Shown: piece after piece, positions 1 through 64,000 of the stretch | Position numbering within the stretch: position 1 is the first letter of the stretch | How the letters are laid out: each line of letters opens with the position of its first letter | NCBI GenBank assembly: GCA_905250025.1 | Contig: CAJNOJ010000386.1 | Span: 1 to 64,000 of the forward strand | From: Adineta ricciae | Lineage: Eukaryota > Rotifera > Eurotatoria > Adinetida > Adinetidae | Direction: 5' to 3' | Length of the DNA stretch: 64,000 nt | Program-made: the position numbers and the translations under genes | Notes under the pieces: model-generated | Told to the model about the DNA's origin: nothing | The model's input: the letters and a program-made list of their open reading frames with translations, nothing else | The model's database searches: none

Positions 1-530
1 AGGATGACGTGCACGAACTGAATCCCCACCATACTCTCTCATCGTCTTTCTTGTATTGCATTTTCAAATTATGCGGAATGCCGCGCCACACTGTTCCATG
101 ATACATTGGTAGTTTATGAAGTGCATTCAAGAAGAGTTGTAAATACCCGTACCAGGCAGTCAAAGCACGTTCATTATTTTGCCGCAAAGATTCATTGAGT
201 TGTTGGTAGAATGGACTGTCTTGTGTGTAAAGAAAGATAGCGGCATGTTCATCTTGTGTTAGTCCTTGTTTAGGATGTGTAGCATTTTTCTTTGCTTTTT
301 GGATTAACTGCTGTAAACCATTAACTTGAAGACCTTTACACGCCTGTTCAAGCGTTATTACGCCATTTTGATTAAAACTGGCTACATTCTGGTAGAAATT
401 TTTCGAATATTGTTTGCTGTCATTTTCACCAGAACTCATAAATAAGCGTGGGTTCATGCGAGTGGGTGTGTCCGTGTTTGATGGATGTGAAACATTATTG
501 TGATCGTTGGTGGAAGGAGCACAGCCCATG
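1..530 (-). CDS. N-terminal part of R-S-E type ADP-ribosyltransferase, copy 1 (partial)
   Basis: Reads from an ATG at 530 down to the window edge, about 176 codons. The protein begins MGCAPS, which fits the N-myristoylation consensus (Gly2, Ser6) with a palmitoylatable Cys3, so membrane attachment is likely. Near the end come VWRG, carrying the NAD-binding Arg of the R-S-E triad, and WWGFSSCTSS, the Ser strand. The Glu strand that would complete the active site is missing because the sequence stops. A nearly identical copy at 1603-2131 stops at the same place beside an N, so the window edge is probably also an assembly joint. Family: NAD(P)+-arginine ADP-ribosyltransferases, which transfer ADP-ribose to protein Arg. 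The fold is clear; activity cannot be judged from half a domain. Confidence 0.75.
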
Positions 531-1139
531 ATAAGCGATACTCTGCAAAACAAACCATGAGATGAAGAGCAACAAAGAATAGTATTGGAAGAAGAAAAAA
601 CTTTAAAATGCAGCTAAGGGTATAGCGTTGGTTGCAAATGTTTATTTCACAGCGATGTCATAAACATTTCTATAATAGACTTGGATTTAGGTTAATAGTA
701 TAGCCTCTCCGCAGATTTCAATAAAAAAACACGAAATGGTATGTACAAATGTAATTTTGTCATAGTGACGTTTTTTCCAACTTCCTAGTCGTTTTTCTTT
801 AGTTTTGTCGTTCTTTTATTATTTATTTTTTATTCTGAGTTTCTTCTACTCTCCATAGAAACTTTCTCGATGAAAATTACGTCTGCATGTATTACGTACA
901 TTATTCCATTCATTCCTCTTCGCATACACAATGACACGTCCACGCTCACCTGCGTTGTTTTTCATTGCTTTCGAATGTTTATACACATGGAATAGAGCTA
1001 AAAAATCTCATGCTCATTCTAATACATTCCATCGGAACATTGTCTCATATGTATACCACCATCAGTTACGTAAATAGAAATCTTTTGCTACAAACAAAGT
1101 CATTACTTGTGAATTTTCATGTTTATTTGAATAACTATT
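531..1139. other. Spacer between ART fragment and USP, copy 1
   Basis: No coding stretch that I trust. It is AT-rich and aligns with 2132-2741. Relative to that copy it lacks about 80 bases near 690 and has about 80 extra bases near 1010-1090. It should hold the ART promoter and the USP 3' end, since USP and ART lie in the same direction on the minus strand. Confidence 0.5.
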
Positions 1140-1601
1140 TCAAAAAAGACTTTTCTTTGCATAGATAAGCACATACGCTTTAGGATTACTATATATAATT
1201 TGTAAATCTGTAATGCGTTCGTAGTGATTATCGTTAACATAATACCACTCGTTGGTTCCAATGTGGCGTACACAAGCTGTATAGTGACCTGAAGCGAGAG
1301 AACCCGCATGCATTGACATAGCAAGAAGGTCGTAAAGATCTTCAGACTTTCGTTGATTACTTCGGTAAAAATCGAAATCGTTGAGCGGATAATCAACTGT
1401 GGTCATCACTTTTCGATGTGTTCCATCGAATGGAAAACGTTTCAGTTGGACAATAATAATTGGAGATAAACTACCAAGACTGGTCTTCTGATAACCTCCA
1501 GCAATTTGCTCACATGAATCACAATAAATTTGTCCATCGAGTTTTTCTTTCTTTTCAAATAAATCTAATAAATTGGATAATGTGATAGGAACGGTAGATT
1601 T
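1140..1601 (-). pseudogene. C-terminal part of ubiquitin carboxyl-terminal hydrolase (USP), copy 1, truncated at N
   Basis: About 154 codons of a USP (peptidase C19) catalytic domain, ending at TGA 1140-1142. It holds the second zinc-ribbon CxxC (CDSC), the His box SGHYTACVRH with the catalytic His, the Asp/Asn box WYYVNDNHYERI, and the closing strand AYVLIYAK. The Cys-box half is absent: the frame runs into the N at 1602 and then into ART sequence. The matching part of copy 2 (2742-3204) is complete, so this is a truncated duplicate or an assembly fragment rather than a working gene. The fold and the catalytic residues present are seen directly; loss of function is inferred. Confidence 0.7.
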
Positions 1602-1602
1602 N
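1602..1602. other. Single-N assembly joint
   Basis: One undetermined base between USP sequence on the left and ART sequence on the right. The reading frame becomes a chimera across it (ART into USP on the minus strand), which no gene model supports. Confidence 0.85.
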
Positions 1603-2131
1603 AGGATGACGTGCACGAACTGAATCCCCACCATACTCTCTCATCGTCTTTCTTGTATTGCATTTTCAAATTATGCGGAATGCCGCGCCACACTGTTCCA
1701 TGATACATTGGTAGTTTATGAAGCGCATTCAGGAAGAGTTGTAAATACCCGTACCAGGCAGTCAAAGCACGTTCATCATTTTGCCGCAAAGATTCATTGA
1801 GTTGTTGGTAGAATGGACTGTCTTGTGTGTAGAGAAAGATAGCGGCATGTTCATCTTGTGTTAGTCCTTGTTTAGGATGTGTAGCATTTTTCTTTGCCTT
1901 TTGGACTAGCTGCTGTAAACCGTTAACTTGAAGACCTTTACACGCCTGTTCAAGGGTTATTAAGCCATTTTGATTAAAACTGGCTACATTCTGGTAGAAA
2001 TTTTTCGAATATTGTTTGCTGTCATTTTCACCAGAACTCATAAATAAGCGTGGATTCATGCGAGTGGGTGTGTCCGTGTTTGATGGATGAGAAACATTAT
2101 TGTGATCGTTGGTGGAAGGAGCACAACCCAT
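1603..2131 (-). CDS. N-terminal part of R-S-E type ADP-ribosyltransferase, copy 2 (partial)
   Basis: ATG at 2131, about 176 codons to the N at 1602. It shares with copy 1 the MGCAPS start (myristoylation plus Cys3), the VWRG Arg motif and the WWGFSSCTSS Ser strand, with only scattered substitutions. The Glu strand is again missing, cut by the joint. USP copy 2 lies upstream in the same direction, about 610 bases away. What is seen: a conserved N-terminal half of an ART domain with a lipid-anchor type N-terminus. What is inferred: that the true gene continues in sequence lost at the joint. Confidence 0.75.
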
Positions 2132-2741
2132 GATAAGCGATACTCTGCAAAATAAACCATGAGATGAAGAGCAACAAAGAATAGTATTGGAAGAAGAAAA
2201 AACTTTAAAATGCAGCTAAGAGTATAATATCGGTTACGCATATTTATTGCAGATCGATGTCATAAACATTTCTATAATATACTTGAATTTATTGATTAAA
2301 CTTTGAAAGTTATTTCCAAGAAAACGGTATTTGCGTGTCAGTTCTAAAATCTTACGCATCCTCAAAACGTGTTAATAGTATAGCCTCTCTACAGATTTCA
2401 ATAAAAAACACGAAATGGTATGTACAAATGTAATTTTGTCATAGTGACGTTTTTTCCAACTTCCTAGTAGTTTTTCTTTAGTTTTGTCGTTCTTTTATTA
2501 TTTTTTTTATTCTGAGTTTCTCCTACTCTCCATAAAAACTTTCTCGATGAAAATTACGTCTGCATATATTACCTACATTATTTCATTCATTCCTCTTCTC
2601 ATGCACAATGACACATCTACGCTCACATGTGTTGTTTTTCATTGCTTTCGAATATTTATACACATGGAACGAAGCTAAAAAATCTCATGCTACAAACAAA
2701 GTCACAACTTCTGACTTTTCATGTTTATTTAAATAACTATT
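2132..2741. other. Spacer between ART fragment and USP, copy 2
   Basis: Aligned counterpart of 531-1139. It carries an extra segment of about 80 bases around 2280-2365. No supported gene; T-rich runs near 2470-2510. Confidence 0.5.
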
Positions 2742-4192
2742 TTAAAAAAGACTTTTCTTTGCATAGATAAGCACATACGCTTTAGGATTACTATCGATGA
2801 TTTGTAAATCTGTAATACGTTCGTAGTGATCATCGCTAACATAATACCATTCGTTGCTTGTAATGTGACGTACACAAGTCGTATAGTGACCTGAAGCGAG
2901 AGAACCCGCATGCATTGATATAGCAAGAAGGTCGTAAAGATCTTCACGCTTTCGTTGATTGCCTCGGTAAAAATCGAAATCATTGAGCGGATAATCAACT
3001 GTGGTCATCACTTTTCGATGTGTTCCATCGAATGGAAAACGTTTCAGTTGGACAATAATAATTGGAGATAAACTACCAAGACTGGTCTTCTGATAACCTC
3101 CAGCAATTTGCTCACATGAATCACAATAAATTTGTCCATCGAGTTTTTCTTTCTTTTCAGATAAGTCTAATAAATTGGATAATGTAATAGGAACGGTAGA
3201 TTTATCGGGCAGTGGCAGTGACAAGAACTTCATCGATTCAGTTCCTTCTCCTGTCTTTCCGCAGGCCTCACATGTCACTTGTGAGATCGTTTCAACATTG
3301 AACAACTTTTTGATGATAGAAGATGCTGATACATCAGCGGCAAATTTTTTCGTCATCTCATCTTGCAGAGCATCAAGTAAAGCGATGAGAAATTCATGGG
3401 CATCATGTTGAGCATAACCAATAAACTGTGGAGCATATCTACATATCGCACGCTTTAATTCAACAACCGTATCGTATGAACATTGTCCTGACCACATTGT
3501 TTGTACCAATCTAGCATATGATGAGATAAGATTATCTTCTCTAGATTGAATGGGCAAAGTTCGAAAAAATAGTGCGAAGGGAGGTACAACATTTAAGCAT
3601 TGAAGAGCACTATTCATGTAACAGCTATTACTAAGATTCGGTAGACCACAGATTTGCGGGACGACTTGTAGTGCAGGTGGATGTTCAGCAACCAGTTTTG
3701 AACTCTCTCTATCATGCTAAACAAGATCATTTATCCGGCAATATTCTCCAATATAGAAACTGACCATTTTTCTTTTCAATGATGCTGACTCATTGGTCAA
3801 TAAGAAACGACCACTTGCATTCTTTTCGTTGGTACAACGATACTGTTCGATGCTGATCGATCTTAACAGTTGTTTAGATGTGTTATCAACTAGAAAAATA
3901 AACATAACCTTTCTAGTGCTAGATTGAATGATTTTCATCTATTGCTATATATGTAAATAGCACAGCATACCTTTCTTATCACTGACAGTAGCAGAATTTT
4001 GACTACCAGTCGCGAGTAGTCCAGTTTTCGATATTGTACGACCGTCGGATACTGTTCGACCTATACCAATACAAGAGAAGATGACAAAAAATAAGATCAG
4101 TGTAGATTTAAGCACATCGACTCACATCTGTTGTCATATGATTGGCTTCGAGAAGGACGAGTCCGTTGTTTTTCAATTCCGCGTTGACTCAT
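2742..4192 (-). CDS. Ubiquitin carboxyl-terminal hydrolase (USP family), complete catalytic core; 5' exons tentative
   Basis: Core exon 2742-3716, 324 codons, stop TAA. The Cys box reads GLPNLSNSCYMNSALQCL, with the catalytic Cys codon at 3621-3623. Then come zinc-ribbon pairs (CEAC, CDSC), the His box SGHYTTCVRH and the box WYYVSDDHYERI, ending AYVLIYAK. The usual Gly of NLGN is Ser here. USPs remove ubiquitin from proteins. At about 325 residues this is a minimal USP domain. Upstream, in-frame TAG at 3717-3719 lies in TTGTTTAG, a good splice acceptor; a possible 48-base intron is 3717-3764, but its donor changes to GC in the third copy, so it is uncertain. Further exons may occupy 3765-3938 and about 3990-4192, with an ATG at 4192-4190 followed by basic and Ser-rich sequence. 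The core is sure; the 5' structure is not. Confidence 0.8.
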
Positions 4193-4365
4193 TATTATGC
4201 GATATCTGAAATAAGAAAAAAAAACATTGAAATGTAAAAGTTTCAGGATACTACATTCATTTCGAAAACAGTCTATGCACTCTTATTAGAGAAAATACAA
4301 TCAAGAATAAGCATGAAAATCACGAATTTGCAGTTGGATTTGTGTTGGCGATAATATTTGATTGT

Positions 4366-5549
4366 TTAGCTTCCAATACGAGGAAACACGTCGTAGGTTT
4401 GAATTACCGGCTCGCTACATTTTGAAAAGGTATTAGATCCATGAAGTCTCTTGCATTCATCTTGTGTTCTCAAGCAAAAGAAACAGAACCAATAATCATG
4501 TTCATCACGGCTGCAGCGATTGCATTTGTGCATTCGACATTTGTCGCCATACATTCCATGAGTTGAACATTTTGGACAGCATCGTGCACTGGGCAGTTTG
4601 ACATTTGGTTGACTACTCATTGAAACCAATTCAAAAGCTAAATACTGCTGATAAGTGCACGAAGAACTGCATGAATATTTTTGGTTGCTCATAGTCGCCG
4701 AGTCCCAATCAAAGTTACAGAAAAAACACATCCACCGTTTACAATATGGGCATTGCTGGCGTGAGTACATAGTAGTGTTCAAGAAGAATTTCCCACATCT
4801 ATATGAAAGAAATTGTTATTTTTCACATAATTTGTAAAGGAAATTTCTGGAGTAGGAAACCAAGGAAGACCTTACTTGCAAATTTGGAAATCGATGTTTC
4901 GTTGCTGTTCAATCAAATCTTCAAAGTGATCGTATTCCGTTTTAAAAGAATCACCTGGAATGAACGAATCAAGTTCTATAACTTTTTTACAAATACAGCA
5001 TGGTAAAATGTATCCTTTTTGAGCAAAATGTTCCGGCAAGCATATTTTGCACACATTGTTGCGACACCCTCCTTTGGGACAAATGAATTGAACGCAATCT
5101 TTTGTTCCGTGACACACTAAACATTGAACTCCTGACGATGTTGGAAGCTTGTACAATTCCGATCGCAATGCAGTAAAAAATTTTGCGGCGAAGGCGTCCA
5201 TGCCGAATAACTGTCGGTCGTTACCACCTGATAATTTCTCACCAACGAGAATCACAGTTCGGGGATTCATTTGTTTTTTCATTTCTTCAAAACGACTCTT
5301 GTCTTCATCAGTACTATCATTGAATGGAATTGTTTTTCCTGCCATTAGAAGTCGAAATGGAAACACAATTCGATTATCACATCCTGGTTCGCTCTCGACC
5401 TTCAAATTTGGATAGAGTTTCTCAGCAACCACTTTGTAGAGATCTTGAGGTTTGCATTCGGGTGGAAATGGATGACTAAATTTAGATCCAACCATTGCAG
5501 AAAAATTCAAACTGATCATCGGTCTTCTTTTCGCCAATAAAGCTAACAT
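4366..5549 (-). CDS. Ubl-like / RING / IBR / RING2 protein, probable RBR-type ubiquitin ligase
   Basis: Two exons, 4876-5549 and 4366-4798, flanking a 77-base intron with GTAAGG donor and TATAG acceptor; the join keeps frame and rebuilds a zinc motif (CKCGKFF then CPYC). The product is 368 residues. Residues about 10-115 look like a degenerate ubiquitin-like domain. RING1 starts at CLVC and ends at CCIC. The IBR follows as CxC..CPYC..CFFC. RING2 has CPKC, then KCRMHKCNRC and FCFFC. In RBR ligases the Cys that takes ubiquitin lies in GCxxxxC of RING2; the matching Cys in KCRMHKC is present. I chose ATG 5549 because the longer frame upstream starts only at a TTG. It lies upstream of the USP on the same strand. 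E3 activity is inferred. Confidence 0.72.
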
Positions 5550-6103
5550 TGTAGTAGTATAGAATAGTATATTCAATGAAATATAAATCGTTGCTTGCTT
5601 GTATTATCGAAGGAATGTGTTGCAATTGCAAATAGTGACTATCACGGCAAGTTTGTCTGCGCTTTTTATAGGCTCGAGAACTTTCTCGATGGCGACAGAG
5701 GGTTTTATCCAACAGTGCGACTTGTCATTTCTCAATAATCTACTGAGAATTTTTAGATAAACAGTGAGTCATAAGATAACGTACCAACATTTATCGCATA
5801 GAGAATTGTGTTTATTCGACTTTGTTCTGTTTCGCGCGTTTGTTTGCGGAAGAAAAAAAGACTGCGTTTTTGAGTGACGCCAGTTTTACTTACTTTTCCG
5901 GAATACAGCTTATGAGACTTTTAGGTATGAAATGAAATAAAAGATCATCATCCACTTTTATTTATGCTTAATCAACCATTTCAAAAATACTGGAGACAAA
6001 ACAACTGCTAGTTGCATCATTATAAGTATTATGTTTTATTCTTTGAAAAATAGCATGTGTCTTTTTTATCAAGTGATAGTCAATAATACTATCGTGAAGT
6101 TCC
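5550..6103. other. Spacer between LIM-ART-receiver gene and RBR gene
   Basis: No supported gene. It should contain the promoter of the RBR gene and the 3' end of the upstream gene. Short minus-strand frames here lack homology to anything I know. Confidence 0.4.
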
Positions 6104-7836
6104 TTAGAAACTGACGAATTTTTCCAGTTTTTTGCTTGAAGTGGTCACGTCTACATTTTGTAATTGTCTTGGATTCAAATAATTTGTTATTTCCTGCACT
6201 GATTCTTCTTTCCTACTCGTGTAAACAAGACACGGACAGTTGAATCCCAACTTGCGAACTTCAAGAAGAAGTTTTGCACCGGCACTTTCTGGTGGATCTT
6301 CATTGTCGCGATGCATGTCTGTCACAATGCGAAAGTTCGATTTCCCTTTTAACCGTTGCCCAAATGGAGAGTTCAAGAAAGCAAGTGCCGCTTCAGTATT
6401 GGATTTCGGAATAAAGTGAACACTGACTTCACCTCCAAGTGTACCAGCCTTTTCCATATGCTCTTTGTTTCCCCAATCCTCGTCAAAGATATGGTCGTCT
6501 ACCCATAAGACCGAGTGTTGGCACAATCCTAATTCAACTTGACGCATGAAAATGCGGTTTTGATAAGAATCTCTCTGTACCTTAGTGACCAAAAAAGATG
6601 AATGAGGCATGAAAAGAATCTCCTCTTCATCAGGAAAGTTAGAAAATTCTTGGATGCCTCGACCGGTAAGCGAATACATAGTGAAAATAGTGTTACGCTT
6701 AGCAAAATGTTTCGCTGGCCGGTCACCTTTCATCGAACTGCTAAACTGGATCCAGGTGATAATAGCACCTTCGAAATACTCGTTAAGATCCGCCTCGTGC
6801 ATATTGACTGCACGCGTAGTAGTGCCCCAGTAGAAATTGATGTGTGATAAGCCCAAAATAAGATAGTACATAATAATGCTAGCGTGATCGGCTTCCGTAT
6901 CTTCCAATATACTTGTGGCCTCGCCGTTTCCCCGTCGAGCCATTGTGGATGAACTACGATTGATCGTTCCACTGTTGGAACCCGTGTAAAAGCAGATTGC
7001 AAAAGCACATGCCTTAGCATCATCACCGGATAAATGTTTATCTAGGAAGTACTGCATCGTTTCATCGCTTTTCGTGTCATGTTGGGCCATGCCTTTCTTG
7101 TCATACTTAGAACAGACACGATATAAATCAGCGTAGGATAGTCTATTTTTGATAGATTGAGCAATAGTACTCTTGAAATTGTCTTCGTATATAAGAAATT
7201 CTTCGCGTTGTTTCAATAATTGCGATGGATCTGCGACGAGTGTAACTTGACTTAACAATAATTCTGAATCCAAAGAGTCATGTGACTTGTATTTACTGCT
7301 AAGTTTAGAAAATTTTGCTACATGTCCGATGGGTTTCATGTACTTCGACGCAGCCGTAGCTTCCGGAGAGAAAGGGTTGGACGAATCCAAAGAATGCGCA
7401 CTGGAAGTGGCACCTCGATCGCTGATGTTGGAACCATTTTGTTGCTTTTGATATGAAGAAAAACAAAGTAAGATATGAGTAGTATATAAAGGACTTCTTG
7501 AATATTCTCTAATTTAAAACAAGACTATATTGATAAGAAAGAGCGATCGACGCTATCCGCTTATCTTATTGGACTGTATTGATGTTCTGTATCGAGAGTT
7601 TGAGTTTAAAGGTAAATATAATTTATTCTTTTTCTGAGTGCGTTCTTAAAATCGTGATTCCCACCTACACTGCGCCCCCGGGCTTTGGAAACACAATCAC
7701 ATACCTGATTCTTAGCTTGGGATTTACCGCCAGCAAGCTGTTCGAGACAGTCTCGGTGGAAGGACAAGCCATTGTTTGATGTTACTCTATCAGCTACATC
7801 GGTAAATCGACCTGAACACAGAGAGCAACTTGGCAT
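6104..7836 (-). CDS. LIM-half zinc finger / ADP-ribosyltransferase / response-regulator receiver-like fusion
   Basis: Proposed exons 7705-7836 and 6104-7444, intron of 260 bases (donor GTATGT, acceptor CAAAAG), phase 0, 490 residues. Residues 4-30 have CxxC-x19-HxxC, the spacing of the first LIM finger. A Ser/Asn-rich linker follows. The ART domain covers about residues 160-335: TTTRAV with Arg255, FSSSM at 279-281, and PDEEEILF with the ExE pair at 317-319, so the R-S-E triad looks intact and Arg-specific. Residues about 352-480 look like a receiver domain: VLWVDD (acidic pair 360-361), IVTDMHR with candidate phospho-acceptor Asp420, and LVYTS with Thr453; the last-strand Lys is unclear. The body without exon 1 is firm; the join to exon 1 is inferred from splice sites and frame. 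The long frame alone starts only at TTG, which supports an upstream exon. Confidence 0.72.
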
Positions 7837-8819
7837 GTCTAATTAATCTAAACAAGAAGAGTATGTTATATGTGGATCTCTTTATGAGTAGTGTAGAAAT
7901 CGTTAACTCCATTCGAGTATTAAACCGTCTTCGACTTTTAAATTTCTAAATCTAGAATTCGAAGCTTCGAGTTTTGAACTTTCAAACTTCCACAACTTCA
8001 CCTACACCCATCCGCCCATCACTCATACCTCCACCCTCACCCTCACTCGCACCCATCCAGCCATAATTTAGGAAGCTTCAAATTCTAAATTTAAAACTCG
8101 AATACTCGAATCGTCTTTTCGACTATTACATGTACGTGTTTATGTTAGATATTTTTAAAAATGCCACATAACAGTCATATTCTGAACATTTCTTTACCTC
8201 GTAACCAAAGAACAAAGTCTCTCACTTTGAACGCGTTGCTCTACAAGGCAATTTATTTTATATTCACCGTCTTTCTGTAAAAAATAGGTAGCAAAAAAGA
8301 AAAAATTCTATACGATGAGTGAAAGAACAAATATAAAAAATCTATGAGTTTGGCTACATCTAACCATTTTTTCTTTTGAAAATAAAAAAGAGAGTGCGCA
8401 AACGCGCTGAGACACAGAATTGGAGTTGAGAGCTGCTATGGCAAACAATTATTCTTTCGATAAAATCAATACGACGTCATGGCTACACCCTAAAATCGCA
8501 GGACGAAACGAATATGAGAATTCGCGTATTATTTGCAGTTCAACGAGCGAAAAAAATTGATGCGATATAAGCAGTAAATACGAAGATTTCCGACTTTATT
8601 CGAAAGTTAGACATATTGCAAAAGGTATATCAGATGAAAGGCAGAAGAAGCCATACAGAAATATCAAGACTTTTTTCAATAACCTGGGCATTACTCGCCC
8701 AATCAGTCTTATTTTCGAGTCCCATCAATATTTTGATGTAACAATATTTATATTTATTCCCGTTTGTGTCGAAGAAGTCGAGCGTCTTTTTTCACATCAT
8801 ATGAATATCAAAGCAAAAT
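7837..8819. other. Gene-poor stretch upstream of LIM-ART-receiver gene
   Basis: Holds the imperfect palindrome 7913-8109 described separately. The rest is AT-rich with no frame I can support on either strand. Confidence 0.4.
7913..8109. repeat. Imperfect foldback with C-rich core
   Basis: Left arm 7913-7968 and right arm 8072-8109 are imperfect reverse complements (shared tracts TCGAGTATT, TTTTAAATTT, GAAGCTTC). The core, about 7997-8062, is built of CACCCT/CACCCATCC units, so its minus strand is G-rich. A similar design occurs at 44738-45113. Confidence 0.6.
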
Positions 8820-10165
8820 CTGTTGGCAATATTCACAGCCAAAAAACGTAACAGCAAGTGTTCTTGTTGTCGTCGGTTTGGATAACTTAAGCCATGAAAT
8901 AATTTTTCAAGCTTCATCTTGATTAAAGTCTGAGTGTAACTGTCGGGTGCTGTTGGATTTGGGCTCCACGTAGAATTTTGTAAATCAATTAACTTCGGGA
9001 GCTTTTGTCGTAGACCTTCGACTAACTCAAGAAATGATTAATGACGATTATTGAGTTGTTCTTGTTCAATGTCAAGTATAATCTGTTTCGCGTTCGGAAC
9101 GAGTTTTCCTAATTCATCTAGAGGTCTTGAGTAAGGAGTTGGTTGTTCGTCAACTCCGATACCTATCGATATCTTCGCATTTATAATTTGTCGTCCTCTA
9201 TGCCTTCCGGAAATATCTTGTGGCATGGTTTAATCACAGAACTGAATCCATGCCAGCTCCGAAGTTTAATTGGATTTAAATGAGGCGCTTGCCCAATAAT
9301 CTTTGCCACATACTCCAATGTTTCACATGAACAACAGACAACTGAATCCGCAATTTCTATTGCACGATTATTCTTATAAACCAAGCCTGTCTTTAATTCA
9401 AAGTTGGCTGGCACTGACGACATATCCAGTGAAAGTATTCGGCAATTGTATAATTTTCGTAGAATAAGTTCCGCTTGAAGCTGAATAGTGTTTGTTTTTC
9501 GACTCGATATCATATCAAATGGCTGAGGTTTGGAAGTAGTACGTATATCATGAATACGTTGAGTCAAGTAGCTGTTCTAATTATATTGGAAAAGGCGAGG
9601 CGGAATCATTTGACTGTTTGTCTGTATTAATATAGTATTTAAATTTCTTGAGAGTGAAGTTTTGTACGAGCTTCTGAAGGTGGCCATAATCAGAAAATTT
9701 CTCGTCATGAATGTTAGTTCCAATAATGATCAATGCATGAATATGCTTCTTAAATGGCTCAAGAAAAGTTTGTATTGTTTGGAAGTTATTAAGTAGACAA
9801 GTTGAAAGTTCACATAATGATGAATTAGTTAAAGCTTCCCATATGGACGTATTTTTTTTGGTCAGTGATTCCAGATGGATGAATTGATGTAGGTAAATTT
9901 GAAAGAGTCCAAGCTGATGACAATCAACAAGCGTAAGCGATTGAATTTGGTGGAGATTGTCTGGAAGTATACATTCGTAAAATAAACGAAAAGATTGATA
10001 TGAAGGTACATTGTTGTTGGTCAGGTCAATGTGAGTTAGATGCGAGAGAACAATTTCTTGAAACCGTTGATTAAGCTGAATGAATTCATTAATCAAGTCA
10101 AATTTGTGTAAGCATCGGAAGATAAGAAATAATAATTCATTTGGTAAATGTTCGAAATGCGTCAT
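8820..10165 (-). pseudogene. F-box protein relic with frameshifts
   Basis: From ATG 10165 the first 194 codons begin with an F-box (FEHLPNELLFLIFRCL), the Skp1-binding motif of SCF ubiquitin ligases, followed by a Leu-rich part typical of F-box/LRR proteins. This frame stops at 9581. Coding-like sequence goes on in other frames: 9181-9567, then 9038-9226, then about 8820-9037 (PNPTAPDSYTQ and onward). I find no clean introns at these switches, so at least two frameshifts are likely. SCF adaptors use the F-box to bind Skp1 and the C-terminal part to bind the target; here the C-terminal part would be lost. Alternative: undetected short introns in an intact gene. Confidence 0.55.
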
Positions 10166-10496
10166 TCCTTGCTTTCGAAGGCAAAATAAAACGTGTATTA
10201 CATACCTATGTACAACAAATATCGTGCGTAACCATCAAGTGAACGAGAAAAGGTAGAAAGAATTGAAGAATAAATGCAACTACACTATTGCGGTGAGCAT
10301 AATGCTGCAAAACCGAACAAACCAATTATATACTTTCGTAAACGTTAAAAAAAAGGGATTGCTTGAAAACTTTAGTAATAAATGAAATCGTTGTTTTCAT
10401 TCTTATCAACAAATCTAACATTTTCTCTTATCTTTTCGTTCGTATTCTTCACGCACATGACAGAGTAAAACTTCATTTAGAAGAAAAACTGTCCCA
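10166..10496. promoter_or_regulatory. Divergent intergenic region, F-box relic and SMYD gene
   Basis: Separates the minus-strand F-box relic from the plus-strand SET/MYND gene. Similarity to the block B copy starts near 10425, so the left edge of block A lies inside this region. No core promoter element can be fixed. Confidence 0.35.
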
Positions 10497-11669
10497 ATGG
10501 ATTCTAACAAATTCGAAATTATATTCAAGGAAGGAAGAGGACGATACATGATTGCTAATGAAGAGCTATCACAAGGGGATATTGCATTCGTATGGAAACC
10601 GTACGTTCTTGTTCCATATGTAACCTACAAAGACCAAGTGTGTGCAAATTGTATTCTAATATCGATGAAAGCGAAACACGAGTGTCGAAACAATTGTCAT
10701 CGTGCGTATTACTGTTCAAGGTATTGCGAAGAACAACACTGGAATGAGTATCATCAATATGAATGCTCATTTCTGGAGAAAATCTTTCAGCTAGAAAGGC
10801 TTGGTTACAACGATGAGGTGGTGAATTATGCTCGATTAGTCATGCGAATTCTAACTCGACGATTCAAAGATCTTTCACAAAAGTCGAAATGTATGTCATT
10901 TGATGAAGTTTGGTTATCATCGTCACATGCCGATAAGTTTTCAAAGGAAAAGGCAAAGGAATTCGAATGCATCGCCAAACTGTTAACAGAATACGTTTTA
11001 ACGAAGCTTGTTTATGAAAAATCGAACGATTCCATTGAAGTATTTCTTCCTGATAGTGAAGACACGAAAAAGGTTCATATAGACGATTTCGATCAATGGT
11101 TTGATGACAGAATTCAATCAAATGAACGAAACGCAACGAAAGTGTTATTAGAAAAAGTATTTATTCTTGTTTGCATCGAAGAGGTCAACGCTTTATTTCA
11201 CATCACATTTAAATTGGATGGATACTCTGCACCGCCACAAACTTACGCCATGGGAATCTATCCATCAGCTGCATTTGTCAATCATTCGTGTTCACCGAAT
11301 TTAGCACGTTTTCCTGTTCAAGATGATCGAAATGATTTTCATGTCGGCGATGTCGTGTATTTCGCAACTCGTTCAATAAAGCCAGGCGACGAAGTTTGTT
11401 ACAGTTATTTAGAAAGAGACGCGACACTTCCTGGCAATCGACAAGAAATGATTCAATGTCAACTGAAAAGAAAGGAAAAACTAAAGGAAGAGTTTTTCTT
11501 CGACTGCGATTGTGTGCGATGTCAAAATGAATCTAATGAAAATAGTGATTCATCCTATGAAACCTTAATTGAGCAACTAAAATGTAAAAGATCAGAGTGC
11601 AAAGGTTGGTTCATTCCAGCTTTGAATGGAAAACAAATGATGTGCGAAGCATGTCAAATGTTACGATAG
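10497..11669 (+). CDS. SET/MYND (SMYD-type) protein methyltransferase, copy A
   Basis: 390 residues from ATG 10497, no intron. The split SET domain starts with KEGRGRYMIA. It is interrupted by a MYND zinc finger (CANC..CRNNC..YYCSRYCEEQHW..HQYEC), continues with the SAM/Lys-site signature FVNHSCSPN and GDEVCYSYL, and ends with a post-SET CxCxxC (CDCVRC). An extra C-terminal CxxxxC..CEAC pair may bind another zinc. SMYD enzymes methylate Lys on histones or cytosolic proteins using SAM; all signature residues are present, so activity is likely, substrate unknown. AATAAA lies at 11694-11699. The paralogous copy is at 47901-49073. Confidence 0.88.
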   Translation: MDSNKFEIIFKEGRGRYMIANEELSQGDIAFVWKPYVLVPYVTYKDQVCANCILISMKAKHECRNNCHRAYYCSRYCEEQHWNEYHQYECSFLEKIFQLERLGYNDEVVNYARLVMRILTRRFKDLSQKSKCMSFDEVWLSSSHADKFSKEKAKEFECIAKLLTEYVLTKLVYEKSNDSIEVFLPDSEDTKKVHIDDFDQWFDDRIQSNERNATKVLLEKVFILVCIEEVNALFHITFKLDGYSAPPQTYAMGIYPSAAFVNHSCSPNLARFPVQDDRNDFHVGDVVYFATRSIKPGDEVCYSYLERDATLPGNRQEMIQCQLKRKEKLKEEFFFDCDCVRCQNESNENSDSSYETLIEQLKCKRSECKGWFIPALNGKQMMCEACQMLR

Positions 11670-12006
11670 AATTTGATTTTGACACTGTCAGAAAATAAAT
11701 CGCTTTAGTCGTAAAGCTACGATTGGCTCTAATATTACTTGATATTATTCATTTTGTTACCTTAAATCAATAATTTATCCTCTCATGGATTCAAGTAAAT
11801 ATCGTAATTGTGTAATAGTCAATGGCAAAAACATAGAAACCTTATGAATGAAGTTGGAAAAAAAACTCAAGTTTTGCATTTCTCCAACTTTTCTGTTTTT
11901 CCTTTTTCTAATAGACGTATAAACATCATCTTGAATACGAGTGTTACATATTTTCCCTTCTCTCTATATCGTGTGGTACTCATCACTGTAGGTAAGTTTA
12001 GAAAGT
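11670..12006. promoter_or_regulatory. Intergenic region before ART-TPR gene, copy A
   Basis: Conserved with 49074-49401 apart from small indels. A T-rich tract and GTAGGTAAGTTTAG lie just before the ATG, which could be remains of a 5' UTR splice site. Confidence 0.35.
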
Positions 12007-14595
12007 ATGTCTCTCCAAGACAAACCAATTGATGATAAACCATCGGACGAGAGACGAGAACCGCCAAGAATAAGAATCAACCGTGAACAAATCGTTCTAA
12101 TTCTACTTCATCGTCAAATTAATCCGTCGCAATCTATTGCCGATGGTAGTAATATTTGTCCAGTCGAGAAAATTTTACGTCAATTAACTGATAATTTACA
12201 TTTATTTTCCAACAACAATGACTGCCTTTCCTACGCTGAAAAGGCCAAAGATCAAACAATATTTATGATCATCGATAGTTCGTATGCATCAGCGGATCTC
12301 TTGGGAAAACTTCACACCATGCAGCAAATAAATTCAATTTTTATTTTCCGTCAAGCCAAGGATATGCCCGTTCCGGTCTTGTCTGCCACAGACTATTGTA
12401 AAATAGTAAATGTGTCCGATGAACAAGATAATTTAACCTCGAGTATTGAACACATCACTGATTATATTGATAATCAATCAACCATATTCACTGTTTGCGA
12501 CCAAGATAAGCAGATGTCGACTCGTGATGTCGACCAAGAATCGGGAATGTTTATTTTCTTTCAACTAGTGAAAAAGGTTATTAAAAAAATGCTACCAAAT
12601 GAAGATGCCGTATGCAAGAGTAAGGAAGAAATGATTAACAAATGTCGTCTTGATTGCAAAGATAGCACAAAAGATCTTGAGAATATCATCAGATTTGAAA
12701 ATGAATATACTGCCGATCAAGCGATTCAATGGTATACGAAAGATTGCTTTATTTACAAGCTTATCAACAAAGCTTTACGAACCGAAGACATTGAACCCTT
12801 GTATACGTACCGTTTTTATATCAATGATCTTAGTGCATGCTTGGCCGAGCGTTGTAAACTTCTGCGAGAAAAGACGTCAAAAATTACGGTTTTTCGCGGT
12901 GCAAAGATATCCAAAGCTGAAATCGATCGACTCGCGCAGAATAAAGGACATTTAATTTCGACGAACGGATATTTTTCAACGACCTGGAAAAGAGCAGTAG
13001 CCAATATTTTTGCAGGCATCGAAGGAAATAATCGATCCCATTCCGATCTATATCAGTCCATTCTGTTTGAAATCACCGTGGATTTAGAGAAATATCCTGA
13101 AATCATCCTTGCAGATATCCAGGATATTAGTTTACATAAAGATGAAGAAGAATTACTCTTTGATCTGGATACGGTATTCAAGCTTGAATCCATTACGTAT
13201 AACGACACTTTATCGTATTGGACATGTATGATGTCGGCAAGTAACGAAGGTCGTATTATTGTCAGACAATATCTTGATTTTAAAGAAAAAGAACTAGACA
13301 ATTCGGATGACAATGAAGTTGCATTCGGCAATCTTTTGTTTGACATGGGTCAGTGGTCTAAATCTCGGATATATTTCGAGAATCTTGCACTACGTCGTAC
13401 GAATGATCCTCACATTCAATTTGGTATTGCGTCATGCTGCCGTGCTCTTGGTGACATTAATCAAGCTCTTTTTCATTTACAACAGGCTTACGATCTCAGT
13501 ATGCACATTGAACATGAATGTCTTAGATTAAAGGGTCAAATTTGCTGCAATCTATTGCGAACCTACCAAGAATATGGAGATTTTTCGAAAGCTGCTGCTT
13601 TTGGCGACGAAGCACTAGACTTCTACCGACAAGCAGGAGAACACAGCAATGAAGTCGGAATTGCAAAAGTATGGATTAATTTTGGCCTGCTTAACTACTA
13701 CAAAGGTCATGACGATATCTGCTTAGAACAATTAGAGCGCGCTCATACACTCTTGAAGCGTACTTCTCAGTTTGATGGTCCAGAAATCAGCGAATGCTAC
13801 AAATTTTTGTCGTTCGCTCACTACCACAACGGAGACTACGACAAAGCACTAGATTCTTTAATGAAAGAATCACAAATAACAGCACGACTCTTTCCTACTA
13901 ATCATCCACAAACTGCTGCAACCGAAAACAATATCGGAAAGCAATATTACAAACAAGGCAAGTATGAAGAAGCACTAAAACAGTTTCGTCGTGCAGCTGA
14001 AATCAGCGAGCGAGTATCGACGACTAACAGTGCAAACCAAATTGTTTTTCTCAATAATATCGGCAAGGCGCTCTATCGACTGAAGCAAATTGACGAAGCC
14101 GAAAAGTATTTTGAAGAAGCTCTTCAATTAACCAAAAAGATTTTCTCATCATCAACCGACCACATTTACCTAGCGTATACTTATAAAAATCAAGGCGAGA
14201 TTTTTTTGGCGAAGAACGATTTTGTCGGTGCACTTGCACTTTTCCAACAGGCTCATGACATGTACAAACGTATTTTTGTGCAAAATAGTAATCAGCGAGA
14301 CGTCGCCAAATGTCAATATCTCATCGGATTGAGCCATCTGGCACTTAATGATATCGAACAGGCAACCACTGCATTGGAACAAGCACTGCATATGCGAACA
14401 AACGCTTTGCATCCTGATCATCCTGATTTAGCTTTCAGTCATCGATCCATGGGCGATTTATACATGTGTAAGAAGAATGAAGTCAAAGCTATCGAACACT
14501 ATAAGTTAGCGCTAGCAATTTGGGAGAAACGCCTGCCTTCTGATCACGATCAGTTAGTAGATCTGAAAGAGATATTGGCACATTTTAAACCATAA
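12007..14595 (+). CDS. ADP-ribosyltransferase with N-terminal alpha/beta domain and C-terminal TPRs, copy A
   Basis: 862 residues from ATG 12007, no intron. Residues about 25-165 form an alpha/beta region (IFMIIDSSYASADLL, then SIFIFRQAKD) that I have seen in rotifer ART-TPR proteins but cannot assign to a named family. The ART domain (about 170-400) has TVFRGAK with Arg297, YFSTTW at 322-327 and DEEELLF with the Glu pair 380-382: a complete R-S-E triad of the Arg-specific kind. From about 435 to the end there are several TPR motifs resembling kinesin light chain repeats (for example GDYDKALDSL, GKYEEALKQF). TPRs bind partner peptides, so the ART is probably brought to a chosen target. No signal peptide, so cytosolic. 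Confidence 0.88.
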   Translation: MSLQDKPIDDKPSDERREPPRIRINREQIVLILLHRQINPSQSIADGSNICPVEKILRQLTDNLHLFSNNNDCLSYAEKAKDQTIFMIIDSSYASADLLGKLHTMQQINSIFIFRQAKDMPVPVLSATDYCKIVNVSDEQDNLTSSIEHITDYIDNQSTIFTVCDQDKQMSTRDVDQESGMFIFFQLVKKVIKKMLPNEDAVCKSKEEMINKCRLDCKDSTKDLENIIRFENEYTADQAIQWYTKDCFIYKLINKALRTEDIEPLYTYRFYINDLSACLAERCKLLREKTSKITVFRGAKISKAEIDRLAQNKGHLISTNGYFSTTWKRAVANIFAGIEGNNRSHSDLYQSILFEITVDLEKYPEIILADIQDISLHKDEEELLFDLDTVFKLESITYNDTLSYWTCMMSASNEGRIIVRQYLDFKEKELDNSDDNEVAFGNLLFDMGQWSKSRIYFENLALRRTNDPHIQFGIASCCRALGDINQALFHLQQAYDLSMHIEHECLRLKGQICCNLLRTYQEYGDFSKAAAFGDEALDFYRQAGEHSNEVGIAKVWINFGLLNYYKGHDDICLEQLERAHTLLKRTSQFDGPEISECYKFLSFAHYHNGDYDKALDSLMKESQITARLFPTNHPQTAATENNIGKQYYKQGKYEEALKQFRRAAEISERVSTTNSANQIVFLNNIGKALYRLKQIDEAEKYFEEALQLTKKIFSSSTDHIYLAYTYKNQGEIFLAKNDFVGALALFQQAHDMYKRIFVQNSNQRDVAKCQYLIGLSHLALNDIEQATTALEQALHMRTNALHPDHPDLAFSHRSMGDLYMCKKNEVKAIEHYKLALAIWEKRLPSDHDQLVDLKEILAHFKP

Positions 14596-14996
14596 TCACG
14601 CGAACACTTCGTCAAAAACAAAGAGGAGTCACAGTCATATTACTATTTATCTAATATATTGTAATCTCGAATTCTGCTACGTTGTATAAAATCACGAAAT
14701 ATATTCGTATATCATTAAGTACACAGTCGATACCTAGATGTCGCTCTATAGCAATCAACTTTTCCTTTCAATAGCACATATTCTACACATTGTCAAGAAA
14801 GAAAAAAACGTTTTGGCTGATGAAAGTAGGCAATCAACGTCCTCGTATTTTTCTCGTACTCAAATCGTCTTTTACCGAGGAAGAAACAGAACAGTACATT
14901 ATGTTTTTTGTTACAACATCGCCCAATGATTTTTATGAATATTCTCTGTATGAATCTATATTTTAGATTAAACAATACAGCTTTTAGCTAGACTCT
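14596..14996. other. Intergenic region, ART-TPR to deformylase, copy A
   Basis: AT-rich 3' flank of the ART-TPR gene and 5' flank of the deformylase gene. Conserved in B (51112-51488) but with deletions, for example near 14905-14930. No gene seen. Confidence 0.4.
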
Positions 14997-16241
14997 ATGC
15001 ATGCCGTAATAAAGCGAAACATTCCTCTTGGTTGGTATCATGTTGATCAGATTGTGATTTATTTCATGAATCGATGTAGTTCAATGACCACACAACGACT
15101 CATACATTCAGCTAGTTTCAACTGTCGCCATATGTCGCGGAAGATTGCCGCATATGACCGGCGCCTGCTTTCACCGAAAGCGCAAGGTAAGAAGTAGACT
15201 TCAGTAGAAACAGTATACTGTTGGTTTTAGTGTATAAAAAGTAACTCGTATTGCACGGTATGCGGTATGCTATCATATATTTCTTTTCTTTCTACAAACC
15301 AACAATAAATGGTCAAGAAATGAAGAGTATTATTTTTGTTACATACGATTAGTATATACGCTGTTATTTTTCTTTTCGTCTTGCTTCTCGCGATGAGATT
15401 TCACAGACCAAAGTGGCAAGAAGAACACGGGTGAAACAGGTTTACTCAGTGTACTAAGATTTAATGTAAATGTAAAATAATCCAACACTTATGTTCTCAC
15501 CGTTCGAAACTATTCTTGGGTCAATATCATTGTAATTGTTAATCTTTAGAAAAAATACGCTCGATGTCGTCGCAGTGCGATTCAAAAGACAAAAAAGACA
15601 ATGAAAATCGATGTGAACAACAAAGCCTGCAATTACTTAAATTAACTGTTGAAACAGATCCCATTCTTCATAACCCAATAGAAGAGATGCGTCTAGAGGA
15701 TATCTGTAGTCCTGAGACAAAGCAAATTGTGGCAAATATGATCTATTCTATTCGAGCAAAACAGCTGGAACGTGCGAACGCTCCATTTACTAAGGCGGCT
15801 GGCATGGCCGTGAATCAATGGGGCATAAACAAGCGAATATTTTTATTTTGCCCCGAAGGAAATGATGGAGAGGTAAAAGTTATATTTAATCCAACATACA
15901 AGCCAATTTCGTCGAACCAAGTATCAACAGATCCAACGAAAACAAAATCAGAAGATCAGTTTACAAACTTATATCGAGAAGCTTGCTTCAGTGTTCCACA
16001 AGCATATGGAATCGTCGAACGCTACACAAATATTGCAATTAGTTATGTTGATATCGATGGTGTGCAGCATACGGATGAGCAATTATCCGGTTGGAAAGCT
16101 AGAGTGTGGCAGCATGAAACAGATCATTTAAATGGAATGTTGTACTCAAACAGACAATCGGGACTTAAATATGGTCCGAACTGTACAGAATTTCATAGAT
16201 TTCAAACGAAATCGGAATTCGATGAAAGTTACCCGAAATAA
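14997..16241 (+). CDS. Peptide deformylase, probably mitochondrial, copy A
   Basis: Two exons, 14997-15186 and 15550-16241, with a 363-base intron (CAAG/GTAAGA, ATCTTTAG), in frame, 293 residues. Exon 1 supplies a basic, Ser/Arg-rich leader from Met1 or Met24 (MNRCSSMTTQRLIHSAS), typical of a mitochondrial presequence. The enzyme part has motif 1 AAGMAVNQWG (Gln153), motif 2 EACFSVP (Cys209) and motif 3 QHETDHLNG (His252, Glu253, His256), so the metal ligands and the catalytic Glu are all kept. The enzyme removes formyl groups from new mitochondrial proteins. Motif 1 differs from the usual GxGLAAPQ. If only the ATG at 15564 were used there would be no leader; splice sites and frame are conserved in copy B, which favours the two-exon model. 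AATAAA at 16264. Confidence 0.82.
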
Positions 16242-16859
16242 AGAAATACAATCTGCGTAAGAAAATAAAAATATAAAGTTAGCCGATAGATTTCTTCTAC
16301 TTGTATTGTTATGTATGAATGAGATACAACATGTCGAAATGCCTAATGAACAGTTTTAATTGCTCAATTACAATCACAATTTAACGAGAAAAACAGTCAA
16401 AGGGTAGTAACTATAAACACTATTTTCGTTCTTATCTCGAGATTGTCGATTGTGGTCGGAAAAGTACACGTAAGTATATTCATTCTCGTACTAGTTTTGA
16501 AAATGGAACAAAATGTACATCGCACCGTCTAAAAGCAATCCTATTGACAATTGAATAAAGTAGATCATGAAGCAATTTGATCAGTCATAAAGTGTAGCTA
16601 TATTTAGACGGTAAATCAATACTTTGGACAGTACTTTTTCTTTTTAATGATACGCGTTATCATCGCACGATAAATGACAACAATAAAACAGAAAAGCACT
16701 CGGTTCAAGGACAGTTTTATGATGATTATACGATCTCCGTCTCGTATGAATGCATACTATCGCTTACTAAACAAAATATTTATTGTCTTCACTGAGATAT
16801 AAAACCATTGCGCATTTGGATTAAATACTAGACACACTTCTTCACGTCTACCATCGACC
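16242..16859. promoter_or_regulatory. 5' flank of P450-lipoxygenase gene, copy A
   Basis: AT-rich, conserved with 52727-53381, which has an extra insert of about 40 bases near 53065-53105. The strongly conserved last 150 bases before the ATG are the likely promoter and 5' UTR. Confidence 0.4.
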
Positions 16860-19800
16860 ATGGTGTTGAACACTTGGTTTTTAGATCATTTTTACAATTT
16901 GGATACTATAATCAGAATTGGATGGTTGGCATTAATATTTGCACCGTTCAACAAGATTTCGAAGTATTGCATTATTTTACCGACTTTACTGTTCTCCATT
17001 GAATGCATCCTGATGCTACTCTTTCGAGACTTACCAGTGCTCAATTGGATTTCACTCAAAGATCTACTCATGACTATCATCGTTCAACGAAAGCAATTTT
17101 ATCTGATGGATTTATGGATTGCTCAATGGATGGTTTATAATTTCTATGCAGGATGCGGCAAAACGGCATCATGTGGCTCATATCATATCAACAAAACATG
17201 GACGTCGGAAAGATATGTGTTTACTATCCTCCTTTTCCTGACTTATCTTGCTGCGCCGCTTGGCCTCGTACTTTACATCGTAGGAAAACACTCTTTTTTG
17301 AAAGAGTATCAAAAGAATGTACAAAATGTTATTAAAAACGACCATTTTCATATTGATCAACTGAAACATCCATTCTCAATTCCTCATACCGTTCGATTTG
17401 CTGATCGATTACCTGAATCGTTGTCGTCAATCTACTATTTCTTACTTGGCATTATTGGGTTAACAATTTTATTTACTATCGTTCTTCCAAGTTACATCGG
17501 TTTGATAATCTATTGTCGAATCGTGTACAAGTATTCATCATCATCATTATCCGACTTAAAAACCATCCCCGAATCTGTTCGCAATGTAACAGCAGAGATG
17601 AGATTAACATTGATCAAAACCGATCGCAATCAACGACGTTTGATCTGGCATCTCAAATATCTTCTTTTGCAATTCGCTACTATATTCGAATATGCATCCA
17701 ACTATTCTGAACCTTTTCGTTTATTTCAATCCTTAGAAGAATACTTTCGTAAAATCTATCATACTCCATACTTCGTTTTGGGTAATGGTATCGCAGTGAA
17801 TTCGTATGACATAGTCAAACGGTATATTCAAGATCTTCCACCACGAAAAGATGCGGAGCTACTGGCTTGGGAAATTTCACCATCATTGGAAACATTTTGT
17901 GATTTTACAACAGTTTTTCTTTCCACTGACCATCCGGATACGCAGTTAGGTCGTAAGATCATATTTCAATGGTTACATTCCTTTCCTCATAATCTGAAAC
18001 ATCGAAATTTCGAAATGGAACTTCAACTTTCACGAATAGTTCCACGTCACATGGATAAAAAGCCAACGAAAGATCTAGTCTACCAAGCTATCGGAGAAGT
18101 TATGTTTGTCTTGGCAACCAATGGAGAACTAACAAAAAGTGAACGATTAGCTTATATCAGTTGCGTGCAAAGCCCATTCATATTCTTCCCTAATTGGTTC
18201 AATTTCTTATTGAATGGTCATCATTTCGAACGGAAAAATCTACGCAATTATTACACACTGCTTCGTGCATTTTTGCGCTATGAAAATGGATTGGCTTTAC
18301 AAGCAGCTTTTATGGCAGCTGAAAAGAAGAAGTCGCGCGAAGAAGTCTTGAAATTTATCACCGTTGTTTTTTGTGTGGCTGGAAGTCCGGCACCAGCGAA
18401 ACTAGCAGTGACTGTCATCGATCGATTGTGGGCAGACAAGGAAAAAAATGTTCCGTTATTCAAGAAAAACCCTCACAATGTTATAAAAGAATGCGCTCGA
18501 CTGGATAAAGCTGTTCCGACAGTGAATATCCTGGCAACAGATGAAATCGTTAGTGAAGTTGAAAAATCTTTTGAAAGTAAGATCCAAATTCCTGAGAATA
18601 CGCCAATTCATTGTTCAATTGTCAATGCCAATCGTGACAAAACGGTTTTTGAAAATCCTGATGAGTTTCTACCAGATCGTTTGGATTTGAACAAAATCCT
18701 TGTTTGGAACGGTGTTGAAGAGGATATCATCAATCCGGATCAGAGCAAACGACCCATTCGATACTGTCCCGGACATGATTTATCTCTCGATATTGTCCAA
18801 TATGTCGCCGAGCGATTTTCACCAGTTACTGACGACATCGACGAAGATAATACCAACAACAAAAACGAACAAGATTTGATCGTCTTCGAACAAAAGATCC
18901 GAAAATTGACTCCAATCGAAGAAAGTCATTGCTGGAATGTGTTAGACACATACACAAAAGTTGTTCGACTATTAATGACAATCGTTATTAACGAATCCAA
19001 TTTATTTCCATCACGTGCTATTGATATAGCGCCACCCATGCATTTACCCATAAAGAATTTCAGTATCTTTCGTATCGACATGGCAAAATTCATCCCGTCC
19101 TGGGACGAAGATAAACCGAATGGTTCACGACCGTTGAGAAGGTTCGCTCGTTGGTTAGTTAACAGTAACATTTGGGATTTTTATGATTGTCTAGCGGGAT
19201 TCGATACATTAGCGCAAGGACTGGCATGGCGCTCACAAATTTTCCCTTCATTACCTTTGCCAAATATTGTCTACACCGACATGTTTTCAGATGAAGCGAT
19301 GGGTCGCTTGGCATTCTTCGGTTGTGCATGTCATTATACTCAACGGATTGACAAATCTGAGCATCCATCTTTACAAAACGCTGTCTATGTTAATGACATG
19401 ACTGTGTTATCGATCTTCCGTGTTCGAAAACCATTCGAACGATACGGTGCAGCAGCATATTTCGATGGCGATTTTCAATTGATTGCCATCTACTGGTGTC
19501 ATGCCAATCGATTAGTTAGAAAAGATGATCAATTCTGGGAGCATGCTAAATATGTTTGGCGTTCATCATTCTTCGCTTACGTAACGATACACGATCATTT
19601 AATTGTTACACATATGATCGAATGCAATGCATTGGTCACTGCCACACGAAAATATTTGACCAATGGTCATCCACTACGATTATTTCTCCAACCATTTACA
19701 TATCACACGGTTTCAGTTAATTACCAAGCTGCTATTTCATTAGTCAATCGGCGCGGTCTCGTTCATCGCGTATGGGCATTTGATTACGATGAATTTTTGA

Positions 19801-20474
19801 AAGTATGTGACTATATCTCTATGACTTACAAATTTCGTTTACTACCTGAATATATTCCTTCGTCCATGTCTCCAGAAAACAACTCGAAAACCAAAGAACA
19901 ATGGGACAAAGTTTATCCAATCTATTCCGATTTGAATCATTTTTGGAAGGGCATTCATAAATATGTTGAAAACTTCTTTCATATAACTTTTAACGTGCAA
20001 GACGATGACAAATTACCGGTGGATGCGCGTATGACGGAGTTTATTAATGAATTATGCAAACAACTAGGCATACCTGGCATTGTCTCATTAAAACGATTTA
20101 TTGATGTTTTAGCACATCTCATCGTCAGTGGTACGGGTATGCACGAACATGTCGGACAAATTAGTGATTACGTCATTGATCCAAGATTTATCGGAGCAAA
20201 ATTAGAAGAAGGAAAGGAAATTCAAAATATCCAGACATACACTCAAATACTGATTTTAACAGTTGTTACCGGTGTGCGTATGCCTGGCTTGTTAGAAGAC
20301 TGGAGTCATTTGATTGAACGTAATCAGTACTATGAGAAGAATTTAGTGAATTATGAAAATTTCAAAAATGAATTGAAAAACTTATCTCAAGATATCGATC
20401 ATCGGAATAAAACAAGAAAATATCCGTTTGAATCATTTAATCCAAAATTTATCGAGTGTTCAGCGTCTGTTTGA
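16860..20474 (+). CDS. Membrane-anchored P450-like / lipoxygenase-like fusion, copy A
   Basis: 1204 residues in one exon, ATG in CGACCATGG. Hydrophobic segments at about 18-34, 37-56, 118-142 and 190-222 make a multipass anchor. Residues about 245-655 look like a cytochrome P450: K-helix ECAR (Glu544, Arg547), NRDKTVFENPDEFLPDRL, and the haem loop RYCPGHD with Cys636; the loop resembles the CYP74 clan (allene oxide synthase, hydroperoxide lyase). Residues about 690-1204 look like a lipoxygenase: WEHAK, THMIECNALVTATRKYL, HPLRLFLQPF, VNYQAA, a late His cluster MHEHVGQ (1094-1100) and the end RNKTRKYPFESFNPKFI..SASV. LOX makes fatty acid hydroperoxides and CYP74 enzymes convert them, so a one-chain oxylipin synthase is the natural reading. 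The iron ligands are not fully canonical. AATAAA at 20489. Confidence 0.78.
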   Translation: MVLNTWFLDHFYNLDTIIRIGWLALIFAPFNKISKYCIILPTLLFSIECILMLLFRDLPVLNWISLKDLLMTIIVQRKQFYLMDLWIAQWMVYNFYAGCGKTASCGSYHINKTWTSERYVFTILLFLTYLAAPLGLVLYIVGKHSFLKEYQKNVQNVIKNDHFHIDQLKHPFSIPHTVRFADRLPESLSSIYYFLLGIIGLTILFTIVLPSYIGLIIYCRIVYKYSSSSLSDLKTIPESVRNVTAEMRLTLIKTDRNQRRLIWHLKYLLLQFATIFEYASNYSEPFRLFQSLEEYFRKIYHTPYFVLGNGIAVNSYDIVKRYIQDLPPRKDAELLAWEISPSLETFCDFTTVFLSTDHPDTQLGRKIIFQWLHSFPHNLKHRNFEMELQLSRIVPRHMDKKPTKDLVYQAIGEVMFVLATNGELTKSERLAYISCVQSPFIFFPNWFNFLLNGHHFERKNLRNYYTLLRAFLRYENGLALQAAFMAAEKKKSREEVLKFITVVFCVAGSPAPAKLAVTVIDRLWADKEKNVPLFKKNPHNVIKECARLDKAVPTVNILATDEIVSEVEKSFESKIQIPENTPIHCSIVNANRDKTVFENPDEFLPDRLDLNKILVWNGVEEDIINPDQSKRPIRYCPGHDLSLDIVQYVAERFSPVTDDIDEDNTNNKNEQDLIVFEQKIRKLTPIEESHCWNVLDTYTKVVRLLMTIVINESNLFPSRAIDIAPPMHLPIKNFSIFRIDMAKFIPSWDEDKPNGSRPLRRFARWLVNSNIWDFYDCLAGFDTLAQGLAWRSQIFPSLPLPNIVYTDMFSDEAMGRLAFFGCACHYTQRIDKSEHPSLQNAVYVNDMTVLSIFRVRKPFERYGAAAYFDGDFQLIAIYWCHANRLVRKDDQFWEHAKYVWRSSFFAYVTIHDHLIVTHMIECNALVTATRKYLTNGHPLRLFLQPFTYHTVSVNYQAAISLVNRRGLVHRVWAFDYDEFLKVCDYISMTYKFRLLPEYIPSSMSPENNSKTKEQWDKVYPIYSDLNHFWKGIHKYVENFFHITFNVQDDDKLPVDARMTEFINELCKQLGIPGIVSLKRFIDVLAHLIVSGTGMHEHVGQISDYVIDPRFIGAKLEEGKEIQNIQTYTQILILTVVTGVRMPGLLEDWSHLIERNQYYEKNLVNYENFKNELKNLSQDIDHRNKTRKYPFESFNPKFIECSASV

Positions 20475-20949
20475 ATCTTTTTTTTCTCAATAAATATTCA
20501 TCGACGACATCTATGAACAACAATCTTTTTATTAAAAAAAAAGAGAACGTGTAGCTGAAACTCTTTGAGAAAATTTCACGGTACGGCCAATAGAAAATTG
20601 CGTCGTTCTGCAAACGAGAATACATTCGTCACAATAACAAATACTGAATAACATTTTGAGAAGAATCGCATCGAATCCGTTCAAAACAACTATTTTCTAC
20701 TTAGCAACGTTGAAATAAAACTGAATGATCAATGAAATGAAATGAAATGCATGAGTAATAACTCGTTCTCTTTCTTATATGGTAACCATGATGTCGCATT
20801 TTATCGATCTACCTGTATATACTATTTACATTACTGTTTTCACTTGCATTTAATCTAATCGTTTAAAATAAATTACAGCGTTTGTCCTTATCTGTGAAGG
20901 TAAAGACCATATTCTTAGTTAAATAATTCACTCTATTTCACGTTTTACG
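20475..20949. promoter_or_regulatory. Intergenic region before Dispatched gene, copy A
   Basis: 3' end of the fusion gene and promoter of the next gene. Contains a short GAAAT repeat near 20732-20750 (one unit more than in copy B). No gene seen. Confidence 0.4.
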
Positions 20950-23900
20950 ATGTCCCTGTCATTCAATATTCTGTAAGTAATAAAATTTCTTCTCTACTTA
21001 GAAAATCTTTTATTTATTTTTCAGTTATTCACGTCTACTTGTTCGTCATCATTGGCTTGTCCTTAGTTTCGTAGTATTCAGTTGTATAACATTAACAGTC
21101 ATTGCGTTTGTGTTTACAAAGTTACCTGACTTATCTGATCCACGAATAGGATGGGGAGCACGTGGAAAAGGAACGATATTCTCTCAATTGATGGTGTTAC
21201 GTCATGCAGCGGAAAGGTTTCGCCAGGCTTACGAAATACCATCAGAAGAAAGTACGTTATTTGGTGCATTCGAACAATATCTAAATGTATCTGTTGATGA
21301 TCTGGATGAGAATACATATCGTTATGATGTTCTTGAAAAAAGTGATCTATGGAAGAAGAAAAATTCCGATTACGAAATTATTGATTATCATAATTTAAAC
21401 GATTCTTTCTACGATCTTGCAACGTATGATGACGACGAGGACTATATTGATGAGGTCGATAAACCAGAATCAACATTACTCTATCAATACCATCGCGATC
21501 GACATTTCGATACGGAAACTTTGATAACAAAATTTGTTGATAACAAACTGTAACGTGTTAACAAACTTTTCAGATACATTCATATCTTTTTCTGTTATTT
21601 AGGATCAATATAACTGTATTAGATTTTGTTCGAAATCTTCCACAATTCAATAGAACGAATTATAAATCAGCACGACTATCATTTGATCTTTTTCGACCGT
21701 ACGCATTTCTCCTCGAGCATAAATACCGTGGTCCGTCAGGTAAACAAAACGATTTATTAGATACTTCATCTTCCCATGAGAAATACACAAGCATGACCTT
21801 TTTCGACTAAAAGGACGAATACGAGTAACTTAAGTGTGTAACCTACTCCTAGTTGTTTATTATACGAAGAGTATGTTAACTGTCGTACGAAACGAACGTC
21901 GTAAAATGTAACGATCGAAATGAGATTATAAACTTGTTTACACAGTTTTCGAGAGAAAAGTACGAGTACGAATGCTTCGAGTATCTTTTTCCTCATAGAG
22001 AATCTATCACTATTATAGAAAATAACTCAGTCAGACTTTTTTTTTTCTTTCTCGTCTTACTGACGTTGTGTATTTGTTATGACAACAACAACACGACCGA
22101 GAGAAGTCGAGTCGCACGCGTTTCAAGGAGAAAGAAAAAAAAAGAGTTGAATATTTTAGGTCGCGATGGCATGATCGAGTTTTATATCGAACGTTTGAGT
22201 TCTACCGATGACTTACTCTCACTCAATCATCTACTTTCTATATGTAAATGGGAAAAAGAATTCAAAAATATTCTTGCATTAAGTCACGTACCGAGTCTAT
22301 CGTTAGCGACATTTGTTGCATTATACTCATCAAAAACTAATTGCGAATCGATCACATCCGATGATGTGGATCGTTTCCGTTCGATACTTCATACATGTTT
22401 ACCATACTATCTCGATGGTTACATGGACATTCCCTTGAGTGATCAATTCTTCAATCGAGTTCAAATTAAGCACGAATCTGCTGATTGGACATATCAAGAG
22501 CAATTGAAAGCGATTTATGCCGCTTTGCGTCATACGTGTTTCTATAAGAACATCACACGTTTTGTTTTTGATCATTTTCTCGATAAGAATTTCATCAACG
22601 ATTTTCAACAATCCAAAACAAATGCGAAAGTCTCGCTCTCAATGATATTCGTATCGAATTATAAAACTATGAAATACAATCGAACGCGTGATCAAACCAT
22701 GTGTCGAAAACGACAACCATACGCTACAAAATACTGTCTACAACGTGGCTGTATGGATGATTTAAATGATAAAACGATTGCAAAATCATGTGCTAACCAA
22801 GCGCCCCCATCAGGAAATTGTGACAAATATTGTATATGCAAAAATCAATGTATAAATCAAACTGAACAAATGATTCTGATGACGCCGATTTTGAAAGGAG
22901 AAGATTTAATTGAAATCTATCAGAAATATTTCGATGGTAAACGACAATTTTCCACATATGAAAATCAGTACCTCAAACTGATCGCAGTGAATTTCGCTTA
23001 TGTGAGAGAAAAGGCAGCGATGGCGCAAGTATACAAAGGTAACGTGAAAATTGTTTCGGTAATCGATTGATTTATCTTTTTCAGACACACTTCTTGCTAT
23101 GATTGCTGCCGGATTAATTATTATGATAACAGTTCTCTATCTACGTAGTATAACCATAGCTTTTATGATCATTCTTGGCACGACATTAGCATTGGGTGTA
23201 AGTTATTTTGTCTATCGCGTGATATATGGCATTCCAATATTTCCGACGATGAGTTTCATGTCGGTGTTTATCTTAATTGGAATTGGTTGTGATGATATTT
23301 TTGTATTTTTTGACACGTGGCATCATGAAAAAGCGGAATTGTTGAGAAAGCGTCATGAGAAGCTACAAACTGATAGTAAAATCGGCCTTTTGATTTGAAC
23401 TTCAGTCGATCGTTTTGATTTATTTAGATACGAATGTTCCGTTGAATGATCTGAATACCAATGAAGAACTCAAGACGAATATTGTTGAATATTTTGATGA
23501 TTCTCTTGGCGAAGAAGCATTGATTGAAATCATGTCAAGGACACTGAAACATGCTGCTTCATCGATGTTTGTCACATCGTTCACAACGTCCGCTGCCTTC
23601 TTTACGAATATGTTAACAAATATTTCATTTATTCAAGTCTTCGGAGTGTTTACTGGAACATCAATCCTAGTTTATTTTCTGATAACAATCACTGGCATCG
23701 CTGCTTTCGCTGTTAGTTGAAATCTTTTCGAGAGAATGATGATTTTTGTTTTTCTTCAAGGTTATTTATGAAAAATACATACATAACATGGCGTGTTGTA
23801 CCAGTTGGATAAAGATTCCCATAGCAGATATATGTCAACGTTTTCGAATTTATATATTTAATAACATTCTCCCAATGATTATTATCAAATTACGTTATTT

Positions 23901-25878
23901 TCTCGTTTTATTCTTTCTATGTTTGGGAATCTTAGGTAATCGAAGACATCCACCTGTTTTCATTGAAATCATCGTATCTATCTCTAGGTTTGGTCGGTGT
24001 TTTTTATTATCCGAAATTGCATGTACCATCTACTCCGAAAGTGATGTTTTTCGGTAAAACTCATCCGATGGAGATCTATGAATTCCAAATGAAACGTCAA
24101 TTTCACGGTTATATCAAACAAGACAATCGTTTCTTTGCTTACCCACCGATTTCCTTCGTTTTCGGAATTCGAGATATTGATGATGGATATATATTCGATA
24201 TGAATGATCGGGGTCGACTTCATCTAATGCCAATCGATTTGCATCGACAAGTCACATTGGACTTTTTTAAGCAGTTTATCAGAGATCTGGGAACGCGAAA
24301 AGATTTGTTTATTTCGAATTACAACTTAGAGAAAGATTTCGATGGATTTTATAAGGTAGGTTTCGACTTATTGTTTAATTTTGTCTACATCGATTGTCGT
24401 TTAGCTGAGTACGGAAAACATTTTTAAAGGAAAACTCGTTCAAGACCGAGTGAAAGCTAATTTCTCGAAAACGAATCACTTCGAGATGATTAGATATTTA
24501 CGAACAACAAACAAAAGTTTGATCGAAGAACTTCTTTCGAAAAGTATGCAGTCAAACTCGACGTTGCACCAAATCAGCATGACACAATTAACTCAGTCGC
24601 CAAATCCAATCATTGTCTATGCAAACTACCGGAAAACTTTCAATAAAACATTGGAGAAAATTTATAAACAACAAGTATGTTGACGAAAACCCGGTTCGAT
24701 CTTACGAGAAATGTGTCATTTCAGGTTGAACACAATGCAATTTTGAGTACTTTCAACGAAACCATACGTGACGCAATGATAGAAGTGCATCAACTTTCAG
24801 CATTGAAGACCGGAATGCAGTGCATAACAGGAACAGCTGGAGAGAACAATCTTCCAATGGAATTTTGCGAAAAACAATTGAAAAAACAACGGTCACGGAA
24901 TTGGGTGGTTTTACTTCACAAACCATCGCCTATCGATGGTAGTGTTCGACCATTTGCTGTTTTAATTACTATTCAAGGTACTCTCAACCGCACGAATTAC
25001 AATTCGTACGATGTCTATTATCGCAAGGTCAAAGACTTTTTTGATTCATATATGAAGCAGCATGCACCGGAACATCTCAAACACGGCTGGTTTTCTTCGG
25101 CATCGTTTGCGTTCTACGGTATTCAACGCGAAACTGTCGTTGGATCATTTTCTTCCCTCATTGCATCACTGGGCATCGCTTTACTGATTCTGTTTCTAAC
25201 ATCAGGAAATCTGTTTATTGCAATCTACGCGCTGCTTACAATGACTTTTTCTATAAGTAAATCTACCTGTCTTCCTTTTCGTCTCGAAGAAAATTTCATT
25301 GATTCTTTTTAGCTGCGACAATTACTATCTTTGCTTTCTTGAAATGGGAATTGGGCATTGTCGAAGCAATTGTGATAATCATGTCCGTTGGTTTATCCGT
25401 TGATTTCGTTGTTCATTTTGGCGTTGGTTATATTCACGCTGATCCGAGTACAATTGAACGTGAAAGGAAAAAAGCGAGGAATCGATATTCATCAACAACG
25501 TCAGAATCACACGGTTTCGGTTCGATATGGAAAGAGCATCACGCTGAACGGGAGGTACGTGTTAGAGAATCAGTCTCTCGCGTCGGTTCAGCGGTGTTTA
25601 TGGCAGCTTTTACAACGTTTGCCGCTGGATTTTCGATGGTACACGCGTCACTGACTGCATACGGACAAATGGGACAATTTTTGATGACGATAAGTATGTG
25701 AATGAAATCTGAGGTAACTATTTATTTGATTTAATTGTTTCTAGTGTTGTCATCATGGATTTTTGCCATGTTTTTCTTCTTACCATTGTGTGCGATCCTT
25801 GGTCCTGTTGGCGGATGCGGTTCAATTCCATTTTCGCGAATTGCTTTGTGTTTTAAGCAGCTTATACATCGAAATTGA
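20950..25878 (+). CDS. disp: Dispatched homologue (RND-type sterol-sensing permease), copy A
   Basis: Twelve exons: 20950-20972, 21025-21549, 21603-21739, 22160-23038, 23085-23375, 23428-23711, 23761-23935, 23988-24355, 24405-24674, 24725-25256, 25313-25693, 25745-25878. All introns have GT..AG ends and all phases agree, giving 1332 residues. A first membrane segment (RHHWLVLSFVVF) precedes a long extracellular loop with Cys-rich parts. The first sterol-sensing half has GIGCDDIFVFFDTW (Asp591-592) and the Dispatched-like block KHAASSMFVTSFTTSAAFF. The second half has SVGLSVDFVVHFGVGY (Asp1192) and the matching AVFMAAFTTFAAGF. These Asp residues form the proton or cation relay of RND pumps; Dispatched releases lipid-modified Hedgehog. 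Which cargo exists here is unknown. Intron 3 is about 420 bases, the others 44-56. Confidence 0.9.
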
Positions 25879-26626
25879 ATCTACTGAGTGCTCAAGTCAT
25901 TTATTTATTACTTGTTTTTTTTAGACGAATTTCTTTGTTAATTTAAAAAATTTGTATTTAAAGAAGTATTCAAGCGCAGTCTGTGATCATAGGAATCGGT
26001 TTGAACGTATCAGCAAAATATTTTTGTGATGCATTGAATTGGTTTGCGTTTTATAAATTATTTGACTGGAATGGAAGAAAAAGTAAAGAACACTTTCGCG
26101 AGGATTTCTGAAATATATTCTATTCGTATCATTCGTTTTGTATCAACTCTTAAATAATAAAAATTTGTACATGAGCAAATAATTGAAATACAATCAATGA
26201 GAAACACAGTTGTGAATGTCAATCCCACATAAGGTAGAACCAAACATTATATCATCTACTTGTGTCCTTCATTTTGACGTGTCTCACTTTAGCATCAGGT
26301 ACTCGCACTATCTTTCTCGTATGTTTGGCAAATGATCATGAAAAGTACCACGAAACGAAGATAAATAAAGGTATTAAACTAAATCTCTCTCATAACATAT
26401 TTCAGGATTAAGCAACATCAAGTTGCATTCATTATCAATCAAATAAACGAATATTTCTATACCGCCAATAAAAAGAACAGATAATCACACACAAAAACAT
26501 TCCGAGTTCGATCGCTCACCAAACTTATGTCAAAAAAAACTGTCCACTAAGCTGGTATCGGCACAATCGATAAAAGAAAAGTTGTAACCAGTGGCATAAG
26601 CGAATCTCAATTAGTTTCAGTTCTAT
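25879..26626. other. Convergent 3' region, Dispatched and receptor genes, copy A
   Basis: Lies between the stop of the plus-strand Dispatched gene and the stop of the minus-strand receptor gene. Well conserved with 62391-63130. It contains no frame of interest and probably holds both 3' UTRs. Confidence 0.45.
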
Positions 26627-29600
26627 TTAAGCTCGTTGACATATTTTATGCAGTTTCTTCTTGATATCTCTCAATGCTGCGTGAAATTCATCTATGTAAA
26701 ATTTCGATGGTAGTATAAAAACGATGAATGTTAACATCGACGGAACAAATGACAGAAAATATCCTATAAGATGTATCCATGGTCGACGTGCTGATCTCAT
26801 GCATCCACTTAGAAACGAGATAACTACTCTCGGTAAACTTAATATAATTAATAAGCATGGTGCGATTAATATATGTCGATGTTGATCAAATTGAGCTTTG
26901 ATATGTTGTCTATAGGATTGATCGTGTTGAACAGCTGCTCGACTTCGAGCTAAGCTTATAATTAACCAAATAGCGGAAAGAATATTAATTCCAAACGGCA
27001 TTAAAACATGAAATATTGTTATGAATGAGTTATAAATAGTCATCGAATTTGAATACTGGGCTAAACACCAAGTTCTTAGCTGATCAATATCCGTGTCGTC
27101 AGCTAAATCACGATGAACAGGATCATGAATATGTGTTGAAACAATCAGTATAAATACGCCTATCAATACCCATTTCGACATTGTTTTACTCTTTGTTTTG
27201 TTGAAACTACTACTCAGTTTCACACTGATTGCTCGTTCAATTGCGACACAAGCATTTAGCCATTCGTTCATTGCCAAGAAAACTTTTAGCAGAAAATCGA
27301 GTAAGATACAATGAATACGAAGAGTCGTTCGATCGTTTCCTCTTGAAATTTGAGAGACAATCAAAAACCAAAACTTATATATTAGAACAGTGACCATCAT
27401 TATTGACCCAATCGATGAAACCAAAAGATAATTACCAGTTCCTATTTGTCTTGGTTTTTCTCGCCCAAATGTTATCATTGATAAGCATCCGTTACTAATC
27501 CCAATGATACACATAATCGTTACGATCGCGAGACTAATTTGAATAATTAATGGCTGTCTATGAACAGAAACATTCGGCTGAATATGATATCCAAGTATGG
27601 GATCAAATGAAAACATATAACTTGAAGTCGAATATTGACATCGTTGACCATAAAAGCAGTCTTGACAGATACAAAAGAAGTCCTTTGGGCATAAATTGCG
27701 ATCTTGAAAGCATTGACCACCATTTTCACAAATACTACGACCATCGCAATCATTGTTTTCTGTTTTGTTAAGAGCAAAACAACTCGAAAAACGATCAAGA
27801 TCGCAAATACACATTAAACTTTCACTATCGTCATAAAAGCATTTCATTTGAAGATGTTCTCGGCATAACAATGGATAAAACTTCACTCGTCGAAGAGGTG
27901 CGTATTGTAAAAATGTATCATTAAGAAGTTCTCTTATATGAGGACAACGATTTTCCGCTTGAATTTCTACAGAAATGCTTTCCAAAGGTATATGAGTCTC
28001 ACGAAGAACTCCTAAATAATAATGATAATGAGGTATTTTAATAAAAAGGACATTGAACTGTATTGGTACATGAAAAGCTAAACTTGTTTGACCAAAAGGA
28101 ATCTTTTTCAATAAAATATATCGATCATGTAAAGAATATTCATTCGCTTTAATTGTATCGATGTAGACAAATGAAGTTTCATACTTAAGCATCTCGTTCA
28201 AACGAATGACAATCCGTGTATTTCCATCTTGACATCGTTCACTGATATATCCGTCTGTACATAAACAATCAAATCTGGTTAAACTTATCCGATCATCATA
28301 CGGAACACAAAGTCCATTGAGTTGGCATGGATTGTCTGAGGATTGACAACTCGGATGTTTCAAGTAACAACGTGAGCCGAATTTATACAGACGACAAACA
28401 CATATTGATGGACTAAGACAAATCGCATCTTTCGCGCAGTTACATTGATGGGTAATGTTACAATAAATGCCAGAGTATCCTTGATCACAACGACAGAAAA
28501 ATGACGAGTTTTTATTCATATAGTGCATACATTGACCATGTTTTCCGCACGGAAGAGTACATGTCATTTGTTTGTTCGATTCGCGAGAAATATGTAACTG
28601 AGCAGCAATTCGATTTACAGGTAGAAACTGGAATGGTATTGACAAATGCCAGCTACCCCAGTAAGCTAGAGCGTTTCTTTCATATAAATCAATTCGAATG
28701 GAATAATTATTCGATGAAGATTTTGGTCGTTCAGGATAAAGTAAATACACGTCATATTTATTTAAGCAGTCACGAATTGGTACATAAAAAATCTGTTCAT
28801 GATATGGTGTAATAAATCCATCCTTGTCGATGAGTATAATGATAATTTGAAATATAGTAGAAGGTGGTATGATTAAGTCTCGCCGAAATTGAAGTGTTAA
28901 ACTAATACGTTGATTTTGCCATTGACATCGTGAACCAAAATAATTTGCTGGACATAACCATTGTTTTGTTCTATTTAATCCTCGAAGTATAAGAATCCCA
29001 CGAAAACAGTATAACTGGAATCTTCGATCACAAGTCACTGCCAAATCTTGATCTACTGAAGTAGTAATTTGCAGACTATGATTCGTTTTCGAAGTTGTTT
29101 CTAGAGATACATTCATTGATAGAGCTGGATAATAACCGAAGTGCTTGCTTGTTAGATATGCAATTGATGGTTTTTCAGTGAATCTTTTGAAAAAACACAG
29201 ATGGGTGTTCGTCTCCAATTTTCTTACGTTTCTTGGAAAGGGAAGAGAAAACAGTTTTTTTCCAACCATGCAGATGTTTTCTGATGCTGCTGTCGTCCTA
29301 GAATCATATTTTACACCACAAATTGCATTATAACTGATACATTTAACAATTTGCCATGATAGGTATTGTTCTGCAATGTTCGATGTCTCATTATAAAAGT
29401 ATATTTCACGACTTGCACTACTATTGTTACAATCAATGTATTTGTCGTATAGGTGTTTTCTAGATAAGCAAATCGATTCTCCATGAGGTTCAATTTGACA
29501 TTCATATTCATCGAAAGAACAGGTTGAGTCGGGACAATTGAGTTCATCACTTCCATCTGCACATTCAAAGTACGAGTTACAGCGTGTGTATGGAGTCGCA

Positions 29601-31408
29601 CAGGGCCACCAATCACAGTTTGTCTCGTCAGTTTCTAAGCCTTGAAGAAAATCAAAGATATTGATATCGACAGAATTACACAATTTTGGAAAGATATCAG
29701 ATATCGGTTTCCATTGTGAAACTAACTGTTTCTCTTGAAAAGTATCAATTAATTCATCTTCATGATAATAACAATCGAATCGACCATCTCGCACACGATG
29801 TTTTGAGATACATTTCATTGATCGATTACAATGAAAATAAGACGAATTCACACACGATTTCTCAATATTCTTTTTTAAGCACGTGTCACGAATTGCAGAA
29901 AGTAGGCGAACACCATCATAGAAATGTTTCATTGTCTTTTCTCCAGTCAGACTCCAAAGGTCATAGCATGTTAATCCATTGATAGTCGTTGTAGGAGTCA
30001 CATATGTGACCAGCCAGAGACATCTTGTCGGGCTCAAACACACGAAATCTGGTGTAACATTATCTTTGAACGTATCAACTGATCGATTGGTTAAGTAAAC
30101 AAATTGAAAAAAATCAAGAAAAATCGGACGAGAAGGTAGCAGCAACCATGGAGACGTACAATATTTAGATAAGGGTTCACAATTTTCATTTGAGAGGTAC
30201 TCTCCCGTTGAATAATATTGTATATTACTGCTTAGTCTATCTAAAGGCTTACAGTTTATATACCAGAATGCTATATTCATCAATTCGTGAGAGCCGACAG
30301 TTGATTGAAGCGTGCCTAAAGTATTTCTCAAAGAAATCCTAAACAAAAACAATCAAACTGCTTTACTTTGATCAAATGTTTGTCGAAGTCGAAGTGCGCA
30401 GTCAAGCGCTTGTTGACAATTGTTGCCTTCGATATGATTCAATGATGTGAGCATAATTCGAGTAAATTCTCTGTCTCGAAGATTGGTACAGTAAGTCTCA
30501 ATAGTCGGTATTGGACGTTCATACAAAGATTGACCGTCACCACATTGAAAAATAGTGGAATAACGACTAATAACTTCTTGGCATTTAAATGTTGGATTTG
30601 ACCAACAGTCAGTGTCTCCACCTATAAGCAGTATTGATAGTTTCTCGTCAGTGGTATCGAGACAATCGTGTGACCCACTGTTTTCATTTATAAATGCTAA
30701 TGGAATACATTGACCACCATAGCGACATCGAAATTCGTCTTGATTACATTCAGATATTTCTAATTGTTCACACCATTGTTCATCTTCTCCATTATCGCAA
30801 TCGAATAGTCCGTCACAAATCTGACGCCAGTCAAGACACATTGGCCATGGTTCTTTGTTACAATTGGGTAAAAATCGATAACATGTTCCATGAGCGACAT
30901 CACTAATATTATACCGATAAATTGTAAAAGTATTCTCAATTATGTCGCGGAATGATAAAGATACATTATGATTGAATCGATATTGACAAAGCGTGCCAAA
31001 CCACGGTGATGAACAATTATAAAACATTTCTGAAGTATTTCCATCTATCTCATATCTTTCTGCAACATCGATCGGCGCAAACCATGCCAATAGTTGGTTA
31101 CTAGTTACACCTTGCCTTTGCAGCTCATTGAACGAAATTATTTGGGCTATATTCTCATCACTTCCATGTAGAACTTCTTCCCTTTTTTCTCTATTGTCAT
31201 AGTCATCATCAGATCGAAGGCAATAAGAAGTTAAGTGAGTACTGGAAGAAAATGTTTCAGTAGTTTTTGACAGATCGTAGACAATGTGTGTATATAAACA
31301 ATTATATGACAAAGAAGATGTTTTTTCGCCATCGGAATGATATAATGAATGACGCGTACTCACTGTGAAATACTGAAGTAGAATTAGTACTATGTATATG
31401 AGCAACAT
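26627..31408 (-). CDS. LDLa/EGF ectodomain 7TM receptor, gene 1
   Basis: Exons 30367-31408 and 26627-30315 around a 51-base intron (GTAAAG..ATACTTTAG), phase-consistent, 1576 residues. Without the splice the two parts would be one frame with a single TGA. A signal peptide (MLLIYIVLILLQYF) leads into an EGF-like piece, LDL-receptor class A modules (CDNGEDEQWC; ADGSDELNC), several EGF modules (FFCRCDQGYSGIYC, CENGGQC) and a long glycosylation-rich ectodomain. From about residue 1250 there are seven membrane helices: GNYLLVSSIGSIMM, then NEWLNACVAIERAISV with an ERA in the DRY position, through SLPRVVISFLSG to TFIVFILPSKFY. This is a rhodopsin-like receptor with a modular ectodomain; no GPS autoproteolysis motif is seen. 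The ligand is unknown. Confidence 0.83.
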
Positions 31409-31751
31409 AGTTTTTCATTTATGACCAGTATGTTCTGCTCGGTGCTTCTACGCTGATTTTTTTTCTCACTTCCTGCGAAATACAAAACAGATGGTCGCTT
31501 TCTTCACAATTTTGTTTCACGTATTGCAGAAATCTGACGAGAGCATTTCTATGATACTTTATCTCGAAATACATTGCAATATTATGACATCTGCTAAAAT
31601 AAAAGGATATTTATAAGAGATAATGATCATCGTTTCCGCTAGTTATACGTCATTCTGTTTGAATTTCAACAAATGGTTCATATTTGTATCGTTATAATCT
31701 CCATGGCATAGATGCCTATCATTCCTTCGCTTTCACGGATATTGAGATGTC
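31409..31751. promoter_or_regulatory. Intergenic region between the two receptor genes
   Basis: About 340 AT-rich bases upstream of receptor gene 1 and downstream of receptor gene 2, both on the minus strand. No other feature seen. Confidence 0.4.
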
Positions 31752-34700
31752 CTATTGTCCACTAAATTTATGCCATTTGTCCAGAAATACTTTCCAGTAA
31801 GCTGGAGCTGGCACAATAAATATAAGAAAAGTTGTTGTCAGTGGCATCAGCGAGAGACAGTAAACAACGACGGTTAGATACAGTTGCCATGGTGATTCAA
31901 TGCATTTAACAATAAGCATTGTAATGATCCAAGGAACTTTGAAAACGATCATACAACACGGACTTATAATTAGATCTTTATGTAAATAGAATTGTTTTCT
32001 AAGAACAACCGAGTATTTTGTCTTTGTATCGGCTCGTTGTCGAGTTCGTGAGAACGATACCAAGAACACAATAGCAGAAACGAAATTAATCAGAAATGGA
32101 ACGGTCGTATTGAACACATTGATAACAATCGTATAGTATTGTAACCAAGGTTGTCGAAATTTGATGATGCACCATGAACGTTCGTTATTGTATGGATCAT
32201 TCAGAAGATCTTGATTGAAAGGTCGATGGAGTAAAACAAGAAGTAAAACGGTAACAAGCAAAGGAATAACAATTTTCACAGCTCGAACACTCGTTCTTCG
32301 ACTAAAACGAACGCCTTGAAGAGAATTACTAGTGCGCTCACAGGCGATACACGCTGTCAACCAATCACATAACGATACGAGAAACGATAGCAAAAAGTCG
32401 AATAGAGTGCAGCTGACGATAAGCCATCGTCGATTCTTAATTACGGTAATTTGGCTGATAAGTAAATGAATGAAATGTCCGGCAAGAAAGACAATTGTCA
32501 CAAGAGAAACAAATGATAAAACCAGAAGATAATTACCAGAGCCCGTCTTACATATATTACTATTGATGCACGTCAGAAAACTCATTAGATTGGAAACAAT
32601 ACCGATGATGAACATTAGAATGGCGAAAGTAGTGAGTACCTTGAGTAATATTGACTGTTCGCTCCATGGTGCATCGGTTATTATGACACCACCAAGTAGA
32701 GAATCGAGCGTAAGGAAAAATTGCGTTGTTCTTATTTGACAAAACGTACCAGTGATACATTTCGGACACGCACAAGCGAAATTGATTTGGCCGGAACGTT
32801 TTTTCTGTAAACAACGACCATCATTTTCACAATAGTTCTTCTCCGTACAATTAGTTATCGCATGATTGAAATACAAACATTCGGGAACATGTTGTTCATC
32901 GACTAAACACATGTATATCTCATCGTAGAAACATGTGACATTTCGAAAGTATTTATGGTAGAATTTAATGCGTTTTAGCCATTCAAAATTCATTAGTGTG
33001 CTATTCAAACGTTCACTGACATGTGGACAACGATTATGAGGACTAATGGATGTTGTCAACGATGTTCGATTATCTTCCAACGATCCAACCAAGTAATATG
33101 AGCCATAAAATGAATTTGGTTCATGAATTGACTGCGCAACGATTATTGGTGATAAATATGGATAATCTTCATCATTGATTGAGACTGGTTTATTCGGCTG
33201 AACATTGCTAGAGAAATATATGTCACGATGAACTAGCATACCTGGAAGATATGTAGGTATGTAAAGGAAATGTACTATCAACACTGGAATATTACCAAGG
33301 TTGCATGTAATACTAAGGACTGAATGACTATTTCGGTTTTGACAATGAGTGCCGGAAAAGTGTTCTGGACAAAGACAGATTTGTTCTCCAGTGCGAATGT
33401 CCAAAGAAACACAAGTGCCACCGTTCTGACATTGAGTCGTATCGCAGCTGCTATGTGCCACCTGACAATGATGACCAGTTCGACCCAATGGACAAATACA
33501 TAGTGCATGTTCATTGACGATTGCTGATACGGATGGCGTTCGACAATTGAGCATAGTTACTTCTCGATCACATGTCGATCCTGCCCAATTTGTAAAACAT
33601 CGGCAAAAAGCGCGGTGTACATTTGAAAACATCTCACAAACACCATGTTTACACCTAAGTTCATGACATAATGCACGATCCGGAGGATGCTGTTCTGGAA
33701 CCAATCGAACAGCCAGACGATTGACAGGTAAAAACGGAAATTGAACTGGAAAGAACCAGGATACTGAAGGATCGACACTATACTGCGTAACAATATAGCT
33801 ATCAATTCGTAACGATAGTTTACCCAAAGATGAGCTCGACTGATTTGTTCGAGGATACGTCAGTACGATTAGATGTTTCAGCGATAAATGGATTGTCAAA
33901 GCATAAATATACGATTCTACTGCCAAAGGATTTTCTTCTTCGTCGAGTAAATAGAAAATCAGTTGATAAATTGATTTTACTTTCATTGTCGACACAATGT
34001 CCATCCTGAAGGAAACTGTTAATCGTTCACTTTGGTACTGGCATTGCGAGCCATGATAACTTGGCGGACACAAGCAATGATATTCCATGTTTGTATCGTA
34101 TATAAGGATACCTCGATGGCATAACCAAAGAACACTATTGTTTGCGGTAATCATAGTTTTATTTCGATTTTTAATCAAACTAAAACGAGTAATTTCGAAT
34201 TGATTTGGTATGGCGCGTTCGATTTTATATCCAAAATCACATGCCCACTCATCTTCGGCGTCAATACAATCGATTTTTCTATTACACCTACTAGTACTTG
34301 ATAAACATGTACCATTCTTACAAAGGAAACCCTTACAAGATGAATTTTGTCGCCACGGACATAGAAGTTCATCGTCCCTTAGATTGCAATTGTCTAAACC
34401 ATTGCAAATGTCTCGAAAACTGACAATTTCACCAACTGGCTTATGACATGGTAGAAGCGAGCCCGAATTGAGCTCATCCTCTACTTGACTCGCTAAATAC
34501 CATCGCTCATCTGATGCAAAGAGACAATCAGCAGTGCCGTCACCCGCTTTAACTAACGGCAAGCAACCAACTTCACTTGAATTGTACTGAAAACAGTAAT
34601 GCTCATTTTCAGAACAGTTACCGACATGTTGGGCAATGTAATTCGAAATCATGCGAGGACAATGCAATTCATCGCATCCATTTGGCCGATTCCAAACACC

Positions 34701-36560
34701 ATTACAACGTATTGCACGTGCATTACATGGCCATTCATCACAATTAGTTTCATCTGTTTCCTTTTCGCCTTCAATTTTCTCCCTAAAAATCAAATGCCCG
34801 TTGCATAGTTCTTGATAGAAAACTGGCATCTGAACTTTTAAATCGAAATGACGTAAATATTGACAATTGAACTCATGCGTGCAACCAATGGGAAAAATCT
34901 CATCGACATCGAATAGACAATCGGAGTGATTGTCGTGCAATAATCGTCGAGGAATACATGTTGGATTCGTACTTAGAACACACTGAAACCGATTTCTCAG
35001 ATTATAATTACATGAATCGATACTACTCTCATCACTTGTATGTGGAAAACAATCTGCATGACGATCGACGATGCGGTGAATAGAAATGAGTCGACCATTG
35101 GCACATTGAAACAGCGACTTGGAATTGTTAAGAGGGATCGTGTTTACATGAGAGAATATATTCTGAATGCTGACAGCTAATTGAGTGGCACGTGAGATAC
35201 CAATGCCTCCCGCGTTATATTGCCATAGATAGAAAAACACCAGCGTTCGGCATTCGTAATTTAAAGAATAATTCACTATATGATGTTCAGATAAAATATA
35301 CAAATTCGATGCAGAAAAATCGTACACCGAACTATTGTAACAGATAGCAATGGGTGGAGAAAAATATGCTTTGTCTCGGTTCTTCAATTTTGTGTTATTG
35401 TAAAGTAATTGAACATATGGCATGATGTAATACGGCGGTGGAAAGAAAAATAACTGTGGACACGAGAGATGAAGATTGAGGTTAGGTCGGCAATAACTTG
35501 CAGGAAAATAAATACCTTCCTGACATCTTGATTGTACATTGGGCGATTCATACAAACAAGACAAGCCGAGTAAACACCACATATGCTGCCAGCAAGTATA
35601 ATTTAAATTCGTATCATTTTTAAAGCTGAATATATCTTTGATGTATAAGGAATTTCTTTGACTCTGACATTCTTCATACTCTGTTGTCTTACCAGCTTTA
35701 TCAAAACCATAGTCCTGAAAACACGATCCATCACCACAGCTAAATCCGGCCAGACCACACGAATGATCGTCGCAGTCGATCGAACTCTCATTGTGACAAT
35801 ACTGACTATGATCATGAGTTTCTTGTTCGTCGTAAAAATCCATACAGTCCATAGTTAAATCGAATGAGAAACTTCGCGGTATGCATAAACCATTACGACA
35901 TCGATATTCAGTAATTGGATCACATTCATTAAGTTCCATTTCAAGACAATTCTCTTCATCATGTCCGTTAGTACAGTCGCGTATTCCATCGCAAATTTGT
36001 CGCCAGTCAAGACATAGACTGACATACGGCGTACAATTAGACATTTGGTAGCATGTCATTTGTGCTTCTGTCAGTCGACGCACATCGAATCTTCGTTTTT
36101 TAGGGATTTCAATGTTATTTCGAATGAATGTCTGTTCGATGAGATCATCAAACGTAGGAAAGTTAAGCGCAAAACTGTATTGACATCGGACACCGAAGTA
36201 TTTCTCATCCGAACAATTACAGAATATTTGTTCCGGATTCTTGCCCGTTTCTAAATAATCAGCATAGGCCGCAATAAGGTCGAGAGGCGAGTGCCAATCC
36301 AAAAGATCTGTTATATTTACTCCGGCTTGACGAAGAGCAAGAAAAGTAGAACTGGTGCCGTAACAAGGAAGAGATTTACTTTCAAATGGATCGACTGATC
36401 GAATGCAATAGGAGATGAGATGTCGACCAAGTTCGTTGCCTGTTTTCATATAGCGATACAGACAATCGTGATCACCATTATTGAGAACATTGTTCGTGTG
36501 AAACAATCGAAAAGATTCGACGAATGATATTCCATATAGAAGAACGAATAGCATTAACAT
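31752..36560 (-). CDS. LDLa/EGF ectodomain 7TM receptor, gene 2
   Basis: A single exon of 1602 residues if it starts at ATG 36560, which gives the signal peptide MLMLFVLLYGISFVESF; the frame extends further up only to a TTG. Module order matches gene 1: EGF-like (CNCSDEKYFGVRC), LDLa (CLDWRQICDGIRDCTNGHDEENC and others), long ectodomain with more LDLa pieces (CNRKIDCIDAEDEWAC), EGF repeats (CLCPEHFSGTHC), then seven membrane helices with GNYLLVLSFVSLVTIVFL and DWLTACIACERTSN, where ERT takes the DRY place. It is a tandem paralogue of gene 1, much more diverged than the block copies, so an older duplication. It has no intron at the gene 1 position. The role is likely cell-surface sensing; the ligand is unknown. 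Confidence 0.85.
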   Translation of the reverse strand: MLMLFVLLYGISFVESFRLFHTNNVLNNGDHDCLYRYMKTGNELGRHLISYCIRSVDPFESKSLPCYGTSSTFLALRQAGVNITDLLDWHSPLDLIAAYADYLETGKNPEQIFCNCSDEKYFGVRCQYSFALNFPTFDDLIEQTFIRNNIEIPKKRRFDVRRLTEAQMTCYQMSNCTPYVSLCLDWRQICDGIRDCTNGHDEENCLEMELNECDPITEYRCRNGLCIPRSFSFDLTMDCMDFYDEQETHDHSQYCHNESSIDCDDHSCGLAGFSCGDGSCFQDYGFDKAGKTTEYEECQSQRNSLYIKDIFSFKNDTNLNYTCWQHMWCLLGLSCLYESPNVQSRCQEGIYFPASYCRPNLNLHLSCPQLFFFPPPYYIMPYVQLLYNNTKLKNRDKAYFSPPIAICYNSSVYDFSASNLYILSEHHIVNYSLNYECRTLVFFYLWQYNAGGIGISRATQLAVSIQNIFSHVNTIPLNNSKSLFQCANGRLISIHRIVDRHADCFPHTSDESSIDSCNYNLRNRFQCVLSTNPTCIPRRLLHDNHSDCLFDVDEIFPIGCTHEFNCQYLRHFDLKVQMPVFYQELCNGHLIFREKIEGEKETDETNCDEWPCNARAIRCNGVWNRPNGCDELHCPRMISNYIAQHVGNCSENEHYCFQYNSSEVGCLPLVKAGDGTADCLFASDERWYLASQVEDELNSGSLLPCHKPVGEIVSFRDICNGLDNCNLRDDELLCPWRQNSSCKGFLCKNGTCLSSTSRCNRKIDCIDAEDEWACDFGYKIERAIPNQFEITRFSLIKNRNKTMITANNSVLWLCHRGILIYDTNMEYHCLCPPSYHGSQCQYQSERLTVSFRMDIVSTMKVKSIYQLIFYLLDEEENPLAVESYIYALTIHLSLKHLIVLTYPRTNQSSSSLGKLSLRIDSYIVTQYSVDPSVSWFFPVQFPFLPVNRLAVRLVPEQHPPDRALCHELRCKHGVCEMFSNVHRAFCRCFTNWAGSTCDREVTMLNCRTPSVSAIVNEHALCICPLGRTGHHCQVAHSSCDTTQCQNGGTCVSLDIRTGEQICLCPEHFSGTHCQNRNSHSVLSITCNLGNIPVLIVHFLYIPTYLPGMLVHRDIYFSSNVQPNKPVSINDEDYPYLSPIIVAQSIHEPNSFYGSYYLVGSLEDNRTSLTTSISPHNRCPHVSERLNSTLMNFEWLKRIKFYHKYFRNVTCFYDEIYMCLVDEQHVPECLYFNHAITNCTEKNYCENDGRCLQKKRSGQINFACACPKCITGTFCQIRTTQFFLTLDSLLGGVIITDAPWSEQSILLKVLTTFAILMFIIGIVSNLMSFLTCINSNICKTGSGNYLLVLSFVSLVTIVFLAGHFIHLLISQITVIKNRRWLIVSCTLFDFLLSFLVSLCDWLTACIACERTSNSLQGVRFSRRTSVRAVKIVIPLLVTVLLLVLLHRPFNQDLLNDPYNNERSWCIIKFRQPWLQYYTIVINVFNTTVPFLINFVSAIVFLVSFSRTRQRADTKTKYSVVLRKQFYLHKDLIISPCCMIVFKVPWIITMLIVKCIESPWQLYLTVVVYCLSLMPLTTTFLIFIVPAPAYWKVFLDKWHKFSGQ

Positions 36561-37996
36561 GTTTCTTCCAGATATGCTTCTAACGATTGTTTCGAAAAAG
36601 AATTTATACAAAACGTGTCTGACGTCAATGAAATATTAACACTTTGTATATGTAGAGAGATTGTTGAACATGACATAAAAATTGGCACGTATCGCACTCT
36701 CTATTTGATACAGAAAAATCTGAATGAACCGGAATATTCTATTGCTTAATTATTTTCTTAAGAACACAACAAAACAGTCGCTTTTTTCTAAACTTTTGGA
36801 CCTGGAACCGGTAGGGCATTTTTTGTTCAAATATCATTGAATCGTGTATCCAAAGTTCAAACATGTAATAAAGAAAATCTTGGTTTTCCCTTTTATCAAA
36901 TTACAAGTGCGTGTTTGAAGGAAAATGGCATTGCTCCATATTTTACTTTTTCCGAGTCATTTTCAATGTTCAGCAGAGCACTATCACTCCGTCTGCTATC
37001 GCTGTTTGCATTATCTTTTAGCGACATCAAGAATCAAGTGAGCTTATAAAGACAACCACTACTGTTAAATCTGCGTTTGTTCATTAATCACGTCGCACAA
37101 TACGAGATATGTTATCAGAATTCCTGGCACATTTTATATCAAGATTAAACTGCAAAGGATAGCACATGTTATCGAGAGTTTCAAGCGTTCATTTGGGTTG
37201 ATTCATCGCTAAATTTGACATATATCCTACGAGGAAATCAAATCGAAAGAAAAACTTATCGAAATGACACTCCGATGAACTTACGCGATAGATATGAATC
37301 CTCCAGACGATTCATTTGATCTGAATATTGTTTTGTAATTGGTTCGGGATTAGCTGTTAAAGGTAATTCAATTCGTAACATTGTATGAGATGATAAATGT
37401 CCAAAACTGTGTATTTTATTATTGTAACAAGCCGTATAGATATTACATTTTATAAAAATGACTAATAACACAGAACAGATTAAATGAATAAGAAAAAATA
37501 TGGTGAAGTGACACCCTCAGTCCCTTGTTGCAATTGAATACTTATTTTTGTATCCTTGACGTATGTAAAAGACACATTTGTCGTTAGAGAGGAAAAAGCT
37601 TCAGAACAATATAGTTACCCTTTTTTCTTTCTCTTCTACGAACACAAATAATATCATATTTTTTTCTTCTTCATACAGAACAGAAGGAACAAGAGAAGGA
37701 GAAGGAGAGAAAGAAGATTGATTAGTACATATGAAGTGTGTTGCACTGTTTGATTAACTTTCAAGTAGAAAAATTCTTGAATGAGTAACATTTAATCTGC
37801 ACAATTCATTCCTGAAACTTTTCACTTTTTTCTTTTCGTTATTATTCATAGTTAAATGAAGCAAATAGATCGATTGATTTGCGTATTTAAATATGATTTA
37901 GGAAAGTTGTTATTGAGAAAGATGATCTTGTTCATTGCAACGTGTTTGATCGAAGAAATAAATTGAATTTTTCAATGAAAAAGAAAATGAAATATT
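36561..37996. other. Gene-poor stretch
   Basis: About 1.4 kb without a supported gene. A polypurine run (GAAGGAACAAGAGAAGGAG and onward) lies near 37680-37715. A 71-codon minus-strand frame at 37256-37471 has no recognisable motif and I do not call it. Confidence 0.4.
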
Positions 37997-38880
37997 TTAT
38001 AAATTTGTCTTTTGATCTTCGTGTTTAATAATCTTTTTAATATCCGCTGATTGAACAATTCGAATGTGATTCTTTTTGAAATTTCTTAATTGAAATTTGA
38101 TTGTTTTTTCATCCACACCTCGACATGCATCTTGAATAACAAAAGTTTTATAATTGAAATGTTTTGCATCTAAAGCTGTTGCAGCAACACAATAATCCAA
38201 TGCTAAACCAGATATAAATACATGAGTAACATGTTTTGATTTTAATTTCTCATTTAATATTGTCATATGAAGTTTATTATTATCAGTAAATGCTGAATAA
38301 CTATCAACATCTGGATCAGTACCTTTTTTTATATAAAAAATCTTTTGATTTGGAAGTGGATGAATAAGATCTTCAGCAATTTGTGCTTCAAAAGTATTTT
38401 GTACACAATGTGTTGGCCATAAGATTTGTTTTGTCCAATATTTTGGTCCTGTATATGTCACAGTGTCGCCTATTTTGTATTGTTCATAATGATCACCTAA
38501 CACATATTCTTGGCGATCTTTGATATTGTCGATGAATGAAATATGATCTTTCGGATGCCAATCCATTGTATAAACGAAAACATCGAATGGAACACTTTTG
38601 ATCAGTTTGTTTATGACCGGAATAACTTCTGCACCATTTTGTCGAGCTGAACTTTGATTCAATGCTAATGAACCATTAATAAAACAATATTGAACATCGA
38701 CAATTAACAATGCATAAACATTTTTTGATGTTTTCTTCTCTAGAATTTTTTGATGATTAAGATTATTTATTATTTGAAAAGAAAAACATTTTTACTTATT
38801 CGTTTTTGTTCATTTCTTCTTTTTCCTTCGATGAAGAAGATACAAATAGTTGTAATGAGAAGAAATTTGAGAAATAACAT
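37997..38880 (-). CDS. Nicotinamidase (isochorismatase family) with predicted signal peptide
   Basis: Exons 38796-38880 and 37997-38739, intron of 56 bases (GTAAAA..TTCTAG), in frame, 275 residues. The short first exon supplies MLFLKFLLITTICIFFIEG, a good signal peptide, followed by a basic stretch. The enzyme has the catalytic Asp in LLIVDVQ, the metal triad in DWHPKDH and WPTHC, the Lys in YIKKGTDP, and the nucleophile Cys in SGLALDYCVAAT. Nicotinamidases hydrolyse nicotinamide to nicotinate and ammonia for NAD salvage; they occur in invertebrates and microbes but not in vertebrates. The signal peptide implies secretion or an ER/lysosomal place, which is unusual for a salvage enzyme. Exon 1 is inferred from splice sites and frame; the core is certain, and the core alone has only a TTG start. 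Confidence 0.85.
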
Positions 38881-39387
38881 TCAAATCGAATGATGATTTT
38901 TTTGTTTGTGAATATTTACAATTTTACACTAAACCAAAACTATGTGATTGATCGACAAATATTTCGATATTACTCTGTAACGATGTTAATTCATGCATAA
39001 CTTATGTTTTGTTAATATGAAGAAAAGCAATTATTTTCTTTTTCTTTCGATGAAATTAATCGAACGAATTTATTTCTAAAAAATATCAAAGAAAAATTCA
39101 TTTGAGACTTTGAATAGTCATTCCTGATTACACAAATGTTGAAATAGATATTATTTAGTAAGTAAATGCGTATGATACACTGAAGAGATTTAATGTGGAA
39201 ATATTTCAACTTTTTTTTTGATTGGAGAATTGTAAAACTGGTGACAGATGGTACTGTAACGCAATTAAATGTTTTGTTTTCGTCACTTCCAGCAGATATT
39301 AACCGTGAGTGAGTGTTGTTTCTTTCATATACGAAGAAAACAAGTTACTTATTAACAACTCTCGTACCATCAACAGGCGAATTGTAA
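38881..39387. promoter_or_regulatory. Divergent intergenic region, nicotinamidase and membrane protein gene
   Basis: Very AT-rich. It lies between a minus-strand and a plus-strand gene, so it should contain both promoters. No motif can be assigned with confidence. Confidence 0.35.
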
Positions 39388-40419
39388 ATGATGACAAAGG
39401 GAAAGAATAATGTAATCAGTGTATTACGTGTAGTGGAAAAGTACGTTGACTTGCCTATTTATTCATATGTATTGTATAATTTATCAAATATTTTAGAACT
39501 GAAAGTGATCATTTGGCTGTGCAGCGATTACGAGTGAAAGTCGGTATTGCTGTAGGCTTGTTGATTGTCATAGTGATTGTAACTCCAACAATGATTGTTT
39601 TATTGCGAAAGAAAAGTTCAACAATAACAGGTTTAATGAACATCACTGAATCGTTGATAACAACAGAGGCAGATATTACGACATCATCATTCATTGAAAA
39701 AGAGACAAGTGTGGTAATATCTCTTGAGAGCGCGACTATAAAAAACATCGTAATTTCGAACGGAATGATAACAAATGCGGCTAAATCAATCACATCCACA
39801 AGCATTGCAAAAAATATCACAGGTGAAAAAGTGTTATCAGAGGAGACTTTAGAATGTTTATTTTAATAATGTTTAATATTTAGCTTTCCAAATATTCAAC
39901 CGAACGAATGAAGTAGTTTACGCTATTTGGAATACATCTGCAGGTGTAGGAGTAGGTCAGTACTAGCCGAGTGAACCACCTGAAGCTGCGCTAGATGGTA
40001 ACTTAAGTACAGAATATACAAATCATGGCTGTGCTGATGAGCGTTTTAATATAACATCTGGCATGTACACAGGTTTCTATTTCACAATTAAAAGTGTCCC
40101 CTTTCGTCTTATGAAATTTCGTATGGGTACAAACGTCCAAGAAGCGAAGCGCGATCCGATGACAATCACGATCGAAGGTAGTAACAATGATCAATCGGAA
40201 TTACTCCTTGGAAAAAGTTGGACTCCAATCTATAGTGGCTCTTCGGGTCTTACTAAAAGTCTACAAAGATCATCCTATGGCACAACACAAACTGTAGCGA
40301 CTAACGTAGCGTCATTCAGAAGCTATCGTCTTATTGTTACATCAACCAGAGAGAAACACAATTCTGTTTCATACTCAGAATTTGTGATGATGGGACAATA
40401 TTTAAATAACATCAACTGA
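39388..40419 (+). pseudogene. Single-pass membrane protein with beta-sandwich-like C-terminal domain, in-frame stop
   Basis: Exons 39388-39440, 39497-39822 and 39884-40419 join in frame across introns of 56 and 61 bases. Product: short cytoplasmic part, one membrane helix (VGIAVGLLIVIVIVTPTMIVLL), a Thr/Ser-rich stalk, then AFQIFNRTNEVVYAIWNTS and a domain ending SYRLIVTSTREKHNSVSYSEFVMMG. The last part resembles discoidin/galactose-binding type domains of secreted proteins, a low-certainty assignment. A TAG at 39964-39966 interrupts the frame after GVGVGQY; coding continues in the same frame (PSEPPEAALDGN) to the TGA at 40419. No intron can remove the TAG. Therefore a recent nonsense allele, readthrough, or a sequencing error. 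Confidence 0.55.
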
Positions 40420-40477
40420 ATATGATGCTGAACAGATGTTTATGTTATCATATTTCTTGCTTTACTATTTTCTCATT

Positions 40478-40478
40478 N
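40478..40478. other. Single-N assembly joint
   Basis: One N between unrelated sequence on the left and the middle of a USP gene on the right. The USP copy is cut here in the same region where copy 1 is cut. Confidence 0.85.
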
Positions 40479-41307
40479 ATAAACTACCAAGACTGGTCTT
40501 CTGATAACCTCCAGCAATTTGCTCACATGAATCACAATAAATTTGTCCATCGAGTTTTTCTTTCTTTTCAAATAAATCTAATAAATTGGATAATGTGATA
40601 GGAACGGTAGATTTATCGGGCAATGGCAGTGACAAGAACTTCATCGACTCAGTTCCTTCTCCTGTCTTTCCACAGGCATCACATGTCACTTGTGAGATGG
40701 TTTCAACATTGAACAACTTTTCGATGATAGAAGATGCTGATGTATCAGCGGCAAATTTTTTCGTCATCTCATCTTGCAGAGCATCAAGTAAAGCGATGAG
40801 AAATTCATGGGCATCATGTTGAGCATAACCAATAAACTGTGGAGCATATCTACACATCTTATGCTTTAATTCAACAACCGTATTGTAAGAACATTGTCCT
40901 GACCACATTGTTTGTACCAATCTAGCATATGATGAAATAAGATTATCTTCTCCAGACTGAACGAGCAAATTTCGAAAAAATAGTGCGAAGGGAGGTACAG
41001 CATTTAAGCATTGAAGAGCACTATTCATGTAACAGCTATTACCAAGATTCGGTAGACCACAGATTTGCGGGACGACTTGTAGTGCAGGTGGATGTTCAGC
41101 AACAAGTTTTGAACTCTCTCTATCATGCTAAACAAGATCATTTATCCAGCAATATTCTCCAATATAGAAACTGGCCATTTTTCTTTTCAATGATACTGAC
41201 TCATTGGTCAATAGGAAACGATCACTTCCATTCTTGTCATTGCTACAACGGTACTGTTCGATGCTGATCGATCTTAACAGTTGTTTACATGTGTTATCAA
41301 CTAGAAA
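40479..41307 (-). pseudogene. USP copy 3, N-terminal part, truncated at N
   Basis: Core exon from 41127 down to the N. It has the canonical Cys box GLPNLGNSCYMNSALQCL and the first zinc pair CDAC, and ends after the second pair region (CDSCEQIAGG); the His box is missing. The upstream part to 41307 aligns with 3708-3900 of copy 2, then similarity stops abruptly. Amino acid changes from copy 2 are few. Copies 1 and 3 together would cover one USP with an overlap, so they may be pieces of one allele placed apart. Not functional as it stands. Confidence 0.7.
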
Positions 41308-42346
41308 ATTATATTTTATACATAAGATCTTAAGCGTCTGTACCCAAGATCTTATTACAGATCTTAGCTACCAGACATTATAAATTATCTGTGCCTAAAT
41401 TTCCACGATCTGTTCATTTTTCTGTGCCTGAGTTCTTGAGCAAGATCTTGCTTACAAGTTGTTCGACTAGGGAAGTGATATGAAAACCAAAAGAACGCAT
41501 TTTACCGATTTACTGTAAATTTCTCGATGCACTTGTCTATTTTGATAAATTTGTACCGTGAAAATAAGAAAGAAAAACAATTTTGATTTTAATGCCAATC
41601 TGGGTCAGGTGTGTGACAGTTCTGAATTGTAGAACTGGTTACCATCGGTTTATGTGAACTGCACTAACCAACCAGTTCATCAAAAAGGAACTTTTGAAAA
41701 CGAGACGCAGCAATTCTTTCTTTATTCAACTGACACCGGCTCTTTTCTGGATCAACTGACCACCCATCAGTTCAATTGCTATGATCTGAAATAAGCTACA
41801 TCAGTTTCGTTATTTGAACTGTACCGGAACCGTCACACACATAATATGGGTCAATTATGATTACAACCCTGCTGATATTTTGTCCAATAAAATGATGCGT
41901 ATCATGTTTTCACTATCAAACTTATTTTGTGCACCTATACTTATTATCTTTTTATTTTTTAACATCACAGCGATGAGAAAGTGTCATCGATTATCGAAAT
42001 AAATTCAAACTTTTTCGACCTATAAGAATTAAACACATGTAGACACAATATAATGTAACGTGCAAAATTTTTATGCGAATATTATCTGAATTTGTTTTTT
42101 TAATTTAACAATACGCTGCAAGACATTTTGCTGTTATTTTTTGTAAATTTTATTTATAACAAATAAGAATGGGATATGAATGATTTAGGGTATATATATA
42201 TAATTTTTCTTTTATCTACTAATGAATTTCTACACGCACACTTTTCCGCATTCAAAAAGAACAAGAAAATGTCAATTTTTCCATGTTGAAAGGTATATAG
42301 GTTGTCCTAAAGCTAAAATGCATATATGCGCACAGTAGTTTCAAAA
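41308..42346. other. Stretch with possible small membrane protein remnant
   Basis: 41308-41640 shows nothing recognisable. At about 41660-41795 the plus strand reads NCTNQPVHQKGTFENETQQF and on to a stop. At 41814-42002 another frame reads NCTGTVTHIIWVNYDYNP followed by a hydrophobic helix (FCAPILIIFLFFNITAM) and a basic tail. Both begin with a glycosylation site and could be exons of one small type I membrane protein, but I find no good splice sites. Low confidence; possibly decayed. Confidence 0.25.
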
Positions 42347-43927
42347 TTAAGACATGTTACAAAAACCGTCAGATTGAGGTATTTGCTCTTTCTTCAATAA
42401 AATTCCATAGGGTCGTACAGCTTTCTCATCAAAGACCCGTAGTGCTCTACCAGTGGATGTTACACCTTCATGCTCAGTATATCTATTTGGCTCGACGCGA
42501 CACTGAAATACCATTTTGTATTTAACTGTTTTTCCGTTGTTGATTTTAACAGGATATTCAGTTGCATAACCATCTGCACCTCCTTCACAGTGTGTTGCGA
42601 GGTAGATTCCGTTTACGTCAGCAATAGCTCCCAGTTTAGCAACTGCTTGTTCTTTAAACGCGTCACGTTTGCCTTTAGAATGTGAAAATCCTTGATTAGA
42701 TATGTTTTTAGCCGAATCAGCTGAAGTTCCATGATAAGCAACACACCATTCACCTGGACCATTTTTCATTCCTAACCAAACTTTATCATGAGGGTATTTA
42801 TTATCAACTTTCAATGCATGACGAAACCATGGGACAGGAAAGTAGTAAGGACGACCGCCACGTCTTTCTTCAGTAAGAATATTTAGCCCATTGTAATCCC
42901 GATTATGCTTTGGATCAAAATCAGACTTTTGCAATTGTAAACATGTTAATTCCGGTTCTAATTTATATTCATAACGGTCAGGTATTACGTACTGTAAAAT
43001 ATCTATATCCTCTTTTGTTTGATTAAAGGACGAAGCCGCTAATGCCTTTAGTTGATCGGCTAAAGATCGCGTCTCTGTTTTTGATCGTGTAGTTATACCA
43101 AAACTAAGAGATATATTATTTTTGGATTGATCATTCTGAATTGCAAAGACGCGAATAAATTCTGGTGCACATTTAATAACATTTGCGATCGCTTTGATGA
43201 ATCTCAATATAAATTCTTTAAAAGTGGTAGGATTTTTAGTAATTTCATCATAATTAATTTTAGAATCGAACCCAAATTGGAATTTAGCTGTTTCAACATC
43301 TTTTCCAGATGTTAACAAAGAATGAATACTTCCGAGATCTGCAATACCACATGCTGCACGATAATCACTATCATTGAAAGTGTATTGTGAATTGGTAAAA
43401 TTCAAATTACTACCGAGTTGTTGGACAATTTGATCTAGAACAACTACAACTGTTTCTGTGTCATCGACACCACCGCAAAATGGATCTTGGATAAAGTTTA
43501 ACGATTTTTCTTTTGTCATTGAACGATAAGTAGCAAGGCAATCAATTTGCTTCTTATCCATTGGTGATTTCGTATCATATGAGGGTGGCAAATGATTTTG
43601 ACGTACCTGAGGAATTGGAATAGGATCAAACCAGGCCGGTATAATATCGATTTTAGCTGAACTCTTTGTCACTATTGCTTTTACTATCGGCCGCTCCTGA
43701 GCTGCAGTAGGAATGTGCATCGGTGGTATAGTTGCTTGAACTGAAGATACTGAGTTAATGGGAGCAGTTATGTTTGATTCATCTGTTTGTGTTTGTATTG
43801 ATGAAGATAGTGTGGATAATTTATCAATATTTTTCGTTGAAGTTGATACTGAGTCGTCTTGAAAATCTCGATATAACTTATAAAGATAAAGAATAACGAT
43901 CAATAATATAACTTCTAACAACATCAT
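42347..43927 (-). CDS. Membrane-anchored PARP-fold (ADP-ribosyltransferase-like) protein
   Basis: 526 residues from ATG 43927 (a second ATG follows at once); the frame extends up to a TTG past CTAG, a possible splice acceptor, so a 5' exon may exist. An N-terminal signal anchor (MMLLEVILLIVILYLYKLY) is followed by a Ser/Thr/Pro-rich stalk and a globular region. The C-terminal 140 residues have CVAYHGTS (His about 399), GIYLATHCEGGADGYATEY (Tyr about 442) and YKMVFQCRVEPNRY, matching the H-Y pattern and order of strands in PARP-type ADP-ribosyl transferases. The third catalytic position (Glu in classic PARPs) is not obvious, so mono-ADP-ribosylation or no activity are both possible. Either a type II membrane or a secretory pathway protein. 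Confidence 0.6.
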   Translation of the reverse strand: MMLLEVILLIVILYLYKLYRDFQDDSVSTSTKNIDKLSTLSSSIQTQTDESNITAPINSVSSVQATIPPMHIPTAAQERPIVKAIVTKSSAKIDIIPAWFDPIPIPQVRQNHLPPSYDTKSPMDKKQIDCLATYRSMTKEKSLNFIQDPFCGGVDDTETVVVVLDQIVQQLGSNLNFTNSQYTFNDSDYRAACGIADLGSIHSLLTSGKDVETAKFQFGFDSKINYDEITKNPTTFKEFILRFIKAIANVIKCAPEFIRVFAIQNDQSKNNISLSFGITTRSKTETRSLADQLKALAASSFNQTKEDIDILQYVIPDRYEYKLEPELTCLQLQKSDFDPKHNRDYNGLNILTEERRGGRPYYFPVPWFRHALKVDNKYPHDKVWLGMKNGPGEWCVAYHGTSADSAKNISNQGFSHSKGKRDAFKEQAVAKLGAIADVNGIYLATHCEGGADGYATEYPVKINNGKTVKYKMVFQCRVEPNRYTEHEGVTSTGRALRVFDEKAVRPYGILLKKEQIPQSDGFCNMS

Positions 43928-44199
43928 AAATGAAGAATGACGTCTAGACAAAAAAAACAATTATTTTAGTAGCGTAATAACATTACTAATGCAGAAGAAT
44001 TTCTCTCTGAATCTTCCTAAGACAAATAAACAACTTTGAAAAATACTTTTTTTCCGATCTCTATTTCAACGAACGATCGGGTAATTCACTATTGGCGGAA
44101 AAATCACTTCTATATAGTTTTTTTTTCATACGAGGAGAGAAACACTTAAAAGAAAAACATTTTACTCTTTCTATTGGCTGAGAAACGAATCCATGGAGA

Positions 44200-44463
44200 C
44201 CCAGGTCGATCAATTCCATACTCGAATCCGATGAAATCCGGATGACGGAATCGCACTGGATTCCGATGGTCTCGGATGCCATGTCGGATTTCGTCGGATC
44301 TGAAACACAGATTTTCCTGATTTTCTAAGGGTCATCATAGAGTATAGCTAAAAAGATTGCTCATAAAATTTGCAATAACCGACTGAATTTTTCCAGTCAG
44401 ATTCCAATGCAATTCCGTTTCCAGGAATCCGGTCGGATCCAGCGTCGGATTTGTTGACCTGGG
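44200..44463. mobile_element. MITE-like element with CCCAGGTC ends
   Basis: The ends CCCAGGTCGATC and GTTGACCTGGG are inverted repeats, and the inner part shows further imperfect inverted similarity (GGATTCC, CGGAATC and TCGGATTTC tracts), about 264 bases in total. It contains no coding frame. It sits just upstream of the PARP-fold gene. The class is unknown and target-site duplications are not clear. Confidence 0.45.
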
Positions 44464-44737
44464 AATTCAGTGAGACAATTAAATCATTTATCTTCCACAA
44501 CATGTGAAGACAGTCAGTAGTTGGATAATGTCACAGTATTTCGGTATGATGATAAGACTCGCTCTTGAGGGTGAGGATGGGTAAAAATTTTTTCATGATT
44601 GGAATCGATAGAGCTCATCGAGTAGTATCTGGAATAAGTGTTGGAATGGTAGCCGAAAGTGAGGAAACGAATCCGTGCTTCTTTTTCTGTAATTTTCATG
44701 TTTTTGAAGGTTTTTTTTTGCAATTTTATGAGTAGCT

Positions 44738-45113
44738 GCCTAATTCGACTTATAATATAAGTGACCAATTCCTAGCACCCTTAGGAATAGAAATAGATTT
44801 AGTTTTACTTATACAGATATACCCTCACCCTCAACCACACCGACACCCTCACCCACCGCGGCACCCTCAATCGAGATATATCCCCGTGTACACCCAACCT
44901 CAAGTGAGGGTGAGGGTATGTCTGTATAAGTAAAACTAAACCTATTTCTATTCCTAAACTCACAGGGGTGTGGGGGTATGTATGTATAAGTAAAACTAAA
45001 TCTATTTCTATTTCTATCTAGTCATCTGTTATAGGTGTGATACAGGTATCTATTTATATTCGAATTGATACTAGCCTGTCGGGGGTCGACTTATAATATA
45101 AGTCGAATTAGGC
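44738..45113. mobile_element. Foldback element with GAGGGT-type core
   Basis: Outer inverted arms are 44738-44762 and 45089-45113 (GCCTAATTCGACTTATA and its complement). Inner arms, about 44780-44832 and 44905-44958, carry TAGTTTTACTTATACAGATATACCCTCACCCTC and its complement, in part repeated again at 44970-45020. The core is rich in CACCCT/AGGGTG units. No coding frame. Similar in design to 7913-8109. Confidence 0.6.
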
Positions 45114-46423
45114 ATCTCATGAATTTTATGCACTTTTTATGGGTAAGGAAGGATATTTCCCAAAATACTTTTTTTTCGAATAGATATAATTCACGGAGTT
45201 CCACCTGGAACGAATTTGATCAGAGTTGGAATACACTCGTGTGCAAATCCTTTGAAGAAAAGGTCGAATCCGTGTCCAAGACATCTAACATCTACTACCC
45301 ACTTCTCTGCTCTTTATTTGTTTGCTTGCCAATTTTTCTGCTACACAACTTCTTTGCGTTTCTTGACAACTCAGCGTCGACGCTATTCAGTCTTTTATAG
45401 CAACAACGACGGCAAGAATATTTTTTTCTAATAGAAAGAAAAGAAAAAGCGAAGTCTTCATCCCTGAAAAATATATCGTCTGCCATTGAAAACGGACGGC
45501 AACGTGATCCATGTAACTCTCAAGCGCAGAATAAATGCGTTTCTGACTGTCTAATGTTTCATCACAAGAGTAAATACGTGGAAACGCTTCGACAGACGCA
45601 ATTTCATCTGCGTTTAAACGCCTTTACAAAATAACAATTATTTTTTAAACAGGTGTACAACCTTAATCAATGGAATGATGTAACTGTTTATATTATAGCG
45701 AAAGAGTTTGCACTAAATGACTATTTGTACAAATATTGGGCTAAATTCAAAGCACACGTGGACAAATCTTCGGAAGTAAATCAATATCAACAGACATTCA
45801 GTGCCTATCTCGCTGCTAAAATACCTCAAAGAATATGGTATCTCAGCATGGATTTACAAAAAAATAATAAATATCGTCTACAATTCTCCAGAAAGGGCTC
45901 GATGTTCGAAAATTGAAATAAATAACTTCTTAACTAATCATTATCCGCAATATAGGTACTTCACAAACTGTTCCTTCTGCCCAGGTCATTGCGGCTCAGA
46001 CGGTTCCAGCCGGTTAAGTTTATTTTCCGACAATTTCCTAGCCGCCGGAACGATTGGCCTGGGTTTTTATGCAACTTCAATTATAAATATCTCCTGCAGC
46101 ATGTTCTCTTCCTCGTAGAGAAGAGTCTTAGAAACATAAATTGTTTGCTTGCTTGCATGTCCGCAGGTTCAAAAAACATCGAAAATCGATTTTAAGCAAT
46201 AGATATTTCCAGAGGTACTTCGATGCGAGGACTTCGAATCTGATGTTAGTTCTTCGAATTTTTTTAGACAAGGGGCTACTTTTTTAGAAAAAAATTTTTT
46301 CTCCAAAAATTGACTAAAGGAATTTTTGGGTTGAGAAACTCGAATCTGATGTTAGTTTGTCGAGAATTAAAAAGAATTTTTGAAACAAAGGGTCCCCATT
46401 CTCGGAAAATATATGTATAACAT
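45114..46423. other. Gene-poor stretch with repeats
   Basis: A plus-strand frame of 87 codons at 45653-45916 (NQWNDVTVYIIAKEF near its start) follows a T-rich AACAG acceptor-like site and could be an exon, but I recognise no family. Around 46210-46410 two diverged direct repeats start with CGAATCTGATGTTAGTT. Nothing else is supported. Confidence 0.3.
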
Positions 46424-46985
46424 CGGTGTGAAGTGAAGCTAGCACCATCGAGCTAGCATCATCAAACTAAGGATTTTCTGAAAACGAATTCCGGTCGATA
46501 AAACCGAGTGTATTCGATGCAAAATTTAATTCTGAGTCCAATGGTGACATTTTTATTCGCCGGAAAACGTTCGGTATAGAGCTTACCTTGATTCTTATTT
46601 TTTCGCATATATATACAAATTTTTTTTTTAATTCGAAAAACTTTTTTCCGAACGTTTTCCGGCGAATAAAAGTGGCACCAGTCGATGCAGAATCAAATTC
46701 TGCGTCGAATAGACTCTTTTCCATGAACCGGAATTCGTTCTGGACAGAGATATTGCGTGCCGACGGCCGAAAAATGATGCATAGACATGTATCGAGGATA
46801 AAGAAAGATCAAAGAAAATTTTTCTCCGAACGTTTTCCGGTGAATAAAAATGTCACCATTGGACTCAGAATTAAATTTTGCATCCAATACACTCGGTTTT
46901 ATCGACCGGAATTCGTTTTCAGAAAATCCTTAGTTTGATGATGCTAGCTCGATGGTGCTAGCTCGATGGTGCTAGCTTCACACCG
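46424..46985. mobile_element. Long terminal-inverted-repeat element (non-autonomous)
   Basis: Left arm 46424-46574 and right arm 46826-46985 are reverse complements over about 150 bases, starting CGGTGTGAAG and ending at CCGGAAAACGTTCGG. A third, diverged copy of the arm sequence lies inside at about 46651-46742. The right arm has an extra GCTAGCTCGATGGT unit. No transposase frame. It lies about 850 bases before block B starts. Confidence 0.7.
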
Positions 46986-47900
46986 ATCTTCTTTTCTCGT
47001 CTTTCTTTAATAGTAAACCTAGTTTAAGGAAACAAAATAAAAATTGATGTTTAAAACAATAACAATTTTTACATGGAGAGGAGTACGCTCTGTATAATAA
47101 ACAACACAGAATAGATAACAAGGTTTGTTAGCTCAATGCGATCGAGTTAATTTTTCGTTTAAAACAAGCAGAATTGGAAGGAGAAAGATCGAGACGTTTA
47201 GCAAGGTTTTTATAATTTATTTAACATTTGGAATTATAATGTCTTCAGATTCATGTTGATGACGATGTTCACGATTAAGTTTCGACATGGCATCATTCAT
47301 ATCGAAACACCTAAAACATTGCGTCAACCCTTTAGAACTTAAGTGAAGGAAATGATATTATTGAAAAAAGATTTATTTAACACATCTGAAATAAGAAAAG
47401 CCAAGTAAACGATGATAATCAAAATCTTAGTAGTGTAGTCGTATGCTTGTAATATAAAACAGATTTACGTAATTCCAATAATATTATACTCCAACTCAAA
47501 TTAAAAGATCAATGTCATAAAATACGTTGGACACTCAAATACCACAGAATATATAGAGAGTAGTGTTCTTGGTATTACCCTGTATACTACGAAATTTCTT
47601 TGAGAACTTAGTTTTATTACAGTAACGATGCTATATAGTAGAGCTAAGCATGGATGTAACGGTAAAAGGATTTAACTGACAACCTCAAATCATCTTTGAT
47701 CGTTACAAACTGTCGCCAAGAATGACAACTGTTTAAATTGTTAACAAATAACGTGTATTATCATTCGTGTCGATGAATTTATCAAAAAACCATCTTTCTA
47801 CAGTGTAAATTTATCAGATGAAGGAATTCTTTTATCTTTTCATTCGTATTCTTCGCGCACATGGCAAAGTAACATTTCATTTAGAAAAAAATCTGTCTCA
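46986..47900. other. Left flank of block B
   Basis: AT-rich, no supported gene. Similarity to the block A flank begins at about 47829. Everything left of that is unrelated to the sequence left of block A. Confidence 0.4.
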
Positions 47901-49073
47901 ATGAGTTCTAACAAATTTGAAATTATATTCAAGGAAGGAAGAGGACGATACATGATCGCTAATGAAGAGCTATCACAAGAGGATATTGCATTCGTATGGA
48001 AACCGTACGTTCTTGTTCCATATGTAACCTACAAAGACCAAGTGTGTGCAAATTGTATGCTAATATCGATGAAAGCGAAACATGAGTGTCGAAACAATTG
48101 TCATCGTGCGTATTACTGTTCAAGGTATTGCGAAGAACAACACTGGAATGAGTATCATCAATATGAATGTTCATTTCTGGAGAAAATCTTTCAGCTAGAA
48201 AAGCTTGGTTACAACGATGAGGTGGTGAATTATGCTCGATTAGTCATGCGAATTCTAACGAGACGATTCAAAGATCTTTCACAAAAATCGAATCACATGT
48301 CATTTGATGAAGTTTGGTTATCATCGTCGCACGCCGGCAAGTTTTCAAAGGAAAAGGCAAAGGAATTCGAATGCATCGCAAAACTGTTAACAGAATACAT
48401 TTTAACGACGCTTGTTTATGAAAAATCGAACGATTTCATTGAAGTATTTCTTCCTGCTAGTGAAGACACGGCAAAGGTTCATATAGATGATTTCGATCAA
48501 TGGTTTGATGACAGAATTCAATCAAATGAACGAAACGCAACGAAGGTGTTATTAGAAAAAGTATTTATTCTCGTTTGCATCGAAGAGGTCAACGCTTTAT
48601 TTCACATTACATTTAAATTGGATGGATATGCTGCACCGCCACAAACTTACGCCATGGGAATCTATCCATCAGCTGCATTTGTCAATCATTCATGTTCACC
48701 GAATTTAGCACGTTTTCCTGTTCAAGATGATCGAAATGATTTTCACGTCGGTGACGTCGTGTATTTCGCCACTCGCTCAATAAAACCAGGCGACGAAGTT
48801 TGTTACAGTTATTTAGAAAGAGACACGACACTTTCTGACAATTCACAAGAAATTATTCAGAACCAATTGAAAAGAAAACAAAAACTAAAGGAAGAGTTTT
48901 TCTTCGACTGCGAGTGCATACGATGTCGAAATGAATCTAATGGAAATAGTGATTTGTCCTATGAAACCTTAATTGAGCAACTAAAATGTAAAAGATTAGA
49001 ATGCAAAGGTTGGTTTATTCCAACTATGAATGGGAAGCAAATGATTTGTGAAGCATGTCAAATGCTACGATAG
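47901..49073 (+). CDS. SET/MYND (SMYD-type) protein methyltransferase, copy B
   Basis: 390 residues, same length as copy A, with the same SET, MYND (CANC..CEEQHW), NHSCSPN, YSYL and post-SET (CECIRC) features. Changes sit mostly in the helical middle and near the C-terminus (for example TLSDNSQEIIQN), outside the catalytic signature. It therefore looks functional. Next gene starts 328 bases downstream, as in block A. Confidence 0.88.
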   Translation: MSSNKFEIIFKEGRGRYMIANEELSQEDIAFVWKPYVLVPYVTYKDQVCANCMLISMKAKHECRNNCHRAYYCSRYCEEQHWNEYHQYECSFLEKIFQLEKLGYNDEVVNYARLVMRILTRRFKDLSQKSNHMSFDEVWLSSSHAGKFSKEKAKEFECIAKLLTEYILTTLVYEKSNDFIEVFLPASEDTAKVHIDDFDQWFDDRIQSNERNATKVLLEKVFILVCIEEVNALFHITFKLDGYAAPPQTYAMGIYPSAAFVNHSCSPNLARFPVQDDRNDFHVGDVVYFATRSIKPGDEVCYSYLERDTTLSDNSQEIIQNQLKRKQKLKEEFFFDCECIRCRNESNGNSDLSYETLIEQLKCKRLECKGWFIPTMNGKQMICEACQMLR

Positions 49074-49401
49074 GAGTTTGTTTTGATATCGTCAGAAAAG
49101 AAACGTTCTAGTTGTAAAGCTTCATAATGGTACCTGATATTATTCATTTTGTTACCTTAAATCAATAATTTATCCTCTCCTAGATTCAAATAAATATCGT
49201 AACTGTGTAATAGTCAATGGCAAAAATATAGAAACCTTATGAATGAAGTTGGAAAAAAAACTCAAGTTTTGCATTTCTTCAACTTTCCTGTTTTTCCTTT
49301 TTCTCATAGACATCTAAACATCATCTTAAATACGAGTGTTACATATTTTCCCTTCTCTTTATGTCGTGTGTTACTCATCGCTGTAGGTAAGTTTAGAAAA
49401 C
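49074..49401. promoter_or_regulatory. Intergenic region before ART-TPR gene, copy B
   Basis: Counterpart of 11670-12006 with small deletions. The GTAGGTAAGTTTAG sequence just before the ATG is kept. Confidence 0.35.
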
Positions 49402-51111
49402 ATGTCTCTTCAAGACAAACCAATTGATGATAAACCATCGAACGAGAGACGAGAACCACCAAGAATAAGAATCAATCGTGAACAAATCGCTCTTATTCTA
49501 CTTCATCGTCAAATTAATCCGTCGCAATCTATTGCTGATGACAATGATATTCGTCCAATCGAGAAGATTTTACGTCAATTAACTGATAATTTACATTTAT
49601 TTTCCAACAACAATGACTGCCTTTCCTACGCTGAAAAGGCCAAAGATCAAACAATATTTATAATCATCGATAGCTCGTATGCATCAGCGGATTTCTTGGG
49701 AAAACTTCACACCATGCAGCAAATAAATTCAATTTCTATTTTCTGTCAAACCAAGGATACGCCCCTTCCGGTCTTGTCTGCCACAGACTATTGTAAAATA
49801 GTAAATGTGTCCGATGAACAAGATAATTTAACCTCGAGTGTTGAACACATCACTGATTATATTGATAATCAATCAACCATATTTACTGTATGCGACCAAG
49901 ACAAGCAGATGTCGACTCGTGATGTCGACCAAGAATCGGGAATGTTTATTTTCTTTCAACTAGTGAAAAAGGTTATTAAAAAAATGCTACCAAACGAAGA
50001 TGCCGTACGCAAGAGTAAGGAAGAAATGATTAACAAATGTCGTCTTGATTGCAAAGATAGCACAAAGGATCTTGAGAATATCATCAGATTTGAAAATGAA
50101 TATACTGCCGATCAAGCGATTCAATGGTATACGAAAGACTGCTTTATTTACAAGCTTATCAACAAAGCTTTACGAACCGAAGACATTGAACCCTTGTATA
50201 CGTACCGTTTTTATATAAATGATCTTAGTGCATGCTTAGTCGAGCGTTGTAAACTTCTACGAGAAAAGACGGCAAAAATTACGGTTTATCGCGGCGCAAA
50301 GATATTCAAAGCTGAAATCGATCGACTCGAGCAGAATAAAGGACATTTAATTTCGACGAAGGGATATTTTTCAACGAGCTGGAAAAGAGCAGTAGCGGAA
50401 ATTTTTGCAGGCGTTGAAGGAAATAATCGATCCCATTCCGATCAATATCAGTCCATTCTATTTGAAATCAGCGTGGATTTAGAGAAATATCCTGAAATCG
50501 TCCTTGCGGATATCCAGAATATTAGTTTACACAAAGATGAAGAAGAAGTACTCTTTGATCTGGATACGGTATTCAAACTTGAATCCATTACATATAACGA
50601 TACTTTATCGTATTGGACATGTTTGATGTCGGCAAGTAACGAAGGTCGTATTATTGTCAGACAATATCTTGATTTTAAAGAAAAAGAACTAGACAATTCG
50701 GATGACAATGAAGTTGCATTCGGCAATCTTTTGTTTGACATGGGCCAGTGGTCTAAATCCCGAACATATTTCGAGAATCTTGCNCGTATTTTTGTACAAA
50801 ATAGTAATCAGCGAGACGTCGCCAAATGTCAATATCTCATCGGATTGAGCCATCTGTCACTTAATGATATCGAACAGGCAACCACTGCATTGGAACAAGC
50901 ACTGCATATGCGAACAAACGCTTTGCATCCTGATCATCCTGATTTAGCTTTCAGTCATCGGTCCATGGGCGATTTATACATGTGTAAGAAGAATGAAGTC
51001 AAAGCTATCGAACACTTCAAGTTGGCGCTGGCAATTTGGGAGAAACGTCTGCCTTCCGATCACGATCAGTTAGTAGATCTGAAAGATATATTGGCACACT
51101 TTAAACCATAA
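49402..51111 (+). CDS. ADP-ribosyltransferase with N-terminal alpha/beta domain, copy B, most TPRs missing at an N
   Basis: 569 codons against 862 in copy A. The N-terminal domain and the ART domain are intact (TVYRGAK, YFSTSW, DEEEVLF). At the N (50784) the sequence jumps from the base after 13388 to 14269 of copy A, so about 880 bases coding 293 residues, most of the TPR array, are absent, and only the last TPRs remain. Counting the N as one base the frame is kept. I infer an assembly gap or collapse rather than a natural deletion, but the latter would give an ART with a minimal TPR tail. ART-domain changes from A are scattered and spare the R-S-E residues. Confidence 0.75.
   Translation: MSLQDKPIDDKPSNERREPPRIRINREQIALILLHRQINPSQSIADDNDIRPIEKILRQLTDNLHLFSNNNDCLSYAEKAKDQTIFIIIDSSYASADFLGKLHTMQQINSISIFCQTKDTPLPVLSATDYCKIVNVSDEQDNLTSSVEHITDYIDNQSTIFTVCDQDKQMSTRDVDQESGMFIFFQLVKKVIKKMLPNEDAVRKSKEEMINKCRLDCKDSTKDLENIIRFENEYTADQAIQWYTKDCFIYKLINKALRTEDIEPLYTYRFYINDLSACLVERCKLLREKTAKITVYRGAKIFKAEIDRLEQNKGHLISTKGYFSTSWKRAVAEIFAGVEGNNRSHSDQYQSILFEISVDLEKYPEIVLADIQNISLHKDEEEVLFDLDTVFKLESITYNDTLSYWTCLMSASNEGRIIVRQYLDFKEKELDNSDDNEVAFGNLLFDMGQWSKSRTYFENLXRIFVQNSNQRDVAKCQYLIGLSHLSLNDIEQATTALEQALHMRTNALHPDHPDLAFSHRSMGDLYMCKKNEVKAIEHFKLALAIWEKRLPSDHDQLVDLKDILAHFKP
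50784..50784. other. Single-N assembly joint inside ART-TPR copy B
   Basis: One N replaces about 880 bases that are present in copy A. Confidence 0.9.
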
Positions 51112-51488
51112 TCACGCGAACACTTCGTCAAAAACAAAGAGGAGTCGCAGTCATATTACTATTTATCTAGTATATTGTAATCTCGAATTCTGCTAGGTTG
51201 TATAAAATCACGAAATATACTCGTATATCATTAAGTACATAGTCGATATTTAGATGTCGCTATATAGCAATCAACCTTTTCTTTCAATAGCACATATTCT
51301 ACACATTGTCAAGAAAGAAAAAAAACGTTTTGGCTGATGAAAGTGGGCAATCAACGTTCTCGTATTTTTCTCGTGCACAAATCGTGCTTTACCGAGGAAG
51401 AAACAGAACAACACATTATGATTTTTATGAATATTCTCGGTATGAATCTATATTTTAGATTAAACAATACAGCTTTCAGCTACACTCT
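51112..51488. other. Intergenic region, ART-TPR to deformylase, copy B
   Basis: Counterpart of 14596-14996, about 25 bases shorter. No gene seen. Confidence 0.4.
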
Positions 51489-52726
51489 ATGCATGCCGTA
51501 ATAAAGCGAAACATTCCTCTCTGTTGGTATCATGTTGATCAGATTGTGATTTATTTCATGAATCGATGTAGTTCAACGATCACACGACGACTCATGCATT
51601 CCGCTAGTTTTAACTGTCACTACATCCCGTGGAAGATTACAGCATATGACCGATGTCTGCTTTCACCGAAAGCGCAAGGTAAGACGTAGACTTCGGTAGA
51701 AACAGTATACTGTTGGTTTTAGTGCAAAAAAAGTAACTCGTATTGCGCTGTATGCTATCATATATTTCTTTTCGTTTTATAAACCAACAATAAATCGTAA
51801 AGAAATGAAGAGTATTCTTTGTGTTACATACGATTAGCATATACGCTGTTGTTTTTCTTTTCGTCTTGCATCTCGTGCTGGGATCGAACAGACGAAAATG
51901 GCAAGAAGAACACGAGTGAAAGAGTTTTCTTCAGTGTACTTAGATTTAATGTAAATGTAAAATAATCCAACACACATGTTCTCACCGTTCGAAACTATTC
52001 TTCTGTCAATATCATTGTAATTGTTAATCTTTAGAACAAATACGTTCGATGTCGTCGCAGTGCGATTCGAAAGACAAAAAAGACAATGAAAATCAATGTG
52101 AACAACAAAACCTACAATTACTTAAATTAACTGCTGAAACAGATCCCATTCTTCATAGTCCAATAGAAGAGATGCGTCTAGAGGATATCCGTAGTCCCGA
52201 GACAAAACAAATCGTGGCAAATATGATTTATTCTATTCGAGCAAAACAGCTGGAACGTGCGAACGCTCCATTTACTAAGGCGGCTGGTATGGCTGCGAAT
52301 CAGTGGGGCATAAACAAGCGAATATTTTTATTTTGCCCCAAGGGAAATGATGGAGAGGCAAAAGTTGTATTTAATCCAACGTACAAGCCAATTTCGCCGA
52401 ATCAAGTATCAACAGATCCAACGAAAACAAAATCAGAAGATCAGTTTACAAACCTATATCGAGAAGCATGCTTCAGCGTTCCACAAGCATATGGGATCGT
52501 CGAACGCTACACAAATATTGCAATCAGTTATGTTGATATCAATGGTGTGCAGCATACGGATGAGCAGTTATCCGGTTGGAAAGCTAGAGTATGGCAACAT
52601 GAAACAGATCATTTAGATGGAGTGTTGTACTCAAACAGACAATCGGGAATTAAATATGGCCCGAACTGTACAGAATTTCATAGGTTTCAAACGAAATCCG
52701 AATTCGATGAAAGTTACCCGAAATAG
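51489..52726 (+). CDS. Peptide deformylase, probably mitochondrial, copy B
   Basis: Exons 51489-51678 and 52035-52726, the same lengths (190 and 692) as copy A, around a 356-base intron with the same CAAG/GTAAGA donor. 293 residues. The leader is kept as a basic, Ser-rich sequence (MNRCSSTITRRLMHSAS) though it varies more than the enzyme, as targeting peptides do. Motifs: AAGMAANQWG (closer to the usual AAxQ than copy A), EACFSVP and QHETDHLDG, so the metal ligands and Glu are intact. The kept splice sites and frame in both copies are the best support for the two-exon model. Confidence 0.82.
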
Positions 52727-53381
52727 CGAAATACAATCTGCTTAAGAAAATAAAAATAAAAATAAAAATATAAAGCTAGCCGATAGATTTCTTCAACTTG
52801 TATTGTTATTTATAAATGAGGTACAACATGTCCAAATGTCTAATGAACAATTTTAATTGCTCGATTACAATCACAATTTAACGAGAAAAACAGTCGAAGA
52901 GTAGTAACTATAAACACTATTTTCATTCTCGTCTTGAGATTGCCGATTGTACTCAGAAAAGTGTACGTAAGTATATTCATTCTCGTACTAGTTTTTAAAA
53001 TGAAACAAAATGCACATCGTACCGTCTAAAAGCAATTGTATGGATAATTGAATAGAATAGACTACGGACTGCATCCAAATAGCGCAATATAAATTGCAAT
53101 TTAACCAGTCATAAAGTGTGGCTATATTTAGACGCTAAATCAATACTTTGGACAGTACTTTTTTTCTTTTACAATACACGTTATCATCGCGCGATAAATG
53201 ACAATATAACAGAAAAGCACTTGGTTCAAGGACGATTTTTATGATGATTATACGATCTCAGTCTCATATGGATGCATACTTTCGCTTACTAAACAAAATA
53301 TTTATTGTCTTCACTGAGATATAAAGCCATTGGGCATTAGGATTAAACACTAGACAAACTCCTTCACGTCTACCATCGACC
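52727..53381. promoter_or_regulatory. 5' flank of P450-lipoxygenase gene, copy B
   Basis: Counterpart of 16242-16859. It has an expanded AAATAAA repeat at about 52747-52768 and an insert of about 40 bases near 53065-53105. Confidence 0.4.
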
Positions 53382-56300
53382 ATGGTGTTGAACACTTGGT
53401 TTCTGGATCATTTATACAATTTGGATACTATAATCAGAATTGGATGGTTGGCATTAATATTTGCACCGTTCAACAAGATTTCGAAGTATTGCATTATTTT
53501 ACCGACTTTACTGTTCTCTGTTGAATGCATCCTGGTGCTACTCTTTGGAGACTCACCAATGCTCAATTGGATTTCGCTCAAAGATCTACTCATGGCTATC
53601 ATCGTTCAACGAAAGCAGTTTTATCTGATGGATTTATGGATTGCTCAATGGATGGTTTATAATTTCTATGCAGGATGCGGCAAAACAGCATCATGTGGCT
53701 CATTCCATATCAACAAAACATGGACGTCGGAAAGATATGTGTTTACTATCCTGCTTTTCCTGACTTATCTTGCTGCACCGCTTGGCCTCGTATTTTACAT
53801 CGTAGGAAAACACTCCTTTTTGAAAGAGTATCAAAAAAATGTACAAAATGCTATAAAAAACGACTATTTTCATATTGATCAACTGAAACATCCATTCTCA
53901 ACTCCTCATACCGTTCGATTTGCTGATAAACTACCTGAATCGTTGTCTTCAATCTACTATTTCTTACTTGGCATCATTGGGTTAACAACTTTATTTACTA
54001 TCGTTCTTCCAAGTTACATCGGTTTGATAATCTATTGCCGAATCGTGTACAAGTATTCATCATCATCATTATCCGATTTAAAAACCATCCCCGAAGCTCT
54101 TCGCAATGTAACAGCAGAGATGAGATTAACATTGATCAAAACCGATCGTAATCAACGGCGTTTGATCTGGCATCTCAAATATCTTCTTTTGCAATTCGCC
54201 ACTATTTTCGAATATGCTTCCAACTACTCCGAACCTTTTCGTTTATTTCGATCCTTAGAAGAATACTTTCGTAAAATCTATCATACTCCGTACTTCGTTC
54301 TGGGTAATGGCATCGCTGTGAATTCGTATGACATAGTCAAACGGTATATTCAAGATCTTCCACCACGAAAAGATGCGGAACTACTGGCTTGGGAAATTTC
54401 ACCATCATTGGAGACATTTTGTGATTTTACAACAGTTTTTCTTTCCACTAACCATCCGGATACGCAGTTAGGTCGTAAGATCATATTTCAATGGTTACAT
54501 TCCTTTCCTCATAATCTGAAACATCGAAATTTCGAAATGGAACTTCAACTCTCACGAATAGTTCCACGTCACATGGATAAGAAGCCAACGAAAGATTTAG
54601 TCTATCAAGCCGTCGGAGAAGTTATGTTTTTCTTGGCAACTAATGGAGAACTAACAAAAAGTGAACGATTAGCTTATATCAGTTGCGTCCAAAGCCCATT
54701 CATATTCTTCCCTAATTGGTTCAATTTCTTATTTAATGGTCACTATTTCGAACGGAAAAATCTAAGCAATTATTACACACTGCTTCGTGCATTTTTGCGC
54801 TATGAAAACGGATCGGCTTTGCAAGCAGCTTTTATGGCAGCTGAGAAGAAGAAGTCGCACGAAGAAGTTTTGAAATTTATCACCGTTGTCTTCTGTGTGG
54901 CTGGAAGTCCGGCACCAGCGAAACTAGCAGTGACTGTCATCGATCGATTGTGGGCAGACAAGGAAAAAAACGTTCCGCTATTCAAGAAGAACCCTCACAA
55001 TTTTATAAAAGAATGTGCTCGACTGGACAAAGCTGTCCCGACAGTGAATGTCTTGGCAACAGATGAAATCGTTAGTGAAGTTGAAAAATCTTTCGAAGGT
55101 AAGATTAAAATTTCCGAAAACACGCCAGTTCATTGTTCAATTGTCAATGCCAATCGTGACAAAGCAGTTTTTGAAAATCCTGATGAGTTTATACCAGATC
55201 GTTTGGATTTGAACAAAATCCTTGTTTGGAACGGTGTTGAAGAGGATATCATCAATCCAGATCAGAGCAAACGACCCATTCGATACTGTCCCGGACATGA
55301 TTTATCTCTCGATATTGTCCAATATGTCGCCGAGCGATTTTTACCAGTTACTGACGATATCGACGAAGATAATAACAACAAAAACGAACAAGATTTGATC
55401 GTCTTCGAACAAAAGATCCGAAAATTGACCCCAAACGAAGAAAGTCATTGCTGGAATGTGTTAGACACATACACAAAAGTTGTTCGACTATTAATGACAA
55501 TCGTTATTAACGAATCCAATTTATTTCCATCACGTGCTATTGATATAGCGCCACCAATGCATTTACCCGTAAAGAATTTCAGTATCTTTCGTATCGACAT
55601 GGCGAAATTCATCCCGTCGTGGGACGAAGATAAACCGAATGGCTCACGACCGTTGAGAAAGTTCGCTCGATGGTTAGTTAACAGTAACATTTGGGATTTT
55701 TATGATTGTCTAGCGGGATTCGATACATTAGAGCAAGCACTGGCATGGCGCTCACAAATTTTCCCTTCATTACCTTTACCAAATATCGTCTATACCGACA
55801 TGTTTTCAGATGAAGCGATGAGTCGTTTGGCATTCTTCGGTTGTGCATGTCATTATACTCAACGGATTGACAAATCTGAGCAGCCAGCTTTACAGAACGC
55901 TGTCTATGTCAATGACATGACGGTGTTATCGATCTTTCGTGTTCGAAGACCATTCGAACGGTACGGTGCAGCAGCATATTTCGATGGCGATTTTCAATTG
56001 ATTGCCATCTACTGGTGTCATGCCAATCGAGTAGTCAGAAAAGATGATCAATTCTGGGAGCATGCCAAATATGTCTGGCGTTCATCATTCTTCGCTTACG
56101 TAACGATACACGATCATTTAATTGTTACACATATGATTGAATGCAATGCATTGGTCACTGCCACACGAAAATATTTGACCAATGATCATCCACTACGATT
56201 ATTTCTCCAACCATTTACTTATCACACGGTTTCAGTTAACTACCAAGCTGCTATTTCATTAGTCAATCGACGTGGTCTCGTTCATCGCGTATGGGCATTC

Positions 56301-56993
56301 GATTACGATGAATTTTTGAAAGTATGTGACTATATTTCCATGACTTACAAATTTCGTTTACTACCTGAATATATTCCGTCATCCATGTCTCCAGAAAACA
56401 ACTCGAAAAGCAAAGAACAATGGGACAAAGTTTATCCAATTTATTCCGACATGAATCATTTTTGGAAGATCATTCATAAATATGTTGAAAACTTCTTTCA
56501 TATCACTTTTAACGTGCAAGACGATGACAAATTACCGATGGATACGCACATGACGGAGTTTATTAATGAATTATGCAAACAACTAGGCATACCTGGCATT
56601 GTCTCATTAAAACGATTTATTGATGTTTTAGCACATCTCATCGCCAGTAGTACGGGTATGCACGAACATGTTGGACAAATTAGTGATTACGTCATTGATC
56701 CGAGATTTATCGGAGCAAAACTACAAGAAGGAAAGGAAATTCAAAACATCCAGACATACACCCAAATACTGATTTTAACAGTTGTTACCGGTGTGCGTAT
56801 GCCTGGCTTGTTAGAAGATTGGAGTCATCTGATTGAACGTAATCAGTACTATGAGAAGAACTTGGCGAATTATGAAAATTTCAAAAATGAATTGAAAAAC
56901 TTATCTCAAGATATCGATCATCGGAATAAAACAAGAAAATATCCATTTGAATCATTTAATCCAAAGTTTATCGAGTGTTCAGCGTCTGTTTGA
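53382..56993 (+). CDS. Membrane-anchored P450-like / lipoxygenase-like fusion, copy B
   Basis: 1203 residues, one fewer than copy A (one residue lost in an Asp/Asn-rich linker). The hydrophobic N-terminal segments, ECAR, the haem loop RYCPGHD, the lipoxygenase blocks (HDHLIVTHMIECNAL, TATRKYL, HPLRLFLQPF, VNYQAA), MHEHVGQ and the SASV end are all unchanged. The roughly 58 differences fall mainly in membrane helices, linkers and loops. Keeping every catalytic-looking block unchanged while the rest drifts suggests both copies work. AATAAA at 57007-57012. Confidence 0.78.
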   Translation: MVLNTWFLDHLYNLDTIIRIGWLALIFAPFNKISKYCIILPTLLFSVECILVLLFGDSPMLNWISLKDLLMAIIVQRKQFYLMDLWIAQWMVYNFYAGCGKTASCGSFHINKTWTSERYVFTILLFLTYLAAPLGLVFYIVGKHSFLKEYQKNVQNAIKNDYFHIDQLKHPFSTPHTVRFADKLPESLSSIYYFLLGIIGLTTLFTIVLPSYIGLIIYCRIVYKYSSSSLSDLKTIPEALRNVTAEMRLTLIKTDRNQRRLIWHLKYLLLQFATIFEYASNYSEPFRLFRSLEEYFRKIYHTPYFVLGNGIAVNSYDIVKRYIQDLPPRKDAELLAWEISPSLETFCDFTTVFLSTNHPDTQLGRKIIFQWLHSFPHNLKHRNFEMELQLSRIVPRHMDKKPTKDLVYQAVGEVMFFLATNGELTKSERLAYISCVQSPFIFFPNWFNFLFNGHYFERKNLSNYYTLLRAFLRYENGSALQAAFMAAEKKKSHEEVLKFITVVFCVAGSPAPAKLAVTVIDRLWADKEKNVPLFKKNPHNFIKECARLDKAVPTVNVLATDEIVSEVEKSFEGKIKISENTPVHCSIVNANRDKAVFENPDEFIPDRLDLNKILVWNGVEEDIINPDQSKRPIRYCPGHDLSLDIVQYVAERFLPVTDDIDEDNNNKNEQDLIVFEQKIRKLTPNEESHCWNVLDTYTKVVRLLMTIVINESNLFPSRAIDIAPPMHLPVKNFSIFRIDMAKFIPSWDEDKPNGSRPLRKFARWLVNSNIWDFYDCLAGFDTLEQALAWRSQIFPSLPLPNIVYTDMFSDEAMSRLAFFGCACHYTQRIDKSEQPALQNAVYVNDMTVLSIFRVRRPFERYGAAAYFDGDFQLIAIYWCHANRVVRKDDQFWEHAKYVWRSSFFAYVTIHDHLIVTHMIECNALVTATRKYLTNDHPLRLFLQPFTYHTVSVNYQAAISLVNRRGLVHRVWAFDYDEFLKVCDYISMTYKFRLLPEYIPSSMSPENNSKSKEQWDKVYPIYSDMNHFWKIIHKYVENFFHITFNVQDDDKLPMDTHMTEFINELCKQLGIPGIVSLKRFIDVLAHLIASSTGMHEHVGQISDYVIDPRFIGAKLQEGKEIQNIQTYTQILILTVVTGVRMPGLLEDWSHLIERNQYYEKNLANYENFKNELKNLSQDIDHRNKTRKYPFESFNPKFIECSASV

Positions 56994-57457
56994 ATTTTTC
57001 TTCCTCAATAAATATTCATCGACGACATCTATGAGCGACAATTTTTTTCTAAAAAAGAACGTGTAACTGAAACTCTTTGAGAACATTTCACGGTACGACC
57101 AATAGAAAATTGCGTCGTTGTGGAAACGAGAATACATTCGTCATAATAGCAAATACAAAGTGACATTTTGAGAGGAATCGTGTCGGATCCGTTCAAAACA
57201 ACTATTTTCTACTTAGCAACGTCGAAATAAAACTGAATGATCAATGAAATGAAATGCATGAGTAATAACTCGTTCTCTTTCTTATGTGGTAACCATGAGG
57301 TTGCATTTTATCGATCTACCTGTATATACTATTTACATAACTGTTTTCACTTGCATTTAATCTAATCGTTTAAAATAAATTACAGCGTTTGTCCTTATCT
57401 GTGAAGGTAAAGGCCATATTCTTCGTTGAATAATTGACTCTATCTCGCCTTTTTACG
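56994..57457. promoter_or_regulatory. Intergenic region before Dispatched gene, copy B
   Basis: Counterpart of 20475-20949 with small indels. No gene seen. Confidence 0.4.
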
Positions 57458-60400
57458 ATGTCCCTGTCATTCAATATTCTGTAAGTAATAAAAATTTCTT
57501 CTCTATACTTTGAAAATCTTTTATTTATTTTTCAGTTATTCACGTCTACTTGTTCGTCATCATTGGCTTGTCCTTAGTTTCGTGGTATTCAGTTGTATAA
57601 CATTGACAGTCACTGCGTTTGTGTTCACAAAGTTACCTGACTTATCTGATCCACGAATAGGATGGGGAGCACGTGGAAAAGGAACGATATTCTCCCAATT
57701 GATGGTGTTACGTCATGCAGCGGAAAAGTTTCGCCAGGCTTACGAAATACCGTCGGAAGAAAGTACGTTATTTGGTGCATTCGAACAATTTCTAAATGTA
57801 TCTGTCGATGATCTGGATGAGAATACATATCGTTATGATGTTCTTGAAAAAAATGATCTATGGAAGAAGAAAAATTCCGATAACGAACTCGTGGATTATC
57901 ATAATTTAAACGATTCTTTCTACGATCTTGCAACGTATGATGACGACGAAGACTATATCGACGATGCCGATAAACCAGAATCAACATTGCTTTATCAGCA
58001 TCATCGGGATCGACATTTCGATACGGACACTTTGATAACGAAATTTGTTGATAGCAAACTGTAATGTGTTAACAAACTTTTGAGGTACATTCATATCTTT
58101 TTCTGTTATTTAGGATCAATATAACTGTATTAGATTTTGTTCGAAATCTTCCACAATTCAATAGAACGAATTATAAATCAGCACGATTATCATTTGATCT
58201 TTTTCGACCGTACGCATTTCTCCTCGAGCATAAATATCGTGGCCCGTCAGGTAAAAAACGATTTATTAGACACTTCGTCTTCTCATCACAAATACGCATA
58301 CACGACCTTTTTCGACTATAAGGACGAATACGAGTAACTTAAGTGTGTAACCTACTCCTGGTTGTTTATTATACGAAGAGTATGTTAAATATCGTACGAA
58401 ACGAACACCGTAAAATGTACCGATCGAAATGAGATTATGAACTTGTTTACACAGTTTTCGAGAGAAAAGTACGAGTACGAATGCTTCAAGTATCTCCTCC
58501 CTCTTAGAACGAACATTCACCACTATTATAGAAAATAGCTCAGTCAGACTTTTTTCTCTTTCTCGTCTTACTGACGTTGTGCATTTATTATGACAACAAC
58601 AACAACATGACCGAGAGAAAGCGAGTCGCACGCTTTTCAAGGAGAAAGAAAAAAAACTGAATATTTTAGGTCGTGATGGAATGATCGAGTTTTATATCGA
58701 ACGTTCGAGTTCAACCGATGACTTACTCTCACTCAATCATCTACTCTCTATATGTAAATGGGAAAAAGAATTCAAAGATATTCTCACATTAAGTCGCGTA
58801 CCGAGTCTATCGTTAGCGACATTTGTCGCATTATATTCATCAAAAACTGATTGCGAGTCGATCACATCCGATGATGTCGATCGTTTTCGTTCGATACTTC
58901 ATACATGTTTACCATACTATCTCGATGGTTACATGGACATCCCCTTGAGTGATCAATTCTTCAATCGTGTTCAAATTAAGCACGAATCCGCTGATTGGAC
59001 GTATCAAGAGCAATCGAAAGCGATTTATGCCGCTTTGCGGCATACATGTTTCTATAAGAACATCACACGTTTTGTTTTTGATCATTTCCTCGATAAGAAT
59101 TTCATCAAGGATTTTCAACAATCCAAAACGAATGCGAAACTTTCGCTCTCAATGATATTCGTATCGAATTATAAAACCATGAAATACAATCGAACACGTG
59201 ATCAAACCATATGTCGAAAACGGCAGCCATACGCCACGAAATACTGTCTACAACGCGGTTGTATGGATGATTTAAATGATAAAACGATTGCAAAGTCATG
59301 TGCTAACCAAGCACCTCCATCAGGAAATTGTGACAAATATTGTATATGCAAAAATCAATGTATGAATCAAACTGAACAAATGATTCTGATGACGCCGATT
59401 CTGAAAGGAGAAGATTTGATTGAAATCTATCAGAAATACTTCGATGGTAAACGACAATTTTCCACGTATGAAAATCAGTATCTCAAACTGATCGCAGTGA
59501 ATTTCGCTTATGTGAGAGAAAAGGCAGCGATGGTGCAAGTATACAAAGGTAAAGTGAAGATTGTTCCGGTATAATCGATTGATTTCTCCTTTTCAGACAC
59601 ACTTCTCGCTATGATCGCTGCCGGATTGATTATTATGATAACAGTTCTCTATCTACGTAGTATAGCCATCGCTTTTATGATCATTCTTGGCACGACATTA
59701 GCATCCGGTGTAAGTTATTTTGTCTATCGCGTGATTTATGGCATTCCGATATTTCCGACGATGAGTTTCATGGCGGTGTTTATCTTAATTGGAATTGGCT
59801 GTGATGATATATTCGTATTTTTTGACACTTGGCATCATGAAAAAGCAGAATTGTTGAGAAAGCGCCGTGAGAAGGAACAAACTGATAGTAAAATCGGTCC
59901 ACTGATTTAAACTCTACTCGATCGTCTCGATTTATTTAGATACGAATGTTCTGTTGAATGATCTGAATACCAATGAAGAAATCAAGACGAACATTGTTGA
60001 ATATTCTGATGATTCTCTCGACGAAAAGGCATTGATTGAAATCATGTCGAGAACACTGAAACATGCAGCTTCATCAATGTTTGTCACATCGTTCACAACG
60101 TCCGCTGCCTTCTTTACGAATATGTTAACAAATATTTCATTTATTCAAGTCTTCGGAGTGTTTACCGGAACATCGATCTTAGTTTATTATCTGATAACAA
60201 TCACTGGCATCGCTGCTTTCGCTGTTAGTTGAAATCCTTTTGAGAAAATGATGATTTTTGTTTTTCTTCAAGGTTATTTATGAAAAATACATACATAAGA
60301 TGGCATGCTGTACCAGTTGGATAAAGATTCCCATAGCAGATCTATGTCAACGTTTTCGCATTTATATGTTTGATAACATTCTCCCATTGATTATTATTAA

Positions 60401-62390
60401 ATTACGTTATTTTCTCGTTCTATTCTTTCTGTGTTTGGGCATCTTAGGTAATCGAAGGCACCCATGTGTTTTTACTGAAATCAGCGTATCTATCTCTAGG
60501 TTTGGTCGGTGTTTGTTATTATCCGAAATTGCATGTACCATCTACTCCGAAAGTGATGTTTTTCGGTAAAACTCATCCGATGGAAATCTATGAATTCCAA
60601 ATGAAACGTCAATTTCACGGTTATATCAAAGAAGACAATCGTTTCTTTGCTTACCCACCAATTTCCTTCATTTTCCCAATTCAAAATATTTACAACGAAT
60701 ATCTATTCCATATGAATGATCGCGTTCGACTTCACCTAATGCCCATCGATTTGCATCGACAAGTCACACTGGACTTTTTTAAGCAGTTTATCAGAGATCT
60801 GGGAACGCGCAAAGATTTGTTTATTTCGAATTACAACTTAGAGAAAGATTTCGATGGATTTTATAAGGTAGGTATCGACTTATTGTTTAATTTTGTCTCC
60901 ATCGATTGTCGTTTAGCTGAGTACAGAAAATACTTTTAAAGGAAAACTCGTTCAAGACCGAGTGAAAGCTAACTTCTCGAAAGCGAATCACGTCGAGATG
61001 ATTAGATATTTGCGAACGATAAACGAAAGTTTGATCGAAGAACTTCTTTCGAAAAGTATGCGGTCAAACTCGACGTTGTACCAAATCAGCATGACACAAC
61101 TAACTCAGTCGCCAAATCCAAGTATTGTTTATGCAAACTACCGGAAAACTTTCAATAAAACGTTGGAGAAAATTTATAAACAACAAGTATGTTGACGAAA
61201 ACTCGGCTCGACTTTCCCAGAAAGGTGTCATTTCAGGTTGAACATGGTGCAATTTTAAGCACTTTCAACGAAACCACGCGTGACGCAATGATAGAAGAGC
61301 ATCAACTTTCAGCATTGAAGACCGCAATGCAGTGCATAACAGGAACAGCTGGAGAGAATAATCTTCCAGTGGAGTTTTGCGAAAAACAATTGAAAAAACA
61401 ACGGTCACGTAATTGGGCGGTTTTACTTCACAAACCATCGGCTATCGATGGGAGTGTTCGACCATTTGCCGTTTTAATTACTATTCAAGGTACTCTCAAC
61501 CGCACGAATTACGATTCGTACGATGTCTATTACCGAAAAGTCAAAGACTTTTTTGATTCGTATATGAAGCAACATTCACCGGAACATCTTAAACACGGCT
61601 GGTTTTCTTCAGCATCGTTTGCGTTCTACGGTATTCAACGCGAAACTGTTGTTGGATCATTCTCTTCCCTCATTGCATCACTGGGCATCGCTCTACTGAT
61701 TCTGTTTCTGACATCAGGAAATCTGTTTATTGCAATCTACGCGCTGCTTACGATGACTTTTTCTATAAGTAAACCTACCTGTTTTCCTTTTCGTCTCGAA
61801 GAAAATTTCATTGATTGTTTTTAGCTGCGACAATTACTATCTTTGCTTTCTTGAAATGGGAATTGGGCATTGTCGAAGCGATTGTAATAATCATGTCCGT
61901 TGGTTTATCCGTTGATTTCGTTGTTCATTTTGGCGTTGGTTATATTAATGCTGACCCGAGTACTATCGAGCGTGAAAGGAAAAAAGTGAGGAACCGATAT
62001 TCATCAACAACGTCAGAATCACACGGTTTCGGTTCGACATGGAAAGAGCATCACGCTGAACGGGAGGTACGCGTTAGAGAATCAGTCTCTCGCGTCGGTT
62101 CAGCGGTGTTTATGGCAGCTTTTACAACGTTTGCCGCTGGATTTTCGATGGTGCACGCGTCACTGACTGCATACGGACAAATGGGACAATTTCTGATGAC
62201 GATAAGTATGTGAATGAAATCTGAGGCAACAATTTATTTGATTTAATTGTGTCTAGTGTTGTCATCATGGACATTTGCCATGTTTTTCTTCTTACCATTG
62301 TGTGCGATCCTTGGTCCTGTTGGCGGATGCGGTTCAATTCCATTTTCGCGAATTGCTCTGTGTTTTAAACAGCTTATACATCGAAATTGA
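57458..62390 (+). CDS. disp: Dispatched homologue (RND-type sterol-sensing permease), copy B
   Basis: Twelve exons: 57458-57480, 57536-58060, 58114-58250, 58670-59548, 59597-59887, 59940-60223, 60273-60447, 60500-60867, 60917-61186, 61237-61768, 61825-62205, 62257-62390. Each exon has exactly the length of its copy A partner, and all junctions keep GT..AG and phase, so the 1332-residue protein is intact. GIGCDDIFVFFDTW, KHAASSMFVTSFTTSAAFF and SVGLSVDFVVHFGVGY are kept. A variable patch lies in the second extracellular loop (FPIQNIYNEYLFHMNDR against FGIRDIDDGYIFDMNDR). Membrane transporter for lipid-linked cargo by family; cargo unknown here. Confidence 0.9.
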
Positions 62391-63130
62391 ATCTACTGAG
62401 TGCTCAAGTCGTTTATTTATTACTTGTTTTTTTAGACCAATTTCTCTGTTAATTTGAAAAATGTGTATTTAAAGAAGTATTCAAGCGCAGTCTGTGATCA
62501 TAGGAATCGGTTTGAACGTATCAGCAAAATACTTTGTGATGCATTGAATTGGTATGTGTTTTATAAATCATCTAGATTGTGCACAATTGACTGGAATGGA
62601 AGAAAAAGTAAAGAACACTTTCGCAAGGATTTCTGATATGTAATCTATTCGTGACATACGTTTTGTATCAACTCTTAAATAATAAAAAACTGTACACGAG
62701 TAAATTTAAATACAGTCAATGAGAAATACAGTTTTGAATGTCAATCTTACATAACATAGGACCAAACGTCATATCATCTGCTTGTGTCCTTCATTTTAGC
62801 GTGCGCCACACTTTAGCATCAGGTACTCGCACTATTTTTCTCGTGCGTTTCATAAATGATCACGAAAAGTACCACGGAACGAAGATAAATAAAGATATTA
62901 AACTAAATCTCTCTCATAACATATCTCGGGATCAACTAACATCAAGTTGCATTCATTATCAATCAAATAAACGAATATTTCTACACCGGCAATAAAAAGA
63001 ACAGATAATCACACACAAAAACATTCCGAGTTTGATCGTTCACCAAACTAACGTAAAAAAAAACACTTTCCACAAAGCTGGTATTAGCACAATCGATAAA
63101 AGAAAAGTTGTGACCAGTGGCATAAGCGAA
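62391..63130. other. Convergent 3' region, copy B
   Basis: Counterpart of 25879-26626. No supported gene. Confidence 0.4.
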
Positions 63131-64000
63131 TCTGAATTAGTTTCAGTTGTATTTAAGCCCGTTGACATATTTTATACAGTTTCTTCGATGATAATATAAA
63201 AACGATGAATGTTAACATCGACGGCACAAATACCAGAAAATAACCTATAGGATGCATCCACTTAGAAACGAGATAACTAATCTTGGTAAATTTAATATAA
63301 TTAATTAGCATAGTGTGATTAATATATGTCGATGTTGATCAAATTGAGCTTTGATATGTTGTCTATAGGATTGATCGTGTTGAACAGCTTCATGACTTCG
63401 AGCTAAGCCTATAATTAACCAAATAGCAGAAAGAATATTAATTCCAAACGGCATTAAAAAATGAAATATTGTTATGAATGAGTTATAAACAGTCATCGAA
63501 TTTGAATACTGGGCTAAACACCAAGTTCTTAGCTGATCAATATCTGCGTCGTCAGCTAAATCACGATGAACAGGATCATGAATATGTGTTGAAACAATCA
63601 GTATAAATATGCCTATCAGTATCCACCTCGACATTGTTTTACTCTTTGTTTCACACTGATTGCTCGTCGAAGAGTCGTTCCCTCTTGAAATTTGAGAGAC
63701 AATCAAAAACCAAAACTTATATATTAGAACAGTGACCATCATTATTGACCCAATCGATGAAACCAAACGATAATTACCAGTTCCTATTTGCCTTGGTTTT
63801 TCTCGCCCAAATGTTATCATTGATAAGCATCCACTACTAATCTCAACGATACACACCTCATGAAGAACACCTAAATAGTAGTAATGATAATGGGGGTATT
63901 TTGATAAAAAGGACATTGAACTGTATTGGTACATGAAAAATCTGTTCATGATATGGTGCAATAAATCCATCCTTGTCGATGAGCATAATGACACTTTGAA
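63131..64000 (-). pseudogene. LDLa/EGF/7TM receptor relic, copy B (partial, window edge)
   Basis: Aligns with the C-terminal part of receptor gene 1 but has many deletions: about 46 and 22 bases near 63185-63260, which remove helix 6-7 sequence and shift the frame; over 100 bases near 63655-63680, which remove helix 3 with its ERA motif; about 460 bases near 63856; and 714 bases at 63925-63933. Remaining coding pieces include GNYRLVSSIGSIMM and STHIHDPVHRDLADD. With three membrane helices damaged it cannot make the receptor. The partner in block A is intact. Confidence 0.85.

Follow-up and report, generated by a model that had tools for sequence, protein, structure and literature searches.

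The fusions of a dioxygenase with a haem enzyme known so far are of two kinds: a lipoxygenase (LOX) is joined to a catalase-like enzyme, or a P450 to a haem dioxygenase. The AOS-LOX fusions of corals and cyanobacteria belong to the first kind, and their haem half is described as catalase-related (PMC8124189). The second kind comprises the fungal DOX-LDS, DOX-AOS and DOX-EAS enzymes, in which a fatty-acid dioxygenase is joined to a hydroperoxide-metabolising P450 (PMC13049297). No P450-LOX fusion was reported among the literature matches listed, drawn from non-subscription papers.

The window analysed here, a 64,000-nucleotide stretch of the rotifer Adineta ricciae, carries such a fusion. A single intact ORF on the + strand (16860-20474) encodes a membrane part, a P450 and a LOX in one chain, as the first-pass annotation had claimed, and the P450 and LOX folds were both matched by the respective halves. 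The features are as follows.

16798..16803, + strand: TATAAA, about 60 bp 5' of the ATG (motif match alone)
16860..20474, + strand: whole ORF, 1204 aa, intron-free, in the order ABA4-like / fifth helix / P450-like / LOX-like
16860..17300, + strand: ABA4-like membrane domain, residues 1-147 (weak PF14108 match in the window protein; relatives above cut-off)
17415..17531, + strand: fifth membrane-length helix, residues 186-224
17652..18839, + strand: P450-like domain, residues 265-660
18489..18500, + strand: ExxR motif ECAR, residues 544-547 (E544 and R547 in 51/51 aligned sequences)
18705..18779, + strand: W616-N-G, insertion and haem-Cys loop RYCPGHD with Cys636 (compare CYP74A WSNGPETETPTVGNKQCAGKDF of 2rch)
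18840..18929, + strand: linker, residues 661-690 (coding in both window copies)
19062..20471, + strand: LOX-like catalytic domain, residues 735-1204
19596..19613, + strand: first LOX ligand pair H913-x4-H918 (both His in 48/48 aligned sequences)
20142..20156, + strand: HEHVG block, with the third ligand H1095 and Gly1099 at the usual fourth-ligand place (from the alignment, including 6ns2)
20469..20471, + strand: C-terminal Val1204, expected carboxylate ligand (V/I in 40/48)
20489..20494, + strand: AATAAA, 15 bp past the stop (motif match alone)
53382..56993, + strand: second intact copy, 1203 aa, 95.3% identity

Both copies lie inside a segmental duplication (10423-27513 / 47827-63855) with blocks that are 93-96% identical. 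Comparison of the two by the Nei-Gojobori method over 1203 codons gave a dS of 0.147, a dN of 0.020 and a dN/dS of 0.137 for the whole ORF (bootstrap 0.096-0.19). By part, dN/dS was 0.27 for residues 1-144, 0.24 for residues 145-244, 0.107 for the P450 and 0.12 for the LOX, and the linker value of 0.19 rests on very few changes. The low values in the P450 and LOX indicate that both catalytic halves are maintained by selection. Two further fusion loci were found on each of two other A. ricciae contigs (C406 and C350), one of those on C350 being a partial match.

An assembly or reading error that merged two separate genes would fit the apparent intron at the linker in some relatives (a 77-nt gap in one C406 copy) and the metagenome gene calls that break at the linker (P0014, P0024-P0032 and P0036-P0046). 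This reading was ruled out, and deserves hardly any weight, given the two intact copies in the window, the four more loci elsewhere in the genome (one partial), the full-length annotated proteins in A. vaga and others, and the transcript-derived relative P0020. Matches of about 700 aa (ABA4-P450) and about 550 aa (LOX) were also considered as a natural split form. This was tentatively set aside, because these matches are mostly metagenome calls with termini near the linker, seemingly resulting from intron read-through.

Protein searches returned 34 and 61 rows, making 67 distinct sequences when the window protein is counted. Members of the family came from Adineta vaga, A. ricciae, A. steineri, Rotaria, Didymodactylos, the heterolobosean Acrasis kona, a EukProt transcript, and metagenome and other proteins. 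Related fusions are thus present in further rotifers (Adineta, Rotaria and Didymodactylos) and in some microbes; the arrangement is not unique to the window protein, nor is it confined to rotifers, as the Acrasis kona protein (P0057) carries P450 and LOX. The parts of the 32 sequences of at least 1000 aa were assigned with HMMs made from the family members themselves; 22 were ABA4-like + P450 + LOX and 10, including that of Acrasis, were P450 + LOX. A viral source was considered, but no relative was detected in viral_contigs. The union of membrane part, P450 and LOX in a single chain is a real and conserved family.

The LOX tree retained 43 of 48 rows, five of the seven ordinary bacterial LOX outgroup chains having been dropped with no LOX HMM match. 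In this tree, 19 of the 20 protein-search rows fell in a single clade (100/100) with P0062 outside, and 11 free bacterial LOXs formed a clade (100/99) near the fusion clade. The placement of P0062 and of several bacterial rows is unsure because of long branches. All of the named animals in the family are bdelloids, and this occurrence hints at gain by transfer.

The identity of the membrane part, first described as a multipass anchor, can be refined: judged by sequence, it is kin of the ABA4-like family (PF14108). The window protein scored 8.7 bits, below the cut-off of 27, and four relatives scored above it (P0004, 33.3; P0005, 31.1; P0020, 28.7; P0023, 31.1); 25 of 34 family rows matched PF14108 at E<=1. 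In the A. ricciae genome itself PF14108 matched at 4 places, all within other fusion loci. A profile built from six family N-termini (A10) matched seven PF14108 proteins: six with lengths of 141-158 aa and E values of 1.3e-5 to 2.8e-4, and a 279-aa protein that is close to the family. The positions W, L-x4-W and P-x-G-x3-Y are common to the family N-termini and the free ABA4-like proteins. Five long helices were present in the model of residues 1-220 (mean pLDDT 79.0), and comparison of the ABA4-like part with the PDB gave nothing at E<=0.001.

The P450 fold was matched by residues 265-660. When each half was checked by profile, the LOX passed its cut-off (PF00305, 29.6 bits against 23.6) and the P450 did not (PF00067, cut-off 22.8; 19.7 bits, or 21.7 when the piece was scored by itself), although the PF00067 cut-off was passed by P0018 and P0023 and equalled by P0004. 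Neither a catalase family, a haem peroxidase (COX-like) family nor a PLAT domain was found at E<=10 in a Pfam scan of the window protein, which has the P450 fold instead of a catalase, and the scan found no reductase domain in the chain. The haem Cys (C636) was present in 52/54 aligned rows, and the two exceptions (P0038 and P0039) are chains of LOX alone in which stray residues fall at this position.

Ordinary P450s activate O2 by means of an acid/alcohol pair. The I helix of the window protein reads AGSPAP, and position 511, the Thr site of ordinary P450s, was A, G, V or C in 50/50 sequences; position 510 was D or E in 0/49, and P0062 has a Thr at 512, one residue beyond 511. As the haem Cys and ExxR are present and the pair for O2 activation is missing, direct use of a hydroperoxide is the most likely mode of action.

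The label 'CYP74-like' given to this half at first holds in part. The missing pair agrees with it. The W-N-G, the insertion before the haem Cys and R607, compared for the ERR triad, appear to agree as well (W 48/52, N 48/52, G 46/52, R607 50/56), the likeness being to CYP74A in a comparison with 2rch alone. The CYP74 I-helix Asn does not agree, as its site is Cys505 here and Asn occurred in 1/51 aligned sequences (P0020 only). An Asn in the I-helix groove is given as a feature of the CYP74 clan (PMC8124189). Among solved P450s at E<=1, the 27 listed include no CYP74; the nearest was bacterial CypX (CYP134, best E 0.0048), and CYP107-type enzymes were also near. An uncontrolled profile-profile comparison gave a match to a CYP74A fragment. 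CYP74 chains were absent among the 50 fold matches listed, which speaks neither for nor against.

The weak proximity to bacterial P450s such as CypX and the missing Asn would suit a P450 half that hydroxylates what the LOX makes, or some other lipid, either as an ordinary monooxygenase with an external reductase or as a peroxygenase. We consider this improbable, as the aligned rows lack the acid/alcohol pair at 510/511, a reductase domain is absent from the fusion chain, and CYP74-type P450s adjoin the bacterial LOX relatives described below. Direct conversion of a hydroperoxide is preferred for this half.

The C-terminal half matched the LOX fold. It had been credited with most of the LOX blocks, and this is correct for the ligands other than the fourth: H913 and H918 are invariant in the alignment, H1095 was present in 47/48 rows, and the C-terminal residue is mostly V/I. 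The fourth metal-ligand position was Gly (Gly1099) in 48/48, and the expected second pair, His-x3-Asn/His/Ser, is thus incomplete with its His retained. The Gly of P0053, the sole row without H1095, counts little because the end of this chain is misaligned. Gly1099 aligns without gaps with the Asn of the Fusarium LOX 6ns2, and adjoins a two-residue gap in the alignment with ALOX12. The 21 bacterial sequences compared from the wider clade had G, S, A or Q at the fourth-ligand site, with Ser in 2/21 and N or H in 0/21; Ser serves as a metal ligand in some LOXs. The predicted model is weak at the metal site (pLDDT <50, model residues 1093-1096). The second His of HEHVG was ruled out as a substitute ligand, as it is L or Q in 6/48 rows (among them P0053, which is unreliable). 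Since Gly occupies the fourth-ligand position, the metal site is non-standard. Ala957 is at the 'Coffa' position, where Ala suggests S configuration.

The Gly metal site is the chief reason to doubt the proposed mechanism. The LOX half might not be a working dioxygenase, in which case the P450 half would consume hydroperoxides of other origin and the LOX half would bind its metal weakly or work with a different one, isomerise hydroperoxides, or provide a scaffold that binds lipid. The constancy of this Gly in the family and the absence of Asn or His from the wider bacterial clade (n=21) point this way, and a paper on a Myxococcus LOX describes two iron-ligand clusters, the second His-Asn, as essential for true ALOX sequences (PMC6612559). 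The retention of the other ligands (H913/H918, H1095 and the C-terminal V/I) and the dN/dS of the LOX between the window copies argue against it. The soybean LOX-1 Asn694Gly mutant (structure 1y4k) reportedly retains its metal and part of its activity. On balance, we regard the loss of dioxygenase activity as unlikely, while giving it somewhat more credit than the other alternatives, and prefer a LOX half that oxygenates fatty acids.

Free LOXs were found in bacteria. The genome_contigs scan gave one locus (L001), where a Deltaproteobacteria MAG carries an unfused LOX, and this LOX matched 23/377 genomes of the same phylum at E<=1e-10, the weaker matches probably being ordinary LOXs. Twenty bacterial regions were examined, and the family LOX HMM matched in all of them (in L037 a 161-aa piece only). 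A P450 ORF was detected by HMM (E<=1e-3) in 7/20, and a P450 lay on three more contigs (G190:C45; G291:C519, more than 1 kb off; G157:C586, 5.4 kb off), giving a same-contig P450 for 10/20. A P450 was absent nearby in 10/20, and some of those regions stop at contig ends. The gap between the LOX and P450 frames was less than 50 bp in 7/20 (L032, L034, L036, L040, L041, L044 and L045). A search of the 20 regions revealed no ABA4-like ORF, and no single match united P450 and LOX among the bacterial genome matches.

The P450 of L041 is plainly of CYP74 type, CYP74A being its best solved relative at E 8e-28 and the next family reaching 5.8e-5. In L045 the genes run LOX, P450, patatin; the P450 is of rotifer type (E 3.6e-12), with a Pfam score of 18.1 bits that is under the cut-off, and it had 4 matches in the 377 genomes, one to itself and the others near 1e-8. 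In L044 a rotifer-type P450 that has no Pfam match (E 1.3e-5) is flanked by LOX frames. A patatin-like gene also adjoins the L001 LOX (PF01734, 28.8 bits against 27.7), and the patatin-like lipase beside the L045 pair and the L001 LOX is a possible source of fatty acid.

With thresholds picked after the lists had been seen, a CYP74-type P450 (E<=1e-50) occurred in 8 genomes, all of which were among the 13/377 with a LOX relative (E<=1e-20; p 1.4e-13), and without the four source genomes of the P450 profile the figure was 4/4 (p 1.6e-7). Seven of the eight strong CYP74-type places (E<=1e-100) had a LOX relative no more than 1.4 kb away; as five of the eight had built the profile, three are independent, two of them near a LOX and one at a contig end. 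Weaker CYP74-type matches (E 1e-36 to 1e-13) occurred in G093, G214, G250 and G321 without a close LOX relative; in G321 a more distant LOX lies on the contig of the match. A TAG in G113 and a frame split in G001 each break a bacterial CYP74-type gene. The adjacent free LOX and P450 genes of bacteria are the unfused counterpart of the rotifer gene, directly in gene order and presumably in function. They support an oxylipin synthase, the reading offered by the first-pass annotation and still the simplest one.

The interpretation that we favour, with somewhat better than even confidence, is a one-chain, membrane-bound, two-step fatty-acid oxidising enzyme. The ABA4-like domain and the fifth helix would seat the protein in the membrane. 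The LOX-like domain, with its matched fold and four of five ligands, would form a hydroperoxide from a polyunsaturated fatty acid and O2. The P450-like domain would most likely take this up directly in the manner of CYP74 and, free of any reductase, rearrange it into an oxylipin such as an epoxide, an allene oxide or an aldehyde, and the fusion would keep the reactive intermediate local. Plant ABA4 is linked to the isomerisation of an epoxy-carotenoid into neoxanthin. By analogy, a three-step relay can be imagined, in which the epoxide or allene oxide made by the P450 from the LOX hydroperoxide would be opened or isomerised by the ABA4-like domain. This extension is speculative and probably wrong; if true, the protein would be a self-contained oxylipin factory in the membrane, with a LOX site working on three His and a carboxylate and lacking the fourth side-chain ligand.

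Each part of the protein has described relatives. It shares with lipoxygenases (PF00305) the fold, the H-x4-H, the third His and the C-terminal Val/Ile, but differs in the Gly at the fourth-ligand site and forms a distant branch; this Gly-for-Asn site offers a natural experiment on the number of ligands that a lipoxygenase requires. The helical domain with its W, L-x4-W and P-x-G-x3-Y positions is that of the ABA4-like/neoxanthin-synthase family, whereas here it is joined to P450-LOX in an animal and the window copy falls under the Pfam cut-off. With the CYP74 clan (plant AOS/HPL/DES and animal EAS) the P450 half shares ExxR, the haem Cys and the missing O2-activating pair, and apparently the W-(S)-N-G with an insertion, but it lacks the conserved I-helix Asn, has other P450s as its nearest solved sequences among those listed and is fused. 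As bacteria have two-gene counterparts, the reactions can be studied in the single protein as well as in the products of separate genes.

Compared with the catalase-related AOS-LOX (PDB 3dy5), the haem half here is a P450, an ABA4-like domain stands ahead of it and no PLAT domain is listed. The fungal DOX-CYP enzymes show the same pairing of a fatty-acid dioxygenase with a hydroperoxide-metabolising P450, but their dioxygenase is a haem enzyme placed ahead of the P450, whereas here it is a LOX placed C-terminal of the P450. The LOX-P450 fusion occurs in animals (bdelloids) and bears an ABA4-like membrane domain. The family combines known parts in a new way, and the joining of LOX to P450 is apparently another separate coupling of the same two steps.

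Self-comparison of the window revealed a segmental duplication, the two segments being 36.5 kb apart and carrying the SET, ADP-ribosyltransferase-TPR, peptide deformylase and fusion genes. The duplication and the genes accompanying the fusion gene in the window were located as follows:

10423-27513 and 47827-63855: segmental duplication, copies of approximately 16-17 kb with 93-96% identity
12007-14595: ADP-ribosyltransferase-TPR protein, 862 aa
15564-16241: peptide deformylase (PF01327, E 5.8e-30), directly upstream of the fusion gene
49402-51111: other copy of the ADP-ribosyltransferase-TPR protein, 569 aa, with fewer TPR repeats

At the ADP-ribosyltransferase-TPR gene, approximately 880 bp (13389-14268) were passed over by the self-match. 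The second fusion copy was likewise preceded by an ORF similar to the peptide deformylase gene (225 aa). This duplication may represent either a true tandem copy or joined haplotypes. A paired arrangement on a single contig was also observed at the other fusion loci of the A. ricciae genome, with a spacing within pairs of approximately 22 kb on contig G000:C406 and 9 kb on G000:C350.

Free LOX relatives were examined in their bacterial neighbourhoods, and G321 is a genome from the set of 377 bacterial genomes:

L045:8215-12137: LOX and a patatin-like phospholipase gene, with a P450 in between
L001:5893-9029: LOX and an adjoining patatin-like phospholipase gene
G321:C2, 6825-7694: CYP74-type P450, profile match
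G321:C2, 4072-4533: more distant LOX, profile match on the same contig

In two further bacterial regions (L036 and L032), the CYP74-type genes adjoining the LOX were interrupted, either by a TAG stop or by a split reading frame, which may reflect either decay or sequencing error.

Variant domain layouts were present among the relatives of the fusion protein. When the sequence of P0062 was read by eye, a long hydrophobic stretch was seen between the P450 and the LOX, giving the parts of this chain a different order. In P0056, a SAP domain (E 6.3e-10) was inserted within the P450 loop, between the W-N-G stretch and the haem Cys. The initial 84 or so residues of P0055, a P450-LOX chain, matched the terminal part of fatty acyl-AMP ligases, with an E of 1.3e-11 to FadD32, and by this sequence resemblance P0055 is possibly a ligase-P450-LOX fusion.
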